A stretch of DNA of 64,000 bases, taken from the NCBI RefSeq assembly GCF_014697475.1, contig NZ_JACJRV010000027.1, positions 1-64,000 on the forward strand, written 5' to 3'. Each line of letters begins with the position of its first letter. The stretch's first letter is position 1. The notes under the pieces were generated by a model. It saw only the letters and a list, made by a program, of their open reading frames with translations. It made no database searches and was not told the DNA's origin. Both the position numbers and the translations under genes were made by a program. This DNA comes from Nostoc sp. FACHB-152 (lineage in GTDB: Bacteria > Cyanobacteriota > Cyanobacteriia > Cyanobacteriales > Nostocaceae). This document shows positions 1 through 64,000 of the stretch, in pieces.

Positions 1-87
1 GTCAACCAATCGAAAAATCGCGCATGACATAGCTGTTCTAAAAGCATCTATTGCTTCACTAATGGCTGCGGTAGTGGTTTCTTTCAT
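1..87 (-). other. possible partial ORF leaving the left edge
   Basis: An ATG at position 87 opens a minus-strand frame of 29 codons that leaves the window without a stop. It starts just after the stop that ends the IS110 remnant, in the same frame. I do not recognise the peptide, and it does not look like the continuation of an IS110 transposase. It may be the head of another gene or chance coding next to an IS junction. Confidence 0.2.
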
Positions 88-96
88 GAGCTTTTT

Positions 97-558
97 TCAA
101 TAGATCTTCTGCAAGCGGTTGACCACAGCCGCCCGTTCTTGAACCAAATTAGTACGTTGACGAGTTAAATCCCGCAAATCCCGCTGTGGTAAAGGTGGAA
201 TAAAGCTTCCTCGCAGTAACCCGTGACCTAAGAGTTCAGCTATCCATTGTGCATCTTGTACGTCTGTCTTACGTCCGGGGACATTCTTCATATGTTGGGC
301 ATTGACGACCAAAACTTCAAAGCCTGATTCCAATAAGTTGTATACAGTCGAACAGTATTCTCCTGTACTTTCCATTGCCACCTGCTGAACATTTTGACTA
401 TGCAGCCAATCGGACAGTTCTAGCAGTCCTACTGTTATCGTACTGAAACTGCGGGTAACTATATTAACCTCGCCCTTAATTAAGGGAGTTATACAGCAGG
501 CAACTACTGTTTTTTTATGGACATCTAATCCCGCACAGTGAGTGTAGGTGAGTTCCAT
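97..558 (-). pseudogene. IS110-family transposase, N-terminal fragment
   Basis: The 153-residue product carries the RuvC-like DEDD half of an IS110-family recombinase: GLDVHKK near residue 10 (first Asp), the Glu-containing AMESTGEY near 62, and PGRKTDVQDAQWIAELL near 95 with the later acidic residues. Intact members have about 300-400 residues with a C-terminal Tnp20 domain holding the serine nucleophile. Here the frame stops right after NRLQKIY, so the C-terminal half is missing and the protein should be inactive. The start is firm: GGAGGTGAAAC lies directly before the ATG at 558. The sequence downstream (positions 1-96) does not restore the family's C-terminus in any frame I checked, so this is a truncation rather than a simple stop mutation. 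Confidence 0.85.
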
Positions 559-789
559 GTTTCACCTCCATTGATGTTGTCACAGCTGGTCAGATGTCCT
601 TGAAAAAACGATTCTGCCTTGCGTGTTTCCCACTCTACTCAGGGGTATCACATTTCCTTGTGCCACTGGACATCTAGGTCTGTCTCCTGCTCAGGCTCGC
701 AGCACTACTTTCATTCCGACCTTTGTACCAACTGCTTGAGCAAAATGTATCACATTTTCATTGTTCCTTGTGAGCGCAGCTCGTGGAGT
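559..789 (-). other. non-coding leader of the IS110 remnant
   Basis: This 231-bp stretch lies upstream of the IS110 fragment and downstream (leftward) of the IS5-family terminal repeat. No supported ORF is present. In many IS110 elements the long non-coding end upstream of the recombinase encodes the structured bridge RNA, so a relic of such an RNA on the minus strand is possible. I did not fold it, and the outer boundary of the IS110 element is not visible. Confidence 0.3.
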
Positions 790-1701
790 CTCTTGCAAAA
801 GTCCCAGATGCGTGGGACAAGTAGATGAGATTTGGGTAGCATCTATGACCTACGAACAAGTAAAGAGTCTGAAACCAGAAGATTTTAAACGCTTGTGTGG
901 TGTACGTCCGGAGACTTTCAACCAGATGTTAGAGGTAGTGCGATCACAAAAGCGAACAAAACAAAAAACCGGACGACCAGGAAAGCTTTGCTTGGAAGAC
1001 CAATTGTGGATGACATTGGAATATTGGAGAGAATACCGAACTTACTTTCATATTGGGCAATCTTGGGGAGTAAACGAGTCTACGGCATACCGAATTATCC
1101 GAAAAATAGAAGAGACACTGGTTAAATCTAGAGCGTTCACTCTTCCTGGCAAGAAAAGACTCTTCAATTCCGATTATCAGTTACAAGTAGTAATAGTTGA
1201 TGTGACAGAAAGCCCAATTGAACGTCCTAAAAAAAACAAAAAAAGTTCTACAGTGGGAAGAAGAAACAGCGTACACTCAAGTCACAAGTAGTGGTAGATA
1301 AAGCCAATGGTAAAATCATCTGTACCGCGCATGGTAAGGGTAGAGAGCATGATTTCCGTATATTTAAAAATAGTAAAGTGAGGTTGGAAGAAAATATCGA
1401 ATGTTTAGGAGATAAAGGTTATCAAGGTATTCAAAAATTACATCATAATAGCCGGATTCCTAAGAAAAAGCCCAGAGGAGCTAAGTTAAGTAATGAAGAT
1501 AAAAAGAGTAATCAAGAGTTAGCCAGAATCAGAGTTTTAGGTGAACACGTAAATCGTAAGCTGAAGGTATTTAAAATTTTGTCTCTCACTTATAGAAATC
1601 GCCGAAAAAGATTTAGTTTGCGGTTTAATCTAATTGCTGCTCTCTACAATTACGAGCTTTCTCTTCCCAAAATCAAATCTTCCTGACGACTTTTGCAAGA
1701 G
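790..1701 (+). mobile_element. IS5-family insertion sequence (about 0.9 kb)
   Basis: The element is bounded by a perfect 14-bp inverted repeat: CTCTTGCAAAAGTC at 790-803 and its reverse complement GACTTTTGCAAGAG at 1688-1701. It contains one transposase gene split between two frames. On the right it abuts the head of an IS630 transposase, so it appears to have inserted there. The left flank is not the rest of that IS630 gene, so no target duplication can be read and a rearrangement has happened since. The same terminal sequence recurs in small non-coding elements at 20633 and 24900, which look like non-autonomous relatives. Confidence 0.8.
847..1686 (+). CDS. IS5-family DDE transposase, split by a -1 frame change
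   Basis: The first frame (847-1290) encodes an N-terminal helix-turn-helix region and the first catalytic Asp in VVIVDVTESPIERP. The second frame (about 1240-1686) encodes AHGKGREHDFRIF, the second Asp in GDKGYQGI and the catalytic Glu in LGEHVNRKLK. The switch lies in an A-rich tract (8 A, C, 7 A) at about 1228-1243. Moving back one base there joins the halves into a normal family sequence. That arrangement fits programmed -1 ribosomal frameshifting at an A6-7 slippery run, as in several IS5 subgroups, but an indel that killed the gene is equally possible. The start at 847 is chosen because the upstream frame runs through the terminal repeat. All three DDE residues are present. Confidence 0.75.
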
Positions 1702-1706
1702 GTCTA

Positions 1707-1815
1707 GTATATGGGCGCGAGTTATACTCCTTGCTTTACTCTTGCCTGTTTTAATTAGCGATCGCAGTTTTTCGACTTCTTCTGTCTTCAAATCTACTGT
1801 ATACTTCTTTACCAT
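1707..1815 (-). pseudogene. IS630-family transposase, N-terminal fragment
   Basis: From the ATG at 1815 the frame reads MVKKYTVDLKTEEVEKL and then KARSITRAHIL, the typical helix-turn-helix head of cyanobacterial IS630-family transposases (intact proteins are about 330-380 residues). After about 36 residues the frame enters the terminal repeat of the adjacent IS5-family element, so the gene is cut there. The remainder is not found on the far side of the IS5 element, which indicates deletion or recombination after the insertion. Confidence 0.7.
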
Positions 1816-2209
1816 TATGCTATTCACCGCCACCCTTCAAATAGCTTACCAAAACCTGCATTCACCATGCAAAGTTGGCTTGCCAGACCACTAGGGGCTA
1901 GTATTTTTATTCAGCACTTTCACATCAGTCAATAATTGTGAATACCCACAACAAACATGAAAAACGTTCTTCTCTAGTCCCTAGCCTTAAGCCTCTAACC
2001 TCTATTTGCACGTGAGGAGTTAATTAACATCACTTAGCTAAATAAAGTAAAATCCTTGCAAATTTCAATCAAGTATAGTACATTAGCACTATATTAAGAG
2101 ACCCTAATGAAATCACCCCACAGCACCCGTGGGGTTTTTCCATGTTTGTTCACCAAAAAATTAATCTTCTTTTACGACTCGTGCGAGATTCATCGTCACC
2201 TTTTTTTTA
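1816..2209. other. gene-free stretch next to the IS cluster
   Basis: About 390 bp without a supported gene. It contains an inverted repeat TATAGT/ACTATA at 2074-2093 with an 8-nt spacer that could be an operator, and a terminator-like hairpin at 2116-2139. No promoter with good -35/-10 spacing was found. Confidence 0.4.
2116..2139 (+). terminator. rho-independent terminator-like hairpin
   Basis: CCCCAC (2116-2121) pairs with GTGGGG (2129-2134) over a 7-nt loop, and five T follow directly. It is oriented for plus-strand transcription, yet no plus-strand gene lies upstream. It could end a small RNA or read-through from the IS element. Confidence 0.55.
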
Positions 2210-2785
2210 CTACTGGGCAAGAAGCTTATAAATCTCTCGCTTTACCTGAACCAGCAGATCGCGTACTCGATTTGCTTGCTCCAAATTGCCACTGCGTGCA
2301 ACCTGTGTGACCGCATCATTCACTTGGGTTAAAGTACGCCGCAACTCAATCAATTCCGAAGGTTTGCTTTCGGTAAAACTGTCGTGAGGATTTTGTGAAT
2401 CAGATTGCTGGACGCGATCGCTCAATAATTGTCTACCACTCTCTGTAATCGTGTAAACACGCTTGCCATCAACTTGCTCACTGGTTAAATAACCTCCTTC
2501 TTCCAACATTTGGAGTGTTGGATAGACAGAACCAGGACTCAGGCGGTGAAAGCCTCCTCGACGGGTTTCTAGTTCTTTAATCAGTTCATAACCGTGCTGG
2601 GGACGTTCAGATAAAACTCCAAGCAAAATGAATTTCATTTCACCGCGACGGGTGCGAGGCTCATCTCCCCAACTACCCCTATAAGAACCTCTGTGTCCAT
2701 GTCGTCCACTCATAAAAAATTGATTGTCAGATCCAACTCCTGCCCATGCTGGTATGAGATGACGTGGATGAAATTGTTTGAACAT
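2210..2785 (-). CDS. PadR-family transcriptional regulator
   Basis: Predicted 191-residue DNA-binding protein. The PadR winged helix spans about residues 45-120 and includes FILLGVLSERPQHGYEL, SPGSVYPTLQMLEEGGYL and VYTITESGRQLL. It is preceded by an unusual Gly/His/Arg-rich segment (GRHGHRGSYRGSWGDE) and followed by a C-terminal helix pair that in PadR proteins makes the dimer. The start at 2785 is preferred over the ATG at 2815 because AAGGAA lies about 7 bases upstream. The upstream DNA carries several CGATATA/TATATCG motifs at 2815-2855, which suggests autorepression. No neighbouring transporter reveals the target. The inducing signal is unknown. Confidence 0.85.
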   Translation of the reverse strand: MFKQFHPRHLIPAWAGVGSDNQFFMSGRHGHRGSYRGSWGDEPRTRRGEMKFILLGVLSERPQHGYELIKELETRRGGFHRLSPGSVYPTLQMLEEGGYLTSEQVDGKRVYTITESGRQLLSDRVQQSDSQNPHDSFTESKPSELIELRRTLTQVNDAVTQVARSGNLEQANRVRDLLVQVKREIYKLLAQ

Positions 2786-2814
2786 ATATAATTCCTTAGG
2801 CTTTTGACGCATCA

Positions 2815-2855
2815 CGATATATCGTTATCGTCAATAAATATATCGCGTTATATCG
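2815..2855. promoter_or_regulatory. palindromic operator cluster upstream of padR
   Basis: A perfect palindrome CGATATATCG (2815-2824) is followed by two direct TATATCG units at 2839-2845 and 2849-2855, ten bases apart and so on the same helix face. The cluster is directly upstream of the PadR start. Binding by PadR itself is an inference. Confidence 0.45.
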
Positions 2856-2912
2856 GTTTTGACAACCAGAACTTTTAAAATATAGCGGTTCTCGTTCGGA
2901 TGAAGTGATTGT

Positions 2913-3881
2913 TTAAGTACCGATAGCAGATCCTCGCAACCGCTCAACATCGCGCATTGGTGGCGCACCAAACATACGCTTGTACTCGCGGTTAAAGTGC
3001 GAGGCATCCTCATAGCCCACACGGTAGGCAGCACTGGTAGCGTCAAGGTTTTCCCCCAGCATCAGACGGCGAGCTTCTTGGAGCCGCAGTTGCTTCTGAA
3101 ACTGTAAGGGACTCATTGCAGTAACAGATTTAAAGTGATGGTGAAAGCCTGAGACGCTCATTCCCAGTTCTCGTGCGATGCTTTCAATCCGCAGCGGCTC
3201 CTTAAAGTCTTTACGAAGTCGCTCAACGGCTCTGGCGATATGGTGGGTGTAGCCACCCAGAACTGCAATATGCCGGAGCCTGTTACCTTGCTCTCCCATC
3301 AGGAGCCGATAAATGATTTCCCGCTTAATTAGTGGTGCGAGAACATGAGCTTCAGCAGGGGAATCTAGAAGCCTGACAAGCCGCACCACAGCGTCCAACA
3401 GATTTGCATCCAACAGACTTACGTCAATTGCTTTCACATCAGCACGGTTGCGTGATGCGGGATGCCCTGCCTCGACCATCACGGAGCCAACGAGGGTAGG
3501 ATCGAGATCGAGGCGGAGGCTCAGGTAAGGTTGCGTCTTGGACGCTACCAGAATTTGGCTGATAATCGGCAGTTCGACCGTCGCAAGCAGATAATGCATC
3601 GGGTCGTACTGATAGCGATCGCTACCCAGCATAACTTCTTTGCTGCCCTGAGCAATTACACAAAAGGCAGGGATAGAGACACTATGAACGCATTCGGAAG
3701 GCGAGGAGGCGCGGTTAAGGTGCAATCCTTTGAGCGGCTCAATCGTCCCATCATGACGGATAGCCTGTACAATCCGCTCTTTCAGTTCATCTCTGTTGGC
3801 TTGCGCCCTGTCTGCCTCGCGCTTTGCCTGCTGGTCGTTGATCAAATCTATATCGGACTTTTCAATTGTTTTGACAGCGTT
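2913..3881 (-). CDS. AraC-family regulator with AraC_N domain
   Basis: Predicted 322-residue activator. Residues about 60-210 match the AraC_N ligand domain (for example [18 protein letters not shown]). The C-terminal 100 residues hold the two AraC helix-turn-helices, with [20 protein letters not shown] and the signature [23 protein letters not shown] at 3881 is chosen. The longer frame would use TTG at 3911 and adds ten unlikely residues. It is divergent from the aldo/keto reductase at 4276. This type of AraC gene is commonly paired with a reductase it controls (compare YqhC with yqhD-dkgA in E. coli), so regulation of that gene is likely. The codons are GC-richer than the surroundings, consistent with acquisition from another phylum. 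Confidence 0.87.
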
Positions 3882-4098
3882 CATTTCTAAGTTTGCAGGA
3901 TTGTACAACAATCTTAGACTATTGTTTTATTACTTGCCCTTCAAGATTCTTAGAATGAAGCTAAAGCAATCAAAAATGATTCCGGCTTCTTATAAACATT
4001 CTGGATTTTTATTCAAGAAACAACTCAGTTTTAATTGGGCAAGAGACTTGCCTGCTAGCCACGCCACCAAAATGGCATCAAGTGAAGGAATTAAGAAA

Positions 4099-4209
4099 AT
4101 GGACATCAAAAGAAGTGGCTCACAGCCTTCCGCCAAAGGGCCGACCGAGTATTTTACCGGCACTGTCCGCATTGACCCTCTGTTCGAGGCACATGAGTCA
4201 GCCAGATGA
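4099..4209 (+). pseudogene. cupin-domain protein, 5' remnant
   Basis: The 36-residue frame begins [19 protein letters not shown] and continues through [10 protein letters not shown], which I recognise as the head of small single-domain cupins (about 130 residues) often encoded next to AraC and aldo/keto reductase genes. It stops before the first metal-binding cupin motif (GxxxHxH), so it cannot be a functional cupin. The loss suggests a three-gene cassette that has partly decayed. Confidence 0.6.
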
Positions 4210-5283
<1,074 letters not shown>

Positions 5284-5310
5284 ACGACGAAAAATAGGTT
5301 CAAATAAACC

Positions 5311-5408
5311 AAAAGCGATCGCAACATTAGCAAATGTACTGTTGAAGCCTTCTCAAATTACTGAGGCTAAAACAAATCATTGCCATTCCAATCAGTGCGA
5401 TCGCTTTT
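5311..5408. repeat. HIP1-containing inverted repeat after the aldo/keto reductase
   Basis: AAAAGCGATCGCA (5311-5323) and TGCGATCGCTTTT (5396-5408) are perfect inverted copies around an inner hairpin (AGCCT...AGGCT). The structure lies between convergent genes and ends in T-rich DNA on both strands, so it may serve as a two-way terminator. Confidence 0.5.
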
Positions 5409-5462
5409 GCGGCTATCGATTTGTTTGCAGTCTAAATTCCCCATATTCCGCATTGGGTAGAT

Positions 5463-6575
5463 TTAAACACGTTCAGGTGACTTTAAAAAGGTATGCTCAA
5501 TCTGAATTTTGCGGCTATCCATTATTTGGGTAAACAAATCTGTTGGTAGTGCATTTTCTACAGGTAAAACCCCAGGCTTATTAAGTTTACCTTCGAGGAT
5601 TAATTGAGCGACAGTACCAGTACCGCAGCCAGTGGCTACAGCCGCATTATTATGCAATACCGTAGAAGCAAAAACGCCTGTTGCACCATTTTTCTTGCCG
5701 ATAACTTCAGAGCGTACTGCTACACCAATACCACTAAATCGGTTGGTAACATCTGTCATTGTATGACTAACATGAGATAAAAATTCAATCATGCCACGAC
5801 GCTGCATTAACCATTTAGGAAAAATATGCGCCGCCATCCAAGTTAGATGATTATAATAATCGGGAAACGAACCAAACTTAGTAATTACACTTTTAACTGA
5901 AGGAAAAGCATAAGGCAATGTAAAAGTTTCTGGCATATCAAACCAGTAAACGCCATTACGTTGATAGTGGGGAAATTCAACTAGTTCTCGTTCACTATAA
6001 GGTTTAACTACTTGCCATTTACCATCTATCCAGGCTTCAAAAGGATGTTGTAAGCCTAGAAAAGTCGTTCGCATGACGGTTACGCCAGCACCACCAGAAC
6101 CAGCTACTAAATAATATAGTTTTATCTCTTCTGCTTCATCAAATTGCTCGACCCCCTGACGCACCATACTGTTAGAAATGCCAGGGAAAATACCTGTGTT
6201 AATGACTGCTGTTACACCAGCAGCAACAGCTTGTTCATGATAGGACAAAGCTTTGCTAGTGAAAGAGCGATGGTCACTAACATCTACGTAGTTAACACCT
6301 TGTTCTATACAAATTTTTAGAACATTGGCATCGCGGTAGTGAAACGGGCCAGCACAGTGAACTACTAAATCAGAATTAGCGATCGCTTCCCGTAGTCTAT
6401 CAACTTCTGCCAAGTCCAAAGTTAAATACTGCTCTCGCTCTCCCAAAGGCAAGCTATGAGTCTCTGGGGAACGGCCAGTAATGGTAATTTTTGCTTCTGT
6501 ATGGGCGGCTAAATCTTGGGCAACACTGCTCCCAATTCGCCCCCTACCTCCAAGAATTAAAACGCGGTCTGTCAT
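5463..6575 (-). CDS. saccharopine dehydrogenase-like NAD(P)-binding protein
   Basis: 370-residue protein with an N-terminal Rossmann fold (RVLILGGRGRIGSSVAQDLA, glycine-rich dinucleotide loop), then NSDLVVHCAGPFHYRD and NYVDVSD, the hallmarks of the saccharopine dehydrogenase NADP-binding family. The C-terminal half is the family's mixed catalytic/dimer domain, with NNAAVATGCGTGTVAQLILEG near the end. Cyanobacteria do not use the saccharopine lysine route in general, so the true substrate is unknown. The gene is monocistronic, about 215 bp downstream of menD on the same strand, with an STRR repeat between them. Confidence 0.8.
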   Translation of the reverse strand: MTDRVLILGGRGRIGSSVAQDLAAHTEAKITITGRSPETHSLPLGEREQYLTLDLAEVDRLREAIANSDLVVHCAGPFHYRDANVLKICIEQGVNYVDVSDHRSFTSKALSYHEQAVAAGVTAVINTGIFPGISNSMVRQGVEQFDEAEEIKLYYLVAGSGGAGVTVMRTTFLGLQHPFEAWIDGKWQVVKPYSERELVEFPHYQRNGVYWFDMPETFTLPYAFPSVKSVITKFGSFPDYYNHLTWMAAHIFPKWLMQRRGMIEFLSHVSHTMTDVTNRFSGIGVAVRSEVIGKKNGATGVFASTVLHNNAAVATGCGTGTVAQLILEGKLNKPGVLPVENALPTDLFTQIMDSRKIQIEHTFLKSPERV

Positions 6576-6671
6576 TACTCCGGTGTGGGTAACATTAATT
6601 GTATTTCACCAGTTTCCTGTGGTGTTTGTCATCGGTTACAAGTATGACTCGCCTACTCATCTGAGGGTAGA

Positions 6672-6710
6672 GGCTAGAAGGGGAGCAGGGGAGCAGGGGG
6701 AGAAAAAGAT
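6672..6710. repeat. STRR-type GGGGAGCA heptad-like repeat
   Basis: Short tandem units of GGGGAGCA with variants lie between menD and the downstream gene. The same G-rich unit occurs inside recJ at 35147-35197. Confidence 0.6.
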
Positions 6711-6789
6711 TCTGATCAATATAGTTGAATAATTTAATTTCTGGAAGTCCCGAAAAGTATGATTGTGTTGATTATGCTCATGGTATTTA

Positions 6790-8517
6790 TTACGTAATAT
6801 AGGCGGCAAACTTCCTTAAATTTTCCTGTCGCCACTTAGCATCTAACTTCCGATTTGTTTGCAATTCTAAAACTCTGATTCCTTTAGTTGGCAGTGGGTT
6901 TAATTTTTGTTGCAACTGTTGCCAAGTTGTAATCAATTCATGCTCTACACCATAAGTAGTACATAATTGGGCAAAATTAATATCCTGGGGTGTGGCAAAA
7001 AACTCTTCAAAGGGTGGTTCAAATTTGGCAATGGGTAACATTTCAAATATGCCACCGCCATTATTGTTGATTAAAATAATTGTTAAATGTCCGATAAATT
7101 TATTGCGGATTAAAAAGCCATTGGTGTCATGCAATAGTGCTAAATCTCCGGTCAACATGACGCTGCTTTGTTGACGATGGGCAATTCCTAAAGCTGTCGA
7201 TAGTGTGCCATCAATACCATTAGCACCTCGGTTAAAGTGCGATCGCACTCCTAAGTTATTTGGTTGCCAAAAAAATTCTACATCCCGCACAGGCATACTA
7301 TTAGCAATAAACAATGGTGTCCCAGGTGGTAATATTTGCGACAATAGCCAAGCTGCTTTACCTTCAAACAAATCTTCCATTGTCGCCATAGTTTGGTCAA
7401 CAGTAGCCCTGACTTTCGCTTCAACATGACACCAAAGTTGTAAATATTCAGAGGTTAACTGATTGTTGTCTGATTTCTCTACTACTAAATCTTCTACGTT
7501 CACTCGTAGATGTGTCGTTTGACCATGCAGAGGGTCGAGGTTTTGGTCGCTAGGGTCAATTACCCATCGTCGGGGTTGGGTAGCAGTTATCCAAGTACGC
7601 AGTTCTTTACTCGTAGGTAAATCTCCAACCTGAATCACCATTTCGGGTGCTAGCTGCTTTGCTAATTCCTGATTTCGCAAAATCAGGTCATAGGTGGAAA
7701 TTAAATCAGGGTTGAGGTCTGCATAATTTCGCAGTGGGGAAAGTCCCTCGGCAAGCACTGGCCATTGCAGAGTTTGGGAAAGTTGCGCGATCGCTCTACA
7801 ATACTCTTGGGGATTTTGAGGTTGGGCAACTCCAGCAATAATTATACCGCGATCGCACTGTTGCCATTGTTGGGGAATGGGGAGTCGGGAGTCGGGAGTC
7901 GGGATAGTATTTGTAATGGCGGCGAAGAATGCGTCTACGTTTAACTGTAAGTTACTACCATCGGGAATAGGTGCGAGGGGATCACGAAAAGGAATATTTA
8001 AATGAACGGGCCCTTTTGTTGGTGTTTGGGTTCTCTCCCAAGCATAAATTACCGTTTGTCGCAAATAAGCCAGCATTTCCAGATCTGGGGAGGGAATAGC
8101 TAACTCAGCTTGCCAGTTGGGATAACTACCATATAATTTTACTTGGTCGATGGTTTGTCCAGAGTGACAATCTCGCAGTTCTGGTGGTCTATCGGTAGTT
8201 AACAGCAACAGTGGTACCCGACTTTCTTTTGCCTCAATGACGGCTGGGTAAAAGTTTGCGCCTGCTGTCCCCGAAGTACATACCAACGCCACAGGCTTTC
8301 CGGTAGCTTTCGCAATTCCCAAGGCAAAAAATGCCGCAGAACGTTCATCAAGAATCGGAATTGCTTCAATATGAGGTATTTGTTGGGCAAAAGCGACTGT
8401 TAGAGGTGTGGAACGGGAACCAGGACAAATCACAGCGCAAGTTAAACCTAGGCGTTTTAGTGTCTCTGTTAAGACAAAAGCCCAAAGCTGATTAACATTC
8501 TTATAGGCGAACAGCAT
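6790..8517 (-). CDS. menD: 2-succinyl-5-enolpyruvyl-6-hydroxy-3-cyclohexene-1-carboxylate synthase
   Basis: Thiamine-diphosphate enzyme that joins 2-oxoglutarate and isochorismate in the pathway to phylloquinone, the photosystem I quinone. The 575-residue product has the N-terminal pyrimidine-binding domain with CPGSRSTPL and LDERSAAFFALGIAKATGKP (containing the cofactor-activating Glu), the family motif CTSGTAGANFYPAV, and the C-terminal ThDP domain with NRGANGIDGTLSTALG and LTGDLALLHDTNG, followed by LINNNGGGIF. The start at 8517 (GGA about 8 bases upstream) gives the family's usual N-terminus. A longer frame to 8598 would run toward the divergent folB gene. Those two genes share a 98-bp intergenic region that must hold both promoters. 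Confidence 0.96.
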   Translation of the reverse strand: MLFAYKNVNQLWAFVLTETLKRLGLTCAVICPGSRSTPLTVAFAQQIPHIEAIPILDERSAAFFALGIAKATGKPVALVCTSGTAGANFYPAVIEAKESRVPLLLLTTDRPPELRDCHSGQTIDQVKLYGSYPNWQAELAIPSPDLEMLAYLRQTVIYAWERTQTPTKGPVHLNIPFRDPLAPIPDGSNLQLNVDAFFAAITNTIPTPDSRLPIPQQWQQCDRGIIIAGVAQPQNPQEYCRAIAQLSQTLQWPVLAEGLSPLRNYADLNPDLISTYDLILRNQELAKQLAPEMVIQVGDLPTSKELRTWITATQPRRWVIDPSDQNLDPLHGQTTHLRVNVEDLVVEKSDNNQLTSEYLQLWCHVEAKVRATVDQTMATMEDLFEGKAAWLLSQILPPGTPLFIANSMPVRDVEFFWQPNNLGVRSHFNRGANGIDGTLSTALGIAHRQQSSVMLTGDLALLHDTNGFLIRNKFIGHLTIILINNNGGGIFEMLPIAKFEPPFEEFFATPQDINFAQLCTTYGVEHELITTWQQLQQKLNPLPTKGIRVLELQTNRKLDAKWRQENLRKFAAYIT

Positions 8518-8615
8518 CAAATCCAAAATAACTATCAGACAATATTCAATTGTGACATCCTCTGTTTGGTAAATTTTTGGATGGCAAATTAATTGCAACT
8601 CTATCTACAACACTT

Positions 8616-9026
8616 ATGGACTGTATTCATTTAACCGATATTCGCTGCTATGGCTACACTGGCTACTTACCAGAGGAACAGGTACTAGGCCAATGGTTTG
8701 AGGTGGATGTGAAATTATGGTTAGACCTTTCTCAGGCTGCTGTGACTGATGCGATCGCAGATACTCTTGATTATCGCAGTGTGATTAGCTCGATTCAAAA
8801 TCTGGTGAAAACTTCTCAGTTTGCTTTGATTGAAAGATTAGCAGGTGCGATCGCTGACTCTATTTTGCAACAGAGCGATCGCGTCACGCAAGTTCAAGTC
8901 ATTGTCACCAAACCCGCAGCACCCATTCCTGATTTTGGCGGCAAAATTAGCATTGAACTCACTAGAACTAAAGTTAATTCTTACAGCAGTTTTCATCCCA
9001 ATGAGGTAAATTCCTCTAGCCTCTAG
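8616..9026 (+). CDS. folB: dihydroneopterin aldolase
   Basis: 136-residue enzyme of folate synthesis that converts dihydroneopterin to 6-hydroxymethyl-dihydropterin and glycolaldehyde. Visible signatures are LTDIRCYGYTGYLPEEQ with the pterin-binding region, LDYRSVISSIQNLV in the middle, and VTKPAAPIPDFGG with the conserved catalytic Lys near the end. ATG at 8616 matches the usual FolB length of about 120 residues better than 8577. The last residues (about NSSSL) are encoded by a CTCTAGC-type STRR repeat, so the C-terminal tail seems to have been extended by repeat DNA. Confidence 0.93.
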   Translation: MDCIHLTDIRCYGYTGYLPEEQVLGQWFEVDVKLWLDLSQAAVTDAIADTLDYRSVISSIQNLVKTSQFALIERLAGAIADSILQQSDRVTQVQVIVTKPAAPIPDFGGKISIELTRTKVNSYSSFHPNEVNSSSL

Positions 9027-9206
9027 CCTCTCGCTCCTAGCTACTTGTACTGCACTCAACCGAAAAACGCTGTAAATTTAAGTCAGTAGACCGAAAAGTT
9101 TATTTTGAAGTTTTGTTAAAAAAATTGCTGCTGATTGCATAAAAGCAAAGAGTCAACCGAGTAGTAGTCAGATTGAATTTCCATGCTTATTCAAAGGAGA
9201 GTTGAG

Positions 9207-9989
9207 ATGGTTACTAGTACTTACACTGTTGGTTCTTTAGGTGAAACACCCGTAGAGCGTAGTAATTACCTCGGCAATTACTTTACTCAAGACGTTTACA
9301 ACTTCAGTACCAGTGGTACAAACAGCATTAACCTGAGCCTACATAATATTACTGTTGGTGATGATGCTGATCTCAAACTGTATCAGGATGTTAACAGCGA
9401 TGGTAGCTTAGACTCAAGCGACACACTGATTTTAAGTTCTAGTAGAGGGAGTAATTTAGATGACGCAATCAACTATGTAGGTAGTGCTGGTAGTTACTTG
9501 GCTGTAGTTGATAAATACCTTGTAAGTGATAATGACGGTTTAAACTACGAACTTGACCTATCAGCTACCCCACAGTTTCCTTACTATACGTCAGCACCTA
9601 ACCTGTTGCCAAAAGAAATAGAGTTAGGCACTATTAGCACAAGCAATCAAACTGGCTCGCTAGGTGATAACAACACGGTTGATACCTATTTTTTCTCAGT
9701 AAGTAGCATTGATAGTCTAGAACTCAATGCATCCCTCACGGGATTAACTGGTGACGCTGATATTAGATTAATTCAGGATAACAACGGCAATCAAATAGTT
9801 GATTCTGACGAAATCCTTGCATATTCTAGGCTTGGTAGTAGTTCTAGCGAGTCTTTGAATTATGGCGTGAATTCAGGCGATTATTTTGTCCAAGTTTATC
9901 AATACTCTGGCAGTACCGACTACAACCTATCGATAACTACTTCATCAACTTTGCTACTTAATCAACTCTCACAGAACCTTATTGCATGA
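9207..9989 (+). CDS. PPC-domain protein with two calcium-loop-like motifs
   Basis: 260-residue protein built of two similar beta-rich halves of the bacterial pre-peptidase C-terminal (PPC) type: residues about 1-120 and 140-250. Each half has the pattern DVYNFS or DTYFFS, then a loop resembling an EF-hand or dockerin loop (DVNSDGSLDSSD; DNNGNQIVDSDE), then GSYLAVV or GDYFVQV. PPC domains usually hang on secreted peptidases or stand alone at cyanobacterial cell surfaces; no protease domain is present here. No classical signal peptide is visible. AAAGGAG lies before the ATG at 9207, which beats the upstream 9183 start. A strong hairpin terminator follows. Ca2+ binding is inferred from the spacing of Asp and Asn residues. 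Confidence 0.75.
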   Translation: MVTSTYTVGSLGETPVERSNYLGNYFTQDVYNFSTSGTNSINLSLHNITVGDDADLKLYQDVNSDGSLDSSDTLILSSSRGSNLDDAINYVGSAGSYLAVVDKYLVSDNDGLNYELDLSATPQFPYYTSAPNLLPKEIELGTISTSNQTGSLGDNNTVDTYFFSVSSIDSLELNASLTGLTGDADIRLIQDNNGNQIVDSDEILAYSRLGSSSSESLNYGVNSGDYFVQVYQYSGSTDYNLSITTSSTLLLNQLSQNLIA

Positions 9990-10025
9990 AAAAAGAGTTG
10001 TGAAAACTGAGTGAATAGACTAACT

Positions 10026-10066
10026 AAAAAGAGCGATTACTCATGGAAGTGGCGATCGCTCTTTTT
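10026..10066. terminator. bidirectional hairpin terminator
   Basis: AAAAAGAGCGAT (10026-10037) pairs with ATCGCTCTTTTT (10055-10066). The stem ends in a T run on the plus strand, 37 bp after the PPC gene, and in a matching T run on the minus strand. Confidence 0.75.
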
Positions 10067-10101
10067 AGGCTGATCCTACTTTCCTTCCTAGAAAATACTC
10101 T

Positions 10102-10375
10102 GATATCATGTCCGGCTGATCAGTTGTGATTAAATGTGTCTGTGCAGAAACAGCAAACCTTCTCCCCTCCTCCCCTGCCGTCTTAATGATAACGTGAGTT
10201 CGACCGATGATAAAGAACCCCTCTCCAAACCTCTCCCCGAAGCAGGGAGAGGCTTAGAAAGCTTAATTTTTTGTTCCTAACCAAGATATTAAAGCCCCTC
10301 TCCGAGACGGAGAGGGGTTGGGGAGAGGTTCATCGAACTCACGTTAATGATAAGTCTTTAACCGGACACGATATG
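10102..10375. repeat. dispersed repeat, copy 1, interrupted by a small insertion
   Basis: The outer ends form an imperfect inverted repeat: ATATCATGTCCGG at 10103-10115 and CCGGACACGATAT at 10362-10374. The body includes TGTGCAGAAAC, CTCCCCTGC and TGATAAGTCTTT. Removing the 10193-10343 insert and one target copy gives a unit of roughly 115 bp that matches, in inverse orientation, the copy at 53251-53348. No gene lies here (9990-10544). Confidence 0.7.
10193..10343. mobile_element. 151-bp MITE-like element with 10-bp target duplication
   Basis: The element begins CGTGAGTTCGA and ends TCGAACTCACG, a perfect 11-bp inverted repeat. It is flanked by direct copies of TTAATGATAA at 10183-10192 and 10344-10353. 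The uninterrupted repeat at 53.3 kb has a single TTCATGATAA at the same point. The inside holds a CTCTCC/GGAGAG hairpin also seen at 29680. It has no coding capacity, so it would need a transposase supplied in trans. Confidence 0.75.
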
Positions 10376-10544
10376 ACTGGAGGATTGCAAATATGACCAA
10401 ATTGGAAGAAGGTGACTAGAAATTTACTGAGTTTTTTCAAAAAGCAAATATGAGTTCTATATTAATAATTAATATTTAATAAATAAATGATGACAGGGTA
10501 TCTAAAAAAAATCCTGAATGCCCTTCTCTAAGGAAGTGGTGAAG

Positions 10545-11729
10545 ATGATATTTTCTTACGCTAGACCAACTCAACTGTGGTTAGAAATCTCCTCAAGACT
10601 CTCAGCAGAAGCTTGGGAACAAAGCCAGCATTTTTCTGACACCAGTAGTGTCTGGCGAGGATATTTGAATCAGATTTGCTACCAAGTTTTTTTCCCTTGG
10701 ATACAGGAAGAATATGCACCCAACGCAGCAATTTGGCTCACCACTTCTGCTCTACCTAGTGTATGGGAATTTGTGAATGGCACTGTTATTGTTATGGGGA
10801 CAAAAAGATTAATATTATTACCTACAGAAATAATTGACGAAGACGAATTACGAGTACCACAAGAATGGGTTGATATTCCTAGCTGGGTTGGAGATTATTA
10901 TTTAGCGGTGCAGGTAAATCTGCATGAGAAATCGCTGATAATTTGGGGTTATACTACCCATCAGCAATTGAAGCATGAAGGCAGATATGATCCCAGAGAC
11001 CGTAGTTATAGCTTGGACGGGGATGACATATTTCGAGATATGAGGGTTCTCTGGGTAGCACAGCAACTTTGCTCAGATGAGGTGACGCGAGAAGTGGTAG
11101 CCTCTTTACCTAGTTTACCAATGGCACAAGCTGAAAATTTAATACAACGTTTGGCTAGTCCTAACGTTGTGTTTCCTAGATTGGCAGTACCATTTAGTTT
11201 ATGGGGAGCGTTGCTGGAAAATGAAAATTGGCGATCGCGTCTTTATCATCAGCGTCTAAGTGCGCTACCATCTATACCAGTACTGGTGAATCTAAGCCGA
11301 TGGGGCCAGAATATCTTTGCAGATGGTTGGCAATCTTTAGCAGATTTATCATCGTCGTCAACAGGTTTAGCATACAGTTTCAGTAGCCTCAGAGGAGATA
11401 ATTCCTTTGAGGATGACCTAGTGCAGGGATGCAGGTGGATTGATTTACCATCAGGTGAGTCTATCGCACTATTGGTAAAATTAACAACACAAGCAGATAA
11501 CAGAATTATGGTGCGAGTACAGCTACATCCGCGTCCGGGAAACCGTTATCTCCCTGCTAATATCAAATTGATTTTGCTTTCCTTCTCCGGAAAAATACTG
11601 CAATATGTAGAGGCGGGAAGTGAAGATAACTACATTCAAGTACCAAGCTTTAAATGCTCATCAGAATTTCAGTTTAGTGTGAAAGTGGCATTACAGGAAT
11701 TTGAGATTACAGAATATTTTGTAGTTTAA
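10545..11729 (+). CDS. DUF1822 family protein
   Basis: 394-residue protein of a cyanobacteria-specific family of unknown function (DUF1822). Visible landmarks are TQLWLEISSRLSAEAWEQS at the N-terminus, a Trp-rich middle (VPQEWVDIPSWVGDYYLAVQV), WGQNIFADGWQSL and a C-terminal beta-rich region with VRVQLHPRPGNRYLP. No membrane segment or catalytic motif is seen. ATG at 10545 is preferred because AAGGAAGTGGTGAAG precedes it, whereas 10518 has no ribosome-binding site. Genes of this family usually sit with a CHASE2/CHAT protein and a sigma-70-like gene, exactly as here. A role in controlling the sigma factor is a guess. Confidence 0.8.
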   Translation: MIFSYARPTQLWLEISSRLSAEAWEQSQHFSDTSSVWRGYLNQICYQVFFPWIQEEYAPNAAIWLTTSALPSVWEFVNGTVIVMGTKRLILLPTEIIDEDELRVPQEWVDIPSWVGDYYLAVQVNLHEKSLIIWGYTTHQQLKHEGRYDPRDRSYSLDGDDIFRDMRVLWVAQQLCSDEVTREVVASLPSLPMAQAENLIQRLASPNVVFPRLAVPFSLWGALLENENWRSRLYHQRLSALPSIPVLVNLSRWGQNIFADGWQSLADLSSSSTGLAYSFSSLRGDNSFEDDLVQGCRWIDLPSGESIALLVKLTTQADNRIMVRVQLHPRPGNRYLPANIKLILLSFSGKILQYVEAGSEDNYIQVPSFKCSSEFQFSVKVALQEFEITEYFVV

Positions 11730-11859
11730 ATAATAGTTAATCAAATAGCTGGATAATACACATCTATTTACATAATAAATAAGTAATTATTCTAATTATT
11801 TCTGTAATTAGTTTATAGCTCATAATATCCTAAATTTATTAATGTGCCAGGGCGTTGAT

Positions 11860-13473
11860 ATGTTCCACGATCACGGTAAAAGGACATTACTTGTTTTTAA
11901 TTTAGGCAAAGGGAATTTGCAGCAAGGCTTTCCTAGCATTATCGCTCAATTGTGGCAAACAGAGAGCCTGGCTCCGATTCAATTTGTAGGAAGTTTACCT
12001 GCTAATTTGGAACTAGTAAAAATTTACAAACGCTGGAAATTATTATATTGCGCTCTTGCTGCTCGTTTTCGTAGGCTTCGCAGTATTATTCATCCAGAAA
12101 TAGAATTTTTATCAGAGGATATTACCCATGTTTCTGATACAGAATTTAGAAAAGTTTGCCAGGAATTAGAAAACAAAATTAATATTTGGCTGAATACAGA
12201 ATCATTTCAAAAAATTGAGAGAAGGCTGCGGACTAAACTTTCACAGCATGATGAAATTCGAGTAATTATTGCAACAGAAGATGAGCAACTGCTCAGATTA
12301 CCCTGGCATTTGTGGCATTTTTTTGAAGATTACCCAAAAGCAGAAATCGCACAGGGTACTCAAGAATATGAAGGTGTAACATCTGTGCGTCGTCAGATTT
12401 CCAAAAAAGTGAGAATTTTAGCAATTTTGGGAAACTCCCAAGGGATAGAAATCCAAAAAGACCGTCTGTTATTAGAAAATCTACCAGATGCAGAAACAGT
12501 ATTTTTAGTAGAACCGCAACGTCGAGAAATTGATGCTTGTCTCTGGGATGAACGGGGATGGGATATTCTGTTTTTTGCGGGACATAGTTCCAGTCAGATG
12601 GATTGTGCAACGGGAGAGTTGGAAATTAACTCTCAGGATGCAATTAGTATTCCCCAGTTAAAAAATAGCTTAAAAGCTGCGATCGCTCGCGGTTTACAAT
12701 TGGCAATTGTCAATTCTTGTGATGGTTTGGGATTAGCGCATGATTTGGCTGATTTGCAGATTCCCCAACTAATTGTGATGCGAGAACCTATTCCAGATAT
12801 TGTTGCACAAGAGTTTTTGAAGTCTTGGTTGCTGCTGTTTGCCTCTGGAAAGTCTTTCTATATGGCTGTGCGAGAAGCGAAAGAAAGGTTACAGGGGTTA
12901 GAAGATGAATATCCCTGTGCAAGCTGGTTACCTGTAGTTTGCCAAAATTCTATAGCTGCACCCCCAACATGGGAAGAATTACGTTTTGGACGGCAACACA
13001 GAGCAGGATTGAGGCACAATCTCATTAGAGTAACATCTCCAAGCCCTATCTTCTTGCAGCACAGTCGAAACCTCTGGACAGTTAGTTTGGCTTTTACCAT
13101 TGCCATGATGATTGTGCGACTAATGGGGGGATTGCAACCTCTAGAAGTGTGGTTTTATAACCATTTGCTGGGATTACCGCCTACTGCAAACATAGATGAA
13201 CGGTTGCGGGTAGTGTTGGTGACACAAAAATATATCCAAAATATGGATCAAAATACTCTGAGCGATCGCACTCTGTGGGAAAGTCTCAAAAAAGTCGATG
13301 TAAATCAATCACAAGCAATAAGTTTAAATATCAATAGAAGTTTAGCAGTAGAAACGGCTGATGCTGATTTGTCCGCTTATTTACAATACAAACCCCGTCT
13401 GACTAAAATCTGCGAAGTCAGTAAAAGACTTCCCACGCAGAAATTATCCCCAGAAACAGGACTTACGCACTAA
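11860..13473 (+). CDS. CHAT-domain protein with truncated CHASE2 sensor
   Basis: The product starts LLVFNLGKGNLQQGFP, typical of cyanobacterial CHAT-CHASE2 proteins. The CHAT caspase-like domain spans about residues 130-370, with His242 in FFAGHSSS and Cys287 in VNSCDGLG as the catalytic dyad. One membrane helix follows (VSLAFTIAMMIVRLMGG), then the first part of a CHASE2 extracytoplasmic sensor (PLEVWFYNHLLGLPP, RLRVVLVT). The CHASE2 domain normally continues about 200 residues further and ends in several membrane helices. Here it stops after KICEVSK, where the frame enters repeat DNA, so the sensor is cut. The start at 11860 is chosen over 11842 for its purine-rich upstream sequence. Loss of the sensor could leave the protease unregulated or membrane-misplaced. 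Confidence 0.82.
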   Translation: MFHDHGKRTLLVFNLGKGNLQQGFPSIIAQLWQTESLAPIQFVGSLPANLELVKIYKRWKLLYCALAARFRRLRSIIHPEIEFLSEDITHVSDTEFRKVCQELENKINIWLNTESFQKIERRLRTKLSQHDEIRVIIATEDEQLLRLPWHLWHFFEDYPKAEIAQGTQEYEGVTSVRRQISKKVRILAILGNSQGIEIQKDRLLLENLPDAETVFLVEPQRREIDACLWDERGWDILFFAGHSSSQMDCATGELEINSQDAISIPQLKNSLKAAIARGLQLAIVNSCDGLGLAHDLADLQIPQLIVMREPIPDIVAQEFLKSWLLLFASGKSFYMAVREAKERLQGLEDEYPCASWLPVVCQNSIAAPPTWEELRFGRQHRAGLRHNLIRVTSPSPIFLQHSRNLWTVSLAFTIAMMIVRLMGGLQPLEVWFYNHLLGLPPTANIDERLRVVLVTQKYIQNMDQNTLSDRTLWESLKKVDVNQSQAISLNINRSLAVETADADLSAYLQYKPRLTKICEVSKRLPTQKLSPETGLTH

Positions 13474-13680
13474 GGTTCAGAACTTACGCACTCAGATCCC
13501 CAACCCCCTTAAAAAGGGCTACGGTGTACACACAAATCCTCTGATCCCCCTAAATCCACGCCAGTCGCCTCAAGTCGGGAAACCCGCCCACGGCGCTGGC
13601 TCCCCTTAAAAAGGGGGACTTTGAGAAAATTCCCCCCTTTTCCCCTTCGCCTTTCCCCTTTAACCGAACTGTATTGACCT
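13456..13680. repeat. composite dispersed repeats that end the CHASE2 frame
   Basis: The gene-free stretch 13474-13822 starts with two direct ACTTACGCACT units (about 13462 and 13483), followed by hairpins of CCCCCTTAAAAAGGG type, a GTCGGGAAACCCGCC segment and the end sequence TTTAACCGAACTGTATTG at about 13660-13676. The last 32 bp are nearly identical to 16536-16567. No remnant of the missing CHASE2 coding sequence is seen. Confidence 0.65.
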
Positions 13681-13822
13681 ATACACCTTGTTTAAACCAT
13701 TGATTTTCCTTATCCGAAGTCCTGATAAACTCAAGCATTAGGATTCTTGAAAAAATAATTATTTTAATATCGACAAAACAAATTGAACATTTTCTGGTGT
13801 TTTGCTTTATTTAGTAAAATTC

Positions 13823-15040
13823 ATGCATCCTCGTCAAACCATCATAGAGTCATTTTCCACTTTCCTGGAATTTGCAGAAGACCGGGTTAAGGGTTGGGTA
13901 TCAATTCCACATTTGCGTCGTAATATGCGAAATTGCTTACAGCAATTACCAGAATCAAAAAGCTCGGAAAATTTTTGGGCAATATACTGGTATCAGCTTT
14001 GGCAACAATCCCATAGTTTGGCGAGACTGCATCTGTCAGCTTACCTACAAGAAAGTTGTTATTGGTCAGCCTACAAGATTGTCAGCAGTTTAGCGAATGC
14101 ACAATATAGGTTATCAGACTGTTTTCAAATTGCGATCGCAGAAATTGACAAAGTTTTGAAAGGATTTAAACCCCAGCAAGGTTTCAGCTTAAAAAGCTAC
14201 GCCAGTGCTACTTTTAAAGGTGTAATTATAGATACACTTCGCCAACATCAAGAAATAGATTTTTGTAGTGATTGGACTTTATTACACAGAATTAGCCAAA
14301 AACGTTTAGAAAAATCGCTGAGTAACGCTGGTGTAAATTCCGAGCAAATTGAACATTATTGTTTAGCCTGGAATTGTTTCAAAAAACTATACACACCAAG
14401 CAATACAGGAGATAGACAGCAACTTCCGCCACCAGATCCCGCGACTTGGAAAGCGATCGCTCAACTCTACAACAGCGAACGCCACAGCCAACTGACTGCA
14501 CCAGGAGAGGAATGCAGCCCAGAAACTCTAGAAAACTGTCTAAAACAGTCTGTAAAGTGGGTGCGTCATTACTTATATCCCCAGGTAACTTCCCTAAACC
14601 AACTAAAACCCGGAAAAGAGTCCCATGAACTGGGAAATTATCTGCTAGACGAACAAGAATCTTTACTGACGAAAATTATTGCTGAGGAAGAAACCCAAAA
14701 AAGAGAAGCCCAAAAACATCAAATCCACACTGTTTTAGTATCAGCACTTGAGCAACTCCAAATACAAGAACAGCAGATACTACAGCTATATTACGGTCAA
14801 GGATTTACCCAGCAGCAAATTGGGCAACAGTTAGCTCTAAAGCAATATACTGTTTCACGTAAACTTGCAAAAGCCTGTGAGTTTTTGTTGATGGCCCTGG
14901 CGGCTTGGGGTCAGCACACATCCCAGATTTCTTTAAATTCAAATGTGCTGAAAGATATGAGTGCTGTGATGGAGGAATGGTTGCACGAGTATTTTGAAAA
15001 TTCTCAGCATTTTATTTATCACTTTCAAAATGAAGGGTGA
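13823..15040 (+). CDS. sigma-70-like RNA polymerase sigma factor, divergent
   Basis: 405-residue protein. Region 2-like sequence lies near residues 100-145 (FSLKSYASATFKGVIIDTLR, matching the helix that melts and binds the -10 element). The C-terminal region 4 is clear: LQIQEQQILQLYYGQGFTQQ and IGQQLALKQYTVSRKLAKA, a helix-turn-helix for -35 recognition. The spacer between them is long and unlike group 1-2 sigma factors. ATG at 13823 follows an in-frame upstream start at 13802 with no ribosome-binding site at either. It is the third gene of the DUF1822/CHAT/sigma set, all on the plus strand. The promoters it serves are unknown. A 15-bp perfect hairpin includes its stop codon. Confidence 0.78.
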   Translation: MHPRQTIIESFSTFLEFAEDRVKGWVSIPHLRRNMRNCLQQLPESKSSENFWAIYWYQLWQQSHSLARLHLSAYLQESCYWSAYKIVSSLANAQYRLSDCFQIAIAEIDKVLKGFKPQQGFSLKSYASATFKGVIIDTLRQHQEIDFCSDWTLLHRISQKRLEKSLSNAGVNSEQIEHYCLAWNCFKKLYTPSNTGDRQQLPPPDPATWKAIAQLYNSERHSQLTAPGEECSPETLENCLKQSVKWVRHYLYPQVTSLNQLKPGKESHELGNYLLDEQESLLTKIIAEEETQKREAQKHQIHTVLVSALEQLQIQEQQILQLYYGQGFTQQQIGQQLALKQYTVSRKLAKACEFLLMALAAWGQHTSQISLNSNVLKDMSAVMEEWLHEYFENSQHFIYHFQNEG

Positions 15041-15061
15041 AGCATTGCTTCACCCTTCATT
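15029..15061. terminator. 15-bp perfect hairpin over the sigma stop codon
   Basis: AATGAAGGGTGAAGC (15029-15043) pairs perfectly with GCTTCACCCTTCATT (15047-15061) over a 3-nt loop. The stem contains the TGA stop of the sigma gene (15038-15040) and separates it from the convergent gene at 15068. Confidence 0.65.
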
Positions 15062-15067
15062 GGCATT

Positions 15068-15874
15068 CTACAATCTGGTGCGAGTTCCTGTGACTTCATT
15101 GGGATCGCGGTAAGCTTTGGGTTCTTCCCGCTTACGCGCTAAACCAGCTAAACCAGCTAAACCGGCTAAACCTAACCAACCCCAATTATTAGAACCGCGA
15201 TCGCCTCTGACATCACTAGTTCCTTGAGAAGATGTATCTGTAGTGGTGCCAGTGCTTGTTGTGCCGCTAGTACCTGTTGAGTCAGTACCAGTGGTACCTG
15301 TACTACCTGTACCTGTGGTGCCACTGGTACCTGTTGAATCAATACCTGTGGTACCTGTTCCTGTTGTGCCAGTACCTGTAGTACCTGTGCCTGTAGTACC
15401 TGAGTTACCTGTGCCTGTACCTAAGCCTGAGCTACCTGTGCCTGTAGTACCTGAGCTACCTGTGTCTGTACCTAAGCCTGAACTACCTGTGTCTGTACCT
15501 AAGCCTGAGCTACCTGTGCCTGTACCTAAGCCTGAGCTACCTGTGCCTGTAGTACCTGAGCTACCTGTGCCTGTTGTGCCATTGGTACCTGTGTCTGTAC
15601 CTAAGCCTGAGCTACCCGTACCTGTTGTACCTGTGGTACCGCTAGTACCTGTTGTACCATTGATACCTGTACCTGTGGTACCGCTAGTACCTGTGCCTGT
15701 CGTGCCTGTGGTACCGCTAGTACCTGTACCTGTTGTGCCTGTAGTACCTGTGCTACCACTACTACCACTACCACTGCTACCAGTCTGGGCAGAAACAGGT
15801 ATAGTTACTACGGTGGCGAAACTGATGGCAAACAAGCTAGCCCAAACGGATTTAGATAATTTAACAGATCTCAT
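15068..15874 (-). CDS. exported Gly/Thr/Ser-repeat protein with WGxxGxxG tail
   Basis: 268-residue protein. A signal peptide is visible ([19 protein letters not shown], with cleavage near VSAQ). Residues about 32-215 are a low-complexity repeat of [11 protein letters not shown]-like units with interspersed GLGTDTG. The C-terminal part has [19 protein letters not shown] followed by a basic stretch, the WGxxGxxG-CTERM pattern. That tail type is thought to be a sorting or membrane-anchoring signal. AAGGAAC lies before the ATG at 15874. The reverse strand of the repeat is also open and gives a Val/Pro-rich frame, which is a by-product of the repeat. Function is unknown; a cell-surface or sheath role is plausible. 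Confidence 0.75.
15245..15785. repeat. degenerate tandem repeat inside the exported protein gene
   Basis: Units around ACCTGTGCCTGTAGT with CTAAGCCTGAGCT variants repeat for about 540 bp. They encode the Gly-Thr-Ser tract. Such DNA is prone to length change by slippage or recombination. Confidence 0.8.
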
Positions 15875-16437
15875 GTTTATAGTTCCTTAAATGTTCTATA
15901 CTTTGTGGTTTCTTGATTGCTCAAAATTTTATTTCTCTATTATTTTTCTAACATCATCTACTGTGATAAGCACTCTACAATTAGGCTTATATTAATTGCA
16001 TATCTACTACTCAATTAGAAAAATATTTTCATCATTTCCAGAAATTTTATGTATTAATATAGACTTGATTAAGAAAAAATCTAATCTAATATAAATTATT
16101 TTAGATTTTACTCTTGGAATTGCAATACTTGATTTGCATTTTTGATTAATAAAAATGCAAAAATATGTAAACTTTGCCAAGTTAGATTGTCGCCAAGTAT
16201 CACAAGATGAACCTCTTTCTTGAGGTATAAAAATCTCCGTTATTTAAGTTACAAAGTCTGGAGTTTTAAATCGAGGTTGTTGTATCTAACCCTTGATTGA
16301 TAAGTATTTCCAAGCGTAAACAAAATAAACGCACTCTTAAATATAAATTAATCCCTAAGACAGTTACATAGGACTTAAGCATGAAAACGAAAAATCAAGT
16401 ATTTGGGGAAGGGTGCAAGGGTGTGTGGGTTAAGAGG

Positions 16438-16566
16438 CAATACGGTACGGATAAGCATTTTGAACGAAGAATTGGTTTGGCGAACCCCAAAGGGGTTAAA
16501 GGGTAAGGGTTAAAAGTTTTTTCTTACCTTTCCCACTTCGCCTTTCCCCTTTAACCGAACCGTATT
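16438..16566. mobile_element. 129-bp MITE-like element flanked by direct repeats
   Basis: Ends are CAATACGGT (16438-16446) and ACCGTATT (16559-16566). Direct copies of GGGTTAAGRGG flank it at 16427-16437 and 16567-16577, which looks like a target duplication. Its right 30 bp match the end of the repeat at 13645-13676. Confidence 0.55.
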
Positions 16567-16664
16567 GGGTTAAGGGGTGGATCTATTCACAACCCTTACA
16601 CCCTATACCAGTAAACCCCTACACCCAGCCTCAACAGATTATCGAAACAATCTGGTTTAAAACC

Positions 16665-16720
16665 TCGCCTTAAAAGGCGAAAAGTTTTTGCAACGGGGTA
16701 TAAATCCTCGTTACAAAAAC
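16665..16720. repeat. two adjacent stem-loops
   Basis: TCGCCT/AGGCGA (16665-16680) is followed by GTTTTTGCAACGGGG (16684-16698) pairing with CCTCGTTACAAAAAC (16706-16720) with two mismatches. The arrangement resembles palindrome-associated ends of small mobile elements. It lies 48 bp beyond the stop of the Hsp70-like gene and may also act in transcription termination. Confidence 0.45.
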
Positions 16721-16768
16721 GGACTCCTGCCCCCTGCCTTCGTTAAGCAATAAATGTGTGTTTTAGCA

Positions 16769-18691
16769 CTATTGAATGAGAATAATTGCCTCTTGAACTT
16801 TTGTAGAAAGTGCTGTTTGAAGCCCTTGCTCAACTTTTTGACTCAGTTCCTCAAAAGCCTCTTGATTTGTTGTTAATTGTTCTCGGAGAACTTTTTCTAA
16901 CTCAGGCTTGATTTGAGTACACATATCCTCAATTTTTTTGTCGTTCATAAAACTAGAACGCATCCAACTGGGTAGATCCACATTTGTCTTAATCGCTTCT
17001 TGGACACTCTTACGATTTAATTCCATACCAGCTGCCATGACCGAAGCACCGTATACTAATGCGATCGGCCAGGTAAAGTGTCCTGTAAGAATCAGGGTGA
17101 TGATGCTAGCAAGAGTTCCTCCACCAATGACTACATTGACAATCAACCCTACTGTCTCGGCAAGAATAGCATCTCCAATACGTAGTTCTGGGTTGGCAAA
17201 CGTCGGCTCAATGGTGTCTTCAAACCTTAAACTGCTTCTAGGTATTTGAAACTTTCGGCAGATGGGGTCGGTTTCTGCGGCTAAGTCGGGTTGAATTTTA
17301 TTGTTAAACCAACTGATGCATTGTTTGTTAATTATCTGCTGAGAAAGATCACCTTCTAGCCACTCTTCGGCACGACTTTTCATTGATGTTTCCAAGTCGG
17401 CTAAAGTGCGGATTTTGTTTTTTTGCCAGTCTTTTACTCCTGGTCTAACTGCGTTTTCTATCAAACCTTCTGCTAGTGGCTGAGTCAACAATTCTATTAA
17501 ATCTGGGATATGCCTCCTAATCAGTTGTTCGAGCTTTTGTGAGTCTAAAAGTTTATTAACTTCTTGTTCAAAGGCTGTCGCACGCAAATCCCAGCGACCG
17601 ACACGGGCTAAACCCAGTGCAATGCAGCGTTCTGGTTCGGGATCGGGGCGCAGGAGTGTTTCTGGTTCGGGAAACATTTGTTGACAAATTTGATGGGTAA
17701 ATTTCATCCGCGATGCGCCACCAGTCATCAACACGAGTTTTGGTACAATCCCAAGTTGCTCAAGCTTTTGTTTCGCTTCGCTTACTGAGTTCTGAAACGA
17801 TCGCATCCAACTTTTTTGTCCCAGTTCGGCTAAAGGTTGATTTAAAATTTCCTCCATCATCAATTTATTGACTTGCGGAATAAAATAAATCTGCTCGTTA
17901 ATTGACTCAAAGCCGCGCGCAAAAGATTGGGGATCACTATATAGCTGTTCGTTAGAAAAGAAATCTTCTTTGGCTTTGCGACAAGCCAGTTCACAACGCG
18001 CTTGGTGATGGGGATATTCTTGAAATACTTTTTCGAGTAAGGTCTTTTGTTGATGTTGCGCTAAAGTTCGGGCAAAAATCGCTTTGTCAATTAAAGATGC
18101 ACCTAAAGTATTACTCCCGAAATCTATGGGGATTTCGTGTAAGCTTTTTACCAAAGTAAAATCTGTGGTCGAGGAGCCAATATCAACAATTAGCACCGAT
18201 GACAGTAGTTTGTCATATTCCAACTTCCCGGCTTCTTTGGCTTGCATGAAAGCAGCGCGAGATTCGGGTATAACATTCAGTTGAGGAATTCCAGCTTCTT
18301 GCAATAGCTTTTGATATTCGGCGCGATCGCTTGTTGACCATCCCGAAGGACAACCAACGTAAAAATAACTACTTTCGCCGCCTTCAATTTGTTTGCTTTC
18401 TTTTAGTTGGCTGTAGTAAGTAGCGAGAAATGTAGAAATTGTTTTTCGGTACTCAGGATCATTGTTAGGTTTTTGTTTAAAAGTTATCGCCAGTTGGGTC
18501 ACGCCAGCTTGAATTAAGGCTTGTTCTCCGACTAGATAACCAAGTTTAGGATGCCAACCTAAAGCTGTAATTTGATTCTTTTTATTATTAACTTCTAGCA
18601 TTTGGGGTGGTTCAATACTCTCCACAATAGCTTTTGCTACTGCTGTTTCACCGTGTCCCAAATCAAAACCGATTGTTTCAATAATTCTCAT
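16769..18691 (-). CDS. Hsp70/actin-fold ATPase with C-terminal membrane hairpin
   Basis: 640-residue protein. The N-terminal about 380 residues are an Hsp70/actin-type nucleotide-binding domain: GFDLGHGETAVA (phosphate 1), VLIVDIGSSTTDFTLV (phosphate 2) and LVLMTGGASRM (adenosine motif). In place of the beta-sandwich substrate domain there is a helical region followed by two hydrophobic segments at about 508-557 (VGLIVNVVIGGGTLASIITL; WPIALVYGASVMAAG) and an amphipathic C-terminal helix. This layout suggests a membrane-tethered ATPase rather than a chaperone. It is the last gene of a minus-strand group with genes at 18846, 20182 and 20842, and may be co-transcribed with the first of these (154-bp gap containing STRR repeats). 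Substrate and partner are unknown. Confidence 0.75.
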   Translation of the reverse strand: MRIIETIGFDLGHGETAVAKAIVESIEPPQMLEVNNKKNQITALGWHPKLGYLVGEQALIQAGVTQLAITFKQKPNNDPEYRKTISTFLATYYSQLKESKQIEGGESSYFYVGCPSGWSTSDRAEYQKLLQEAGIPQLNVIPESRAAFMQAKEAGKLEYDKLLSSVLIVDIGSSTTDFTLVKSLHEIPIDFGSNTLGASLIDKAIFARTLAQHQQKTLLEKVFQEYPHHQARCELACRKAKEDFFSNEQLYSDPQSFARGFESINEQIYFIPQVNKLMMEEILNQPLAELGQKSWMRSFQNSVSEAKQKLEQLGIVPKLVLMTGGASRMKFTHQICQQMFPEPETLLRPDPEPERCIALGLARVGRWDLRATAFEQEVNKLLDSQKLEQLIRRHIPDLIELLTQPLAEGLIENAVRPGVKDWQKNKIRTLADLETSMKSRAEEWLEGDLSQQIINKQCISWFNNKIQPDLAAETDPICRKFQIPRSSLRFEDTIEPTFANPELRIGDAILAETVGLIVNVVIGGGTLASIITLILTGHFTWPIALVYGASVMAAGMELNRKSVQEAIKTNVDLPSWMRSSFMNDKKIEDMCTQIKPELEKVLREQLTTNQEAFEELSQKVEQGLQTALSTKVQEAIILIQ

Positions 18692-18762
18692 ACTTTTAAA
18701 GCAATTTTTATCTGAATGAGGTATTTTCCTCTATAGCAAATCATGTAGGTTCCAAACAAATC

Positions 18763-18845
18763 TGTTGCCTATTGCCTATTGCCTGACTCCACGACTAGTT
18801 TGTAAATTAATTAGGATTGCTCTAGTCCCTAGTCTCTAACCTCTC
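18763..18845. repeat. STRR heptad repeats between two co-oriented genes
   Basis: TTGCCTATTGCCTATTGCC units followed by CTAGTCCCTAGTCTCTAACC units, typical of the heptanucleotide STRR families of heterocystous cyanobacteria. Confidence 0.7.
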
Positions 18846-19745
18846 CTATTCTCTCGCCTCAGAATAAGCTGGCTCAATTACCCGACCGCGCCGCAGCAAG
18901 CGATCGCCTTTTAATAAGGCAGGTGTGATGGTAACGTAATCTTTAGTGTCGGGGTCGATACTTGGCTCAAAATCAAAATATTCACGTTCACTTTGCTGTG
19001 CTTGCGGTTGGTAAAGTTGCGCGCGGATTCCTTGAGACATTAAAATTTGTGGCAGAAGTTTAGCTAATGCGATCGCCATTTGGGGTTGATCGAGAAATGA
19101 TGCGCCCATTAGTCGTTGCAGAAAATTCAATAACTCTGGTAGTTCTTCGATGGTGCGATCGTCTTCGTATTTATTACTTTCTTCAAATCTAGCAACTGCT
19201 AAGTCGATAGTGTTGAGAGCATCCGCCAAGTTATCAAGCAGGATGTTACTATCAACCCGTAGCACAGGTTGGGGTAGTTCTACCAGTTCAGCAGAAGTTG
19301 AATTAGTTTTATCAAGTTGCAAGACAACTTCTAACCCTAACAGCAAGGAAGTCAGCAAAATTGCCATCCAAGCACTTAGGTCTATTTTGGTTAACGAAAA
19401 CAACGAACCTAAAATCCCCACATAAATCAGTACCTTAAGCAGCTTCAATATCAACCTATTGGGGGAAAATTGCGCTAAATCTAAATTAGGAATTTGCTTT
19501 GGCTGTTTGGGAGTAACTTGAGATTGGTTAGCCGCAGTCAGAGTAGCGATAGACTGTCGCAGCATATCCAAAAAAAAGGCAGCTAAACGCACTTGAGTCA
19601 GGTTTAGCTCACTAATATAAATTCTTTCTAAGCTATCGAGATGGTTTTGAACTAGCTTAACTACTTGCTCAATGCTAGTTGTGTTATCAATCTCTGTCTG
19701 AAGTTGTTTGCGTTCTTCGCTAAAAAGTGCGCTGATTGTTTTCAT
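18846..19745 (-). CDS. conserved membrane protein of unknown function
   Basis: 299-residue protein that I do not recognise as a named family. The N-terminal about 90 residues are helical and charged. Two membrane segments follow at about 97-143 (LLKVLIYVGILGSLFSL; WMAILLTSLLLGLEVVL). The soluble C-terminal half has a Leu-rich helical stretch (LLNFLQRLMGASFLDQP) and ends in an acidic region. Two transmembrane helices match the membrane hairpin in the Hsp70-like protein encoded just downstream, so a physical partnership at the membrane is a reasonable guess. The start at 19745 is the first ATG; no strong ribosome-binding site is seen. Confidence 0.6.
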   Translation of the reverse strand: MKTISALFSEERKQLQTEIDNTTSIEQVVKLVQNHLDSLERIYISELNLTQVRLAAFFLDMLRQSIATLTAANQSQVTPKQPKQIPNLDLAQFSPNRLILKLLKVLIYVGILGSLFSLTKIDLSAWMAILLTSLLLGLEVVLQLDKTNSTSAELVELPQPVLRVDSNILLDNLADALNTIDLAVARFEESNKYEDDRTIEELPELLNFLQRLMGASFLDQPQMAIALAKLLPQILMSQGIRAQLYQPQAQQSEREYFDFEPSIDPDTKDYVTITPALLKGDRLLRRGRVIEPAYSEARE

Positions 19746-20181
19746 TACATAATTAAATTACAGCAGATTTTATCTTAATCCTAGTCTTGCACGCCGTTAC
19801 TGTGCGTCTTACTTAAAAAGGATTACAAACACTTCTGTAAAATAAAAATATTATTCTAAAGATATATATAGCGGTAGTCACATAGGTTAGGACAAATGAA
19901 TGCGATTGAATGCCAGGAATAGTAATACTTTTACCTCCTGCCTCCTGCCTTTTGCCTTCTGCTATATTTCTGGTTTAAGGTATGAAAACTCAAGTAAAAA
20001 GCTGATTCAATGCAAAAATTTCGCCCTAAAGTTCCGGCTGTAATTTTTAGCGGAACTTTAAGCACGATTTTAGCGATCGCTATTTAAAGCCAGCGCAGTA
20101 ATAAAATTAGGCAAACGTAGGACATTTCATGTAGTGAAGTAAACAATACTTCTCAAAGCCAAGTAAAAATTTTGTTGTATT
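19746..20181. other. gene-free stretch with a perfect 10-bp hairpin
   Basis: About 435 bp without a gene. CTCCTGCCTCCTGCC-type STRR lies near 19935. TAAAGTTCCG (20027-20036) and CGGAACTTTA (20051-20060) form a perfect hairpin between the two minus-strand genes. No T run follows, so it is more likely a repeat or an RNA-processing site than a terminator. Confidence 0.45.
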
Positions 20182-20700
<519 letters not shown>

Positions 20701-20802
20701 AATAAAGATGAGTCCCTTTTCTCACAAGAGTGCAAAAAGCAATGAGTCTTGAGGTCTATTGTATTCACAAGAACATGAGGAATGGAGTACAGAATAATTA
20801 CT

Positions 20803-20840
20803 ATTGCCTATTGCCTATTGCCCGTTACCTATTCCCTGTT
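20803..20840. repeat. STRR heptad repeat CCTATTG
   Basis: Tandem TTGCCTA units directly after the stop of the 107-residue gene at 20842 (minus strand). Confidence 0.7.
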
Positions 20841-20841
20841 A

Positions 20842-21165
20842 CTATTTTTCAGCATTTTCAAAGTCAGTTAATGCACAAGCAAACTCTCGAAAGGCTATTT
20901 TAATTAGAACTTCTCTCATGCTTCTTTCTAGGGAAGAATTACGGATCATGTCTGACAATTCTATAAATAAATGTGAAATAATAAAGCGGTCTTGGCGGTC
21001 GAACTGTTTTAAGCAAGACAAGAGAAACTCGTAAAGCTCGGTTTTTTTGGGTTTGCTTTGTTCTTCCCAAATGCGGAATGCAAGTTGAAAGGTTTTTAAG
21101 CGTATCTCACTCATGTTGTAGGAAGTGTCTTTGTAGCGAATCGATACGCGTTGAGGCAGTTCCAT
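20842..21165 (-). CDS. small helical protein of unknown function
   Basis: 107 residues, charged and mostly helical by composition (LKTFQLAFRIWEEQSKPKK, FIISHLFIELSDMIRNSS). I do not recognise it. It is divergent from the TPR-CHAT gene with 134 bp between the starts, so the two may share control elements. An internal ATG at 21114 is an alternative start; neither has a clear ribosome-binding site. Confidence 0.45.
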   Translation of the reverse strand: MELPQRVSIRYKDTSYNMSEIRLKTFQLAFRIWEEQSKPKKTELYEFLLSCLKQFDRQDRFIISHLFIELSDMIRNSSLERSMREVLIKIAFREFACALTDFENAEK

Positions 21166-21299
21166 AGGTTTTGGTGTAAAAACTTTATATTACTTATTAT
21201 TCAGTTAGATTTAGGCTGATCCGGAGAAACATAGTTAAAACTGTAGAATTGCAACTTGCTTGCTAACATCACCACTCCTTCCAATTCCCAGAAACAGTT

Positions 21300-24200
21300 A
21301 TGACAAAGAGAAATCAGCCAGCATTCAAACATCGCACACTTGTTCTCTTTGTCAGTATGCTAGTTTCATCAGAGCTATTGATGGCGACAGCAACAGCTAG
21401 TATCAACATTGCTCAAAAGCCAACTCTTACTGCTCCAAATACCAGCCCTGAGAAACAAAGAGCCGCCACCAGAGGAAAACAACTGCTGCAAGAAGCGCAG
21501 AAACTATATGAACAGGGTACAGCAACCTCTCGACAAGAAGCGATCGCAAAATATGAAGCAGCATTAAAAATTTGGCGACAAATAGGCGATCGCAATTCTG
21601 AAGCCACAACATTATTAGCTATTGGTACACTTTACTATACGCAAAATGATAATCAAAAAGCGTTGACATATTTTCAGCAAGGGGTAACAATTCGCCGCGA
21701 ACAAAAAGACCGAATTGGCGAAGCTGTGATGCTTAATTCTGTTGCCAATGCTTACGCTAATTTAGGTCAGCCACAAAAAGCTTTAGAATTTTATAACCAA
21801 GCATTGCCATTATTTCGGGCTGAGAAACAACCCTTTTTTATTACTAACACTTTAATTGGTATTGGTGGAGTTTATTTTAATTCAGGTCAGACAAAGAAAG
21901 CACTAGAAGCTTATAATCAAGCATTAGTAATTCAGCGTGAGCAAAAAGATTTAGATGGACAAGCTGATACCTTGCAAGTTATTGGTATTGCCTATACTAA
22001 TTTAGGAGAACCACAAAAAGCTTTAGACATATTCCAGCAAGCACTAGAGATTCAACGGGCGAAAAAAGATTTAGGTGGAGAAGCTGATGCACTCAACACT
22101 ATTGGTTTAGTTTACTTATCTATTGGAGATGAGAAAAAGGCACTCTTAAACCTTAATCAAGCATTAAAACTACAACAACAAATCCAAGGTAATTTGTCTG
22201 GAAATGCCTTGGCATTTAACCTGAGCAAACAAGCTACGATATTGACTGCTATTGCTGGCGGCTATTCTTTTAATGAACCACCCAAAGCACTAAGCTACTA
22301 TAACCAAGCGCGATCGCTTTTGCAAAAAGCAGGCAGTCCCCAAGCCGAGGCAGAACTATTAGGGCAAGTGGCTCTAGTTTACGATAGGTTAGGTGAAAAG
22401 CAAAAAGCTCTTGATGTTTTAAATCAAGCATTAGTATTGCAACGTGGTACGAAAAATGGTGCGAGAGTTGCCTTCACCCTCGATACTATGGGAGGAATTT
22501 ATGCATCCTTGGGCGACTATCAAAAAGCCATCAATTTTTATAACCAAGCCCTAGATATTCAACGCCAAGTAAAAGATATTGCTGGGCAAGGAGATACACT
22601 CAAACATATAGCTTTGGTTTATAGTTTCCTCGGTGATTATAAGTTGAGTATTGCAACTTATAATCAAGTCTTAGAGACATTTAAAAATACAGGGGATCGC
22701 GATCAAATAGCGCAAACTTTAGATAATATTGGCAGTGCCTACCGTGCGTTAGAAAATTATCCCAAAGCTTTGCAATATTACAATCAAGCGCGGCAGGTAC
22801 GACGTGAACAAGGGAATCTAATTGGTGAAGTCAGTGCTATTAGTGGCATCGTTAGAGTTTACGAAGCTTTGAAAAATTATCCTCAAGCTTTGGATGCTGC
22901 TAACCAAATTTTGACGTTAGCACAACAAAAACAAAATAACTTTGCCGAAACTAGCGGCTATGCTTTCTTAGGTAGAGTTTATTTAGCAGCAGGTGATTAT
23001 CAAAAAGCCTTAGACTTTTCGCAAAAAGCTGCCACTGGTTGGCAAAAACTAGGGCAGAAAATTGCTGAAGCCAACGTTATTGGGAATGTTGCTAGAACAT
23101 ATAATGCTTTAAAACAACCACAACAGGCGATCGCAACTTCTAATCAAGAATTAAAATTGCGACAGAAAATTGGCGATCGCACCGGGGAAGCAGACACCCT
23201 GTATTATATAGCTCAGACAGAACGCGATCGGGGCAATCTCAACGCCGCCCGCAGCCAAATAGAAAACAGTATTAAAATCGTTGAAGATATCCGCACCAAC
23301 GTCACCAGTCAAGATTTGCGAACTGCTTACTTTGCATCGGTGCAGAAATATTACCAATTCTATATCGACCTGTTGATGCAGCTACACAAACAGCAACCAT
23401 CTCAAGGCTATAATGCTTTGGCATTGCAAGTTAGTGAACGTGCTAGGGCGCGGGGTCTTTTGGACTTGCTGACAGAAGCTAACGCAGACATCCGCCAAGG
23501 TGTAAATCCGAAGCTGTTGCAAACAGAACGCAACTTACAGCAACAACTCAATGCTAAAGAAAAGTTCCGCATTCAACTATTAAATGGAAACTATACCGAA
23601 AGTCAAGTTCAAAATTTAGATAAACAAACAGAAGAACTTCTTAAACAGTATCAGCAAGTTCAGGCAGAAATTAGAGCCACTAGTCCACGTTACGCGGCGT
23701 TGACACAACCTCAACCCTTATCATTGCAGCAAATTCAACAGCAAGTATTAGATGATCAGACCTTGCTTTTAGAATACTCCTTGGGAGAAGACCGTAGTTA
23801 TCTTTGGGTTGTGAGCAAAAATAGCATTACCAGTTACGAATTACCTAAACGTACCGATATTGAAATAGCCGTGCAGGAGTTTCGCAATGCCTTAACTACA
23901 CCATCCCAAAGAACTAGTATCTCAAAGACAGGCAAAACTGCGATCGCTCTATCAAAGATGATACTTGCACCCGCAGCCCAGCAACTCGGAAAAAAACGCT
24001 TAATTGTGGTTGGTGATGGTGCTTTGCAGTATGTACCGATAAGTGCATTAGCAATACCAAACAATCAAAACTATCAACCATTAATCACAACAAACGAAAT
24101 CATCACCTTACCCTCAGCCTCAACTATTGCCCTATTGCGCCAAGACATCAAAGGGCGAAAAAAAGCACCCAAAGCCATAGCTGTATTAGCAGACCCGGTA

Positions 24201-24899
24201 TTTTCCCCAGACGACGAACGTTTGAAAGGTCAACCATCAAATCGCCCGTCCATGACTCCAGACTTAGAAACTTTTGACCAGCAACAATTAGCACGTTCCG
24301 CCAGAGAAGCTGACATTAGCTTTGAACGCCTAAGTTTTACCCGCCAAGAAGCCGAACAAATTCTCTCACTGGTATCTAATAAAGAACGCAAGGAAGCTTT
24401 AGACTTTACTGCTAGTCGTGATATTGCCACAAGTCCAGAGTTAGGACAATATCAAATCATCCATTTTGCTACCCACGGCATCCTTAATAGTACGAATCCC
24501 GAATTATCTGGAGTCGTGCTGTCGCTGTTTGATAACCAAGGGAAACCACAAAATGGCTTTTTACGCCTCCATGATATTTTTAACCTAAGTTTGCCAGCAG
24601 AGTTAGTAGTTCTCAGTGCTTGTGAAACAGGCTTAGGTGAAGAAGTGAAGGGAGAAGGGTTAGTAGGTTTAACTAGAGGTTTTATGTATGCGGGAAGTCC
24701 GCGTGTGGTTGTGAGTTTGTGGAGTGTGGATGATGAAGCTACATCAGAATTAATGCAGAAATTTTATACCAATATGTTACAGAAAAATTTAAAACCTGCG
24801 GCGGCGTTAAGGGCAGCACAAATAGAAATGTCTCGTAATCAGAATTTTACTGCGCCTTATTATTGGGCTGCGTTTACATTGCAGGGCGAATGGAAGTAA
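21300..24899 (+). CDS. exported TPR-CHAT protein
   Basis: 1199-residue protein. The N-terminus has a signal peptide (LVLFVSMLVSSELLMATATA). Residues about 60-640 consist of some 14 tetratricopeptide repeats with near-perfect units such as ALEFYNQALPLFRAEKQP and GEPQKALDIFQQALEIQR. A coiled-coil linker follows (LQQQLNAKEKFRIQLLNG). Residues about 850-1195 are a CHAT caspase-like domain with His1059 in IIHFATHG and Cys1108 in VVLSACETG. The fold and dyad fit a cysteine protease, but family members have few known substrates. The TPR superhelix would bind a partner and gate the protease. A MITE begins one base after the stop codon and may shape the 3' end of the mRNA. Confidence 0.9.
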   Translation: MTKRNQPAFKHRTLVLFVSMLVSSELLMATATASINIAQKPTLTAPNTSPEKQRAATRGKQLLQEAQKLYEQGTATSRQEAIAKYEAALKIWRQIGDRNSEATTLLAIGTLYYTQNDNQKALTYFQQGVTIRREQKDRIGEAVMLNSVANAYANLGQPQKALEFYNQALPLFRAEKQPFFITNTLIGIGGVYFNSGQTKKALEAYNQALVIQREQKDLDGQADTLQVIGIAYTNLGEPQKALDIFQQALEIQRAKKDLGGEADALNTIGLVYLSIGDEKKALLNLNQALKLQQQIQGNLSGNALAFNLSKQATILTAIAGGYSFNEPPKALSYYNQARSLLQKAGSPQAEAELLGQVALVYDRLGEKQKALDVLNQALVLQRGTKNGARVAFTLDTMGGIYASLGDYQKAINFYNQALDIQRQVKDIAGQGDTLKHIALVYSFLGDYKLSIATYNQVLETFKNTGDRDQIAQTLDNIGSAYRALENYPKALQYYNQARQVRREQGNLIGEVSAISGIVRVYEALKNYPQALDAANQILTLAQQKQNNFAETSGYAFLGRVYLAAGDYQKALDFSQKAATGWQKLGQKIAEANVIGNVARTYNALKQPQQAIATSNQELKLRQKIGDRTGEADTLYYIAQTERDRGNLNAARSQIENSIKIVEDIRTNVTSQDLRTAYFASVQKYYQFYIDLLMQLHKQQPSQGYNALALQVSERARARGLLDLLTEANADIRQGVNPKLLQTERNLQQQLNAKEKFRIQLLNGNYTESQVQNLDKQTEELLKQYQQVQAEIRATSPRYAALTQPQPLSLQQIQQQVLDDQTLLLEYSLGEDRSYLWVVSKNSITSYELPKRTDIEIAVQEFRNALTTPSQRTSISKTGKTAIALSKMILAPAAQQLGKKRLIVVGDGALQYVPISALAIPNNQNYQPLITTNEIITLPSASTIALLRQDIKGRKKAPKAIAVLADPVFSPDDERLKGQPSNRPSMTPDLETFDQQQLARSAREADISFERLSFTRQEAEQILSLVSNKERKEALDFTASRDIATSPELGQYQIIHFATHGILNSTNPELSGVVLSLFDNQGKPQNGFLRLHDIFNLSLPAELVVLSACETGLGEEVKGEGLVGLTRGFMYAGSPRVVVSLWSVDDEATSELMQKFYTNMLQKNLKPAAALRAAQIEMSRNQNFTAPYYWAAFTLQGEWK

Positions 24900-25024
24900 T
24901 AGACTTCTTGCAGAAGTCGGGAAAAGGGGAAGGGGAAAGAGGGAAAGGTTTTGTATTTTTCCCTTCCCCTTTAACCTTTTCCCTTTTCCCACCTCTTGCA
25001 AAAGTGGTTTTTGCAAGAGGTCTA
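24900..25024. mobile_element. 125-bp MITE with IS5-type ends
   Basis: The left end is TAGACTTCTTGCAGAAGTC and the right end GCAAGAGGTCTA, flanked by TA. The right end also contains CTCTTGCAAAAGT as at the IS5-family element of 790-1701. The inside is a long purine/pyrimidine hairpin (GGGAAAAGGGGAAGGGG against CCTTTTCCCTTTTCCC). It sits directly behind the TPR-CHAT stop codon. Confidence 0.75.
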
Positions 25025-25418
25025 TTCGTCACAAATGAGTTAGGCTTCTCTATGAATGAGTTCCCGTTCATAAGAAACTTGACAATGTTGGTCAATCGCT
25101 GTGTCTGCTTCTGGTTAGCAGTAGTTAAGTTTGATTTAATCAACACTCTCGGTTTGAAACAGTTCAATCACATCAGGAGTATGATGGGCGTGCATATTCA
25201 GAAGCCTCATCTTCCAGGGTAATTTTAGATTAGACTGCGCGATATCCTGCTAGATTTGCGATCGCTCGATGATACCACAGAGGATCGGTCTTAATATCTT
25301 TAACTATAAATATATAAGATGTATCTATGGTGGGCTAAAGTCTAGCCAGCAACAAAGTATTTTATTAGTAAATAAAGTAATATCTCTAACACCCCGACTT
25401 TTAATCACTTTTATATTA
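25025..25418. other. gene-free leader of the CheB/CheR hybrid gene
   Basis: About 390 bp. Short frames exist on both strands but match nothing I know. One HIP1 site lies at about 25258. No clear promoter was found. Confidence 0.35.
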
Positions 25419-28400
25419 ATGAACTCTAGGCGGTCAAAACCAACTCAGCCTCATACCCCTGACGAACAGCAACAGCCCAACCAAAATGAATTATTTCCGA
25501 TTGTCGGCATTGGCGCATCTGCCGGGGGATTAGAAGCATTTACACAATTACTCAGCCATTTGCCGACTGATACAGGTATGGGATTTGTGTTGGTTCAGCA
25601 CTTAAGTCCCGACCAAAAGAGTATGTTGGCGGAAATTCTGTCCCAGACAACCACCATGCCAGTAGTGCAAGTAAAAAATGGGATGGTAGTAGAACCAAAT
25701 CATGTCTATGTGATTCCCCCTAACGCCATAATGACGATCTCTCAGGGAAAGTTACAACTGAGTCCGCGTCCGAAAATTCGCGGTCAGATAATGTCAGTTG
25801 ATACATTTTTCTTTTCTTTAGCCCAGGAACGGGAAAGCAAAGCCATTGGTGTTGTATTGTCTGGGGGCGATGCTGATGGTGCTAAGGGGTTAGAAGCAAT
25901 CAAGGAAGCTGGCGGAATTACTTTTGCCCAGTGTCAAGACTCGGCACAAGTTAGTAGTATGCCGAATATGGCTGTGGCTTCTGGACAGGTAGATTTTGTT
26001 TTAACACCACAAGAAATAGGCAAGGAATTAGCCAACCTCAGTCGTCATCCTTTCGTTAGTCGTACTACCCCAGAAAAAGCTGCTGAAGTTATACCCGCAG
26101 ATGAGGATGCTATGACTACCATATTTAGTCTGTTAAAAGCGGCTACTGGTGTTGATTTTCATTACTACAAGCAAACTACCCTCAAGCGGCGCATCCTACG
26201 GCGGATGATTTTATCTAGGTTAGAGAGTTTAGAAGATTATGTGCGTTATCTTCAAGACCATCCGGGCGAAGTCAAAGCCTTGTATTACGATGTGCTAATC
26301 ACTCTCACCTTTTTCTTCCGCGACCCTGAAGCTTTTGAAGCTTTAAAAAATAAAGTATTTCCGATTATTACTCAAGAACAGTCTGGTAATTCTCCGATTC
26401 GGGTTTGGGTGGCGGGATGTTCCACAGGAGAAGAAGCCTACTCCCTGGCTATCTGCTTACTAGAATATTTGCACGAGCAGGGAATAAAAAAGCCTATCCA
26501 AATTTTTGCCACAGATATTAATGAGGTAGCTATTGAAAAAGCCAGACTAGGTATTTACAAGCACAGTCAATTAGTAGATGTCTCTCCCGAACGCCTCCAG
26601 CAGTTTTTTGTACCCGTAGACGGTGGCTATCAAATTAACAAGCCCGTGCGGGAATGCTGTGTTTTTGCTAGACAAAACCTGATTAGTGATCCGCCCTTTT
26701 CTCGGCTCGATCTCGTTACCTGTCGCAATGTACTCATTTACTTAGGTTCTGCTGTCCAAAAGAAACTGCTGCCTATCTTACATTATGGTTTGAAGCCAAC
26801 AGGCTTTTTGATGCTAGGCACGTCAGAAACAGTAGGCGAGTTTAGCGACTTGTTTGCACTGATTGACAAAAAGTATAAGATTTATGCCAACAAAATTTAT
26901 CCGACTGGGCTGAAGATTGAATTAATTCCTAACAAGCCCGTAGAAGTTGTCCACCCTACGCCATTAGTCAGCGAACAGGTTTGGAATGAATTAGAAATGC
27001 AGAAGGCAGCCGACCAAATTATATTGCAGCAATATGCTCCGGTTGGTGTGATTATTGACCATAATCTAGAAATTGTGCAATTTCGCGGGCAGACTAGCCC
27101 CTATCTGCAACTACCATCAGGCAGACCAAGCTTTAATCTCTTAAAAATAGCTAAACAAGAATTACGGTTAGAACTACGCACTGCTATTCACCTAGCCAAA
27201 AAGCACCAAGAAGCAGTCAGAAAAGAAGGCATAGAAATCAAAGACAACGAGCAAATCAAACTGGTGAGGATTGATGTTGTACCATTTTATGCTCTCCCCG
27301 ATAACACAAAAAGCTACTTTTTAGTTATGTTTGCCGAGACTGCCGCATCTTCTATCTTAAATTTAGCTGACGAGCAGCAAGCTTCCTCTTCAAGCACAAG
27401 CACTCGCAAAAGACGCAAAATTAATAACGAAAATGAAACTCAGCAACTCAAACAAGAGTTAGCCACAACTAAAGAATATCTGCAATCAATTATTGCAGAA
27501 CAACAAGCTACAAATCAAGACTTGAGAGCCGCTAACGAAGAGATTCTTTCTAGTAATGAAGAGTTGCAAAGCACTAATGAAGAATTAGAAACAGCTAAAG
27601 AAGAAATTCAGGCAACTAATGAAGAATTAAACACTATTAACGAAGAATTACAACGCCGTAACGTCGAGTCAACTCAAGTCAGTAACGATTTACAAAATCT
27701 CCTCAGCAGTATTAGTATCCCAATTCTCATGTTAGGAGGAGATTTACGCATTCGTCGCTTTACTCCAGTAGCAGAAAGAATCTTTAACCTAATTCCTTCA
27801 GATGTGGGGCGACCATTCAGTGATATTAATCACAACTTAAATATTCCTGACTTAGAACAACAGATTTTGGAAGTGGTACGCACACTCACCTTTAAAGCCC
27901 AGGAGGTACAAGACAACGAGGGACACTGGTATGATTTACGCATCCGTCCCTATCGCACCATCGATCACAAAATTGACGGTGCTGTCGTAGTGTTGGTGGA
28001 TATTAACGAACTCAAACGCAGTGCTAGACAAATCACAGCCGCGAGAGATTACGCCGAAGCAATTGTGGCGACAGTCCGAGAATCTTTAGTAGTGCTAGAT
28101 ACAGACCTAAAAGTAATTACCGCTAATCAGTTTTTCTACGAAATATTTCAGGTGACGGCAGAAGAAACAGAACAGCAACTAATTTATGATTTAGGCAATG
28201 GACAGTGGAATATACCGCAATTGCGATCGCTTTTAGAAAGCATCCTCTCCGAACAAAGCCAATTTCAAGACCTAGAAGTTGAGCATAACTTTGAGCATAT
28301 TGGGCAGAAAATCTTGCGGTTGAATGGTCGCAAACTCTCTCACATCCACGATATGGCGATGATTCTGCTTGTGATTGAAGATATTACCCAGCAAAAGCAG

Positions 28401-29621
28401 CTAGAAGCAGAACGGACTCAACTTTTGGCGCAAGAACAATCAGCCCGTGAAGCCGCCGAGAGAGCCAACCGCGCCAAGGATGAATTTTTGTCAATTCTCT
28501 CCCACGAATTGCGAAACCCACTCAATGCTATGCTTGGTTGGGCGAATTTGCTGCGAACGCGCCAACTAGAAACAGATGTAGTTGAGCAGGGATTAGAAGC
28601 CATTGAGCGCAGCGCCCAAGCTCAAGCGCATTTAATCAGCGATTTGTTAGATATTTCTCGGATTAGCTCTGGTAGGTTGCGGATGGATGCCCAACCAGTC
28701 GAGCTTGCAAAGATAATTGAAGCAGCGATCGCAGTTGTGCGTCTAGCAGCAGAAGTCAAAAGCATTGAAATTCAAACTCAGTTAGATACTACACCCAGAG
28801 CGATCGTTGGTGATCCCATTCGCTTACAACAGGTCATCTGGAATTTACTGTCTAACGCCATCAAGTTTACCCCAGTCAGAGGCAAAATTAAAGTCACACT
28901 TAAGTACACCAAAGTACTAGCACAAATCCAAGTGAGTGACACAGGCCTGGGTATACCCTCTGACTTCGTTCCTTATATTTTTGACCGCTTCCGCCAAGCC
29001 GATGGCTCGAAAACTCGCTCCAATCAGGGTTTAGGACTAGGACTGGCAATTGTCCGTCACTTGGTAGAACTTCACGGTGGTGTAGTTGAAGCCAAAAGCC
29101 CAGGTGTAGGTAAAGGCACAACCTTTACAATTAGTCTACCGCTACAAAAGATCCAAGGGCAAATTTCTGTAGTCCATAGTAGTCAATCATTGGTTTTTCC
29201 AAGACCAGAATTATCAACCCAAAACATTGCCTCACTCGAAGGTGTGCGAGTGCTGATTGTTGAGGACGAAGCAGATATCCGCCTTTTATTCAAGTTAGCC
29301 TTAGAAGAATACGGAGTCCAAGTCACAACAGTTGCATCAGCCAGTGCTGCACTATCAACGCTGATGGCAAACCCTAACAGCTACGACATACTTTTGTCTG
29401 ACATCGGCCTCCCCGGAGAAGACGGTTACTCACTAATTCGGCAAATTAGGGCGCTCGCTCCCGAACTCGGTGGGCAAATTCCCGCCGCCGCCCTCACCGC
29501 CTATGCTGGCGATGCAGAATACGCCGAAGCCTTAGCCGCCGGATACCAAATGCACATAGCTAAACCCATCGAACCCCCGCAATTAGTAGCTTTAATCGCC
29601 ACCTTGACTCAACGGATGTAA
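25419..29621 (+). CDS. CheB-CheR-PAS hybrid histidine kinase with receiver
   Basis: 1400-residue cytoplasmic signalling protein with no membrane segment. Domain order: CheB methylesterase at about 25-210 (IVGIGASAGGLEAF with Ser34, VLVQHLSPD, and the Asp in LSGGDADGAKG); CheR N-terminal and methyltransferase parts at about 220-490 (VWVAGCSTGEEAYSLA, FATDINEVAIEKAR); a long coiled coil rich in NEELQSTNEELETAKEEIQ; two PAS domains; HisKA with His1029 in ILSHELRNPLNAM; HATPase_c with NLLSNAIKF and GLGLGLAIV; and a receiver domain with the phosphoacceptor Asp in LLSDIGLPGEDG. ATG at 25419 begins the normal sequence; the longer frame to 25269 reads through probable leader. No chemotaxis genes are nearby, so it is more likely a stand-alone regulator than part of a taxis operon. 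Confidence 0.92.
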   Translation: MNSRRSKPTQPHTPDEQQQPNQNELFPIVGIGASAGGLEAFTQLLSHLPTDTGMGFVLVQHLSPDQKSMLAEILSQTTTMPVVQVKNGMVVEPNHVYVIPPNAIMTISQGKLQLSPRPKIRGQIMSVDTFFFSLAQERESKAIGVVLSGGDADGAKGLEAIKEAGGITFAQCQDSAQVSSMPNMAVASGQVDFVLTPQEIGKELANLSRHPFVSRTTPEKAAEVIPADEDAMTTIFSLLKAATGVDFHYYKQTTLKRRILRRMILSRLESLEDYVRYLQDHPGEVKALYYDVLITLTFFFRDPEAFEALKNKVFPIITQEQSGNSPIRVWVAGCSTGEEAYSLAICLLEYLHEQGIKKPIQIFATDINEVAIEKARLGIYKHSQLVDVSPERLQQFFVPVDGGYQINKPVRECCVFARQNLISDPPFSRLDLVTCRNVLIYLGSAVQKKLLPILHYGLKPTGFLMLGTSETVGEFSDLFALIDKKYKIYANKIYPTGLKIELIPNKPVEVVHPTPLVSEQVWNELEMQKAADQIILQQYAPVGVIIDHNLEIVQFRGQTSPYLQLPSGRPSFNLLKIAKQELRLELRTAIHLAKKHQEAVRKEGIEIKDNEQIKLVRIDVVPFYALPDNTKSYFLVMFAETAASSILNLADEQQASSSSTSTRKRRKINNENETQQLKQELATTKEYLQSIIAEQQATNQDLRAANEEILSSNEELQSTNEELETAKEEIQATNEELNTINEELQRRNVESTQVSNDLQNLLSSISIPILMLGGDLRIRRFTPVAERIFNLIPSDVGRPFSDINHNLNIPDLEQQILEVVRTLTFKAQEVQDNEGHWYDLRIRPYRTIDHKIDGAVVVLVDINELKRSARQITAARDYAEAIVATVRESLVVLDTDLKVITANQFFYEIFQVTAEETEQQLIYDLGNGQWNIPQLRSLLESILSEQSQFQDLEVEHNFEHIGQKILRLNGRKLSHIHDMAMILLVIEDITQQKQLEAERTQLLAQEQSAREAAERANRAKDEFLSILSHELRNPLNAMLGWANLLRTRQLETDVVEQGLEAIERSAQAQAHLISDLLDISRISSGRLRMDAQPVELAKIIEAAIAVVRLAAEVKSIEIQTQLDTTPRAIVGDPIRLQQVIWNLLSNAIKFTPVRGKIKVTLKYTKVLAQIQVSDTGLGIPSDFVPYIFDRFRQADGSKTRSNQGLGLGLAIVRHLVELHGGVVEAKSPGVGKGTTFTISLPLQKIQGQISVVHSSQSLVFPRPELSTQNIASLEGVRVLIVEDEADIRLLFKLALEEYGVQVTTVASASAALSTLMANPNSYDILLSDIGLPGEDGYSLIRQIRALAPELGGQIPAAALTAYAGDAEYAEALAAGYQMHIAKPIEPPQLVALIATLTQRM

Positions 29622-29639
29622 TATAGGAATCCGGTTTGA

Positions 29640-29715
29640 TAAAGGCAATAGGCAATAGGCAATAGGCAAGGGTTTTAGCTCCCCTCTCCGCGTCGGAGAG
29701 GGGTTGGGGGAGAGG
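29640..29715. repeat. STRR CAATAGG units and a GC-rich hairpin
   Basis: Three AGGCAAT units at about 29643-29665 are followed by CCCCTCTCCGCGTCGGAGAGGGG (about 29680-29702), the same hairpin class as inside the MITE at 10193. Both lie in the gene-free stretch 29622-29922. Confidence 0.7.
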
Positions 29716-29750
29716 TCAAAATAAACTTGTCGAATTTACATTTTTTTTAC

Positions 29751-29803
29751 GTAGACGCGTCAGCAGATCGCCGCAAGCTACCGCAAAGAACGCATAGAAA
29801 CGA
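29751..29803. repeat. GTAGACGCGTxAGC dispersed repeat
   Basis: Matches the segment 48139-48188 (AACGTAGACGCGTAAGCGG, GCTACCGCCAAGAACGC) and, more loosely, the in-frame insert in the ABC-F gene at 44501-44531. Confidence 0.6.
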
Positions 29804-29922
29804 ACTGTCTTCCCGCAGGGTAGGACACTAAGGAAAGAAAAAATTACTAACTGAATCGTATTGCCCAAGCACCGCAGGTGCAATTTCCTCTGCCCAAATG
29901 CCGCAACCATTACCCCTATTGC

Positions 29923-30540
29923 CTATTGCCTATTGCCTACTCCCTGTTCCCTGCTACTAGAAAATAATTTCTCAGATTCATCCTTTGAGTTTCTCGCAAT
30001 AACTAAACACTCATTTTGAACCTTGGTCAGCATTTGCTTAAAAGCAGGAGTGTAATTACCATCTTCATCGACAACTCTACGCAGAGTGTACTCCCCAGCC
30101 CTAGAAATGCCACCAAACCAACGATTTTTTCGTTGCCAAATATCTCCATTTGGAGAGTTAGCTTCTTTATGTATTGTGGCATCTACCACCCATTTAGGAA
30201 TTCTTATTCCTAAACCAAAAGGTATGAGTTGCCCATGCTGTAAACTTTCATCTATAAACTCAATTTTGTAAGTAAATCGAGTTAATTGAGATGAACGAAG
30301 TAATAGCCATCCGGCAATTGTGTTGTGAAAAGTCCACTGCAAAGGAGCAGAAACAGGTAGGACTAGAGTTTTATTTTGGCTGTCCCATTCTATGTTATAA
30401 AAGGTGATGCAATCATCTGGAAGTGGATTGCCATCCATATAGAAAACACCTTTGAGGACACTGGGTAAGTTCGTTTCTTTAATTGCTATCATCCATGTAG
30501 CAATATTGTCGAGTTGTTTTTTCTCGATTTTTCCAGTCAT
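29923..30540 (-). CDS. unknown protein in the lipoxygenase/P450 operon
   Basis: 205-residue soluble protein that I do not recognise. It has aromatic-rich strands (ITFYNIEWDSQNKTLVLPV, LQWTFHNTIAGWLLL) and no membrane segment or Cys motif. It starts 19 bp after the P450 stop and is therefore probably the third gene of the oxylipin operon. A lipid-binding or hydroperoxide-processing role is possible but rests on context only. The last about 8 residues (EQGVGNRQ) are encoded by STRR DNA, so the original C-terminus ended earlier and the tail is repeat-derived. Confidence 0.6.
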   Translation of the reverse strand: MTGKIEKKQLDNIATWMIAIKETNLPSVLKGVFYMDGNPLPDDCITFYNIEWDSQNKTLVLPVSAPLQWTFHNTIAGWLLLRSSQLTRFTYKIEFIDESLQHGQLIPFGLGIRIPKWVVDATIHKEANSPNGDIWQRKNRWFGGISRAGEYTLRRVVDEDGNYTPAFKQMLTKVQNECLVIARNSKDESEKLFSSSREQGVGNRQ

Positions 30541-30559
30541 TACCTGTTTCCTTAATCAC

Positions 30560-31906
30560 TTATTGTTTAGCAAAGCCTTGTAACACTAAATCATTAGGCG
30601 TAACGGCAGTCACCTTGGCAAAATCCCATTTGACTTCTGTAATTGAGTCCCATTTATACTTCTTGAAAAGATAGAAACAAAAAAGCTTAATTAAACCAAT
30701 CGACAAACTTCTACCAGGACAAACTCGCTCATGACCTTCACCATTCCAAGATAAGATATCAGAAAAATCTCTTGTAATATCAAAATTATCTGGATTTTGG
30801 TATCTATTGGCATCTCGGTTTGCTGTGAAGATAGAACCAAGTAAACGAGTGCCTGTTTGGAATGGACATTTTTGCCCCCCGATTTCAACTTCGCCTGAAT
30901 TAGTACTCAGTTGGCTAACAAATCTTACAGGTGGATAAAGACGAGCAGTTTCTAAGATTACTTTATAAAGGAGTTGGGACTGTTCGAGAGCATTTTTGTT
31001 AGGAGTTTCTTGACCATTCCATAAAGTATTTATCTCAGATACTACGTTGTTCTTTAAAGCAGTATCTAGGCATAAAACACCAATCACAGAACCTAACAGC
31101 CCACTTGTCCCAGCCGTTCCGGCAATATGAATCATATCGAAAATACTGTTAGCTATTTGGTGTTCGTTTAAACCATAGCTTGAACCTGTTTCTAAAAAAG
31201 ATGCCCATCTGGGAGATTGTTTATATTTTTCAATTAAACGCTGGCGATGTTTGATATTTGGTGCTGTTCTAAACGCCAGGAGATATTTGCTGATGAAGTT
31301 AGGCAAAGATGCGAGAGCCAGACCTTTAATATAAGCCTGTGATCCCTCAATTTCTGCTTCAGTTAATGATATTTGCAGAATTCCTTGGTGCAGTATTCCT
31401 AACAATATTTTTGGCAAATCGTTGCCAATATGTAATTGTCCTTGTTGAGTAGCTTTTGACAGATATTGATCGACTAAACCTGCTAAAACTTCTACTTGTT
31501 CTAAAGGATCTGGTAAAGCTTGCAATAATACAGCACGAACACCTGTGTGTTCATTGCCGTTGGTTCCCAAGCTGAGGGGATTGTTGAGTAAATAGCTAGG
31601 TGCTAAGATTCTGATGATACCTAAATCATTACCCCGGACTTGCGGCTCCACGTGCATTAGTTCCTTCACCTTGGTATGAGATGAGTGCATGATTGCGTGA
31701 TCTACCGCAAAATATTTATCCCCAATATTTTGCCAGCGAATATAGAGAAAGTCTTTCCAAGCATTGAGCATGATCAAGGCATCGCTGTAATATGCACGTA
31801 ACCTTAACAGCTTGCCAAATGGCGTATTATAGCCGACTTTCTCTAAGGTTTGGGCAAGTTTGATCTGGCGATCGTGGTTTTGGAGAACCTTTTCTTTGAG
31901 TTCCAT
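30560..31906 (-). CDS. atypical cytochrome P450
   Basis: 448-residue heme-thiolate protein with no membrane anchor. The heme loop is WNGEGHERVCPGRSLSIG with the Cys ligand near residue 396. The K-helix ExxR is ILETARLYPPV (Glu near 319). The I-helix, normally with an acid-alcohol pair for O2 activation, reads HIAGTAGTSGLLG and lacks the acid. Loss of that pair is a feature of P450s that rearrange fatty-acid hydroperoxides without O2 or reductase, such as CYP74 and related clans. The heme loop also lacks the canonical Phe (FxxGxxxCxG becomes WNGEGHERVC). It starts 18 bp after the stop of the lipoxygenase, a likely supplier of its hydroperoxide substrate. Confidence 0.85.
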   Translation of the reverse strand: MELKEKVLQNHDRQIKLAQTLEKVGYNTPFGKLLRLRAYYSDALIMLNAWKDFLYIRWQNIGDKYFAVDHAIMHSSHTKVKELMHVEPQVRGNDLGIIRILAPSYLLNNPLSLGTNGNEHTGVRAVLLQALPDPLEQVEVLAGLVDQYLSKATQQGQLHIGNDLPKILLGILHQGILQISLTEAEIEGSQAYIKGLALASLPNFISKYLLAFRTAPNIKHRQRLIEKYKQSPRWASFLETGSSYGLNEHQIANSIFDMIHIAGTAGTSGLLGSVIGVLCLDTALKNNVVSEINTLWNGQETPNKNALEQSQLLYKVILETARLYPPVRFVSQLSTNSGEVEIGGQKCPFQTGTRLLGSIFTANRDANRYQNPDNFDITRDFSDILSWNGEGHERVCPGRSLSIGLIKLFCFYLFKKYKWDSITEVKWDFAKVTAVTPNDLVLQGFAKQ

Positions 31907-31924
31907 AGGGTTGATGAGGTGAGT

Positions 31925-33817
31925 TTATATATTGATGCTTTGGGGAATTCTGGAGGGGAGAAGATACTCATAGGACGGACGGTGTAAGTTGCGTTGATTG
32001 ATGGTATCTTCTGTCTGTTGCAGATTTTCATTGAAGGCTTGCAACAAGGGTTTGACCTGTGGGTCTGTAAAGTATCCTTCTGGGTAATTACCAAGCTTGT
32101 TGTAATAAACAGAACCCAATAATGATAGAAGGTTGAGTTGCCTTTGTGCTTGATCTAAGGGTGGAAGTAGATTTAAGTAATCTTGCTCAGTCACTTCGTT
32201 TTTGAGGGTTGAGGCTGGCAAGTAACCTGCTAATGGTAACACAGGAGCGTATCCCATCAAATCTTTTTGCGGAAAGTTGACTGCCCCATGTTGGGCGCTG
32301 GCGGTGAAGATAATCAGAGTCACAGCTTCAGCTAAATATTCGCGTGTTTGAATACCGCCATTTTCACCAAAATCAGGTATTCGTCCCCCATCATAAGCTT
32401 GGGCTTCGGCTGCCCATGCTTGCAATGCTGCATCTTGTTGAATGTCTTTGTCTGTTGGGTAGTAAAGTTTGAGATAGTCTGATACCCACTGATGAATGGC
32501 ATTCCAAATTAACAGGGCATCATCCCGATAAGGATAAACAGGTAATAAGTTGGGATCATCTACGCCACGTTGCTTGAGTTGTTTTGGTAACATAGCGTTA
32601 TTAAACCCATAGCTTTGCAAACCGCGTACTGCTAAAACTCTAGCATTATCAACGGTAGATGAAAGCAGCCGATCAACTCCACCACCAGGAGCGATGAGGG
32701 CGCGTTGTGCAGCATCGTTAATTGCCAAGGTTCCCTCGAAATGTGGGTGTAATAAAATCCGCAGGGGATGATTGGGTGGTAGTTGGCGATAGGTTGTCAT
32801 CACGAAGGGGCCAATAAACAAGTGAGTTCGGCCTAAGTGGCTCACAGCTTCGTGGAAGTTGGCATCTGCTATTAAAACAACGGTTTTGGCAAATAACCAT
32901 GAGTATTTGCCAGAGTTAGGGGTAATAATGGGATAATCTGGGCCTGGTGTTTGACCGCATTGAATAGCTATAGGGCGCAGTAGGCGGTTTAGTTCTGAAC
33001 CTCTGGGTACGGCAAACAACGCAAAGGGAGCATAGAGATATTTTTGCTCCTTTGGGAAAGTACCGTTGATTGCACCGTCTAAAATTCCATAGTCTGTGAG
33101 GTATAGTCTACCTTCTTGCCCAGCAGCACTTAAGGAATCTTCACTCCCCATGACTGCTTGGTAATGTTCGTCTGTGACGGGGAAGCGATCGCTTAAACTT
33201 TCGACTCGTTTTATCATTAAGGGATTGAAGCCTGCTACTTGCATATAGGCAAATACTTCATCTTCTTGATAGGTGCTGGCGATCGCAGGTAGCGGAATTT
33301 CTGGCAGTAACTTTTCGTAATCTTTGAGGTTGGTTACATGACCTCTAGGTTGGTCTTTATATAATAAATTAACAACTCTGTTTAGGGAATCTCGCAAAAT
33401 TGTGATTCCACCTTCCTTAAATAGAGAAAACAACAAATCGTCAACTTCCCTAAAATCTTTAGATATGCTTTTAATTAAAAATTGGGGAAGAATTTGTAAC
33501 AGTCTGGCAACTACACCAACCTGGAAGGGTATGGCTCCTTTGATTAAAGCTTCTAAAATAAATCTTTTGACATCATCCCGAACAGACGGAGAACCTTGAT
33601 TCCCCCTATTGACAATCAATGTATTAATAAAAATTATACGTACTACCTGTGCCAGCAAACAAAACCACGCACTAGTGAACTGTTCCTGATCAGGAAGCTC
33701 ATCCACCATCGCAATTGCCGGAATATGAGTGTAGTTGTATTGATATTGCTGTCTAGCTACCGCCAAGCTATCAGTGATTTGTGAATTTACGGCATTATTT
33801 GGTGATGAAGTAGTCAC
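31925..33817 (-). CDS. lipoxygenase
   Basis: 630-residue non-heme-iron dioxygenase that adds O2 to polyunsaturated fatty acids. The iron ligands are visible: two His in AVSHLGRTHLF, a third in FTASAQHGAVNF and the terminal Ile of the protein (SINI). The HPLRILLHPHFEGTLAIN core motif is intact. There is no PLAT domain, which makes it shorter than plant enzymes and like other bacterial ones. The start codon is GTG at 33817 with AAGGAG six bases upstream. It is the first gene of a three-gene operon with the P450 and an unknown protein. Products are probably hydroperoxides of linoleic or linolenic acid; position specificity cannot be read from sequence alone. Confidence 0.93.
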   Translation of the reverse strand: MTTSSPNNAVNSQITDSLAVARQQYQYNYTHIPAIAMVDELPDQEQFTSAWFCLLAQVVRIIFINTLIVNRGNQGSPSVRDDVKRFILEALIKGAIPFQVGVVARLLQILPQFLIKSISKDFREVDDLLFSLFKEGGITILRDSLNRVVNLLYKDQPRGHVTNLKDYEKLLPEIPLPAIASTYQEDEVFAYMQVAGFNPLMIKRVESLSDRFPVTDEHYQAVMGSEDSLSAAGQEGRLYLTDYGILDGAINGTFPKEQKYLYAPFALFAVPRGSELNRLLRPIAIQCGQTPGPDYPIITPNSGKYSWLFAKTVVLIADANFHEAVSHLGRTHLFIGPFVMTTYRQLPPNHPLRILLHPHFEGTLAINDAAQRALIAPGGGVDRLLSSTVDNARVLAVRGLQSYGFNNAMLPKQLKQRGVDDPNLLPVYPYRDDALLIWNAIHQWVSDYLKLYYPTDKDIQQDAALQAWAAEAQAYDGGRIPDFGENGGIQTREYLAEAVTLIIFTASAQHGAVNFPQKDLMGYAPVLPLAGYLPASTLKNEVTEQDYLNLLPPLDQAQRQLNLLSLLGSVYYNKLGNYPEGYFTDPQVKPLLQAFNENLQQTEDTINQRNLHRPSYEYLLPSRIPQSINI

Positions 33818-34273
33818 GGAAGCTCCTTGTCTATAGTGATTAGGAAATAACTTTAAAATTTAATTAAAAATTATTTATTAAATTTTTTAATTAAGATTTG
33901 ATGCCATAAAAACATTGATTTATTCCATCGTCAATAGGTATATAGATGGGAGTGAGACAAGAATATTATCCCTACCAGATGAATATTTTGGATTTTTCTC
34001 AAGAAAAGTTTATTTTTTCTCGTTATACCAATTCTGTAGGAAGTTGCGCTTAATTAAGGAACTAACCGCAAAGTACGCAAAGTACGCAAAGAGAGGAATA
34101 AGACAGAGAGATTGGCGCAGCTTTACAAAGAATTGGCATTAGTTCATTCAGGGTAAATTGCTATAGATTGGGTGAAAGTGAAACTTAACAAATGACACAT
34201 TCTCGATAATGTAAAGGTAAACGTGTTATCAGTTAGAAGTTAAGCAACAACTCCTAACATATTGTTTTTCATC
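33818..34273. other. gene-free divergent promoter region
   Basis: About 455 bp between the lipoxygenase operon and recJ. It is AT-rich near the operon. GCAAAGTAC units are repeated at 34068-34093, and no gene was seen. Confidence 0.45.
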
Positions 34274-36391
34274 GTGCTAGACCGACCTTTACCTGAACGC
34301 TCACAACTTCGCAGACGCTTACCGAATCAGCGTTGGCAAATTTACCCACAAAATGCAGATTTAGCCCAAAAGCTGGCAACTTCCAGCAATCTATCCCCCA
34401 TCATTAGCCAGTTATTAATTAATCGTGGCATTGAAACGCCAGCACAAGCACAAGCATTTTTAGAGCCAGAATCGATAGTTTTACCTTCACCTTTAGAAGA
34501 ATTTCCAGATTTGGCGATGAGTGTGGAGTTGTTGCAAGAGGCGATCGCATCTCAAAGTAGAATTGCTATCTGTGGAGACTATGATGCAGATGGGATGACT
34601 AGCACTGCATTACTATTACGAAGTCTGCGGGCTTTAGGCGCGCAGGTTGATTATGCTATTCCTAGCCGGATGCACGAAGGTTACGGGATCAACAAACGCA
34701 TCATCGAAGAATTTCACAGCGAAGGTGTCAAGCTGATTCTCACTGTTGATAATGGCATCTCTGCTTATGAACCCATCGCTAGAGCCAAAGAACTCGAATT
34801 AAAAGTAATTGTCACTGACCACCACGACATTCCGCAACAATTACCCCCAGCTGATGCTATCCTCAACCCCAAACTCATCGCCGAATCTTCACCTTATCGC
34901 GGTGTCGCTGGTGTTGGTGTGGCTTACATTCTGGCGGTATGTCTTGCACAACAGCTAGGAGAAACTAGAGGCTTAATTCAGCCCATGCTAGAATTATTCA
35001 CCCTGGGAACCATTGCAGACTTAGCTCCCTTAACTGGTGTAAATCGCCGTTGGGTAAAACGTGGATTAAAACATTTACCTAAATCTAAATTACCAGGAGT
35101 GCAAGCGTTAATTCAAATCGCCGGAGTGCAAGCGAAAGAGGCAGTAGGGCAAGGGAGCAGGGGAGCAGAGGTGCAGGCGGGCAGGGGGGCAGGGGAGAAA
35201 AATTCTTCCAAATCCCTGAAACCTGAAGATATTGGCTTTCGTTTAGGCCCAAGAATTAATGCTGTTGGACGCATTGGTGATCCTCAGACTGTGATCGATT
35301 TGCTGACTACCGATGATATGGGAATTGCGCTGACAAGAGCGATGCAGTGTGAACAAACAAACACTAGCCGTCAGCAAATGTGTGAGGAAATTGAACAAGA
35401 AGCGATCGCTTATGTAGAGACGCAATATATTGCGTCTCTACAGCAAGACCGGGTATTAGTTGTTGTCCAACCTGAATGGCATCATGGGGTGATTGGTATT
35501 GTCGCCTCTCGCTTAGTGGAACGCTACGGTGTGCCTGTATTTATCGGTACTTATGAAGATGAAACACATATACGCGGTTCTGCGCGGGGAATTCCTGAGT
35601 TTCATGTGTTTGAGGCGTTAGAATATTGTCGGGATTTGTTAGGCAAATTCGGCGGTCACAAAGCAGCAGGTGGATTTTCTTTACCAGCAGAAAATTTAGA
35701 ATCGGTGCGATCGCGTTTAATTGATTTTGCTAACCAGTGTTTAGAACCGCAACACCTCAAGCCACTGCTCAAGATTGATGCTCAAGCTAATTTTAACCAA
35801 ATTAATCAGCAGCTTTTTCAACAGCTAAATGCGCTGCATCCTTGCGGTATCGATAACCCCGACCCAGTTTTTTGGACAGCGAATGTGCAAGTTATCGAAC
35901 AGCAAATTGTCGGCAAGGGTCATATTAAAGTGACACTAGCGCAAATTATTGATGATCAGCAATATACAATTAAGGCGATCGCTTGGCGTTGGCGTGATTA
36001 TTATCCTTTACCAAAGCGAGTTGATATTGCTTACAAGTTGCGCGAAAACTCTTTTAACGGCAAGACTACTATTGAGTTGGAGTTAATAGGCGTAAGATTA
36101 ACAACAGCATCAACTCAAATCTTTTACACTTCGCCACCCAACACACTCAGAACCACTTTTCAGTACAAGCAGCGTCACTATATTTGTGGCATTTATCAAA
36201 ACAACTCTTTACCAGAACTAAGAATTAAAAATCCTGAAGGCAAAATTCTCGTCATGTACCCAGGACGCACAATCGGCCTGTTAGGAATCAGTCGTGAAGA
36301 GGCTATTGAGGTTGATGTATCTCAACCACAGTATGATTCCATTATCCAAGCCGCCTTGCAAGCATTATCATACATAAATGCTGAGTCATGA
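34274..36391 (+). CDS. recJ: single-stranded-DNA exonuclease RecJ
   Basis: RecJ degrades single-stranded DNA 5' to 3' in recombination and mismatch repair. Motif I (CGDYDADGMTSTALLL), VDNGIS, the DHH motif (IVTDHHDIP), GFRLGPRINAVGR, the DHHA1 signature HHGVIGIVASRLVERYG and FGGHKAAGGF are all present. The start is uncertain: GTG at 34274 is preferred to TTG at 34262, and neither has a good ribosome-binding site. Two repeat-derived segments interrupt the normal sequence in frame: about 24 residues (VGQGSRGAEVQAGRGAGEK) before LKPEDIGFRL, and VETQYIASLQ encoded by a perfect palindrome. Both lie in surface-loop positions between conserved motifs, so activity may be kept. Confidence 0.93.
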   Translation: MLDRPLPERSQLRRRLPNQRWQIYPQNADLAQKLATSSNLSPIISQLLINRGIETPAQAQAFLEPESIVLPSPLEEFPDLAMSVELLQEAIASQSRIAICGDYDADGMTSTALLLRSLRALGAQVDYAIPSRMHEGYGINKRIIEEFHSEGVKLILTVDNGISAYEPIARAKELELKVIVTDHHDIPQQLPPADAILNPKLIAESSPYRGVAGVGVAYILAVCLAQQLGETRGLIQPMLELFTLGTIADLAPLTGVNRRWVKRGLKHLPKSKLPGVQALIQIAGVQAKEAVGQGSRGAEVQAGRGAGEKNSSKSLKPEDIGFRLGPRINAVGRIGDPQTVIDLLTTDDMGIALTRAMQCEQTNTSRQQMCEEIEQEAIAYVETQYIASLQQDRVLVVVQPEWHHGVIGIVASRLVERYGVPVFIGTYEDETHIRGSARGIPEFHVFEALEYCRDLLGKFGGHKAAGGFSLPAENLESVRSRLIDFANQCLEPQHLKPLLKIDAQANFNQINQQLFQQLNALHPCGIDNPDPVFWTANVQVIEQQIVGKGHIKVTLAQIIDDQQYTIKAIAWRWRDYYPLPKRVDIAYKLRENSFNGKTTIELELIGVRLTTASTQIFYTSPPNTLRTTFQYKQRHYICGIYQNNSLPELRIKNPEGKILVMYPGRTIGLLGISREEAIEVDVSQPQYDSIIQAALQALSYINAES
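35147..35197. repeat. G-rich STRR insert within recJ
   Basis: Tandem GGGGAGCAG/GGGGGCAG units lie in frame in recJ and encode a Gly/Arg/Ala-rich loop. Comparable units occur between genes at 6672-6710. Confidence 0.75.
35414..35441. repeat. 28-bp perfect palindrome within recJ
   Basis: GTAGAGACGCAATA followed directly by its reverse complement. It is a common intergenic hairpin of Nostoc-type genomes, here read as coding sequence (residues VETQYIASL). Confidence 0.8.
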
Positions 36392-36432
36392 GTAGTGTTT
36401 CACTCAGCCTCACAACTCAGCAGTTTGTAATG

Positions 36433-36567
36433 TTACAGGTTGCCGTTGCGAAAAGCCAAGACAAAAATTACAGCTGGGCCAGCAATGACAATTAATGCGA
36501 CAGAGAGCAACTGGAAAATAACTTCCCAATTGATGCTGGTGAAAGTGCTAATGATACCGTCTAACAT
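36433..36567 (-). CDS. psb30: photosystem II subunit Psb30 (Ycf12)
   Basis: 44-residue membrane protein of the photosystem II core periphery, near cytochrome b559 and PsbJ. The sequence has one transmembrane helix ([20 protein letters not shown]) after a short soluble N-terminus ([15 protein letters not shown]), and ends AFRNGNL, as in known Psb30 proteins. GGAGG lies 11 bases before the ATG at 36567. It is monocistronic and convergent with recJ. The gene is short enough to be missed by length-filtered gene callers. Confidence 0.93.
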
Positions 36568-36697
36568 TTTTTCTCTTTCCTCCCAATTGTCTTAAAAAGT
36601 TCGATAATCAATCAGTTGCAAAACCCGCATTTGATCATATCCGGGAACGGGATGTAATTTTTAATTTACTTAACAAAATTATAGGAAAAAACACAAA

Positions 36698-37048
36698 ATG
36701 GCAAACTGGCAGTGTGTCAAGCAATGTGGAGCCTGCTGTAATCTCGACCCAGCAGATCGTCCTGATATACACGAATATCTCTCACCAGAGGAATTAGAAC
36801 TTTACCTGAGTATGGTAGGCGAAGGCGGATGGTGCGTTAATTTTGACCACACTACAAGGGAATGCCAGATTTATCAGAACCGTCCCCGTTTCTGTCGAGT
36901 AGAACCAGAGGCATTTCAGGATATGTATGGGATTGAGCCAGAAGAACTCAATGATTTTGCAATAGATTGCTGTCGCCAACAGATTGAAGGGGTATATGGC
37001 GATCGCAGTTTAGAAATGCTGCGCTTCGACAAAGCTGTTGGGATTTAA
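36698..37048 (+). CDS. YkgJ-family cysteine cluster protein
   Basis: 116-residue protein with the CxxxCGACC pattern at the N-terminus (CVKQCGACCNL), followed by WCVNFD, CQIYQNRPRFCR and a late CC pair. The conserved cysteines fit the UPF0153/YkgJ family, proposed to bind zinc or an Fe-S cluster. The biochemical role is not established. It stands alone after psb30. Confidence 0.85.
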   Translation: MANWQCVKQCGACCNLDPADRPDIHEYLSPEELELYLSMVGEGGWCVNFDHTTRECQIYQNRPRFCRVEPEAFQDMYGIEPEELNDFAIDCCRQQIEGVYGDRSLEMLRFDKAVGI

Positions 37049-37084
37049 AGTTATGTAAAGTTGATTCTAATCTACAACATCTTT

Positions 37085-37412
37085 TGTAGGTTGGGTGAAG
37101 GCGCACAAGAAATATTGGCAGCAACATGGTAAATGTATATCGCGCCGTAACCCAACACCAAATTATGACAGATAGAATAATTGCAGCGTCAATTTTACTG
37201 TTGGAATTGGGAGAGATATTTTAGTAGTTGAAAGCTATTGTAGGTTGGGTAGAGGCGCACAAAAAATATTGACAGCAACATAGTAAATCTAGATTGCGCC
37301 GTCACCCAACACCAAACTCTGCAATTTTCAGATAATCTTTCAGGTAGTTGAAAATTTTGCGGTTTTCTTCATAGCATTTGTTGGGTTACACTTCGTTCCA
37401 CCCAACCTACGG
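37085..37412. repeat. two direct copies plus one inverse arm of a GTAGGTTGGGT repeat
   Basis: Copy A (37085-37160) and copy B (37239-37313) both run from TGTAGGTTGGGT through GCGCACAA, AATATTG and GTAAAT to ACCCAACACC and differ at a few positions. An inverse arm, ACCCAACCTAC, lies at about 37400-37410. Each copy is flanked by complementary ends and could fold. These fill the gene-free stretch 37049-37446. Confidence 0.7.
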
Positions 37413-37446
37413 ACTACTAAAAAGTCAGATTTAATAGGAGTATTCG

Positions 37447-37770
37447 ATGGTTAGTTTCTCATTCCAGACTGATGAAGACACTATACGCTTATTTCAAATA
37501 GTTATCTGGTGTCTCAAGAAATACTTCTGTCATACAGATGACTCAGCAGTAGAAGTTATAAACAGCTACTATGAAAAAAATTTAAAAATACATGACGATG
37601 ATTTTTACCACCATGAAATGCCATTCAGAGTAGCACTAAGAATTCATTACTTTGAAGTTTTGAAGGGGGACGCTAATAAATTTCATGACTGGCTACAAGA
37701 ATCTAATTATAATTCTTCCCCTAGAGAAGCAATTGACTACTTTAAAGAGCATTATTTTGTAAACAATTAA
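37447..37770 (+). CDS. small acidic protein of unknown function
   Basis: 107 residues, rich in aromatic and acidic residues (FQTDEDTIRLFQIVIWCLKK; HEMPFRVALRIHYFEVLKG). I do not recognise the family. The start is supported by AATAGGAG 7 bases upstream. It lies directly after a block of dispersed repeats and has no obvious partner. Confidence 0.55.
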   Translation: MVSFSFQTDEDTIRLFQIVIWCLKKYFCHTDDSAVEVINSYYEKNLKIHDDDFYHHEMPFRVALRIHYFEVLKGDANKFHDWLQESNYNSSPREAIDYFKEHYFVNN

Positions 37771-37810
37771 AAGGTAGAGAATCCAAACGCTGGTATCTAT
37801 ACACAAAACT

Positions 37811-38065
37811 CTAGTCACGTCGCCCCTGATCTTCTCTGAGACTGCGAATCAAATCTGTAGAGGCTGGTTGTATACCAGTTTTGGCTTTGATGATTTCGCT
37901 ACGGGCAATAATTCTTTGATGTGCAGCCCATCCGCGCCTGCGTTTTACCTCTCGTTCTAAAGCCTCAACGATTAAATCATTAAACGATTCACCCTCGTTT
38001 TTGAGTTTTCTGGCTTTGGCAAGCAGTTCAGTCGGGAAACGGATTGTTAAAGCTTCACGTTCCAT
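37811..38065 (-). CDS. ribbon-helix-helix antitoxin-like protein, orphan
   Basis: 84-residue protein. The N-terminus EREALTIRFPTELLAKARKL and GESFNDLIVEALEREVKRR make a ribbon-helix-helix DNA-binding domain of the CopG/Arc type found in antitoxins. The rest is basic and may be a toxin-binding tail. No toxin gene (PIN, RelE or MazF) is next to it on either side, so it is an orphan antitoxin or a plain regulator. ATG at 38065 is used; the longer frame begins with TTG. Confidence 0.65.
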   Translation of the reverse strand: MEREALTIRFPTELLAKARKLKNEGESFNDLIVEALEREVKRRRGWAAHQRIIARSEIIKAKTGIQPASTDLIRSLREDQGRRD

Positions 38066-38198
38066 AACATTTTGTATAACCAATTATTGATATCTCTCAC
38101 CATAACTATTTTATTCAGGCAATACAGTTGCAATTTATGGCAACTATCTGAGAAAATGAGAGAAATATGAAAATTACCTAGCAACAAAACTACTGCCT

Positions 38199-38615
38199 GT
38201 GAAACTTGACACTGCACCTGTAGCTATTTCTGCAAAAGACCTGCCAGAATTAAAGGAAAACACTACATCTCAACTCACAACTGCCACTATTGAGCCACTG
38301 CAACCTGTAATTACTGATAGTCCAAAAAAGCGGGAATCAGCTTTTGTAGTGTTTGGCACAACATTCGTGACGATATTTCTCGCAGAAATTGGTGATAAGA
38401 CCCAGCTATCAACTTTGTTAATGAGTGCAGAATCTCATGCACCTTGGGTAGTGTTTCTCGGTTCTGCGGCTGCACTGATCACCACAAGTTTACTAGGTGT
38501 GCTGTTGGGTAGTTGGATATCTAGCCGCCTCAGTCCCAAAACTGTAGAAAAATCAGCCGGAGTAATGTTGCTGTTAATTTCAGTCATGCTGTTTTGGGAT
38601 GTATTGCAAGGTTAG
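38199..38615 (+). CDS. half-size GDT1/TMEM165 (UPF0016) cation exporter, subunit 1
   Basis: 138-residue membrane protein with a GTG start at 38199. A polar N-terminal extension of about 45 residues precedes three membrane helices. The first helix carries the UPF0016 signature FLAEIGDKTQLST, whose acidic and polar residues bind the cation. Full-length family members have two such motifs in six helices; this protein has one. The next gene (38739) supplies the second half, so the pair probably forms a heterodimer. Family members export Mn2+ (cyanobacterial Mnx) or move Ca2+/H+. Similar hemi-exchanger pairs have, as I recall, been described in Anabaena. Confidence 0.85.
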   Translation: MKLDTAPVAISAKDLPELKENTTSQLTTATIEPLQPVITDSPKKRESAFVVFGTTFVTIFLAEIGDKTQLSTLLMSAESHAPWVVFLGSAAALITTSLLGVLLGSWISSRLSPKTVEKSAGVMLLLISVMLFWDVLQG

Positions 38616-38738
38616 TTTGTTGCAATAGCCAAGGTGATGATTAAATCCATAGATGATAAAACTTAGACACCAAAAAACTTTTAAGTCTGTCACCTATCAC
38701 CTGTCACCTCCTATATATTCCCTACTCCCCTTAAATTT

Positions 38739-39041
38739 ATGGATTGGCATCTTTTAGGAATAAGCTTTATTACAGTTTTTTTATCAGAATTAGGTGACAA
38801 AAGCCAGTTAGCTGCGATCGCACTTTCTAGTCGCGGTCAATCTCAAAAGGCTATATTTTTTGGTACAGCAGGCGCATTATTATTAACCAGCCTTTTAGGT
38901 GCATTAGCAGGGGGTGCGGTAGCAGAATTATTACCTACACGTATTTTAAAGGCGATCGCGGCTTTAGGTTTTGCCATCCTCGCTGCACGTCTATTGTTTT
39001 TTAACAACGAAGAATCACAAGATTCTGAACCAACACCATAA
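38739..39041 (+). CDS. half-size GDT1/TMEM165 (UPF0016) cation exporter, subunit 2
   Basis: 100-residue membrane protein with three helices and the second UPF0016 motif, FLSELGDKSQLAAIALSS. It lacks the long N-terminal extension of its partner. The 123-bp gap to the upstream gene includes a short repeat-like CACCTATCACCTGTCACC. A hairpin terminator follows at 39062, consistent with a two-gene transcript. Confidence 0.85.
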   Translation: MDWHLLGISFITVFLSELGDKSQLAAIALSSRGQSQKAIFFGTAGALLLTSLLGALAGGAVAELLPTRILKAIAALGFAILAARLLFFNNEESQDSEPTP

Positions 39042-39061
39042 ATCATTACCAAAAAAATGAT

Positions 39062-39094
39062 AACCCCAGTTTTTTAGAAAGACTGAGGTTTTTT
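39062..39094 (+). terminator. intrinsic terminator after the GDT1 pair
   Basis: AACCCCAG (39062-39069) pairs with CTGAGGTT (39083-39090) with one mismatch, followed by a T run, 20 bp after the stop. Confidence 0.7.
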
Positions 39095-39204
39095 AACTTT
39101 CAATTTTCACAACGGGGATCTATGATTTTCACTAATAGGCCATAGGCAATAAGTCTCTATGAAGAAGTTTTTGAGCCTTTACTCCCCATTGCCTGTGAGT
39201 ATCT

Positions 39205-39696
39205 TTATTCAGCTTGCATCCGCCAGCATTGGCTCAACAATATTCCACCAGTCACCAGCTTAACTGCTTCTAATATCCAGTAACTGCCGTGTAGTAAATT
39301 CATGGTGTCAGGAATTGTAGATGTTTCAAACAGATTGAGATGAATTCCTGCGGCGCACATATTCGGCGTTAAAAAATAAGTTTCTAGCACAGCTACTGTG
39401 AGCAAAATAATGGCAAACACAATAGTGTTAGGATGCCAGTTTGGTTTGGTTTTACTTAAAGCTAATACACCAGTTAAAATTACCGCAGCAGATAATAACT
39501 CGATGCGATTAAAATTCCAGAAAATTGCATAGCCAGCTGTAGTAAAACTAGCTCCGTTCATCATGCCAGATAGATAAAGACTAGGCATTATTACCCAATC
39601 TAAAACCACGCTAGCACTTAACCAAAAACCCAAGGTCAACATAATGGCAGGTTGCCAAAATGACCGCTTGAATGCAACTGTAGCAAGAGTATTCAT
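39205..39696 (-). CDS. four-helix membrane protein, DUF4149-like
   Basis: 163-residue integral membrane protein with four hydrophobic segments: AIMLTLGFWLSASVVLDWVI, IELLSAAVILTGVLAL, TIVFAIILLTVAVLETYFL and the C-terminal YWILEAVKLVTGGILL. The pattern and length resemble the DUF4149/TMEM205-type family, but I cannot place it firmly. It is monocistronic. Function unknown. Confidence 0.55.
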   Translation of the reverse strand: MNTLATVAFKRSFWQPAIMLTLGFWLSASVVLDWVIMPSLYLSGMMNGASFTTAGYAIFWNFNRIELLSAAVILTGVLALSKTKPNWHPNTIVFAIILLTVAVLETYFLTPNMCAAGIHLNLFETSTIPDTMNLLHGSYWILEAVKLVTGGILLSQCWRMQAE

Positions 39697-39953
39697 AATA
39701 CGAAATAATTGCTGTTCTCTTACTCTTAGTGTCTAACTTAAACAGTGACTTTGACAACAAATATCAATTAACTTTTACAAACTAGTTTTAACTAGGAGAA
39801 CAAAAACGTAAAGAAAGGTTAATAAACTCAGTTGGTTAGTAAAGCTTCATGAGTAAGATCAACCAGGCTCTAAAGTATATAGAAAGACTGGAATAATGCA
39901 GCCTTGGTGTACCCAACCTACAATAATAATTAAGTATTCATCTAGAAAAAGTA

Positions 39954-40544
39954 ATGCGTCCTAGAGTGTTGTTAGGTGCAGCGATCGCCAGTATAACTTT
40001 AATAGAAGGATGTCTTGTATCCCAGAGTCAAGCAATTCAGTTGCAAGACGGGACAGTATATTTTGCACAACCGCCGCGCCTGGTTGAAACAGCTACTACC
40101 TATAACGAAGTCTATGTATGGGGTGCGACATACTACTTTACAATCAGCTTGCCAGAGAATGCAGGCGAAGGGTTGCAAAGCCTCACAATTAATCAGCGTG
40201 AGGGAGTAGATAATATTCGCTTTGATTTGAGCGACACTGTTGCTTTTGAAGGTAAGCGTTCAGGTCGAGGACAGAAGCTAGGATTAAAAGATGTGAAGCG
40301 AGATCGCAAAACCAGAACCGTCAGTTTAACATTTGACCCGCCAGTATCTCCAGGTAAGACAATTACAATTGGTCTAAAACCCTGGCAAAATCCTCGGAAT
40401 ACTGGTGTTTATCTCTTTGGAGTCACAGCGTTTCCCCCAGGAGAAAAATCCCACGGACAGTTTTTAGGTTATGGAAGGTTGCAGTTTTATAACCACAGCG
40501 ACTCGCTGTTTTGGCCTAGGGGATTTTATGGCATTTGGCCATAG
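39954..40544 (+). CDS. DUF2808 exported protein
   Basis: 196 residues with an N-terminal hydrophobic export signal (VLLGAAIASITLIEGCLV, which could also be read as a lipobox-like LIEGC). The mature part is a beta-rich domain with FTISLPENAGEGLQSLTI, the acidic/basic GKRSGRG segment and the C-terminal YLFGVTAFPPGEKSHGQF and GRLQFYNHSDSLFWPRG that define DUF2808. The family is almost confined to cyanobacteria and has no established function. Confidence 0.85.
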   Translation: MRPRVLLGAAIASITLIEGCLVSQSQAIQLQDGTVYFAQPPRLVETATTYNEVYVWGATYYFTISLPENAGEGLQSLTINQREGVDNIRFDLSDTVAFEGKRSGRGQKLGLKDVKRDRKTRTVSLTFDPPVSPGKTITIGLKPWQNPRNTGVYLFGVTAFPPGEKSHGQFLGYGRLQFYNHSDSLFWPRGFYGIWP

Positions 40545-40639
40545 TAATTTGCAATTAGACCCCTAATTCCAGAAATAGTATTTCTACTCCCCACTCCCAA
40601 CTCCCACTCTAGGTTACTATCTTTGGCTGCAACTCGGTA

Positions 40640-43231
40640 TTACTTCTCATTAAACGTCCAAACACCATCATCCCAATCTAAATCAGTTGGGGGTGATTGT
40701 AACCAATGCTGACAACGCAAAAGATGCAACATTGCGGCTTTGTCTTGGTTGTCAAATGCTAAAACTTTGGCAAATTCAGCCCTAGCATAGGTAAATTGAC
40801 GCTTGAGGTAATACTCACGTCCTTTGTGATAGTGTTCAATAACTTGCAGTTTGTCGCTGGGAATTGGATCAGAACGTAAACCAACTAATTCATATATAGA
40901 TACTGGCTCATTTCTACCTTTGACGCGAATGAAATCTAATTCTCTCGCCCAAATATATTCTTGACAGGGTTTAAATGTATTATCACTAAGAATAATGTCA
41001 CAACCATATTGTTTACTAACACTTTCTAGCCGCGAACCGAGGTTAACTCCATCACCAATAGCGGTAAATTCCATCCGCTTACTAGAGCCAATGTTACCGC
41101 TAATTACTGTATCGGAATTAATCCCAATGCCAATATTAATTCTCGGTTTATTAGCAGCGTAACGACGTTGGTTAAATTCATGCAAGCGATGACGCATTTC
41201 TATGGATGTTTGAACTGCCATCCAAGCGTGTTCTTCTAAAGGTAAAGGTGAACCAAACACAGCCATAATGGCATCGCCGATGTATTTATCTAGAGTTCCT
41301 TTATGTTTAAAAACGGCTTCTACCATTGACTCAAAATATTCGTTTAGCATACTCACCACTTCCTCGGCTTCGAGGTTTTCTGTCAAAGTGGTGTAGCCAC
41401 GAATATCAGAGAATAAAATCGAAACTTCTTTGCGATCGCCTCCAAGTTTAGCATCATCTAATTTCAGCAATTCTTCCGCTAGTTCCTGAGTCATGTAGCG
41501 GTACATTGTACTCTTGAGGCGTTTCTCATCACTAATATCTTCCATGACCACCAACGCGCCGCGCACTTGCTCTTGGTCATTCACATCAGCAATAGAATTA
41601 ATCGATAAATTAATGCTGTGTTGTTCTTGTGCTGTACTAGTGCTTATAAGTGTGCGGTCAGGATAATATTGCTGACGGCGTTTGTGGTCTTTGGCGTGTA
41701 ATGCGTCTTCATACCATTTGCTAAAGTCGCCTTCTTTAATAGCGATCGCATCATTAATTAATCTACCTTCTAAACGCTCTTCTGCTTCTAAACCGAGCAG
41801 GCGTTTAGCACTGTCATTGGCAGCAATAATACAACCTGATTTATCTGTAGAAATTACACCATTAGACAGACTCCGCAAAATATCCCGTTGCATTTGTTCT
41901 TGCTGCTTGACTGTGGCAAACAGTTGAGCATTTTGCAACGCCACCCCAGCTTGGATGTTAAAAGCTTCCATGAAATCTTCGTCATTGCGGTCGAAACTAG
42001 CTTGGAAGCATTCGGGAGCTTTCGGCCAAGTTGCTGGATTGTAAGGCGGAAAATCACCAGATTTCTTTTTATTTACCAATTGTGTAACACCAATCAACTC
42101 TTGATCGGCGTTAAACACTGGCATACACAATAGACTACAGGTACGATAACCATTTTGCTGGTCAATTTGTTTAGCTGTTGTTGAGTCAGGATGGTCATAC
42201 AAATCAAAAGGAATATTTAGTGTTTTCCCGGATGCAGCTACGATACCCGCAAAACCTTTACCGATGGGTACGCGTAACTCTCGTGTGGAACCGTCATCTT
42301 GAGTAATTTTTGTCCACAATTCATGGCGATCGCGATCTATCAACCAGAGGGTACTGCGATCGGCGTTCATCAATTCTTTAGCCTCGTCCATTACCCGCTT
42401 GAGGGTATCTTCTAAGTCGAGACTGCTTTGGCTAAGAGACTTCACCGCCTTCATCAGTGCTGCTGCGGCTCGTTGTTTTTGCGTAGCCATGTAAAAAGAG
42501 CGCGATGATTCTAAAATCAAGCGAATCGAAGGCGCAAATTCTTGAAATAATTGTTCATCGTTGCTCGTAAAACCTACTGTATCAATGCGCTCTGCTAAAT
42601 GTGCGTCAGGATGAGCTAAAGGCTTTAATTTATTAAGTAATTGTACTACTGCGACTAATTGCCCATTTTCGTTTAACAGTGGCAAAGCCAACATTGTGTA
42701 GGTGCGGTAACCAGTAATTTTTTCTTGTGCTTGAGCAAATATGGAACGAGGATCGTTATAAAAATCGAAGGGAATATTAACTACTTGTTTTAAAGTGGCG
42801 ACTTCACCTGCAATACCTTTATCGGCTGGAATGCGAATTTCGAGTGGGCGATCGCCTTCTCCCGCCGCGACGATTGACCACAGTTCTTGTTTTTCTTCAT
42901 CTAATAAAAATATAGTTGTGCGGTCTGCTCCTAATAATTCCCCAGTTTTTAAAGTAATTGACTGCAACATTTCTTGCAGAATTGTTTCAAACCCATGAGA
43001 ATCCAGCATGGACAAGGTTTGATGGACAATCTGTAATTTATGCTCGACATCGGTAACAACTTGTTTAAAAGTATCCTGAGTCAGAGGAGCAAGAAAAGTT
43101 GAAATAGTTCCTTTTCTTCTAGATAAGGCACCCACAGGAGCAGAATTGGGTTGTAATTGGTGATTTTCTTGGTTGTGAACACCAATAATTAAATCAGCGG
43201 TCTCCCCAACACTACGTTGATGCACTGTCAT
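40640..43231 (-). CDS. cyaB: GAF-GAF-PAS class III adenylate cyclase (CyaB type)
   Basis: 863-residue cAMP-forming enzyme. Two GAF domains at about 70-250 and 270-450 each hold the cyclic-nucleotide signature NK...F...DE: NKLKPLAH with GFTSNDEQ, and NKKKSGDF with SFDRNDEDF. A PAS domain at about 460-590 follows, then the class III catalytic domain at about 600-780 with the metal-binding Asp in LFSDIRGYTTL and DKYIGDAIMAVFG, and the adenine-selecting region VKGRNEPVSIYELVG. A short TPR-like tail ends the protein. Order and length match CyaB1/CyaB2 of Anabaena, where cAMP binding to a GAF domain activates the cyclase. Which paralogue this is cannot be told by eye. It is monocistronic. Confidence 0.93.
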   Translation of the reverse strand: MTVHQRSVGETADLIIGVHNQENHQLQPNSAPVGALSRRKGTISTFLAPLTQDTFKQVVTDVEHKLQIVHQTLSMLDSHGFETILQEMLQSITLKTGELLGADRTTIFLLDEEKQELWSIVAAGEGDRPLEIRIPADKGIAGEVATLKQVVNIPFDFYNDPRSIFAQAQEKITGYRTYTMLALPLLNENGQLVAVVQLLNKLKPLAHPDAHLAERIDTVGFTSNDEQLFQEFAPSIRLILESSRSFYMATQKQRAAAALMKAVKSLSQSSLDLEDTLKRVMDEAKELMNADRSTLWLIDRDRHELWTKITQDDGSTRELRVPIGKGFAGIVAASGKTLNIPFDLYDHPDSTTAKQIDQQNGYRTCSLLCMPVFNADQELIGVTQLVNKKKSGDFPPYNPATWPKAPECFQASFDRNDEDFMEAFNIQAGVALQNAQLFATVKQQEQMQRDILRSLSNGVISTDKSGCIIAANDSAKRLLGLEAEERLEGRLINDAIAIKEGDFSKWYEDALHAKDHKRRQQYYPDRTLISTSTAQEQHSINLSINSIADVNDQEQVRGALVVMEDISDEKRLKSTMYRYMTQELAEELLKLDDAKLGGDRKEVSILFSDIRGYTTLTENLEAEEVVSMLNEYFESMVEAVFKHKGTLDKYIGDAIMAVFGSPLPLEEHAWMAVQTSIEMRHRLHEFNQRRYAANKPRINIGIGINSDTVISGNIGSSKRMEFTAIGDGVNLGSRLESVSKQYGCDIILSDNTFKPCQEYIWARELDFIRVKGRNEPVSIYELVGLRSDPIPSDKLQVIEHYHKGREYYLKRQFTYARAEFAKVLAFDNQDKAAMLHLLRCQHWLQSPPTDLDWDDGVWTFNEK

Positions 43232-43521
43232 AAGTAGTTTGTTTATAGCAGGATTAGACTTTATGAATCATTAACAATGTAATTAGCTTTATTTATGTGT
43301 CGCTTTTAGCAACAACTGATTAACATTAACCACAGTTTAATCGCTTGTCGAGCTAGCGTCATCATGCTTTACCCCTGTTTTTGGCAAATAAATATAGTCC
43401 GTATTTTGACTATATTAGCTGTATTATTCGCTCCAGCTACTCAGGCATGACTAATTTGACTGACAATATTTTTGGGGGTCAGTACTTTTACAATTCCCAG
43501 AACTTTGGCAAAACTAACATT

Positions 43522-43938
43522 ATGCAACCATTCAAGACTTTACTGCGCGTCCGACACTATGAAATGGATGCTTTAGGACACGTGAATAATGCCGTCTACC
43601 AAAATTATTTAGAACAAGCGGCCATTGAACACTCAGAAAATCTGGGCGCAACTTTGGATATTTATAGAGAGTTAGGTGGCGTATTTGTGATGCGGCGGGT
43701 AGAAATTGATTATCTGCGTCCCGCCGTGGCTGGTGATACTTTGGAAGTTACCACCTGGTTAAAAGAAATGCGTGGTACTCGTGCTTTTAGACGCTACGAA
43801 ATTCGCAAACAAGACCAAGAAGATTTGTTAGTTACGGCCGAAGCATTATGGGTTTGGGTAGATGTCAATACAATGCGTCCGCGACCAATTCCCCGCGAGA
43901 TTATGGATAAGTTTTTGCAAGTTCAAAATTTGGGATGA
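43522..43938 (+). CDS. hotdog-fold acyl-CoA thioesterase (4HBT family)
   Basis: 138 residues from the ATG at 43522, the length usual for this family. The catalytic segment RVRHYEMDALGHVNNAVYQN has the conserved Asp-Gly-His-Asn pattern of YbgC/FadM-type enzymes, followed by EIDYLRPAVAGDTLEVTTWL. An upstream frame to 43381 adds an unconserved leader, and another ATG at 43447 is possible. It does not look like the DHNA-CoA thioesterase of the phylloquinone pathway. The 3' end overlaps the convergent ABC-F gene by 16 bp. Confidence 0.83.
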   Translation: MQPFKTLLRVRHYEMDALGHVNNAVYQNYLEQAAIEHSENLGATLDIYRELGGVFVMRRVEIDYLRPAVAGDTLEVTTWLKEMRGTRAFRRYEIRKQDQEDLLVTAEALWVWVDVNTMRPRPIPREIMDKFLQVQNLG

Positions 43939-45560
43939 TCATCTAAAATCTCTTGATAATATTCCTCAGGCGCACTAGGTAAATATGTCGTCATTTGCAA
44001 AGCTTGATTTTTCAATTGAAAACTTTGGGTAATATTGATGCGGCTGAGGAAATCAATATCGTGAGAAATCACCCACAATGCACCTTGATATTCATTGATA
44101 CCTGTGACCATTTGTTCTACAGTTTCAATATCTAGATTGTTAGTTGGCTCATCAAGAATTAGTAAATCAATTTCACTGATGCTAATAATTGCGATCGCTA
44201 GTCTTGCCAACTCACCGCCACTTAATACCGATGCTGGTTTGTGAACATCATCATATTTGAATAAGAAGTGTCCTAGTTGTTGACGCAATAGCTGATAGCT
44301 GAGATGAGGATTCGCAGCTTGCATATTTTCCAGAATTGTCTGCTGGCGATTGACTAGTTGGTAGGTTTGGTCAAGATATACAGCGTTCATTGTGGGTGCA
44401 ATGGAAACCTCACCCGATTTTAGACTTCCGGTTTGTCCTAGAATTGCCTTGGCCAAAGTTGATTTACCAGAACCATTTGCACCGACAATGGCGATGCGTT
44501 GATGCGAAAGCGTCTTGCCGAAGGCATCGCCTGACGACACACGCAACTGAATATTTTTAATTAGCAAGCGTTCTGATAGCCAAAGATTTGCACCTTGAAT
44601 ATCAATCAGATTTTTGCGCTTGTGGTTTCTTTCTTCTAAATGAATACTGGTGACTTTGGTAGTTTTAACCTTCGTCTCGGCTACCTTTTGCGTAGCTTTG
44701 ATCACAGCCGCCTCATGTTTCTTTTTCGCAGTTCCAGCTGATGTTTCCGCTTGACTTTTAAGTGATGCAGCTACTTTTCTGTCGATACTACCATTGAGCA
44801 ACTGAGTCCGAGCATTACGTTGGACTTGGGCGGCGCGTTGCTGTTCTTGCATGGCGGTTGTTTGAGTGCGTTTGAGTTCCTTTTTGGCTAGTTCGTGCGA
44901 TCGCATCGCTGCTTCAAGCTGAATTTCCTTCTGTTGTCGAAAGTGAGAATAATTTCCCCCGTATACCTTGACTCCGTTAGGTGTAAGTTCCCAGGTAATA
45001 TTTGTAACCTGATCTAAGAAAAATGGTTTATGAGAGACAATCACATATGCACCAGAATAATTTAAAAGCAACTGTTTTAAGCTTTCTAAAGCTTGCAAAT
45101 CCATGTGATTAGTCGGCTCATCCAATAACAACAAATTTGGCTGTTGTGATAAACCAATCGCCAGAAATAATTTCGTCAATTCACCACCACTTAAATTAGC
45201 AAGTGGTAGCGATAAGTCAATGTTTGTTTGGAACTGCGTCTGTAATACTTCTTCAATCTGCCACCACTCATCAGAAATAGAAATTAAATAGTTCAATACC
45301 GTATCTGCATTGATTTCTTGCTTGATAGTGCTAATTTGTGGCAAATAATAAATACCACAATTTCGCCAAATCGAACCAGAACTCGGACTAGTTTGTCCTG
45401 CAAGTATCTTTAAGAGAGTTGATTTGCCTACACCATTGCTACCAACTAAAGCAATACGATTATCCGTCTCAATACTCACCAGAACTTTTTCAAATAAAGT
45501 CCTAGCATAGCCGAGTTCATAAGCTAAATTCTCAGCTATTAATATTGTTTTATTCTGCAT
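43923..45560 (-). CDS. ABC-F ATPase
   Basis: 545-residue soluble protein with two ABC cassettes and no membrane domain. The first has VGSNGVGKSTLLKIL (Walker A), NLSGGELTKLFLA and LLLLDEPTNHMD. The second has VGANGSGKSTLAKAIL, VLSGGELARLAIA and LLILDEPTNNLD. The linker of about 90 residues is Lys/Gln-rich and helical, the part that reaches into the ribosomal peptidyl-transferase region in family members. ABC-F proteins act in translation or antibiotic resistance; which applies here is unclear. Before the second Walker A the sequence SSGDAFGKTLSHQRIA contains about 10 extra residues encoded by a dispersed repeat (44501-44531). Confidence 0.88.
   Translation of the reverse strand: MQNKTILIAENLAYELGYARTLFEKVLVSIETDNRIALVGSNGVGKSTLLKILAGQTSPSSGSIWRNCGIYYLPQISTIKQEINADTVLNYLISISDEWWQIEEVLQTQFQTNIDLSLPLANLSGGELTKLFLAIGLSQQPNLLLLDEPTNHMDLQALESLKQLLLNYSGAYVIVSHKPFFLDQVTNITWELTPNGVKVYGGNYSHFRQQKEIQLEAAMRSHELAKKELKRTQTTAMQEQQRAAQVQRNARTQLLNGSIDRKVAASLKSQAETSAGTAKKKHEAAVIKATQKVAETKVKTTKVTSIHLEERNHKRKNLIDIQGANLWLSERLLIKNIQLRVSSGDAFGKTLSHQRIAIVGANGSGKSTLAKAILGQTGSLKSGEVSIAPTMNAVYLDQTYQLVNRQQTILENMQAANPHLSYQLLRQQLGHFLFKYDDVHKPASVLSGGELARLAIAIISISEIDLLILDEPTNNLDIETVEQMVTGINEYQGALWVISHDIDFLSRINITQSFQLKNQALQMTTYLPSAPEEYYQEILDDHPKF
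44501..44531. repeat. dispersed repeat inserted in frame in the ABC-F gene
   Basis: GATGCGAAAGCGTCTTGCC and GAAGGCATCGCC form a hairpin with partly complementary ends. It is read as DAFGKTLSH on the minus strand. Relatives lie at 29751 and 48139. Confidence 0.65.
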
Positions 45561-45895
45561 TCTTTCGCAACCTCAAATCATAATCTATTCACCCGTCTAT
45601 GCACAAAGAATACGGGTGAATTATGCATACAAAACTTAGCTGCAAAAATTTCCTCAGCAGCTTAACTTATAAATCAGGGATGACAGTATTTTTAGTTCAT
45701 GACTGTTTTGAAGTAACCTTGTCAAACTTGTTTTGTTGATTTTGTTTTGACGTTTTTTACGTGGTACTACTTCATTGTTCTATATATACGGTTGAGTTTT
45801 TGGAGTACTTCTGGAAACTGCTGAATGCTGAGTAGCAGTTTAAAATGATTTTACTTCATTGGAAGCAGGTTTGTATACAGGCTTAGGATATCTTA
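45561..45895. other. gene-free stretch
   Basis: 335 bp, AT-rich, with several T runs (TTTTGTTTTGACG). No gene, repeat or convincing promoter was recognised. Confidence 0.35.
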
Positions 45896-46852
45896 TCATA
45901 ACCCCTTGATTGCCAACAAGCCAGCCCCATAAGCCGGTTCGTATCTAGGCGAAATCACTTTAGCAAGCGGGAAATCCTGAAAAATAGATGCTGCAAATCT
46001 CTCCTGTATTTGAGACTTACCTTGCCAAACACTGCCAACTGTAACTATTTCAATATTTGAATTGTTATTAAAAATTTTATTAATTACTGTGGATGTAGCC
46101 TTTACTAATTCTTCCACAGCATCATTAATTATCGTATTAGCTAATTCATCGCCAGAAGCTGCTGCTAAATCTACAATTTGTGCTAAAGAAGATATCTCTT
46201 TAACTCCCCATCCTCGCCGATATACTACTTCAATTAAATCTTGTATATTTTCTAAACCAAGATGTCGTTTAAAACTATCTACTAAACTCGTTAATATTTC
46301 ACGTCCATCATAAGATTTTAGTGCTGCTTGCATACCAGAAACAGCAATTTTATAGGCACTACCTTCATCTCCTAAAATATAACCCCAACCACCAACACGG
46401 TGAGTTTCTCCCTGCTGATTTCGCCCGAAGACTATTGAGCCTGTACCTGCTGCGACAACAATTCCCACATCATCACCGATACCACCCACTAAAGCAATTA
46501 AAGCATCATGGCAGATAATAATATTAGATGGTTGTATATCCCATAAAATCGGCAACCAATTACTTCTTTGTAGCTCTTGTACTACTCCTTGAATTATTTT
46601 AATGTCGGCTGGACGACCAACCCCAGCCAAACCTAAACAGATCGCTTTAATTGTAATTGCCTCAGTAGATTTGAGGGCTTCATTAACAGCCTTATATATA
46701 GCAGAATGAATTGATTGTATTGCCGCTTCCACACCTACACTTTGATAGTTAGATGCGCCCCCGATACCATGTCCTAGTACTTTAGCAGTATCATCCATCA
46801 GGACACATACAGTTTTAGTACCACCGCCATCTATTCCTAAAACGTAACTCAT
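45896..46852 (-). CDS. N-acetylglucosamine kinase-like protein (BadF/BcrA ATPase family)
   Basis: 318-residue sugar kinase of the ASKHA fold. The first phosphate motif is VLGIDGGGTKTVCVLMD, the second VVAAGTGSIVFG, followed by VGGWGYILGDEGSAY, characteristic of GlcNAc kinases. The C-terminal EPAYGAGLLAIKG is the adenosine-binding part. ATG at 46852 begins the domain directly; the longer frame adds 31 unrelated residues. It is 35 bp downstream of an AmpG-like permease gene on the same strand, so both probably recycle cell-wall amino sugars. Confidence 0.87.
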   Translation of the reverse strand: MSYVLGIDGGGTKTVCVLMDDTAKVLGHGIGGASNYQSVGVEAAIQSIHSAIYKAVNEALKSTEAITIKAICLGLAGVGRPADIKIIQGVVQELQRSNWLPILWDIQPSNIIICHDALIALVGGIGDDVGIVVAAGTGSIVFGRNQQGETHRVGGWGYILGDEGSAYKIAVSGMQAALKSYDGREILTSLVDSFKRHLGLENIQDLIEVVYRRGWGVKEISSLAQIVDLAAASGDELANTIINDAVEELVKATSTVINKIFNNNSNIEIVTVGSVWQGKSQIQERFAASIFQDFPLAKVISPRYEPAYGAGLLAIKGL

Positions 46853-46887
46853 GAATTGTTTTACTGTTCGATAGGTTTTTGTTTTGT

Positions 46888-48120
46888 TTATTCTTTTAAA
46901 GGAATAAAAAATAAAATAATCATTCCAGGGATAGTCAGTAAACAAACTAAACTAAAAAATAATGTATACCCTAATACTGGTTGTAGATATCCGCTAACTA
47001 TTCCCGGTACCATCATACCCAAAGCCATAATACCCGTAGAGATAGCAAAATGTGATGTTTTATATTCTCCTTGAGAGATATACATTAAATAAACACTAAA
47101 AGCAGTAAAGCCAAAACCATAGCCAAATTGCTCTAAAGAAACCAGAGGATAAACAAAGTTTAAAGAAGGTTTAGCTGAAGCCATATAAACATAAAATAAA
47201 TCTGGTAAATTCAATGCTAAAGCCATAGGAAAGAGACATTTTTTTAAACCATACTTCGCAATTACTAATCCGCCTAAAATGCCTCCTATAATTAGGGATA
47301 GCACGCCAAATGTGCCATATACTAAACCAACATCTGATGTTGTTAATCCTAAGCCGCCAGCTTCTGGTTTATCTAGCAAAAATAAGGAAGCAAACTTGAC
47401 TAGCATAGCTTCGCCAAATCTGTAAAGCAAAATAAATCCTAAAATGAAGATAATTTTTTCTTGAGCAAAATAGGAACTAATTATTGACCAAAACGGTAGA
47501 TTATCTGTTTGTAGCTGGCGGGGTTTATCTGTATCTGGTAAAGGCAGAACTAAGCTGTGAAAGATACTAAGGATAGCTAAAACTACTGCTGCAAAGCCAA
47601 TTGCTATCGTCCAGCTTAAGGGAATGTTATTTAAATATCTTTCAAGCTGTCCTGCTAAAACTACTAGTAATCCTGAACCAAAGATAACCGCAAGTCGATA
47701 AAATAGTGAGCGAATCCCAACAAAAAATGCTTGTTGTTCTGGACTTAAAGCTAGGAGATAAAAGCCATCTGTCGCAATATCATAAGTCGCGGAAATAAAT
47801 GCTCCTACTGTTAACGCAGCGAGGGAGATAAAAAAGAAGTTGGGTAATTGTAAGCAAAATGCGATTAAACCCAAACAGCAAAACATAGCAAATTGGGTGT
47901 AAAGTAGCCATTTTCTTTTAGTTGAGTAAGTATCTACAATTGGCCCCCAAAACATTTTGATGACCCAAGGTAGATAAAGAAGGCTAGTCCAGACGGCGAT
48001 TTGTGTGTTGTCTATGCCTAGTTTTTTGTAAAAAATGACGGAAACTGTGTTGATGATGATGTAAGGTACACCGGAGGCGAAATATAAGGTGGGGATGTAA
48101 TACCAGGGGGAGCGTGACAT
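46888..48120 (-). CDS. MFS permease, AmpG-like
   Basis: 410-residue membrane protein with about 12 helices. The N-terminus PTLYFASGVPYIIINTVSVI and LPWVIKMFWGPIVD are like the muropeptide permease AmpG, which brings anhydro-muropeptides from the periplasm to the cytoplasm. The adjacent GlcNAc kinase gene supports a role in peptidoglycan recycling. ATG at 48120 is used: the frame continues upstream to 48189, but those 23 residues are encoded by dispersed-repeat DNA. Substrate specificity is inferred. Confidence 0.8.
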   Translation of the reverse strand: MSRSPWYYIPTLYFASGVPYIIINTVSVIFYKKLGIDNTQIAVWTSLLYLPWVIKMFWGPIVDTYSTKRKWLLYTQFAMFCCLGLIAFCLQLPNFFFISLAALTVGAFISATYDIATDGFYLLALSPEQQAFFVGIRSLFYRLAVIFGSGLLVVLAGQLERYLNNIPLSWTIAIGFAAVVLAILSIFHSLVLPLPDTDKPRQLQTDNLPFWSIISSYFAQEKIIFILGFILLYRFGEAMLVKFASLFLLDKPEAGGLGLTTSDVGLVYGTFGVLSLIIGGILGGLVIAKYGLKKCLFPMALALNLPDLFYVYMASAKPSLNFVYPLVSLEQFGYGFGFTAFSVYLMYISQGEYKTSHFAISTGIMALGMMVPGIVSGYLQPVLGYTLFFSLVCLLTIPGMIILFFIPLKE

Positions 48121-48138
48121 AAGATGAGGATAATTTTT

Positions 48139-48188
48139 TGAACGTAGACGCGTAAGCGGCTTGCCGCAGGCTACCGCCAAGAACGCCA
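48139..48188. repeat. GTAGACGCGTAAGC dispersed repeat
   Basis: AACGTAGACGCGTAAGCGG followed by CTTGCCGCAGGCTACCGCC and AAGAACGCC. The same order of blocks occurs at 29751-29803. It lies between the permease and the GxxExxY pseudogene. Confidence 0.65.
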
Positions 48189-48196
48189 AGAGGAGA

Positions 48197-48623
48197 TTAA
48201 GAAGAAAGAATAATGCGTTTTATACCGTCTTTTAGAAGAGGGACATTAAAGTTTATGAGGAGGCCTAAGGGACAGTTGGTTATTTTCAGGCACGAGAGAA
48301 CTTGAGCTTCGTGAATAGGTGCTAAGTTGTGGACTGCTTTTAATTCCACAATTAAAGAATTGGCAACTAAAAAATCTAATCTACCTTTGCCTACTTCATG
48401 ACCTTTGTAATTAACTGTTACAAACTTTTCAAACTCATGAGGTATCCCTCGCCTTAAAAATTCTATAATTAATGCCTTCTGATACACTTCCTTTAAAAAT
48501 CCTGGCCCCAAAACTCTGATGTACTTCTATCGCTGCTCCAATTACAGCATAAGCTAACCTATCTAACTCTTGGCTAGGTTCTCTTCTCTTGGCGTTCTTG
48601 GCTTCTTGGCGGTTCGTTTCCAT
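48197..48623 (-). pseudogene. GxxExxY family protein, frameshifted
   Basis: The two halves read ELDRLAYAVIGAAIEVHQSFG (from ATG 48623) and then, in another frame, GPGFLKEVYQKALIIEFLRR to IVELKAVHNLAPIHEAQVL. Together they make a complete member of the GxxExxY family, a small PD-(D/E)XK-like domain of about 125-140 residues. The frame is broken by one extra base in the G4/C4 run at 48506-48509. Removing one G restores the reading. A sequencing error in a homopolymer or a real inactivating mutation would look the same. Function of the family is unknown. Confidence 0.75.
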
Positions 48624-48676
48624 AACAACCCTGTGGCAAAATTTATTAAAGTCCTTCCACACTTAGTTTTCCCCGC

Positions 48677-51600
48677 ATGACCGCAACTATCCTAAATCTT
48701 CCCAGTCTCTACGAACCCTTCTCCACTGAAGCTAAGTGGCAAAAATTCTGGGAAGACAACCAAGTTTACAAAGCTGACCCTAATCACGGTGGCGAACCTT
48801 ATTGTGTCGTCATTCCGCCACCGAATGTTACTGGCAGTTTGCACATGGGTCACGCTTTTGAAAGTGCATTGATTGATGTGCTTGTGCGTTACCACCGGAT
48901 GCAAGGACGCAATACTCTGTGGCTACCCGGAACTGACCACGCTAGTATCGCTGTGCATACGATGCTAGAAAGACAACTCAAAAAAGAAGGTAAAACTCGC
49001 TCTGAGTTGGGGCGTGAACAATTCCTAGAACGCGCTTGGCAGTGGAAGGCGGAGTCTGGGGGAACAATTGTTAATCAACTACGCCGTTTGGGTGTCTCGG
49101 TGGACTGGTCACGGGAACGCTTCACGTTAGATGAGGGCTTATCTAAAGCTGTGGTAGAAGCTTTTGTAAGTCTGTACGATGAAGGATTAATTTATCGTGG
49201 TGAATATTTGGTGAACTGGTGTCCGGCTACTCAGTCGGCTGTGTCGGATGTGGAGGTGGAATCTAAGGAGGTTGATGGTAATCTCTGGCATTTCCGCTAT
49301 CCACTGACTGATGGGTCTGGTTATGTTGAGGTGGCGACGACTCGACCAGAAACGATGTTGGGTGATACTGGGGTAGCGGTGAATCCCAATGATGACCGAT
49401 ATAAACACCTGATTGGTAAAGCACTCACGCTGCCAATTATGCAGCGCGAAATTCCCATTATTGGCGATGAGTTGGTTGATCCCAGTTTTGGTACGGGTTG
49501 CGTGAAGATAACGCCCGCCCATGATCCCAATGATTTTGAGATGGGTAAGCGTCATAATTTGCCGTTTATTAACATCCTGAATAAGGATGGCACTCTCAAC
49601 GCTAACGCTGGCGAGTTTCAAGGACAAGACCGCTTTGTGGCGAGAAAGAATGTAGTTGCTCGTCTGGAAGCTGATGGGGTTTTGGTGAAGGTAGAAGATT
49701 ATAAGCATACCGTTCCTTATAGTGATCGCGGTAAAGTCCCAATCGAACCTCTCCTCTCGACTCAATGGTTTGTCAAAATTCGCCCAATGGCAGACCGCGC
49801 CCTAGAATTCCTCGACCAACAAAATTCACCTGAGTTTGTCCCTCAACGCTGGACTAAGGTTTACCGTGATTGGTTGGTCAGTCTGCGCGACTGGTGTATT
49901 TCCCGTCAGCTTTGGTGGGGACACCAAATTCCGGCTTGGTACGCTGTTAGCGAAACTGACGGACAAATCACCGATACTACCCCGTTTGTCGTGGCGAAGT
50001 CTGCTGATGAAGCTTGGGAGAAAGCCAAATCACAATTTGGTGAAAATGTCCAGATACAACAAGATCCAGATGTTCTTGATACTTGGTTTTCTTCGGGGCT
50101 ATGGCCATTCTCAACTTTAGGCTGGCCAGAAAAAACCCCAGATTTAGCAACTTATTACCCCACTACAACCCTAGTTACAGGCTTTGACATCATCTTTTTC
50201 TGGGTTGCCAGAATGACGATGATGGCGGGTCATTTTACCGGGCAGATGCCGTTCCAGACAGTTTACATCCACGGCTTGGTACGGGATGAAAACAATAAAA
50301 AGATGTCGAAGACGGCGAATAATGGCATCGACCCGTTAATTTTGATTGAGAAATACGGCACTGATGCCCTGCGCTACACCTTGGTGAAGGAAGTTGCAGG
50401 TGCAGGTCAAGATATCCGCCTAGAATACAACCGCAAAACTGATGAGTCATCCTCAGTGGAAGCATCGCGCAACTTTGCCAATAAGTTGTGGAATGCGGCG
50501 CGGTTCGTGATGATGAATTTGGATGGACAGACACCGCAACAACTCGGTCAGCCTGTTGCTACTGAATTGAGCGATCGCTGGATTCTTTCTCGTTATCATC
50601 AAGTAGTTAAGCAAACTACAAATAGCATCGATAACTACGGTTTAGGGGAAGCAGCCAAGGGTCTATACGAATTCATTTGGGGCGATTTCTGCGACTGGTA
50701 TATTGAATTAGTCAAATCTAGGTTACAACCAACTGCTGATCCCGCATCCCGTCGCGCAGTCCAACAAACCTTAGCCTACGTACTGGAAGGGATTTTAAAA
50801 CTACTGCATCCCTTTATGCCTCACATCACTGAGGAAATCTGGCAGGTACTCACCCAACAAGACCCAGATTCTCAAAAATCTTTGGCTTTACAAGCCTACC
50901 CCAAGGCAGATGCCAATCTCATTGATCCCGCTTTGGAAGAACAGTTTGAATTGCTGATTGGCACTATCCGCACAATTCGCAATTTACGCGCTGAGGCGGA
51001 TGTAAAGCCAGGGGCAAAAGTAAAGGTATATTTGCAAACCGACAGCATCAAGGAACAGCAAATCCTCACTGCTTGCCAAGCTTATATCAAGGATTTAGCT
51101 AAAGTGGAAACTTTAAGCTTTGCTGGTGAACAAAAAACCCCAATAGCAGTAGCAACTCAAAAACCCCTACAGGGTTGGAAGACTATTGGTTTAGTTATTG
51201 TGGGGCTTGTCTTTGCCAAAGTTGGTTTCGCAGCTGCTAACACAGTTAACACCATTCCCTTGATTGGCACTTTCTTTGAAATTGTCGGTTTAGGTTATAC
51301 TGCTTGGTTTGCTGTTCGTAACTTTTTAACTGCCGAAGCTAGACAACAATTCTGGGCTGGGTTGTTCCCGCCAGATACACAGCCAATACAGCAACAAGCA
51401 GTCTTAGAACAGCCACAAACACCAGAACAAACCATTGCTGGGGTTGTCGGTACAGTCCAAGTAGTAATTCCCTTGACTGGTGTGGTAGACGTTGACGCAC
51501 TACGCGCCAAACTGGAGAAAAGCCTTAGCAAAGCTGAAGCTGAAGCCCAATCTCTCAGAGGTAGGTTAAGCAATCCTAAGTTTGTCGATAAAGCTCCCGC

Positions 51601-51688
51601 CGACGTGGTAAAAGGAGCGAAAGATGCCTTAGCCGAGGCTGAAAAACAAGCCGAAATTTTGCGCGTACGCCTTCAGACATTGTTGTAG
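48677..51688 (+). CDS. valS: valyl-tRNA synthetase with CAAD membrane domain
   Basis: 1003-residue class I synthetase that charges tRNA-Val. The HIGH motif reads [10 protein letters not shown] (about residue 52) and KMSKS reads [11 protein letters not shown] (about 541). The editing domain ([17 protein letters not shown]) and the anticodon-binding domain follow. Within the C-terminal coiled-coil part, residues about 825-910 form a CAAD domain with two membrane helices ([39 protein letters not shown]). The valine-specific coiled coil ([20 protein letters not shown]) comes after it. CAAD anchors some cyanobacterial synthetases to thylakoid membranes, as reported for Anabaena ValRS. Confidence 0.97.
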
Positions 51689-51718
51689 CGATCGCCTGCT
51701 GAGTCTGTCATAACTGTA

Positions 51719-51764
51719 ATGGGTAATGGGAGAGTTTTGAGCCAAACTCTCACCAATTACCCAT
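51719..51764. terminator. imperfect long hairpin after valS
   Basis: ATGGGTAAT...AGAGTTT pairs with AAACTCT...ATTACCCAT. The stem is long but no clean T run follows, so it may stabilise the 3' end rather than terminate. Confidence 0.4.
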
Positions 51765-51865
51765 AAATAAAAATTCCCAAATATTCATTTGTCACCTGTC
51801 CCCTCTCGCCTGACTTATCACTTATTTTTTAATTTTTGGTTGTAAAGTGGAGCTAAACAACGATC

Positions 51866-52309
51866 ATGTTATACCTAGCTCAGGTACAAAAAAACGAATT
51901 TTTAGACCAGTACCAGTTGCACTTGTTAGCACGTCAAGAAGCTGAAAATCTCTGGGCAATTATTCCCGAAGAAGCTTTTATTCTTTTGGGTAAAGGCAAC
52001 TCTATGAGTGAAAAATTGCTAGTTCTAGTAGAACTTTCTCCTACAGGTGAAATTACAAAGCTAGACGATGCCTGTAATTGGGTACTGAACTTGGTACAAA
52101 CTTACCTCAGCAGTGGCATGACTCCAGAATTTTTACAACAAGAAGCAGAACGTGCCGAACAGTGGCGACAATCTTTAACCTTGCAAAATCAAGACTTAGC
52201 CCGTCGTTCTCTAGAATTGGAAGCCCGTCGTGAACAAATTCAAGCTTTAGAAGAAAGTCTCAAGCGTGAGAGGAACGGTCATCACAAAGATGAAGCGGCT
52301 GGTAGTTAA
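51866..52309 (+). CDS. cyanobacterial hypothetical protein with C-terminal coiled coil
   Basis: 147 residues. The N-terminal half is a compact alpha/beta region (MLYLAQVQKNEFLDQYQLHL; LVLVELSPTGEITKLDDAC). The C-terminal 50 residues are Gln/Glu/Arg-rich and helical (LEARREQIQALEESLKRE), probably a coiled coil. I recognise only the general cyanobacterial character. It stands alone. Confidence 0.6.
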   Translation: MLYLAQVQKNEFLDQYQLHLLARQEAENLWAIIPEEAFILLGKGNSMSEKLLVLVELSPTGEITKLDDACNWVLNLVQTYLSSGMTPEFLQQEAERAEQWRQSLTLQNQDLARRSLELEARREQIQALEESLKRERNGHHKDEAAGS

Positions 52310-52699
52310 AAATATTAAGCTTTGTGTGCAAATCACTAAATATTTATTGTTAATTGCAAAATTTTACTTAATAATTTTCTCTTCTCAAACTCAAAAGATA
52401 ACTTTACTTAAAGTTAAAGGTGCTGGGCTATAAATATTATCATATTTGCTTGGCATTGACATAAAATCACAAAGGATTAATAATCCTTGGGTGCTGGGTG
52501 CAATTTCCCAAAGCTGGTAGTTGAGAACAGCAAACTGTTAAACCCCAGATTTACGTATGTTGGATTAATTTCTAACTTTTGACATACGTGTAGCAATTGC
52601 AAAAAAATGCAGTAATATGACAGCTAACTTCAGTCTTAAATAGCGACAATAGCTGGTATAGCGTGTTTTTATTGAACTAGTGAGGTTATTTTTAAAATT
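52310..52699. other. gene-free stretch upstream of a membrane protein gene
   Basis: 390 bp, AT-rich. A TTGACA at about 52576 has no -10 box at proper spacing. Nothing else was recognised. Confidence 0.35.
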
Positions 52700-53107
52700 A
52701 TGAACGCCTTCCAACCATCTAGACAGCCGTTACAACCTATACAGAAACGCCAAACGCCTCGTCCAAAACGGCATCTTCGTCAACGTTCTTATCAAGTGAT
52801 GGCTCTTGAAGCCTCAGTCAAGATAGGTGTCAATTTTGTCATCTTAGCAGCAGCAGCATCCGCGCTAACACAACTTTTGCCTTATCACTTGCTACAGCAG
52901 CAAAAGCTGCGAGAAGTTCGCACTGAAGTCAAAATTATGGAAGGCCGTGTTAATACCTTACAGGCAGAATTTGTCCGCAACTTTGATCCCCGCCAAACTA
53001 AAACTATGATTGAGCAGCAAGGATATAAATTTCAACCTAACCAGCGTCTGGTTGTGTTAACAAATCAGGATGGGAAAGAAATTAAACCCTTAAATTCCTT
53101 ACCCTAA
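52700..53107 (+). CDS. single-pass membrane protein, FtsL/DivIC-like topology
   Basis: 135 residues: a basic N-terminal cytoplasmic tail (QKRQTPRPKRHLRQRS), one membrane helix at about 42-60 (GVNFVILAAAASALTQLLP), a short coiled coil (QQKLREVRTEVKIMEGRVNT) and a small C-terminal region. That is the layout of bacterial divisome linkers FtsL and DivIC, but the sequence alone does not prove kinship. It stands alone, so context gives no support either. Confidence 0.5.
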   Translation: MNAFQPSRQPLQPIQKRQTPRPKRHLRQRSYQVMALEASVKIGVNFVILAAAASALTQLLPYHLLQQQKLREVRTEVKIMEGRVNTLQAEFVRNFDPRQTKTMIEQQGYKFQPNQRLVVLTNQDGKEIKPLNSLP

Positions 53108-53250
53108 ACGCAATTTTGATTTAGGAATTTGCACTCATTACAGTTCCTTTTATGCATAGTTGCGTATATAGAGATATACACATAATGATTAAAAAGCTAT
53201 ATAGTTATCACTGATTAGCTATTAGTAATACAGGGTCTCAATCTGCCGTT

Positions 53251-53348
53251 ATATCGTGTTCGGTGAAAGACTTATCATGAAGGACGCAGGGGAGAGGGTT
53301 CTTTAGTTTCTGCACAGATACACCCACTAATCAGCTGAAGATGATGTC
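53251..53348. repeat. dispersed repeat, copy 2 (uninterrupted)
   Basis: Runs from ATATCGTGTTCGG to CTGAAGATGATGTC. Read on the minus strand it matches the repeat at 10102-10375 block by block (TCTGTGCAGAAAC, CTCCCCTGC, TGATAAGTCTTT, ACACGATAT) but lacks the 151-bp insert. It lies between convergent genes. Confidence 0.7.
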
Positions 53349-53387
53349 AAGCTTCATTTAACTGCTGTTGAAGATTACTAATTCACC

Positions 53388-54104
53388 CTAGTACTTGCCA
53401 AACAACAGATCATTTAGCCAAGTGTCAATTTTTAAACGTAAACGGCAACCCGAAAAACTACCGCTATGATCTAGTAAGGATACTTTTGTTAGCGCACGCC
53501 GATAATCTGCGATCGCACAATTCCAGTCGCCCCAAAGATGGTAAGTTCTGCCGCGTTCAGCCCAAATATGAGCCTCTAACTGACCAAACAGCAGTGCGAT
53601 CTCAAAATTCTCAATCGCCTCCTCATATTCTTCCAAATCCCGTAAGGTAATACCTCGGTTAATCCAGGCGCGCACATAACTAGGATTCAAATCAATCGCT
53701 TGGTCATAGTCATCAAGTGCAGCAGCCAACTCTCCGCAAGCTGCGTAGTAATTTGCCCGATTATTATAAGCACCAGCTAAATGAGGATTTAATTGTAGTG
53801 CTGTATTGTAGTCACCCAAAGCTTTTTGCTTGTCGCCTGTTTGAAAATAAATCAAGCCCCGATTGTTGTAATCAAGCGCATTTTGGGGATGATGGTGAAT
53901 CAATTCGTTTAACAGGGCGATCGCCTTAGTATAATCTCCTTGTTTAGCAGACTTCAAAGCACAAGAGCGCAAGTAGCTTTCTTCTAAAGCAGATTTACCA
54001 CTACCATCAGCCTCATCCCCTAGAGTATTTGACGTATCAGCTACAACAGATTGGCAACTGTTATTTTGCTGTTCACCAGAAGTTAAAAATGAGTGACTGT
54101 TCAT
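53388..54104 (-). CDS. TPR-repeat protein
   Basis: 238 residues. After a polar N-terminus come about five tetratricopeptide repeats, e.g. DYNNRGLIYFQTGDKQKALG, AYNNRANYYAACGELAAALD and AWINRGITLRDLEEYEEAIE. No signal peptide or catalytic domain, so it is a protein-protein scaffold in the cytoplasm. ATG at 54104 is preferred over 54146, because AGGGAG lies just upstream. Partner unknown. Confidence 0.83.
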   Translation of the reverse strand: MNSHSFLTSGEQQNNSCQSVVADTSNTLGDEADGSGKSALEESYLRSCALKSAKQGDYTKAIALLNELIHHHPQNALDYNNRGLIYFQTGDKQKALGDYNTALQLNPHLAGAYNNRANYYAACGELAAALDDYDQAIDLNPSYVRAWINRGITLRDLEEYEEAIENFEIALLFGQLEAHIWAERGRTYHLWGDWNCAIADYRRALTKVSLLDHSGSFSGCRLRLKIDTWLNDLLFGKY

Positions 54105-54616
54105 GTCTCCCTGCCTAAGATGCTTGCTCTTGTAAATTAAATTCAAGTTTTATCTATGGTGGTAGTCATGCCCCGATACATTTTAAATGTGTCTATAATT
54201 ACTTTAATTTAAGTAACTCAGACGAAATTGTCGGTACTACAACCAGTAAAAAACTTGGACTTATACCAACAATTCATGCACTAACTTATTAATAGATACT
54301 TCACTCGCAAGTAGAATTCCAGAAAAAAACAAAATCAATCTTTACGGGGATTAGATCTTAGCTACTGGATACTAAAAAAATTAACTATCCTTTTTCCGTG
54401 TGTCTCTTGCCTGTTTCCTAATTCTGAATGAGCAACAACTTGATAGAATCCTACTAGCCGTTCATAAGAGATGGAGAAAAGGGTACAGAGACATGGCAAC
54501 CTCAAGAGACTATAGGAGTTTCTTTTTGTTGCTGTGTTTCTCCCTTAAAAAGCCACTAACACACTCCAAGTTTTCCGTTACAGAATTTTAATTTTTAGGT
54601 CTTGTGAAAATTTCCC
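54105..54616. other. gene-free divergent region
   Basis: About 510 bp between divergent genes. One open frame of 63 codons (54400-54591) is present on the plus strand but has neither a ribosome-binding site nor recognisable sequence. No repeat stands out. Confidence 0.4.
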
Positions 54617-55081
54617 ATGACAACAGCAATTTCTGATCAAGATACATCCGATTTAGCAGCCGATGATTACGTCGTTATCGGTCTAGCAACTTGCTTTATT
54701 AAAGAAGATGGAGAAGTTCATCAAGTGGATGTGATAGAGCCAATTCCTTCTGCATCTTTAGAAGCATTAATGAAAGATATTCCTACTTCCTACAAACTAG
54801 CTTGTGCCACAACCTTAGAAGCAGTCTTGGATGGGGATACACCACTACTGCCAGAAGGCTTTCCCGACTCCGCTCAATTTGCAGATGAATTTGCACAACG
54901 AGTTTTTGCAGCCGCCCGCACCTATAAGCGTACAGAAACTGCCAAAACCTTAATTCCTCTTGGTACAACCTACACTGATTTCAAGTATTCAACTGAGCGA
55001 AAGCGTGTGTTAAATGCTGCCAGGGTAGTAACAAAAGACGACAATGTAAAACAGCACTCACATACTCACAAAGTTCTTTAA
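54617..55081 (+). CDS. hypothetical protein in an operon with GST
   Basis: 154 residues, acidic in the N-terminal half (DQDTSDLAADDYVVIGLATC; VHQVDVIEPIPSASLEALMK) and basic near the C-terminus. I do not know the family. It ends 12 bp before the GST start, so the two are almost surely co-transcribed. A link to thiol or stress metabolism is only contextual. Confidence 0.6.
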   Translation: MTTAISDQDTSDLAADDYVVIGLATCFIKEDGEVHQVDVIEPIPSASLEALMKDIPTSYKLACATTLEAVLDGDTPLLPEGFPDSAQFADEFAQRVFAAARTYKRTETAKTLIPLGTTYTDFKYSTERKRVLNAARVVTKDDNVKQHSHTHKVL

Positions 55082-55093
55082 ATATCTGTAATT

Positions 55094-55651
55094 ATGCTAA
55101 AACTTTACGGCGGTGCTATGAGCCGCGCTTCCATCGTTAAGTGGTATCTAGAAGAACTACAAATTCCCTATGAGTTTGTGCAGCTAGATATGAAAGCAGG
55201 CGAACACTTGCAGCCTGAGTATCTGAAAATTAACCCGATGGGTAAAGTCCCAGCCATCATTGATGGAGATGTACATCTGTGGGAATCTGGTGCGATTCTG
55301 CTGTATTTAAATGATAAGTATGGCAAAACCTCAGTTTCGCCAGAACAGCGTGCCGAATTTTACCAATGGGTATTATTTGCCAACGGTACTCTCGGCCCAG
55401 GAATTTTTACAGAAACAACCAGAGAGCGAGAAGTACCCCGTTTGTTGACTCCCTTGAATGAAATTTTCGCGCGGCAACCTTTCTTACTGGGTGACGAATT
55501 CACAGTTGCCGACGTTGCTGTTGGCTCTATCCTTGCTTACATTCCCATGATGCTGAAACTAGACCTCAGTGCCTATCCAGCAGTTTTAGACTACATCAAG
55601 CGTATGACTGAACGACCAGCATTCCAAAAAGGTGTTGGTAGCCGAGCTTAA
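55094..55651 (+). CDS. glutathione S-transferase family protein
   Basis: 185-residue protein with a thioredoxin-like N-terminal domain (MLKLYGGAMSRASIVKWYLE, PMGKVPAIIDGDVHLWESGA with the cis-Pro and the Glu-Ser glutathione contact) and the all-helical C-terminal domain containing LGDEFTVADVAVGSIL. The likely catalytic Ser or Tyr lies in the first loop. Substrate unknown. A strong hairpin terminator follows the stop. Confidence 0.9.
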   Translation: MLKLYGGAMSRASIVKWYLEELQIPYEFVQLDMKAGEHLQPEYLKINPMGKVPAIIDGDVHLWESGAILLYLNDKYGKTSVSPEQRAEFYQWVLFANGTLGPGIFTETTREREVPRLLTPLNEIFARQPFLLGDEFTVADVAVGSILAYIPMMLKLDLSAYPAVLDYIKRMTERPAFQKGVGSRA

Positions 55652-55654
55652 TTG

Positions 55655-55679
55655 AATGGTGGGCAAGTCCCACCATTTT
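55655..55679 (+). terminator. intrinsic terminator after GST
   Basis: AATGGTGGG (55655-55663) pairs with CCCACCATT (55669-55677), followed by TTC, right after the GST stop. Confidence 0.7.
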
Positions 55680-56117
55680 CCTAGCACAACAAGGCAGCAA
55701 GTAAGAGCATTGATTTCTTAAGTTCTTCGCCTGTTTCAGCTAATAGCTTGATTTAAGCCGCACTATAATAATAACTTGGCATAAAAAACCAAACTACAAA
55801 ACTCCTATTGAATTTTTGAAAAAACTTGGTACTTCCGTCTGCCTTTTAACAAGGCTAACAAATTTCATAACTTTGTTATGTTTACCATACTCATCGATTA
55901 AACTACCAACAAGAAAACCATCTATACTATTAAGTTTCGATAAAGAGACTTAGAAAAGCTTAGGTTTGAGGATTGCTATAGATATTACAACGATATTTAT
56001 AACGTTATTGTTAGCGATAGTAAGAATTTTTTGCCTACTGGGAATAATTAAACCAGAACCCCTTGTGTTTAAGAAAAGGGGCTAGTGCTAACTTTTGTAA
56101 CTTGTAGTCAAAAATCA
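55680..56117. other. gene-free leader of the HstK-like gene
   Basis: About 440 bp. It is AT-rich toward the gene and contains ATAACGATATT/AACGTTATTGTTA motifs at about 55988-56016. No ORF was recognised. Confidence 0.35.
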
Positions 56118-59100
56118 ATGGCAAATCTTACTGGATACCAAATTAACGCTACCCTTAACGAAGGAGTCCAAACAATTGTTTATCGGGCGCAAATGCCAGA
56201 AAAGCAACAGCGAGTAATCCTCAAATTGCTTAAAAATGAATTTCCTACTCTTGAAGCCTTTACTCGTCTAAAAAACGAGTATCAAATTCAGCAAGGTTTA
56301 GACCATCTCAATATAGTTAAAGCAATTGCTCTAGAAAACTTTGATCATCGTGTAGGGCTGTTATTAGAAGACTTTGGAGGGCAATCTTTAGCAGAAATTT
56401 TAAAAATAGAAAAAATTGATTTAATCAAATCTTTAAAAATTACTATTCAGTTAACTAAAGCTTTAGATTATCTTCACAAAAACCAAATTATTCATAAAGA
56501 TATCAAACCAAGCAATATCATTGTTAACTACCAAACAAATCAAGTTAAACTTGCAGACTTTGGTATCGCCTCACGTTTAAACAAAGAAACTCCCCAATTT
56601 ACTAATCCTAACTGTGTTGAAGGCACACTTGCCTATATGTCTCCTGAACAAACCGGGAGAATGAATCGTACTCTTGACTACCGGAGTGATTTTTATTCTT
56701 TGGGAGTGACTTTATACGAAATGCTTACCAAAGAGATACCATTTTTTAGTGAAGATCCTCTAGAAATAGTTTATAGACATATAGCAGTTCAACCGTTAAA
56801 CCCCCAGTTTTTCAATCCAGAGATTCCTATAGCTATCTCAGAAATTGTCATGAAACTGATGGCAAAAAATGCTGAAGATAGATACCAAAGTGCGGCAGGT
56901 TTATTATTTGATTTAGAACTATGTTTAAATTCTTTAGAAAACCAACAAGAAATTGTTAATTTCGTTCCAGGTCGTTTAGATGTTTTAAGTCAGCTATTAA
57001 TTCCTCAAAAGTTATATGGACGGGAAACACAAGTTCATGAACTTTTAACAGCTTTTGAACGCATCACATCTGGAAGTAATGAAGTCGTATTAGTTTCTGG
57101 CTATTCTGGTATTGGTAAATCTGCTTTAGTAAATGAAGTCAGTAAACCTATTACTCATCGTCAAGGTTACTTTATCACAGGTAAATTTGACCAGTTAAAG
57201 CGTAATATTCCTTATGCTTCGTTAATTCAAGCATTTACCTATTTAGTTCGCTGCTTACTGACAGAAAATCAAGAAAAAATTGCTACATGGCGAAATAAGA
57301 TTTTATCAGCTTTGGGAAGTAATGGCAAAATAATTATTGATGTCATTCCTGAAGTTGAATTAATCATTGGTAAACAACCAGAAGTACCTCAACTAGGAGC
57401 AACAGAATCACAAAATCGCTTCCATCGAGTTTTTGAAGAGTTTATCCAGGTATTTACACAAAAAGAACACCCATTAGTTATATTTCTAGATGATTTACAA
57501 TGGGCAGATTCTGCTACATTAAATTTAATAAAAATTTTAACTACTAACGCTAACAGTAAATATTTATTATTTATTGGAGCCTACAGAGATAATGAAGTTA
57601 ATTCTACGCATCCTTTAATTCAAGCCATTGAAGATATTAAAACTAATGGTACAGCTATTAATAACATAGTTTTACAACCTTTAGATTTAAATCAGGTTCA
57701 GCAACTAGTAACTGACACATTACAAGCAAGTCGATACTTTGAAAGTAACATTCAAAATAATGAGTTTTTTAATAAACAAATTTGCCCACTAGCAGAGCTA
57801 ATTTGTAATAAAACTGCTGGCAATCCGTTTTTTATAACGCAATTACTTCAAGCACTTTATCAAGAAAAGCTTTTGCAATTTGACTTTAGCAGTGCTATAT
57901 GGCAGTGGAATTTACAAGAAATTCAAGCTATTGGGATTACCGATAAAAATGTAGTTGAATTAGTTGCTAGTCGGCTAGAGAAATTACCACAATCTACGCA
58001 AGATGTCTTAAAGTTAGCAGCCTGTGTCGGCGATAGATTTGGGTTGGATGTCTTGTCAGTTATCTATGAACAATCACCATCTGTAACAGCATCTGATTTA
58101 TATGCAGCTTTACAAGCAGGATTAATCTTACCCTTAAACGAAGCTTACCGTATTCCTTTAGTTTTTAATCAAGAAGAAGCTGTTCAGTACAAAGTAGATA
58201 CTTCACGAATCAGTTACAAGTTTTTACATGACAGAGTGCAACAAGCAGCTTATTCACTAATTCCCGAATCTCAGAAGACAGCAACTCATCTAAAAATAGG
58301 TCAATTGCTATTGCAAAATACACCTAAGGATGAGATTGAAGCTAATATTTTTGATATTGTTAATCAGTTAAATGTCGGGACTGCTTATTTAATTGAGCAA
58401 GCTGAAAAAACTGAGTTAGCAAAGTTAAATTTAATTGCAGCACAAAAAGCGAAAGCATCTACAGCTTATGAAGCGGCTCTCAAGTATTCAAAAATAGGAA
58501 TAGAACTTTTAAGTAAAGGTGCTTGGAAAACTGAATATAAATTAACTCTGGGCTTATATGAAGGCGCAGCCGAGGTTGCTTATCTGAGCGGCAATTTTGA
58601 ACAGATGCAGCAATGGGCTGATGTGGTATTACAAAATGCTGATAATTTACTAGATAAAGTCAAAGTTTATGAAGTACAAATTATCTCTGCTATCATTCAA
58701 AGTCAACAACTAAAAGCTATTACAACAGCATTATCAGTACTGCAATTGCTAGGAATTGATATGCCTGAAAAACCAACTCCTAGCGATATTCAGCAGGGGA
58801 TAGATGAGATAGTTGTTAAGTTGCAAGGAAAAGCGATCGCTGATTTAATTAACTTACCCTTAATGACCGATCCGCAAAAAATAGCAGCAATGCGAATCCT
58901 GATGGGCGTTCTCCCCGCAGCCTTTCAAACTGCCCCAGAGATGATGCCTGTTATTGCCTGCAAAATGGTCAATTTGTCTTTAAATTATGGGAATACATCT
59001 GTTTCTGCCTATGGTTACAGCCTATATGGATTAATTCTTTGTGGCGTTCTTGGACAAATTGATTTTGGTTATGAATTTGGTAAGTTGGCATTAAACCTAA

Positions 59101-61544
59101 TGTCTCAATTTAATTCTGAAATTAAAGCCAAGATTTTAACTGTAGTTAGCGCCCATGTTATGCATTGGCAAGATCATCTCAAGGAAACGCTAACTACAGC
59201 AAAAACAGGCTATTTAAGTGGTGTAGAAACTGGAGATTTAGAATACGCTGGTTACTGTGGTTATATCTATCCTTGCCATTCATTTTGGCTAGGGAAAGAA
59301 CTGTTAGTTTTAGAAGCAGAACTTGTGGCTTACTGCGATTCTTTGCAAAAAATTCAGCAGCTAGTAGCTTTAACTTGGAACAAAATCTATCTGCAAGCAG
59401 TATTAAATTTGCAAGGCAAGTCAGGAAATATTTGTTGTTTGATGGGTGATGTCTACAATGAGCAACTGATGCTACCAATTCATCAGCAAGTAAACGACCT
59501 TTACACAATAAATCACTTATTTATCAATAAGCTTATGCTCTCTTATATATTTGAAGAGTATGAGCAAGCTTTAGAAAATGCTGTCATGGCAGAAAAATCT
59601 TTAGCTGGCGTAACAGGACTGTTTGTAGTTCCACTATTTTCTTTTTATGATTCTTTAGCACAACTAGCAATTTACCATACTGCTCCAGAATCAACGCAAG
59701 TATCGATTTTAGAAAGAGTCCGAAATAATCAGCGTCAGATGGAACTTTGGGCGACTCATGCTCCCATGAATCACTTGCATAAATTCTATCTAGTTGAGGC
59801 TGAAATATATCAAGCTTTGCATCAAAATTTAGAGGCAATGGATTACTATGAACTGGCAATTATCAAATCTCAAGAACATGGATATCTTCAAGAAGAAGCC
59901 TTAGCCTACGAATTAGCGAGTAAATTTTACAAAGCTTTAGGTAAAGAGTTAATTCATCAAACTTATCTCACTAAAGCTTATTATGCCTACATTCGTTGGG
60001 GCGCGATCGCTAAAGTTAAGCATTTAGAATTAAAATATCCTTTCCTAGTTCAACAAACTAGTATCCCCGCCGCGTCTAGACTCAAACTAGATGTAACCCA
60101 CATGACTACTAATACCACTACTAGTAGTGGTTTGAGTGATTTCTTAGACTTTAATACCTTCGTCAAAGTTTCCCAAGCGATAACCAACGAAATTGTTTTA
60201 GAAAGTTTATTGAGTAAGTTAATCAAAATATTACTAGAAAATGCTGCGGCACAGAAAGCAGTGTTATTACTAGTAAAAGATGCTGAACTCTATATAGAAG
60301 CTTCTGGTAATGTAGCTGATGATTCAGTCACTGTTTTACAATCAGTGCCTGTTGATAACTATCAAAATCTACCCCTATCAGTCATTAACTACGTTTTCAA
60401 AACTCAGAAAAATCTTGTTTTAAATGATTCTATATCGACTGATCCTTTTAAGATTGATAACTATATTCAGGCATCCCAATCAAAATCAATTCTGTGTTTG
60501 CCAATTATCTATCAATCAAAACTTTCTGGGATTATTTATCTAGAAAATCAGACATCAACAGGCGCATTTCTTCCCGAAAGAGTCAAAGTCTTACAAGTTC
60601 TAGTTTCTCAAATGGCTATTGCCATTGAAAATGCCCGCTTGTATACCACAGAACAAGATAATTCCAGACAATTAGCACAGTCGCTTCAAGATTTGCAAGC
60701 AGCACAACTACAAATTATTCAAAGCGAAAAAATGTCATCTTTGGGAAATTTAGTTGCAGGCGTAGCGCATGAAATTAATAACCCTGTTGGCTTTATTGCC
60801 GGTAATGTTGACTTAGCAAAAGATGCTGTTAATGATTTAATCGATTATCTAAAACTTTACGAGTGTACATTCCCTAACCCAGGCAATGAAATTGAAGAAA
60901 AAGCTGAAGAGATCGATGTACTTTTCTTAATGGAAGAGTTACCTAAAATGATTGAAGGCATGAAAACGGGTACAAAACGCATTCGAGAAATTAGCACTTC
61001 ACTGCGGACTTTTTCTCGTGCTGATACGACATCTAAAGTAGTAGCTAATATCCATGAAGGTATTGATAGCACTTTGATGATTTTACAACATCGAATCAAA
61101 GCTAGTTCTGACCGCCCTGCCATACAAATCATTAAAAAGTACGGTGATATTCCTTTGGTGGAATGTTATTTAGGGCAATTGAATCAGGTGTTTATGAATA
61201 TTTTAGCTAATGCGATCGATGCTTTAGAGGAGGCAATTATTACTAGGAACTTACATGATAACTCTGTGAACCATCCTAATACAATTACCATTACAACAGA
61301 GATATCTGAGGATCGCCAGAATGTATTGATTAGGTTTAAAGATAATGGCAAAGGTATGACTGAAGAAGTAAAATCATGTATTTTTAACCACTTGTTTACT
61401 AGTAAGCCTGTAGGCAAAGGTACTGGCTTAGGTTTGTCTATTAGTCAGCAAATTATTGTAGATAACCATAGTGGGAATTTAACTTGTGAATCTGTTGTCG
61501 GTGAAGGTACAGAGTTTATAGTTTCTATTCCCATTTCTGGTTAA
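56118..61544 (+). CDS. HstK-type Ser/Thr kinase, AAA ATPase, GAF and histidine kinase
   Basis: 1808-residue signalling protein. The Ser/Thr kinase domain at about 1-270 has the HRD-equivalent IIHKDIKPSNIIV, the DFG in LADFGIAS and an APE-like SPEQTG. An AAA/STAND ATPase follows at about 300-650 with VSGYSGIGKSALVNEV and LVIFLDDLQWADSA. A long helical, TPR-like region reaches to about 1340. Then comes a GAF domain (about 1350-1500) and a histidine kinase: His1551 in LVAGVAHEINNPVGF, and the ATPase boxes ILANAIDAL, DNGKGM and GTGLGLSIS. This is the HstK family of heterocystous cyanobacteria. The first ATG that yields the family N-terminus is 56118; a GTG at 56085 with AAGGGG upstream is an alternative. 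No receiver gene is adjacent. Confidence 0.92.
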   Translation: MANLTGYQINATLNEGVQTIVYRAQMPEKQQRVILKLLKNEFPTLEAFTRLKNEYQIQQGLDHLNIVKAIALENFDHRVGLLLEDFGGQSLAEILKIEKIDLIKSLKITIQLTKALDYLHKNQIIHKDIKPSNIIVNYQTNQVKLADFGIASRLNKETPQFTNPNCVEGTLAYMSPEQTGRMNRTLDYRSDFYSLGVTLYEMLTKEIPFFSEDPLEIVYRHIAVQPLNPQFFNPEIPIAISEIVMKLMAKNAEDRYQSAAGLLFDLELCLNSLENQQEIVNFVPGRLDVLSQLLIPQKLYGRETQVHELLTAFERITSGSNEVVLVSGYSGIGKSALVNEVSKPITHRQGYFITGKFDQLKRNIPYASLIQAFTYLVRCLLTENQEKIATWRNKILSALGSNGKIIIDVIPEVELIIGKQPEVPQLGATESQNRFHRVFEEFIQVFTQKEHPLVIFLDDLQWADSATLNLIKILTTNANSKYLLFIGAYRDNEVNSTHPLIQAIEDIKTNGTAINNIVLQPLDLNQVQQLVTDTLQASRYFESNIQNNEFFNKQICPLAELICNKTAGNPFFITQLLQALYQEKLLQFDFSSAIWQWNLQEIQAIGITDKNVVELVASRLEKLPQSTQDVLKLAACVGDRFGLDVLSVIYEQSPSVTASDLYAALQAGLILPLNEAYRIPLVFNQEEAVQYKVDTSRISYKFLHDRVQQAAYSLIPESQKTATHLKIGQLLLQNTPKDEIEANIFDIVNQLNVGTAYLIEQAEKTELAKLNLIAAQKAKASTAYEAALKYSKIGIELLSKGAWKTEYKLTLGLYEGAAEVAYLSGNFEQMQQWADVVLQNADNLLDKVKVYEVQIISAIIQSQQLKAITTALSVLQLLGIDMPEKPTPSDIQQGIDEIVVKLQGKAIADLINLPLMTDPQKIAAMRILMGVLPAAFQTAPEMMPVIACKMVNLSLNYGNTSVSAYGYSLYGLILCGVLGQIDFGYEFGKLALNLMSQFNSEIKAKILTVVSAHVMHWQDHLKETLTTAKTGYLSGVETGDLEYAGYCGYIYPCHSFWLGKELLVLEAELVAYCDSLQKIQQLVALTWNKIYLQAVLNLQGKSGNICCLMGDVYNEQLMLPIHQQVNDLYTINHLFINKLMLSYIFEEYEQALENAVMAEKSLAGVTGLFVVPLFSFYDSLAQLAIYHTAPESTQVSILERVRNNQRQMELWATHAPMNHLHKFYLVEAEIYQALHQNLEAMDYYELAIIKSQEHGYLQEEALAYELASKFYKALGKELIHQTYLTKAYYAYIRWGAIAKVKHLELKYPFLVQQTSIPAASRLKLDVTHMTTNTTTSSGLSDFLDFNTFVKVSQAITNEIVLESLLSKLIKILLENAAAQKAVLLLVKDAELYIEASGNVADDSVTVLQSVPVDNYQNLPLSVINYVFKTQKNLVLNDSISTDPFKIDNYIQASQSKSILCLPIIYQSKLSGIIYLENQTSTGAFLPERVKVLQVLVSQMAIAIENARLYTTEQDNSRQLAQSLQDLQAAQLQIIQSEKMSSLGNLVAGVAHEINNPVGFIAGNVDLAKDAVNDLIDYLKLYECTFPNPGNEIEEKAEEIDVLFLMEELPKMIEGMKTGTKRIREISTSLRTFSRADTTSKVVANIHEGIDSTLMILQHRIKASSDRPAIQIIKKYGDIPLVECYLGQLNQVFMNILANAIDALEEAIITRNLHDNSVNHPNTITITTEISEDRQNVLIRFKDNGKGMTEEVKSCIFNHLFTSKPVGKGTGLGLSISQQIIVDNHSGNLTCESVVGEGTEFIVSIPISG

Positions 61545-61934
61545 TTATTGCTAAATTCATGCTTATCTCCCCAATCTCTTAAAGTAATTGGGGATATTTT
61601 GATGCACAAATAAAATATATTTTTTAATTTTTATAATTAAATTTATTCAAATTATACAAATTCATAAAATATTTATAAATAGAAAGAGTTTTTACTGAGA
61701 ACTTACAGAATTTTGACTACTGTTAACAACTTCTTATTTAATGACAAAATCGTTATATTTAACAGTTACTTTTTCTGGATGAATTGTTATAAACATTATA
61801 GGTAAAATTTCTAAGTGAATTTTTAAGTAACTTTTAGATATTTGATATTAAATGCATTATCAAATTGGGCTAAAAGTTTTATTTAAAATCACTTCATTTG
61901 TGTCCATTGCTAATAAAAGTACGGGTGTAATTAC
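61545..61934. other. gene-free AT-rich stretch
   Basis: 390 bp, very AT-rich, between two plus-strand genes. No gene, hairpin or repeat was recognised. Confidence 0.4.
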
Positions 61935-62633
61935 ATGGAAAAAATAAAAGGAAGTAAGCAAGTAGTATATAAAAATATTTCATTGGTATTACAACGTTTA
62001 AGCTTGATTGTAATTGCCATAGTAATGGTTTTAGCTTTAGGGGGTAAATTTGAACTAGCAAGTGCATCTACACCCAATGCAAAATCAGAAATTCAAGAAT
62101 TGGCAAACTGCTACGCTTTAGGAACTGATGCTATTGGCAGAGGAAACCTGCAAGAAGGAAAAAATATTTATCAAAATTGTTTTACTCCAGATGCAACAAT
62201 CACTGCTGTTTTTCCTAGTGGAGCGAGTGAAACAAGATATGGTGCAAATAATTGGGCAGATTTCGTCTATGCGGTATTTCAGGCAAATGGATACCAAGCT
62301 ACACAGCATTTGATAGGGACAGTCAATATTTCAGTGCAGAACAATAAAGCATCTATGTCGTCATATCTCCATGCAACTCACAAGCTTTCAGACACTAGCA
62401 TTGATGTTGCTAACGGTACATATGTAGACGAAGTTGTAAATAAACAAGGAAGTTGGAAAATTAGCCGTCGTACTTTGACACTCATCGATTTCTTAAACCT
62501 TTCTTCTCCTGGTGCTTCTGAGTCAGATTCTTCTAAGTCTAGTGCGGCTGTTTCTAATTTTTCTACTGCTGAAACTTCTACTAATAGCTTGAAACAACCA
62601 CATAGACCATATATACCTCTTTCCAACAAATAA
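61935..62633 (+). CDS. exported NTF2-like (SnoaL-type) protein
   Basis: 232 residues. The N-terminal segment has a signal or membrane anchor (LSLIVIAIVMVLALGGKFEL, then ASAST). The central about 130 residues resemble an NTF2/SnoaL fold (ELANCYALGTDAIGRGNLQE; ATQHLIGTVNISVQNNKASM; WKISRRTLTLIDFLNL). The last 45 residues are Ser-rich and probably disordered. NTF2-like folds serve as small-molecule binding pockets or enzymes; no catalytic pair is evident. A hairpin terminator follows. Confidence 0.7.
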   Translation: MEKIKGSKQVVYKNISLVLQRLSLIVIAIVMVLALGGKFELASASTPNAKSEIQELANCYALGTDAIGRGNLQEGKNIYQNCFTPDATITAVFPSGASETRYGANNWADFVYAVFQANGYQATQHLIGTVNISVQNNKASMSSYLHATHKLSDTSIDVANGTYVDEVVNKQGSWKISRRTLTLIDFLNLSSPGASESDSSKSSAAVSNFSTAETSTNSLKQPHRPYIPLSNK

Positions 62634-62646
62634 TACCAATTCAACC

Positions 62647-62679
62647 CCACAGGTTTGATTTAATCTAGCCTGTGGTTTC
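62647..62679 (+). terminator. intrinsic terminator after the NTF2-like gene
   Basis: CCACAGG (62647-62653) pairs with CCTGTGG (62669-62675), followed by TTTCT, 14 bp after the stop. Confidence 0.65.
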
Positions 62680-62762
62680 TAATTTTAATAGAATTAAATT
62701 TTTCTTTGTTTGGTAAGTGCGATCGCAGATCATTCTCTAAGAGTCTGTTTTAAAAGTATGGG

Positions 62763-62876
62763 GCGAATAGAATTCGCTACTACATAAACTAAGTCCGCCT
62801 GTGCGGACTGAGGAAAAATCAAAGTTTTTAACCCGCGCAGGCGGGTTTTGCCTGTATAGGTGCGATTTCCAATCGC
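62763..62876. repeat. four consecutive small stem-loops (composite Nostoc repeat)
   Basis: GCGAAT/ATTCGC at 62763-62777, AGTCCGC/GCGGACT at 62792-62809, AACCCGC/GCGGGTT at 62830-62847 and GCGATT/AATCGC at 62862-62876. The whole set sits between the NTF2-like gene and the convergent LuxR gene. Confidence 0.75.
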
Positions 62877-62912
62877 CGAGGATAGTATTGATTTAGACTT
62901 GACAAACATTCT

Positions 62913-63584
62913 CTACGAAACCAAAACATCCTGTAACTTCGCCACCATCTCCGCCCTGGCTGACACTTCTAGCTTGCGAAACATCCGCTTTAAAGCCTGC
63001 TTCACAGAGTTTTGCGTAATCCAGAGTCTCTCACCAATTTCGGCATTAGTTAAACCCTGCGCCACCAACTCAGCGATTTCTAACTCGCGTGGTGTGAGGC
63101 GACTAACTAAAGGTGAAGCCGAAATTGTGGGTTTTGCCCGTAAAGTGGCAAGTTTCGCTGACAAATGCAAGCATACAGCACTCAAGTCAGCTAAGTCGTT
63201 GCCATCAAAGGCAGGCTTGCCGCGATCGCGTGCTAAGTGTAATGTACCTATCAACTGACCATCGCAAACAATTGGCCCAGTCATGACGTGTTCGTGGTCA
63301 GAACGAGAGCAAAAATGTTTCCAGTCTCCTGGGGATAATAATAATTGCTCATGGGCGGGAGCGTGACGCTCAACTACGTAACGTCCAACAGGATTACCCT
63401 CCAAACATACTGCGGGAATAGCAGGAACATCAATTTCAGTTGGTGCTTGTTCATCTAAAAGATAAATACCCCAATGCTGTACGCCAAAATGCTCGCTAAT
63501 CTTATCCTTAAGAGCGAGATGCAGCTCTTGCTCATTACGGACACTAGCGATCGCACCAAATACAGCATGAAGAGAATTAGCCAT
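62913..63584 (-). CDS. GAF-LuxR transcriptional regulator
   Basis: 223 residues. An N-terminal GAF-like sensor spans about 5-155 (LKDKISEHFGVQHWGIYLLD; VMTGPIVCDGQLIGTLHLAR). The C-terminal LuxR helix-turn-helix spans about 165-220 (LTPRELEIAELVAQGLTNAE; WITQNSVKQALKRMFRKLEV). ATG at 63584 is preferred to 63608. The gene is divergent from the DUF3386 gene with 114 bp between the starts, and may control it. The ligand of the GAF domain is unknown. Confidence 0.88.
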   Translation of the reverse strand: MANSLHAVFGAIASVRNEQELHLALKDKISEHFGVQHWGIYLLDEQAPTEIDVPAIPAVCLEGNPVGRYVVERHAPAHEQLLLSPGDWKHFCSRSDHEHVMTGPIVCDGQLIGTLHLARDRGKPAFDGNDLADLSAVCLHLSAKLATLRAKPTISASPLVSRLTPRELEIAELVAQGLTNAEIGERLWITQNSVKQALKRMFRKLEVSARAEMVAKLQDVLVS

Positions 63585-63698
63585 AAGTGTACCCAAAGTG
63601 TACCCCATTGGGGACTATGCTCTACTCAACAATTACTTCTATGCTAATACCAGCAACAATAAAACGCTATTTATTACTGGATACGCTAGGAGAAGCAC

Positions 63699-64000
63699 AT
63701 GACAGTTACAAAACTCTCTGCTCAGGAACTTTTCCGGGCTGCTTATGAAAACCGCTACACATGGGATAATAAATTCCCCGGTTACACCGCAGATGTTACC
63801 TATAAGTACGACGATAAAGTTACTACAGGTAAAGTAATCATCAATGCTGAACTCAAGGCGGAAGTTCTGGAAGTAGAAGACGAGTCCGTACAAAAAGCCA
63901 TCCACGGTCAAGCTTGGGAAATTGCCATTCACCGTATCCGCCGCAGCTTTGAAGCCACCCACGGCGAAAACACCTTTAGCTATGGTGACACCGACTTAAC
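63699..64000 (+). CDS. DUF3386 family protein (5' part)
   Basis: The frame opens at 63699 with TAGGAGA nine bases upstream and runs off the right edge after 100 codons. The sequence begins MTVTKLSAQELFRAAYENRY and continues TWDNKFPGYTADVTYKYDD, as in the cyanobacterial DUF3386 family (about 215 residues). It is probably soluble. Function unknown. Divergent from the LuxR regulator. Confidence 0.85.
   Translation, partial: MTVTKLSAQELFRAAYENRYTWDNKFPGYTADVTYKYDDKVTTGKVIINAELKAEVLEVEDESVQKAIHGQAWEIAIHRIRRSFEATHGENTFSYGDTDL

Follow-up and report, generated by a model that had tools for sequence, protein, structure and literature searches.

Among the closest described counterparts of the locus analyzed here is the plant LOX-CYP74 (AOS/HPL/DES/EAS)-AOC pathway, in which a lipoxygenase (LOX) is followed by a P450 that lacks the canonical acid-alcohol pair and a small beta protein acts as the third partner. 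CYP74s require neither O2 nor redox partners, as stated in an excerpt of PMC10813956, and plant AOC has a beta-barrel core (excerpt of PMC6218421). Fungal DOX-CYP fusions (linoleate diol, epoxyalcohol, and allene oxide synthases) also combine a fatty-acid dioxygenase with a self-sufficient P450. Cyanobacteria offer known cases in which a dioxygenase and a heme protein process hydroperoxides in two steps: the catalase-LOX fusions of Anabaena and Acaryochloris, and the 10S-DOX and catalase-related lyase of Nostoc punctiforme (excerpts of PMC11719350 and PMC13049297). Going by the same excerpts, the fate of cyanobacterial LOX hydroperoxides is known for few systems, those with catalase-related partners (PMC11719350, PMC13049297). 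We found no description of a cyanobacterial LOX-P450 operon in the open-licence literature searched.

The window, a 64,000-nucleotide stretch of Nostoc sp. FACHB-152, holds a defined three-gene candidate for such metabolism, in which the P450 step falls outside CYP74 and one protein, which we call X, belongs to an unannotated family. It is probable that these genes form a cyanobacterial oxylipin operon, in which the LOX would supply a hydroperoxide, the P450 would rearrange it without a reductase, and X would bind or steer the product. The operon differs from the catalase-LOX and 10S-DOX systems in that the heme partner is a P450 with its own gene, and from the fungal fusions in that its dioxygenase is a non-heme LOX rather than a heme enzyme, its genes are separate, and the protein X is added. 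The features are as follows.

29923..30540, minus strand: X ORF, 205 aa, family without annotation (ORF call; beta-rich model)
30560..31906, minus strand: P450 ORF (type-1, acid-less), 448 aa (ORF call and PF00067)
30719..30721, minus strand: P450 heme-ligand Cys396, in SWNGEGHERVCPG (codons read)
30941..30952, minus strand: P450 ExxR motif, E319..R322 (codons read)
31103..31129, minus strand: P450 I-helix H260-IAGTAGTS, with Ala265 at the acid position and Gly266 at the alcohol position (codons read)
31925..33817, minus strand: LOX ORF, 630 aa, GTG start (ORF call and PF00305)
31928..31930, minus strand: LOX C-terminal ligand Ile630 (codons read and alignment)
32276..32290, minus strand: LOX ligands His510 and Asn514, HGAVN (codons read and alignment)
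32837..32854, minus strand: LOX iron-ligand pair His322..His327, HEAVSH (codons read and alignment)

A sequence-only reading of this DNA had described three minus-strand genes 18 and 19 bp apart, and the ORF coordinates confirm both the strand and the gaps. A promoter and terminator scan was uninformative (7 and 4 sites versus 11.7 and 3.6 in shuffles). The LOX matches PF00305 (E 4.9e-61; 207.5 bits, cut-off 23.6) with no further Pfam domain, and no catalase-related domain is fused to it. Its best PDB match is 8x8f (E 1.3e-123); it has its family and iron ligands in common with this and other bacterial and cyanobacterial lipoxygenases (5med, 4g32) and differs from them in its link to a P450 and X. 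The same reading had the LOX retaining its His ligands and terminal Ile, and all five ligand residues are indeed present in the window copy (H322, H327, H510, N514, and I630, at positions that we assign, presumably correctly, by comparison with soybean LOX-1 numbering). The full set occurs in 25 of the 26 operon LOXs, the exception (L029) having Gln at 322, and the C-terminus is PQSINI in 26/26.

The type-1 P450 and its I-helix

The P450 ORF matches PF00067 (E 1.9e-13), and the Cys and ExxR that it had been said to retain were found as C396, E319, and R322, invariant in 28/28 type-1 sequences. The accompanying claim, that the I-helix has lost its acid, is correct as to the acid, which is replaced by Ala265, and incomplete in that the alcohol is replaced too (Gly266). 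Among the 28 type-1 sequences, 26 have Ala and 2 have Leu at the acid position, and all 28 carry Gly at the alcohol position; therefore both members of the pair, and not the acid alone, have been replaced. A Thr (T267) directly after the alcohol position is kept in all 28. A second P450 subtype (type-2), ∼22% identical to type-1, is likewise without the pair: Gln occupies the acid position in 20/20 sequences, in the motif IAGLQGP, which has Pro where type-1 has T267. The pair is thus found in 0/28 type-1 and 0/20 type-2 P450s, versus an AGx[DE][TS]-type I-helix motif in 22/25 other P450s that served as a control, a convenience set gathered by similarity. Pfam barely recognizes type-2 (E 0.12), so its identity as a P450 rests on similarity to type-1 together with the ExxR and Cys. 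CCR4-NOT entries, the sole PDB matches of a four-sequence type-2 profile (E 0.004-0.008), were taken as chance. A combined set of P450s took in 24 of the 48 sequences. Plasmid homologues of query P0002 were limited to four haloarchaeal P450s (∼25% identical, with 35-41% of the query aligned), and none were found for P0001 and one type-2 P450.

Membership of the type-1 P450 in CYP74 was rejected on identity, I-helix motif, and Cys loop. Identity to two plant AOS chains is 23.2% and 24.3% over ∼150 aa, which fails the rule of >40% among CYP74 members given in an excerpt of PMC10813956. The NxxGG I-helix motif of two plant CYP74 chains is absent (AGTAGT instead), the Cys loop reads SWNGEGHERVCPG versus the long plant loop WSNGPETETPTVGNKQCAGK, and there is no axial Asn. 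An excerpt of PMC13049297 prints the I-helices of plant AOS as FNTwGGMKI and of fungal 9R-AOS as IGGVGTP; by our own reading of the printed motifs, these also appear to lack the acid-alcohol pair, and the fungal SRS4 motif is superficially like IAGLQGP of type-2.

A P450 tree was calculated from 13/28 type-1 and 7/20 type-2 sequences, 25 other ORFs (a 26th was spurious and was dropped), and two plant CYP74s. Types 1 and 2 split from the 25 other P450s and the two CYP74s at 100/99, on long branches and with CYP74 represented by plants only; the placement of CYP74 is weak because its N-terminus was misplaced by the alignment cut, after which the rows were realigned. L048 stands apart from the other type-1 rows with weak support. 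The comparison with CYP74 proposed in the sequence-only reading was answered in part: no grouping was seen with the two plant CYP74s, and the identity and motif tests failed. Grouping with monooxygenases that carry the acid-alcohol pair, which the same reading had named as evidence against it, did not occur, since the P450 falls outside the 25 other P450s sampled.

In sequence, type-1 is at least as similar to ordinary P450s as to CYP74, and the best 50 of 1049 Foldseek chains (E<=0.001) matched by its predicted model, which is of low confidence (pLDDT 68.4), are all P450s, with no CYP74 chain among those 50. We considered whether the P450 might instead be an ordinary monooxygenase, dependent on O2 and on photosynthetic ferredoxin as its reductant, that further hydroxylates or epoxidizes the LOX product, with X as a carrier. 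PDB, fold, and BLAST comparisons do place type-1 closer to ordinary P450s than to CYP74, it keeps T267, and some P450s without the full acid-alcohol pair still act as monooxygenases. This assignment is nevertheless unlikely, given that both positions of the pair are replaced in both subtypes, that type-2 has Pro at the T267 position, and that the P450 is repeatedly paired with hydroperoxide-making enzymes. As had been noted from the sequence, no ferredoxin or reductase gene lies nearby: no such family was reported for the 12 flanking ORFs scanned with Pfam, some small ORFs lying outside the scan and 5/10 ORFs of one batch having no family at all. This too speaks against a monooxygenase but is weak evidence in a cyanobacterium, where ferredoxin could be supplied in trans; photosynthetic ferredoxin is plentiful in these organisms.

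A CYP152-kind peroxygenase, in which H2O2 or a lipid hydroperoxide would serve as oxidant for the hydroxylation of a second fatty acid, is quite unlikely. The missing acid-alcohol pair would suit it, and fatty-acid peroxygenase/CYP152 chains are among the profile matches (2.2e-6 to 4.5e-5), but they ranked no higher than many monooxygenases. CYP152 membership was rejected because AGTAGTS has neither Arg nor Pro, whereas CYP152 enzymes have an I-helix Arg-Pro that binds the carboxylate, and a LOX partner favors the LOX product as the oxidant. From the residues and partners of this P450, we infer reductase-free hydroperoxide chemistry.

Protein X and the proposed reactions

No match to X was obtained above the cut-off in Pfam, NCBIfam, or PDB sequences, whether with a single sequence or with sets of 27 and 33 rows, the latter being the 33 of 47 X sequences aligned for the family searches. 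The third protein had been called unrecognized, and this description now extends to the 33 aligned members; judged by sequence, X is a member of an undescribed protein family. A DUF6807 match (E 0.076) and other single-member matches (E 0.016-0.33) were taken as chance. The AF2 model of X (pLDDT 87.5) is beta-rich with eleven strands, and its best Foldseek match is nitrophorin 7 (E 2.6e-3, TM 0.33-0.35), so that the predicted fold appears weakly lipocalin-like. The lipocalin/calycin fold itself is a beta-barrel of eight strands. The resemblance of the model to lipocalin-like proteins (nitrophorin, LTBP1) is slight, with TM about 0.3, and is unaccompanied by a PDB sequence match.

In the proposed pathway, the LOX would oxidize linoleic acid, alpha-linolenic acid, or a lipid-bound form to a hydroperoxide. 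With Ala as the Coffa-like residue, an S-configured product is probable; we take A370 to be the Coffa-like position of the window LOX and assume that the Coffa rule, by which Ala gives an S-configured product, applies to it. The P450 would then take the hydroperoxide as both oxygen donor and substrate, without O2 or a reductase, to yield what we infer to be an allene oxide, epoxy alcohol, hemiacetal, or diol. Finally, X may bind the unstable or hydrophobic product and either carry it or steer its cyclization or hydrolysis.

The recurring gene association suggests a bacterial counterpart of the plant jasmonate-entry pathway. The cyanobacterial version differs from the plant one in that its genes form a bacterial operon, its P450 is not a CYP74, and X matches neither AOC nor any other Pfam family above the cut-off (AOC is absent from the Pfam families listed for the 33 X members). 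A fully convergent jasmonate-type route, with a LOX, a non-CYP74 allene oxide or epoxyalcohol synthase, and X capturing or cyclizing the epoxide to a stereodefined cyclic oxylipin for signaling or defense, is conceivable but rather unlikely. Should the P450 prove to be a hydroperoxide isomerase, oxylipin cascades that join a LOX to a P450 would have more than one origin, and the plant LOX-AOS-AOC route would have a compact cyanobacterial version open to testing.

Conservation and co-occurrence of the three genes

The LOX-P450-X order and strand are conserved in 26/26 loci with enough sequence. X lies downstream of the type-1 P450 in 27/27 loci and the LOX upstream in all 26 where the contig reaches, while each other neighbor is present in at most 8/27. 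Measured between mechanical ORF ends, some P450 and X genes overlap slightly and others are as much as about 709 bp apart; the LOX-P450 spacing reaches 591 bp. The three genes are thus a conserved gene unit, and the outcome that the sequence-only reading had set against itself, a trio that neighbors in no relative, did not occur.

The type-2 P450 provides further arrangements. In genus g33, which belongs to a different family than the window's, 15 loci have it ahead of X and on the same strand (14 intact X at 51-401 bp, one interrupted X). In 7/7 loci of another group it lies upstream of a different LOX, the gap being 21 bp in six of them and 17 bp in one. The latter pair occurs in 7/217 genomes of the window's family, all of one genus, and X was not found in three sampled genomes of that genus. 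Two g133 genomes have X and LOX as neighbors with no P450 next to them, and no P450 was found in the flank examined of four other g5-kind LOX loci. In a LOX tree of 47 non-operon LOX loci and 7 of the 26 operon LOXs, the P450-linked LOXs form two separate clades. Of the 15 type-2/X genomes, 13 have LOXs that group in one clade with the type-2-linked LOX (27 rows, 100/99), a count that omits G335, whose LOX was outside the set of sequences used, and G302, for which one LOX was read, outside that clade, a second being outside the count. Each of the two P450 subtypes is thus found in association with LOX and X, and the linkage goes beyond a single inherited block, because type-2 is joined both to X and to a LOX of another clade and X joins LOX without a P450.

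Co-occurrence of X with lipoxygenases in other genomes, proposed earlier as a check, was found in family f2 and is one-sided. Among its 61 genomes (32 LOX-positive), intact X (18) and near-full-length type-2 P450 (21) occur only in LOX-positive genomes. The random-draw P, which ignores phylogeny, is 3.6e-7 for X with LOX, and for the type-2 P450 with LOX it is 1.1e-8 in f2 and 0.0022 within g33. Ten LOX-positive f2 genomes have neither intact X nor a near-full-length type-2 P450; seven of these are g33, and three of their LOXs lie in the type-2-linked clade. The conserved trio, the independent pairings, and this one-sided co-occurrence make the claimed LOX-P450-X oxylipin pathway well supported. 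That the genes are adjacent through inheritance only, with no common pathway, would accord with these ten genomes and with the finding that all but one trio locus from the sampled genomes belong to one cyanobacterial family. We disfavor this explanation as highly improbable: the trio is constant while its flanks vary, the independent pairings in four separate arrangements would be coincidence, and in f2 the P450 and X are intact only alongside LOX.

We also weighed a clearing role, in which the LOX and P450 would dispose of polyunsaturated fatty acids or hydroperoxides from membrane damage and X would sequester toxic fatty acids, with no signal or defense product. A hydroperoxide-making LOX is an odd first gene for detoxification, and we regard this role as very unlikely, even though occurrence is patchy, broken copies are present, and no gene for an exporter, a regulator, or a downstream enzyme is shared by most trio loci. 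Remnants were seen both in LOX-negative f2 genomes (broken X in G153 and G332, a P450 remnant in G250) and in LOX-positive genomes (broken X in G264, a P450 fragment in G373).

A conserved lipoxygenase-P450-X operon

The sequence-only reading had described three minus-strand genes spaced by 18 and 19 bp, and these are indeed the gaps between the following ORFs of the window:

31925-33817, minus strand: lipoxygenase (LOX; Pfam PF00305, 4.9e-61)
30560-31906, minus strand: cytochrome P450 (P450; Pfam PF00067, 1.9e-13)
29923-30540, minus strand: X, a 205-aa ORF with no Pfam match above cut-off

A 1450-aa CheB-CheR-PAS-histidine kinase-receiver hybrid (25269-29621) adjoins the operon, and a 1199-aa TPR-CHAT domain protein lies at 21300-24899. 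The same genome holds a second, fragmentary LOX match (contig C23, 12687-12962, 185-aa frame).

Of 388 genomes sampled from the order, 21, with the window's included, carry the window's kind of P450 (type 1) at a threshold of E<=1e-10; 20 belong to f1, the family of the window itself and Nostocaceae-like judging by named records, and one to family f15. Six named records carry it as well (Nostoc sp. S4, Nostoc sp. PA-18-2419, Cyanocohniella sp. LLY, Calothrix parasitica NIES-267, Rivularia sp. MS3, and Nostocaceae MO_167.B47). The sequence-only reading had allowed that the three genes might not be neighbours in any relative; X lies downstream of the P450 on the same strand at all 27 of these loci, and LOX lies upstream at 26 of 26, the 27th contig (L048) beginning within the P450. 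Spacing varies: P450 and X overlap slightly at some loci and lie as much as about 709 bp apart at others, and LOX and P450 are up to 591 bp apart. When flanking ORFs of at least 110 aa were clustered, the commonest other gene, sensor-kinase-like and variable in distance and strand, was present at only 8 of the 27 loci. One locus (L041, genome G077) has two tandem type-1 P450s (7029-8486 and 8566-9918) between LOX and X; in another (L029, G342), the otherwise full-length operon LOX (8679-10598) has Gln for the first iron-ligand His (H322, window numbering; NIQEAVTHL). We conclude that LOX-P450-X is a real conserved pathway module. By the searches made, its P450 lineage and X are what is new in it.

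Two P450 subtypes without the acid-alcohol pair

All 28 type-1 sequences keep ExxR and the Cys, and their I-helix reads HIAGTAGTS or a near variant. The loss of the I-helix acid claimed for the window P450 holds throughout, with Ala (26) or Leu (2) at that position and never an acidic residue, and extends to the alcohol position, which is Gly with Thr immediately after. An AGx[DE][TS]-type motif was present, by pattern, in 22 of 25 other P450s gathered as a control.

Searching for X separately, without the P450, in 386 genomes of the phylum recovered it in 15, intact in 13. In the genus labelled g33, X adjoins a different P450 (type 2), which shares about 22% identity with type 1 over 193 aa (hhalign probability 95%; BLAST 4e-11 against a small set). 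It has a longer Cys loop and the I-helix IA[GA][LM]QGPLH, and all 20 sequences have Gln at the acid position. Type 2 is so divergent that it falls below the Pfam P450 cut-off (E 0.12); 24 columns are invariant across 24 aligned sequences of both types, including H120, E319, R322, and C396. At 15 g33 loci the type-2 P450 is followed by X, intact in 14 at 51-401 bp and split by 970 bp in the other (L186, G264, 7733-9266), where the upstream P450 is full length. The flanks fetched for these 15 loci contained no LOX match, and each of the 15 genomes has a LOX elsewhere.

By BLAST, the window P450 is 23-24% identical to two plant AOS chains over about 150 aa; ordinary P450s ranked first in profile and fold searches, with CYP74A2 (2.6e-5) and peroxygenases (2.2e-6 to 4.5e-5) among the matches; and a tree split types 1 and 2 from the 25 other P450s and two plant CYP74s together (100/99), the type-2 branch being very long. 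On these grounds we regard the P450 not as a CYP74 but as a separate lineage, which may work like CYP74. According to a recent review, some such enzymes can do without the axial Asn of the plant proteins, the residue being Thr or nonpolar in fungal AOSs and thromboxane synthase (PMC13049297). The main text of a survey of cyanobacterial P450s mentions neither lipoxygenase nor hydroperoxide (PMC7014017).

Other arrangements and co-occurrence with LOX

The third and fourth ARRANGEMENTS are a type-2 P450-LOX pair in genus g5 and X-LOX without an adjacent P450 in genus g133. The g5 pair, in the window's family, was found in 7 of 217 genomes; at all seven loci the P450 is directly followed downstream by a 548-aa LOX that shares about 40% identity with the window LOX, with a gap of 21 bp in six and 17 bp in one. 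Three of the seven genomes were part of the phylum sample, and X was not found in them; four other g5-like LOX loci (L133, L140, L143, L144) had no P450 in the flank fetched. In g133, two ORFs, transposase-like by eye, separate X from LOX at L183 (G297, 8994-10647), and the LOX copy adjoining X at L182 (G305, 5829-6995) is broken, another LOX lying on contig C212. Each of these two genomes carries a type-2 P450 on a separate contig, that of G305 (L224, 8133-9584) having an in-frame interruption. Genus g110 has X alone, as two divergent copies each in G364 (L170/L184) and G352 (L171/L185), and the flanks fetched contained neither LOX nor P450 matches; both genomes are LOX-positive, and G352 also has a type-2 P450. 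Judged by eye, one copy in each genome neighbours peroxiredoxin-like genes and the other a fabF-like gene. In G364 and G305, the LOX most similar to that of the window (65% and 63%) adjoins neither P450 nor X.

Intact X keeps company with LOX in other genomes, a check the sequence-only reading had proposed: LOX occurs in 54 of the 386 phylum genomes, among them all 13 with intact X. In family f2 (61 genomes, 32 with LOX), intact X (18) and near-full-length type-2 P450 (21, of which 20 uninterrupted) are found exclusively in LOX-positive genomes. The 29 LOX-negative f2 genomes contained no intact X or type-2 P450; their remnants are a broken X in G153 (L069) and G332 (L187) and a P450 remnant in G250. 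Under random draw, the probability comes to 2e-12 for X in the phylum, 3.6e-7 for X in f2, 1.1e-8 for the P450 in f2, and 0.0022 for the P450 within g33; these values ignore phylogeny and overstate significance. However, the link is not strict: ten f2 genomes have LOX and neither intact X nor near-full-length P450, and LOX accompanies a broken X in G264, a P450 fragment in G373, and only an X fragment in G282 (L070).

In a 54-row LOX tree, operon LOXs (7 rows) and type-2-linked LOXs (3 rows) form separate clades, and 16 g33 rows join the latter in a 27-row clade (support 100/99). Thirteen of the 16 come from the 15 type-2/X genomes (the LOX of G335 is not among the rows, and the one read from G302 falls outside) and three from genomes lacking P450 and X. 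Since separate LOX clades go with separate P450 subtypes, either P450 and LOX were joined on two or more occasions, each involving its own P450 subtype and its own kind of LOX, or an old association gave rise to pairs that then co-evolved; whichever holds, it speaks for function.

Proposed pathway and protein X

Lipoxygenases produce fatty-acid hydroperoxides. Position 370 of the LOX, which we take to be the Coffa-like site, is Ala in 26 of 26 operon LOXs, and by the rule for that site the hydroperoxide would have the S configuration. The genes are linked, the metal-ligand residues are present, and the acid-alcohol pair is absent. The P450 is predicted to isomerise the hydroperoxide without a reductase, and X may carry or cyclise what results. 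CYP74-type P450s that isomerise fatty-acid hydroperoxides need no reductase (PMC10813956). We consider this series of steps, from LOX hydroperoxide through P450 rearrangement to X, the probable explanation. Confidence in it is slightly lowered by the LOX read from G302 and by three g33 genomes without the P450, which depart from strict pairing by LOX clade.

Twenty-two residues are invariant across 47 X sequences, including D36-G37-N38, C44, W52, W135, R137, and N139. The AF2 model, at pLDDT 87.5, contains eleven strands along with a few helices. Foldseek gave no match at E 0.001 or better; nitrophorins came first (E 2.6e-3, prob 0.97, TM 0.33-0.35), and other lipocalins followed, including the leukotriene-binding LTBP1 at rank 36. 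We take a lipocalin-like nature of X as a lead; the gene context would suit either a binder of hydrophobic ligands or a cyclase.
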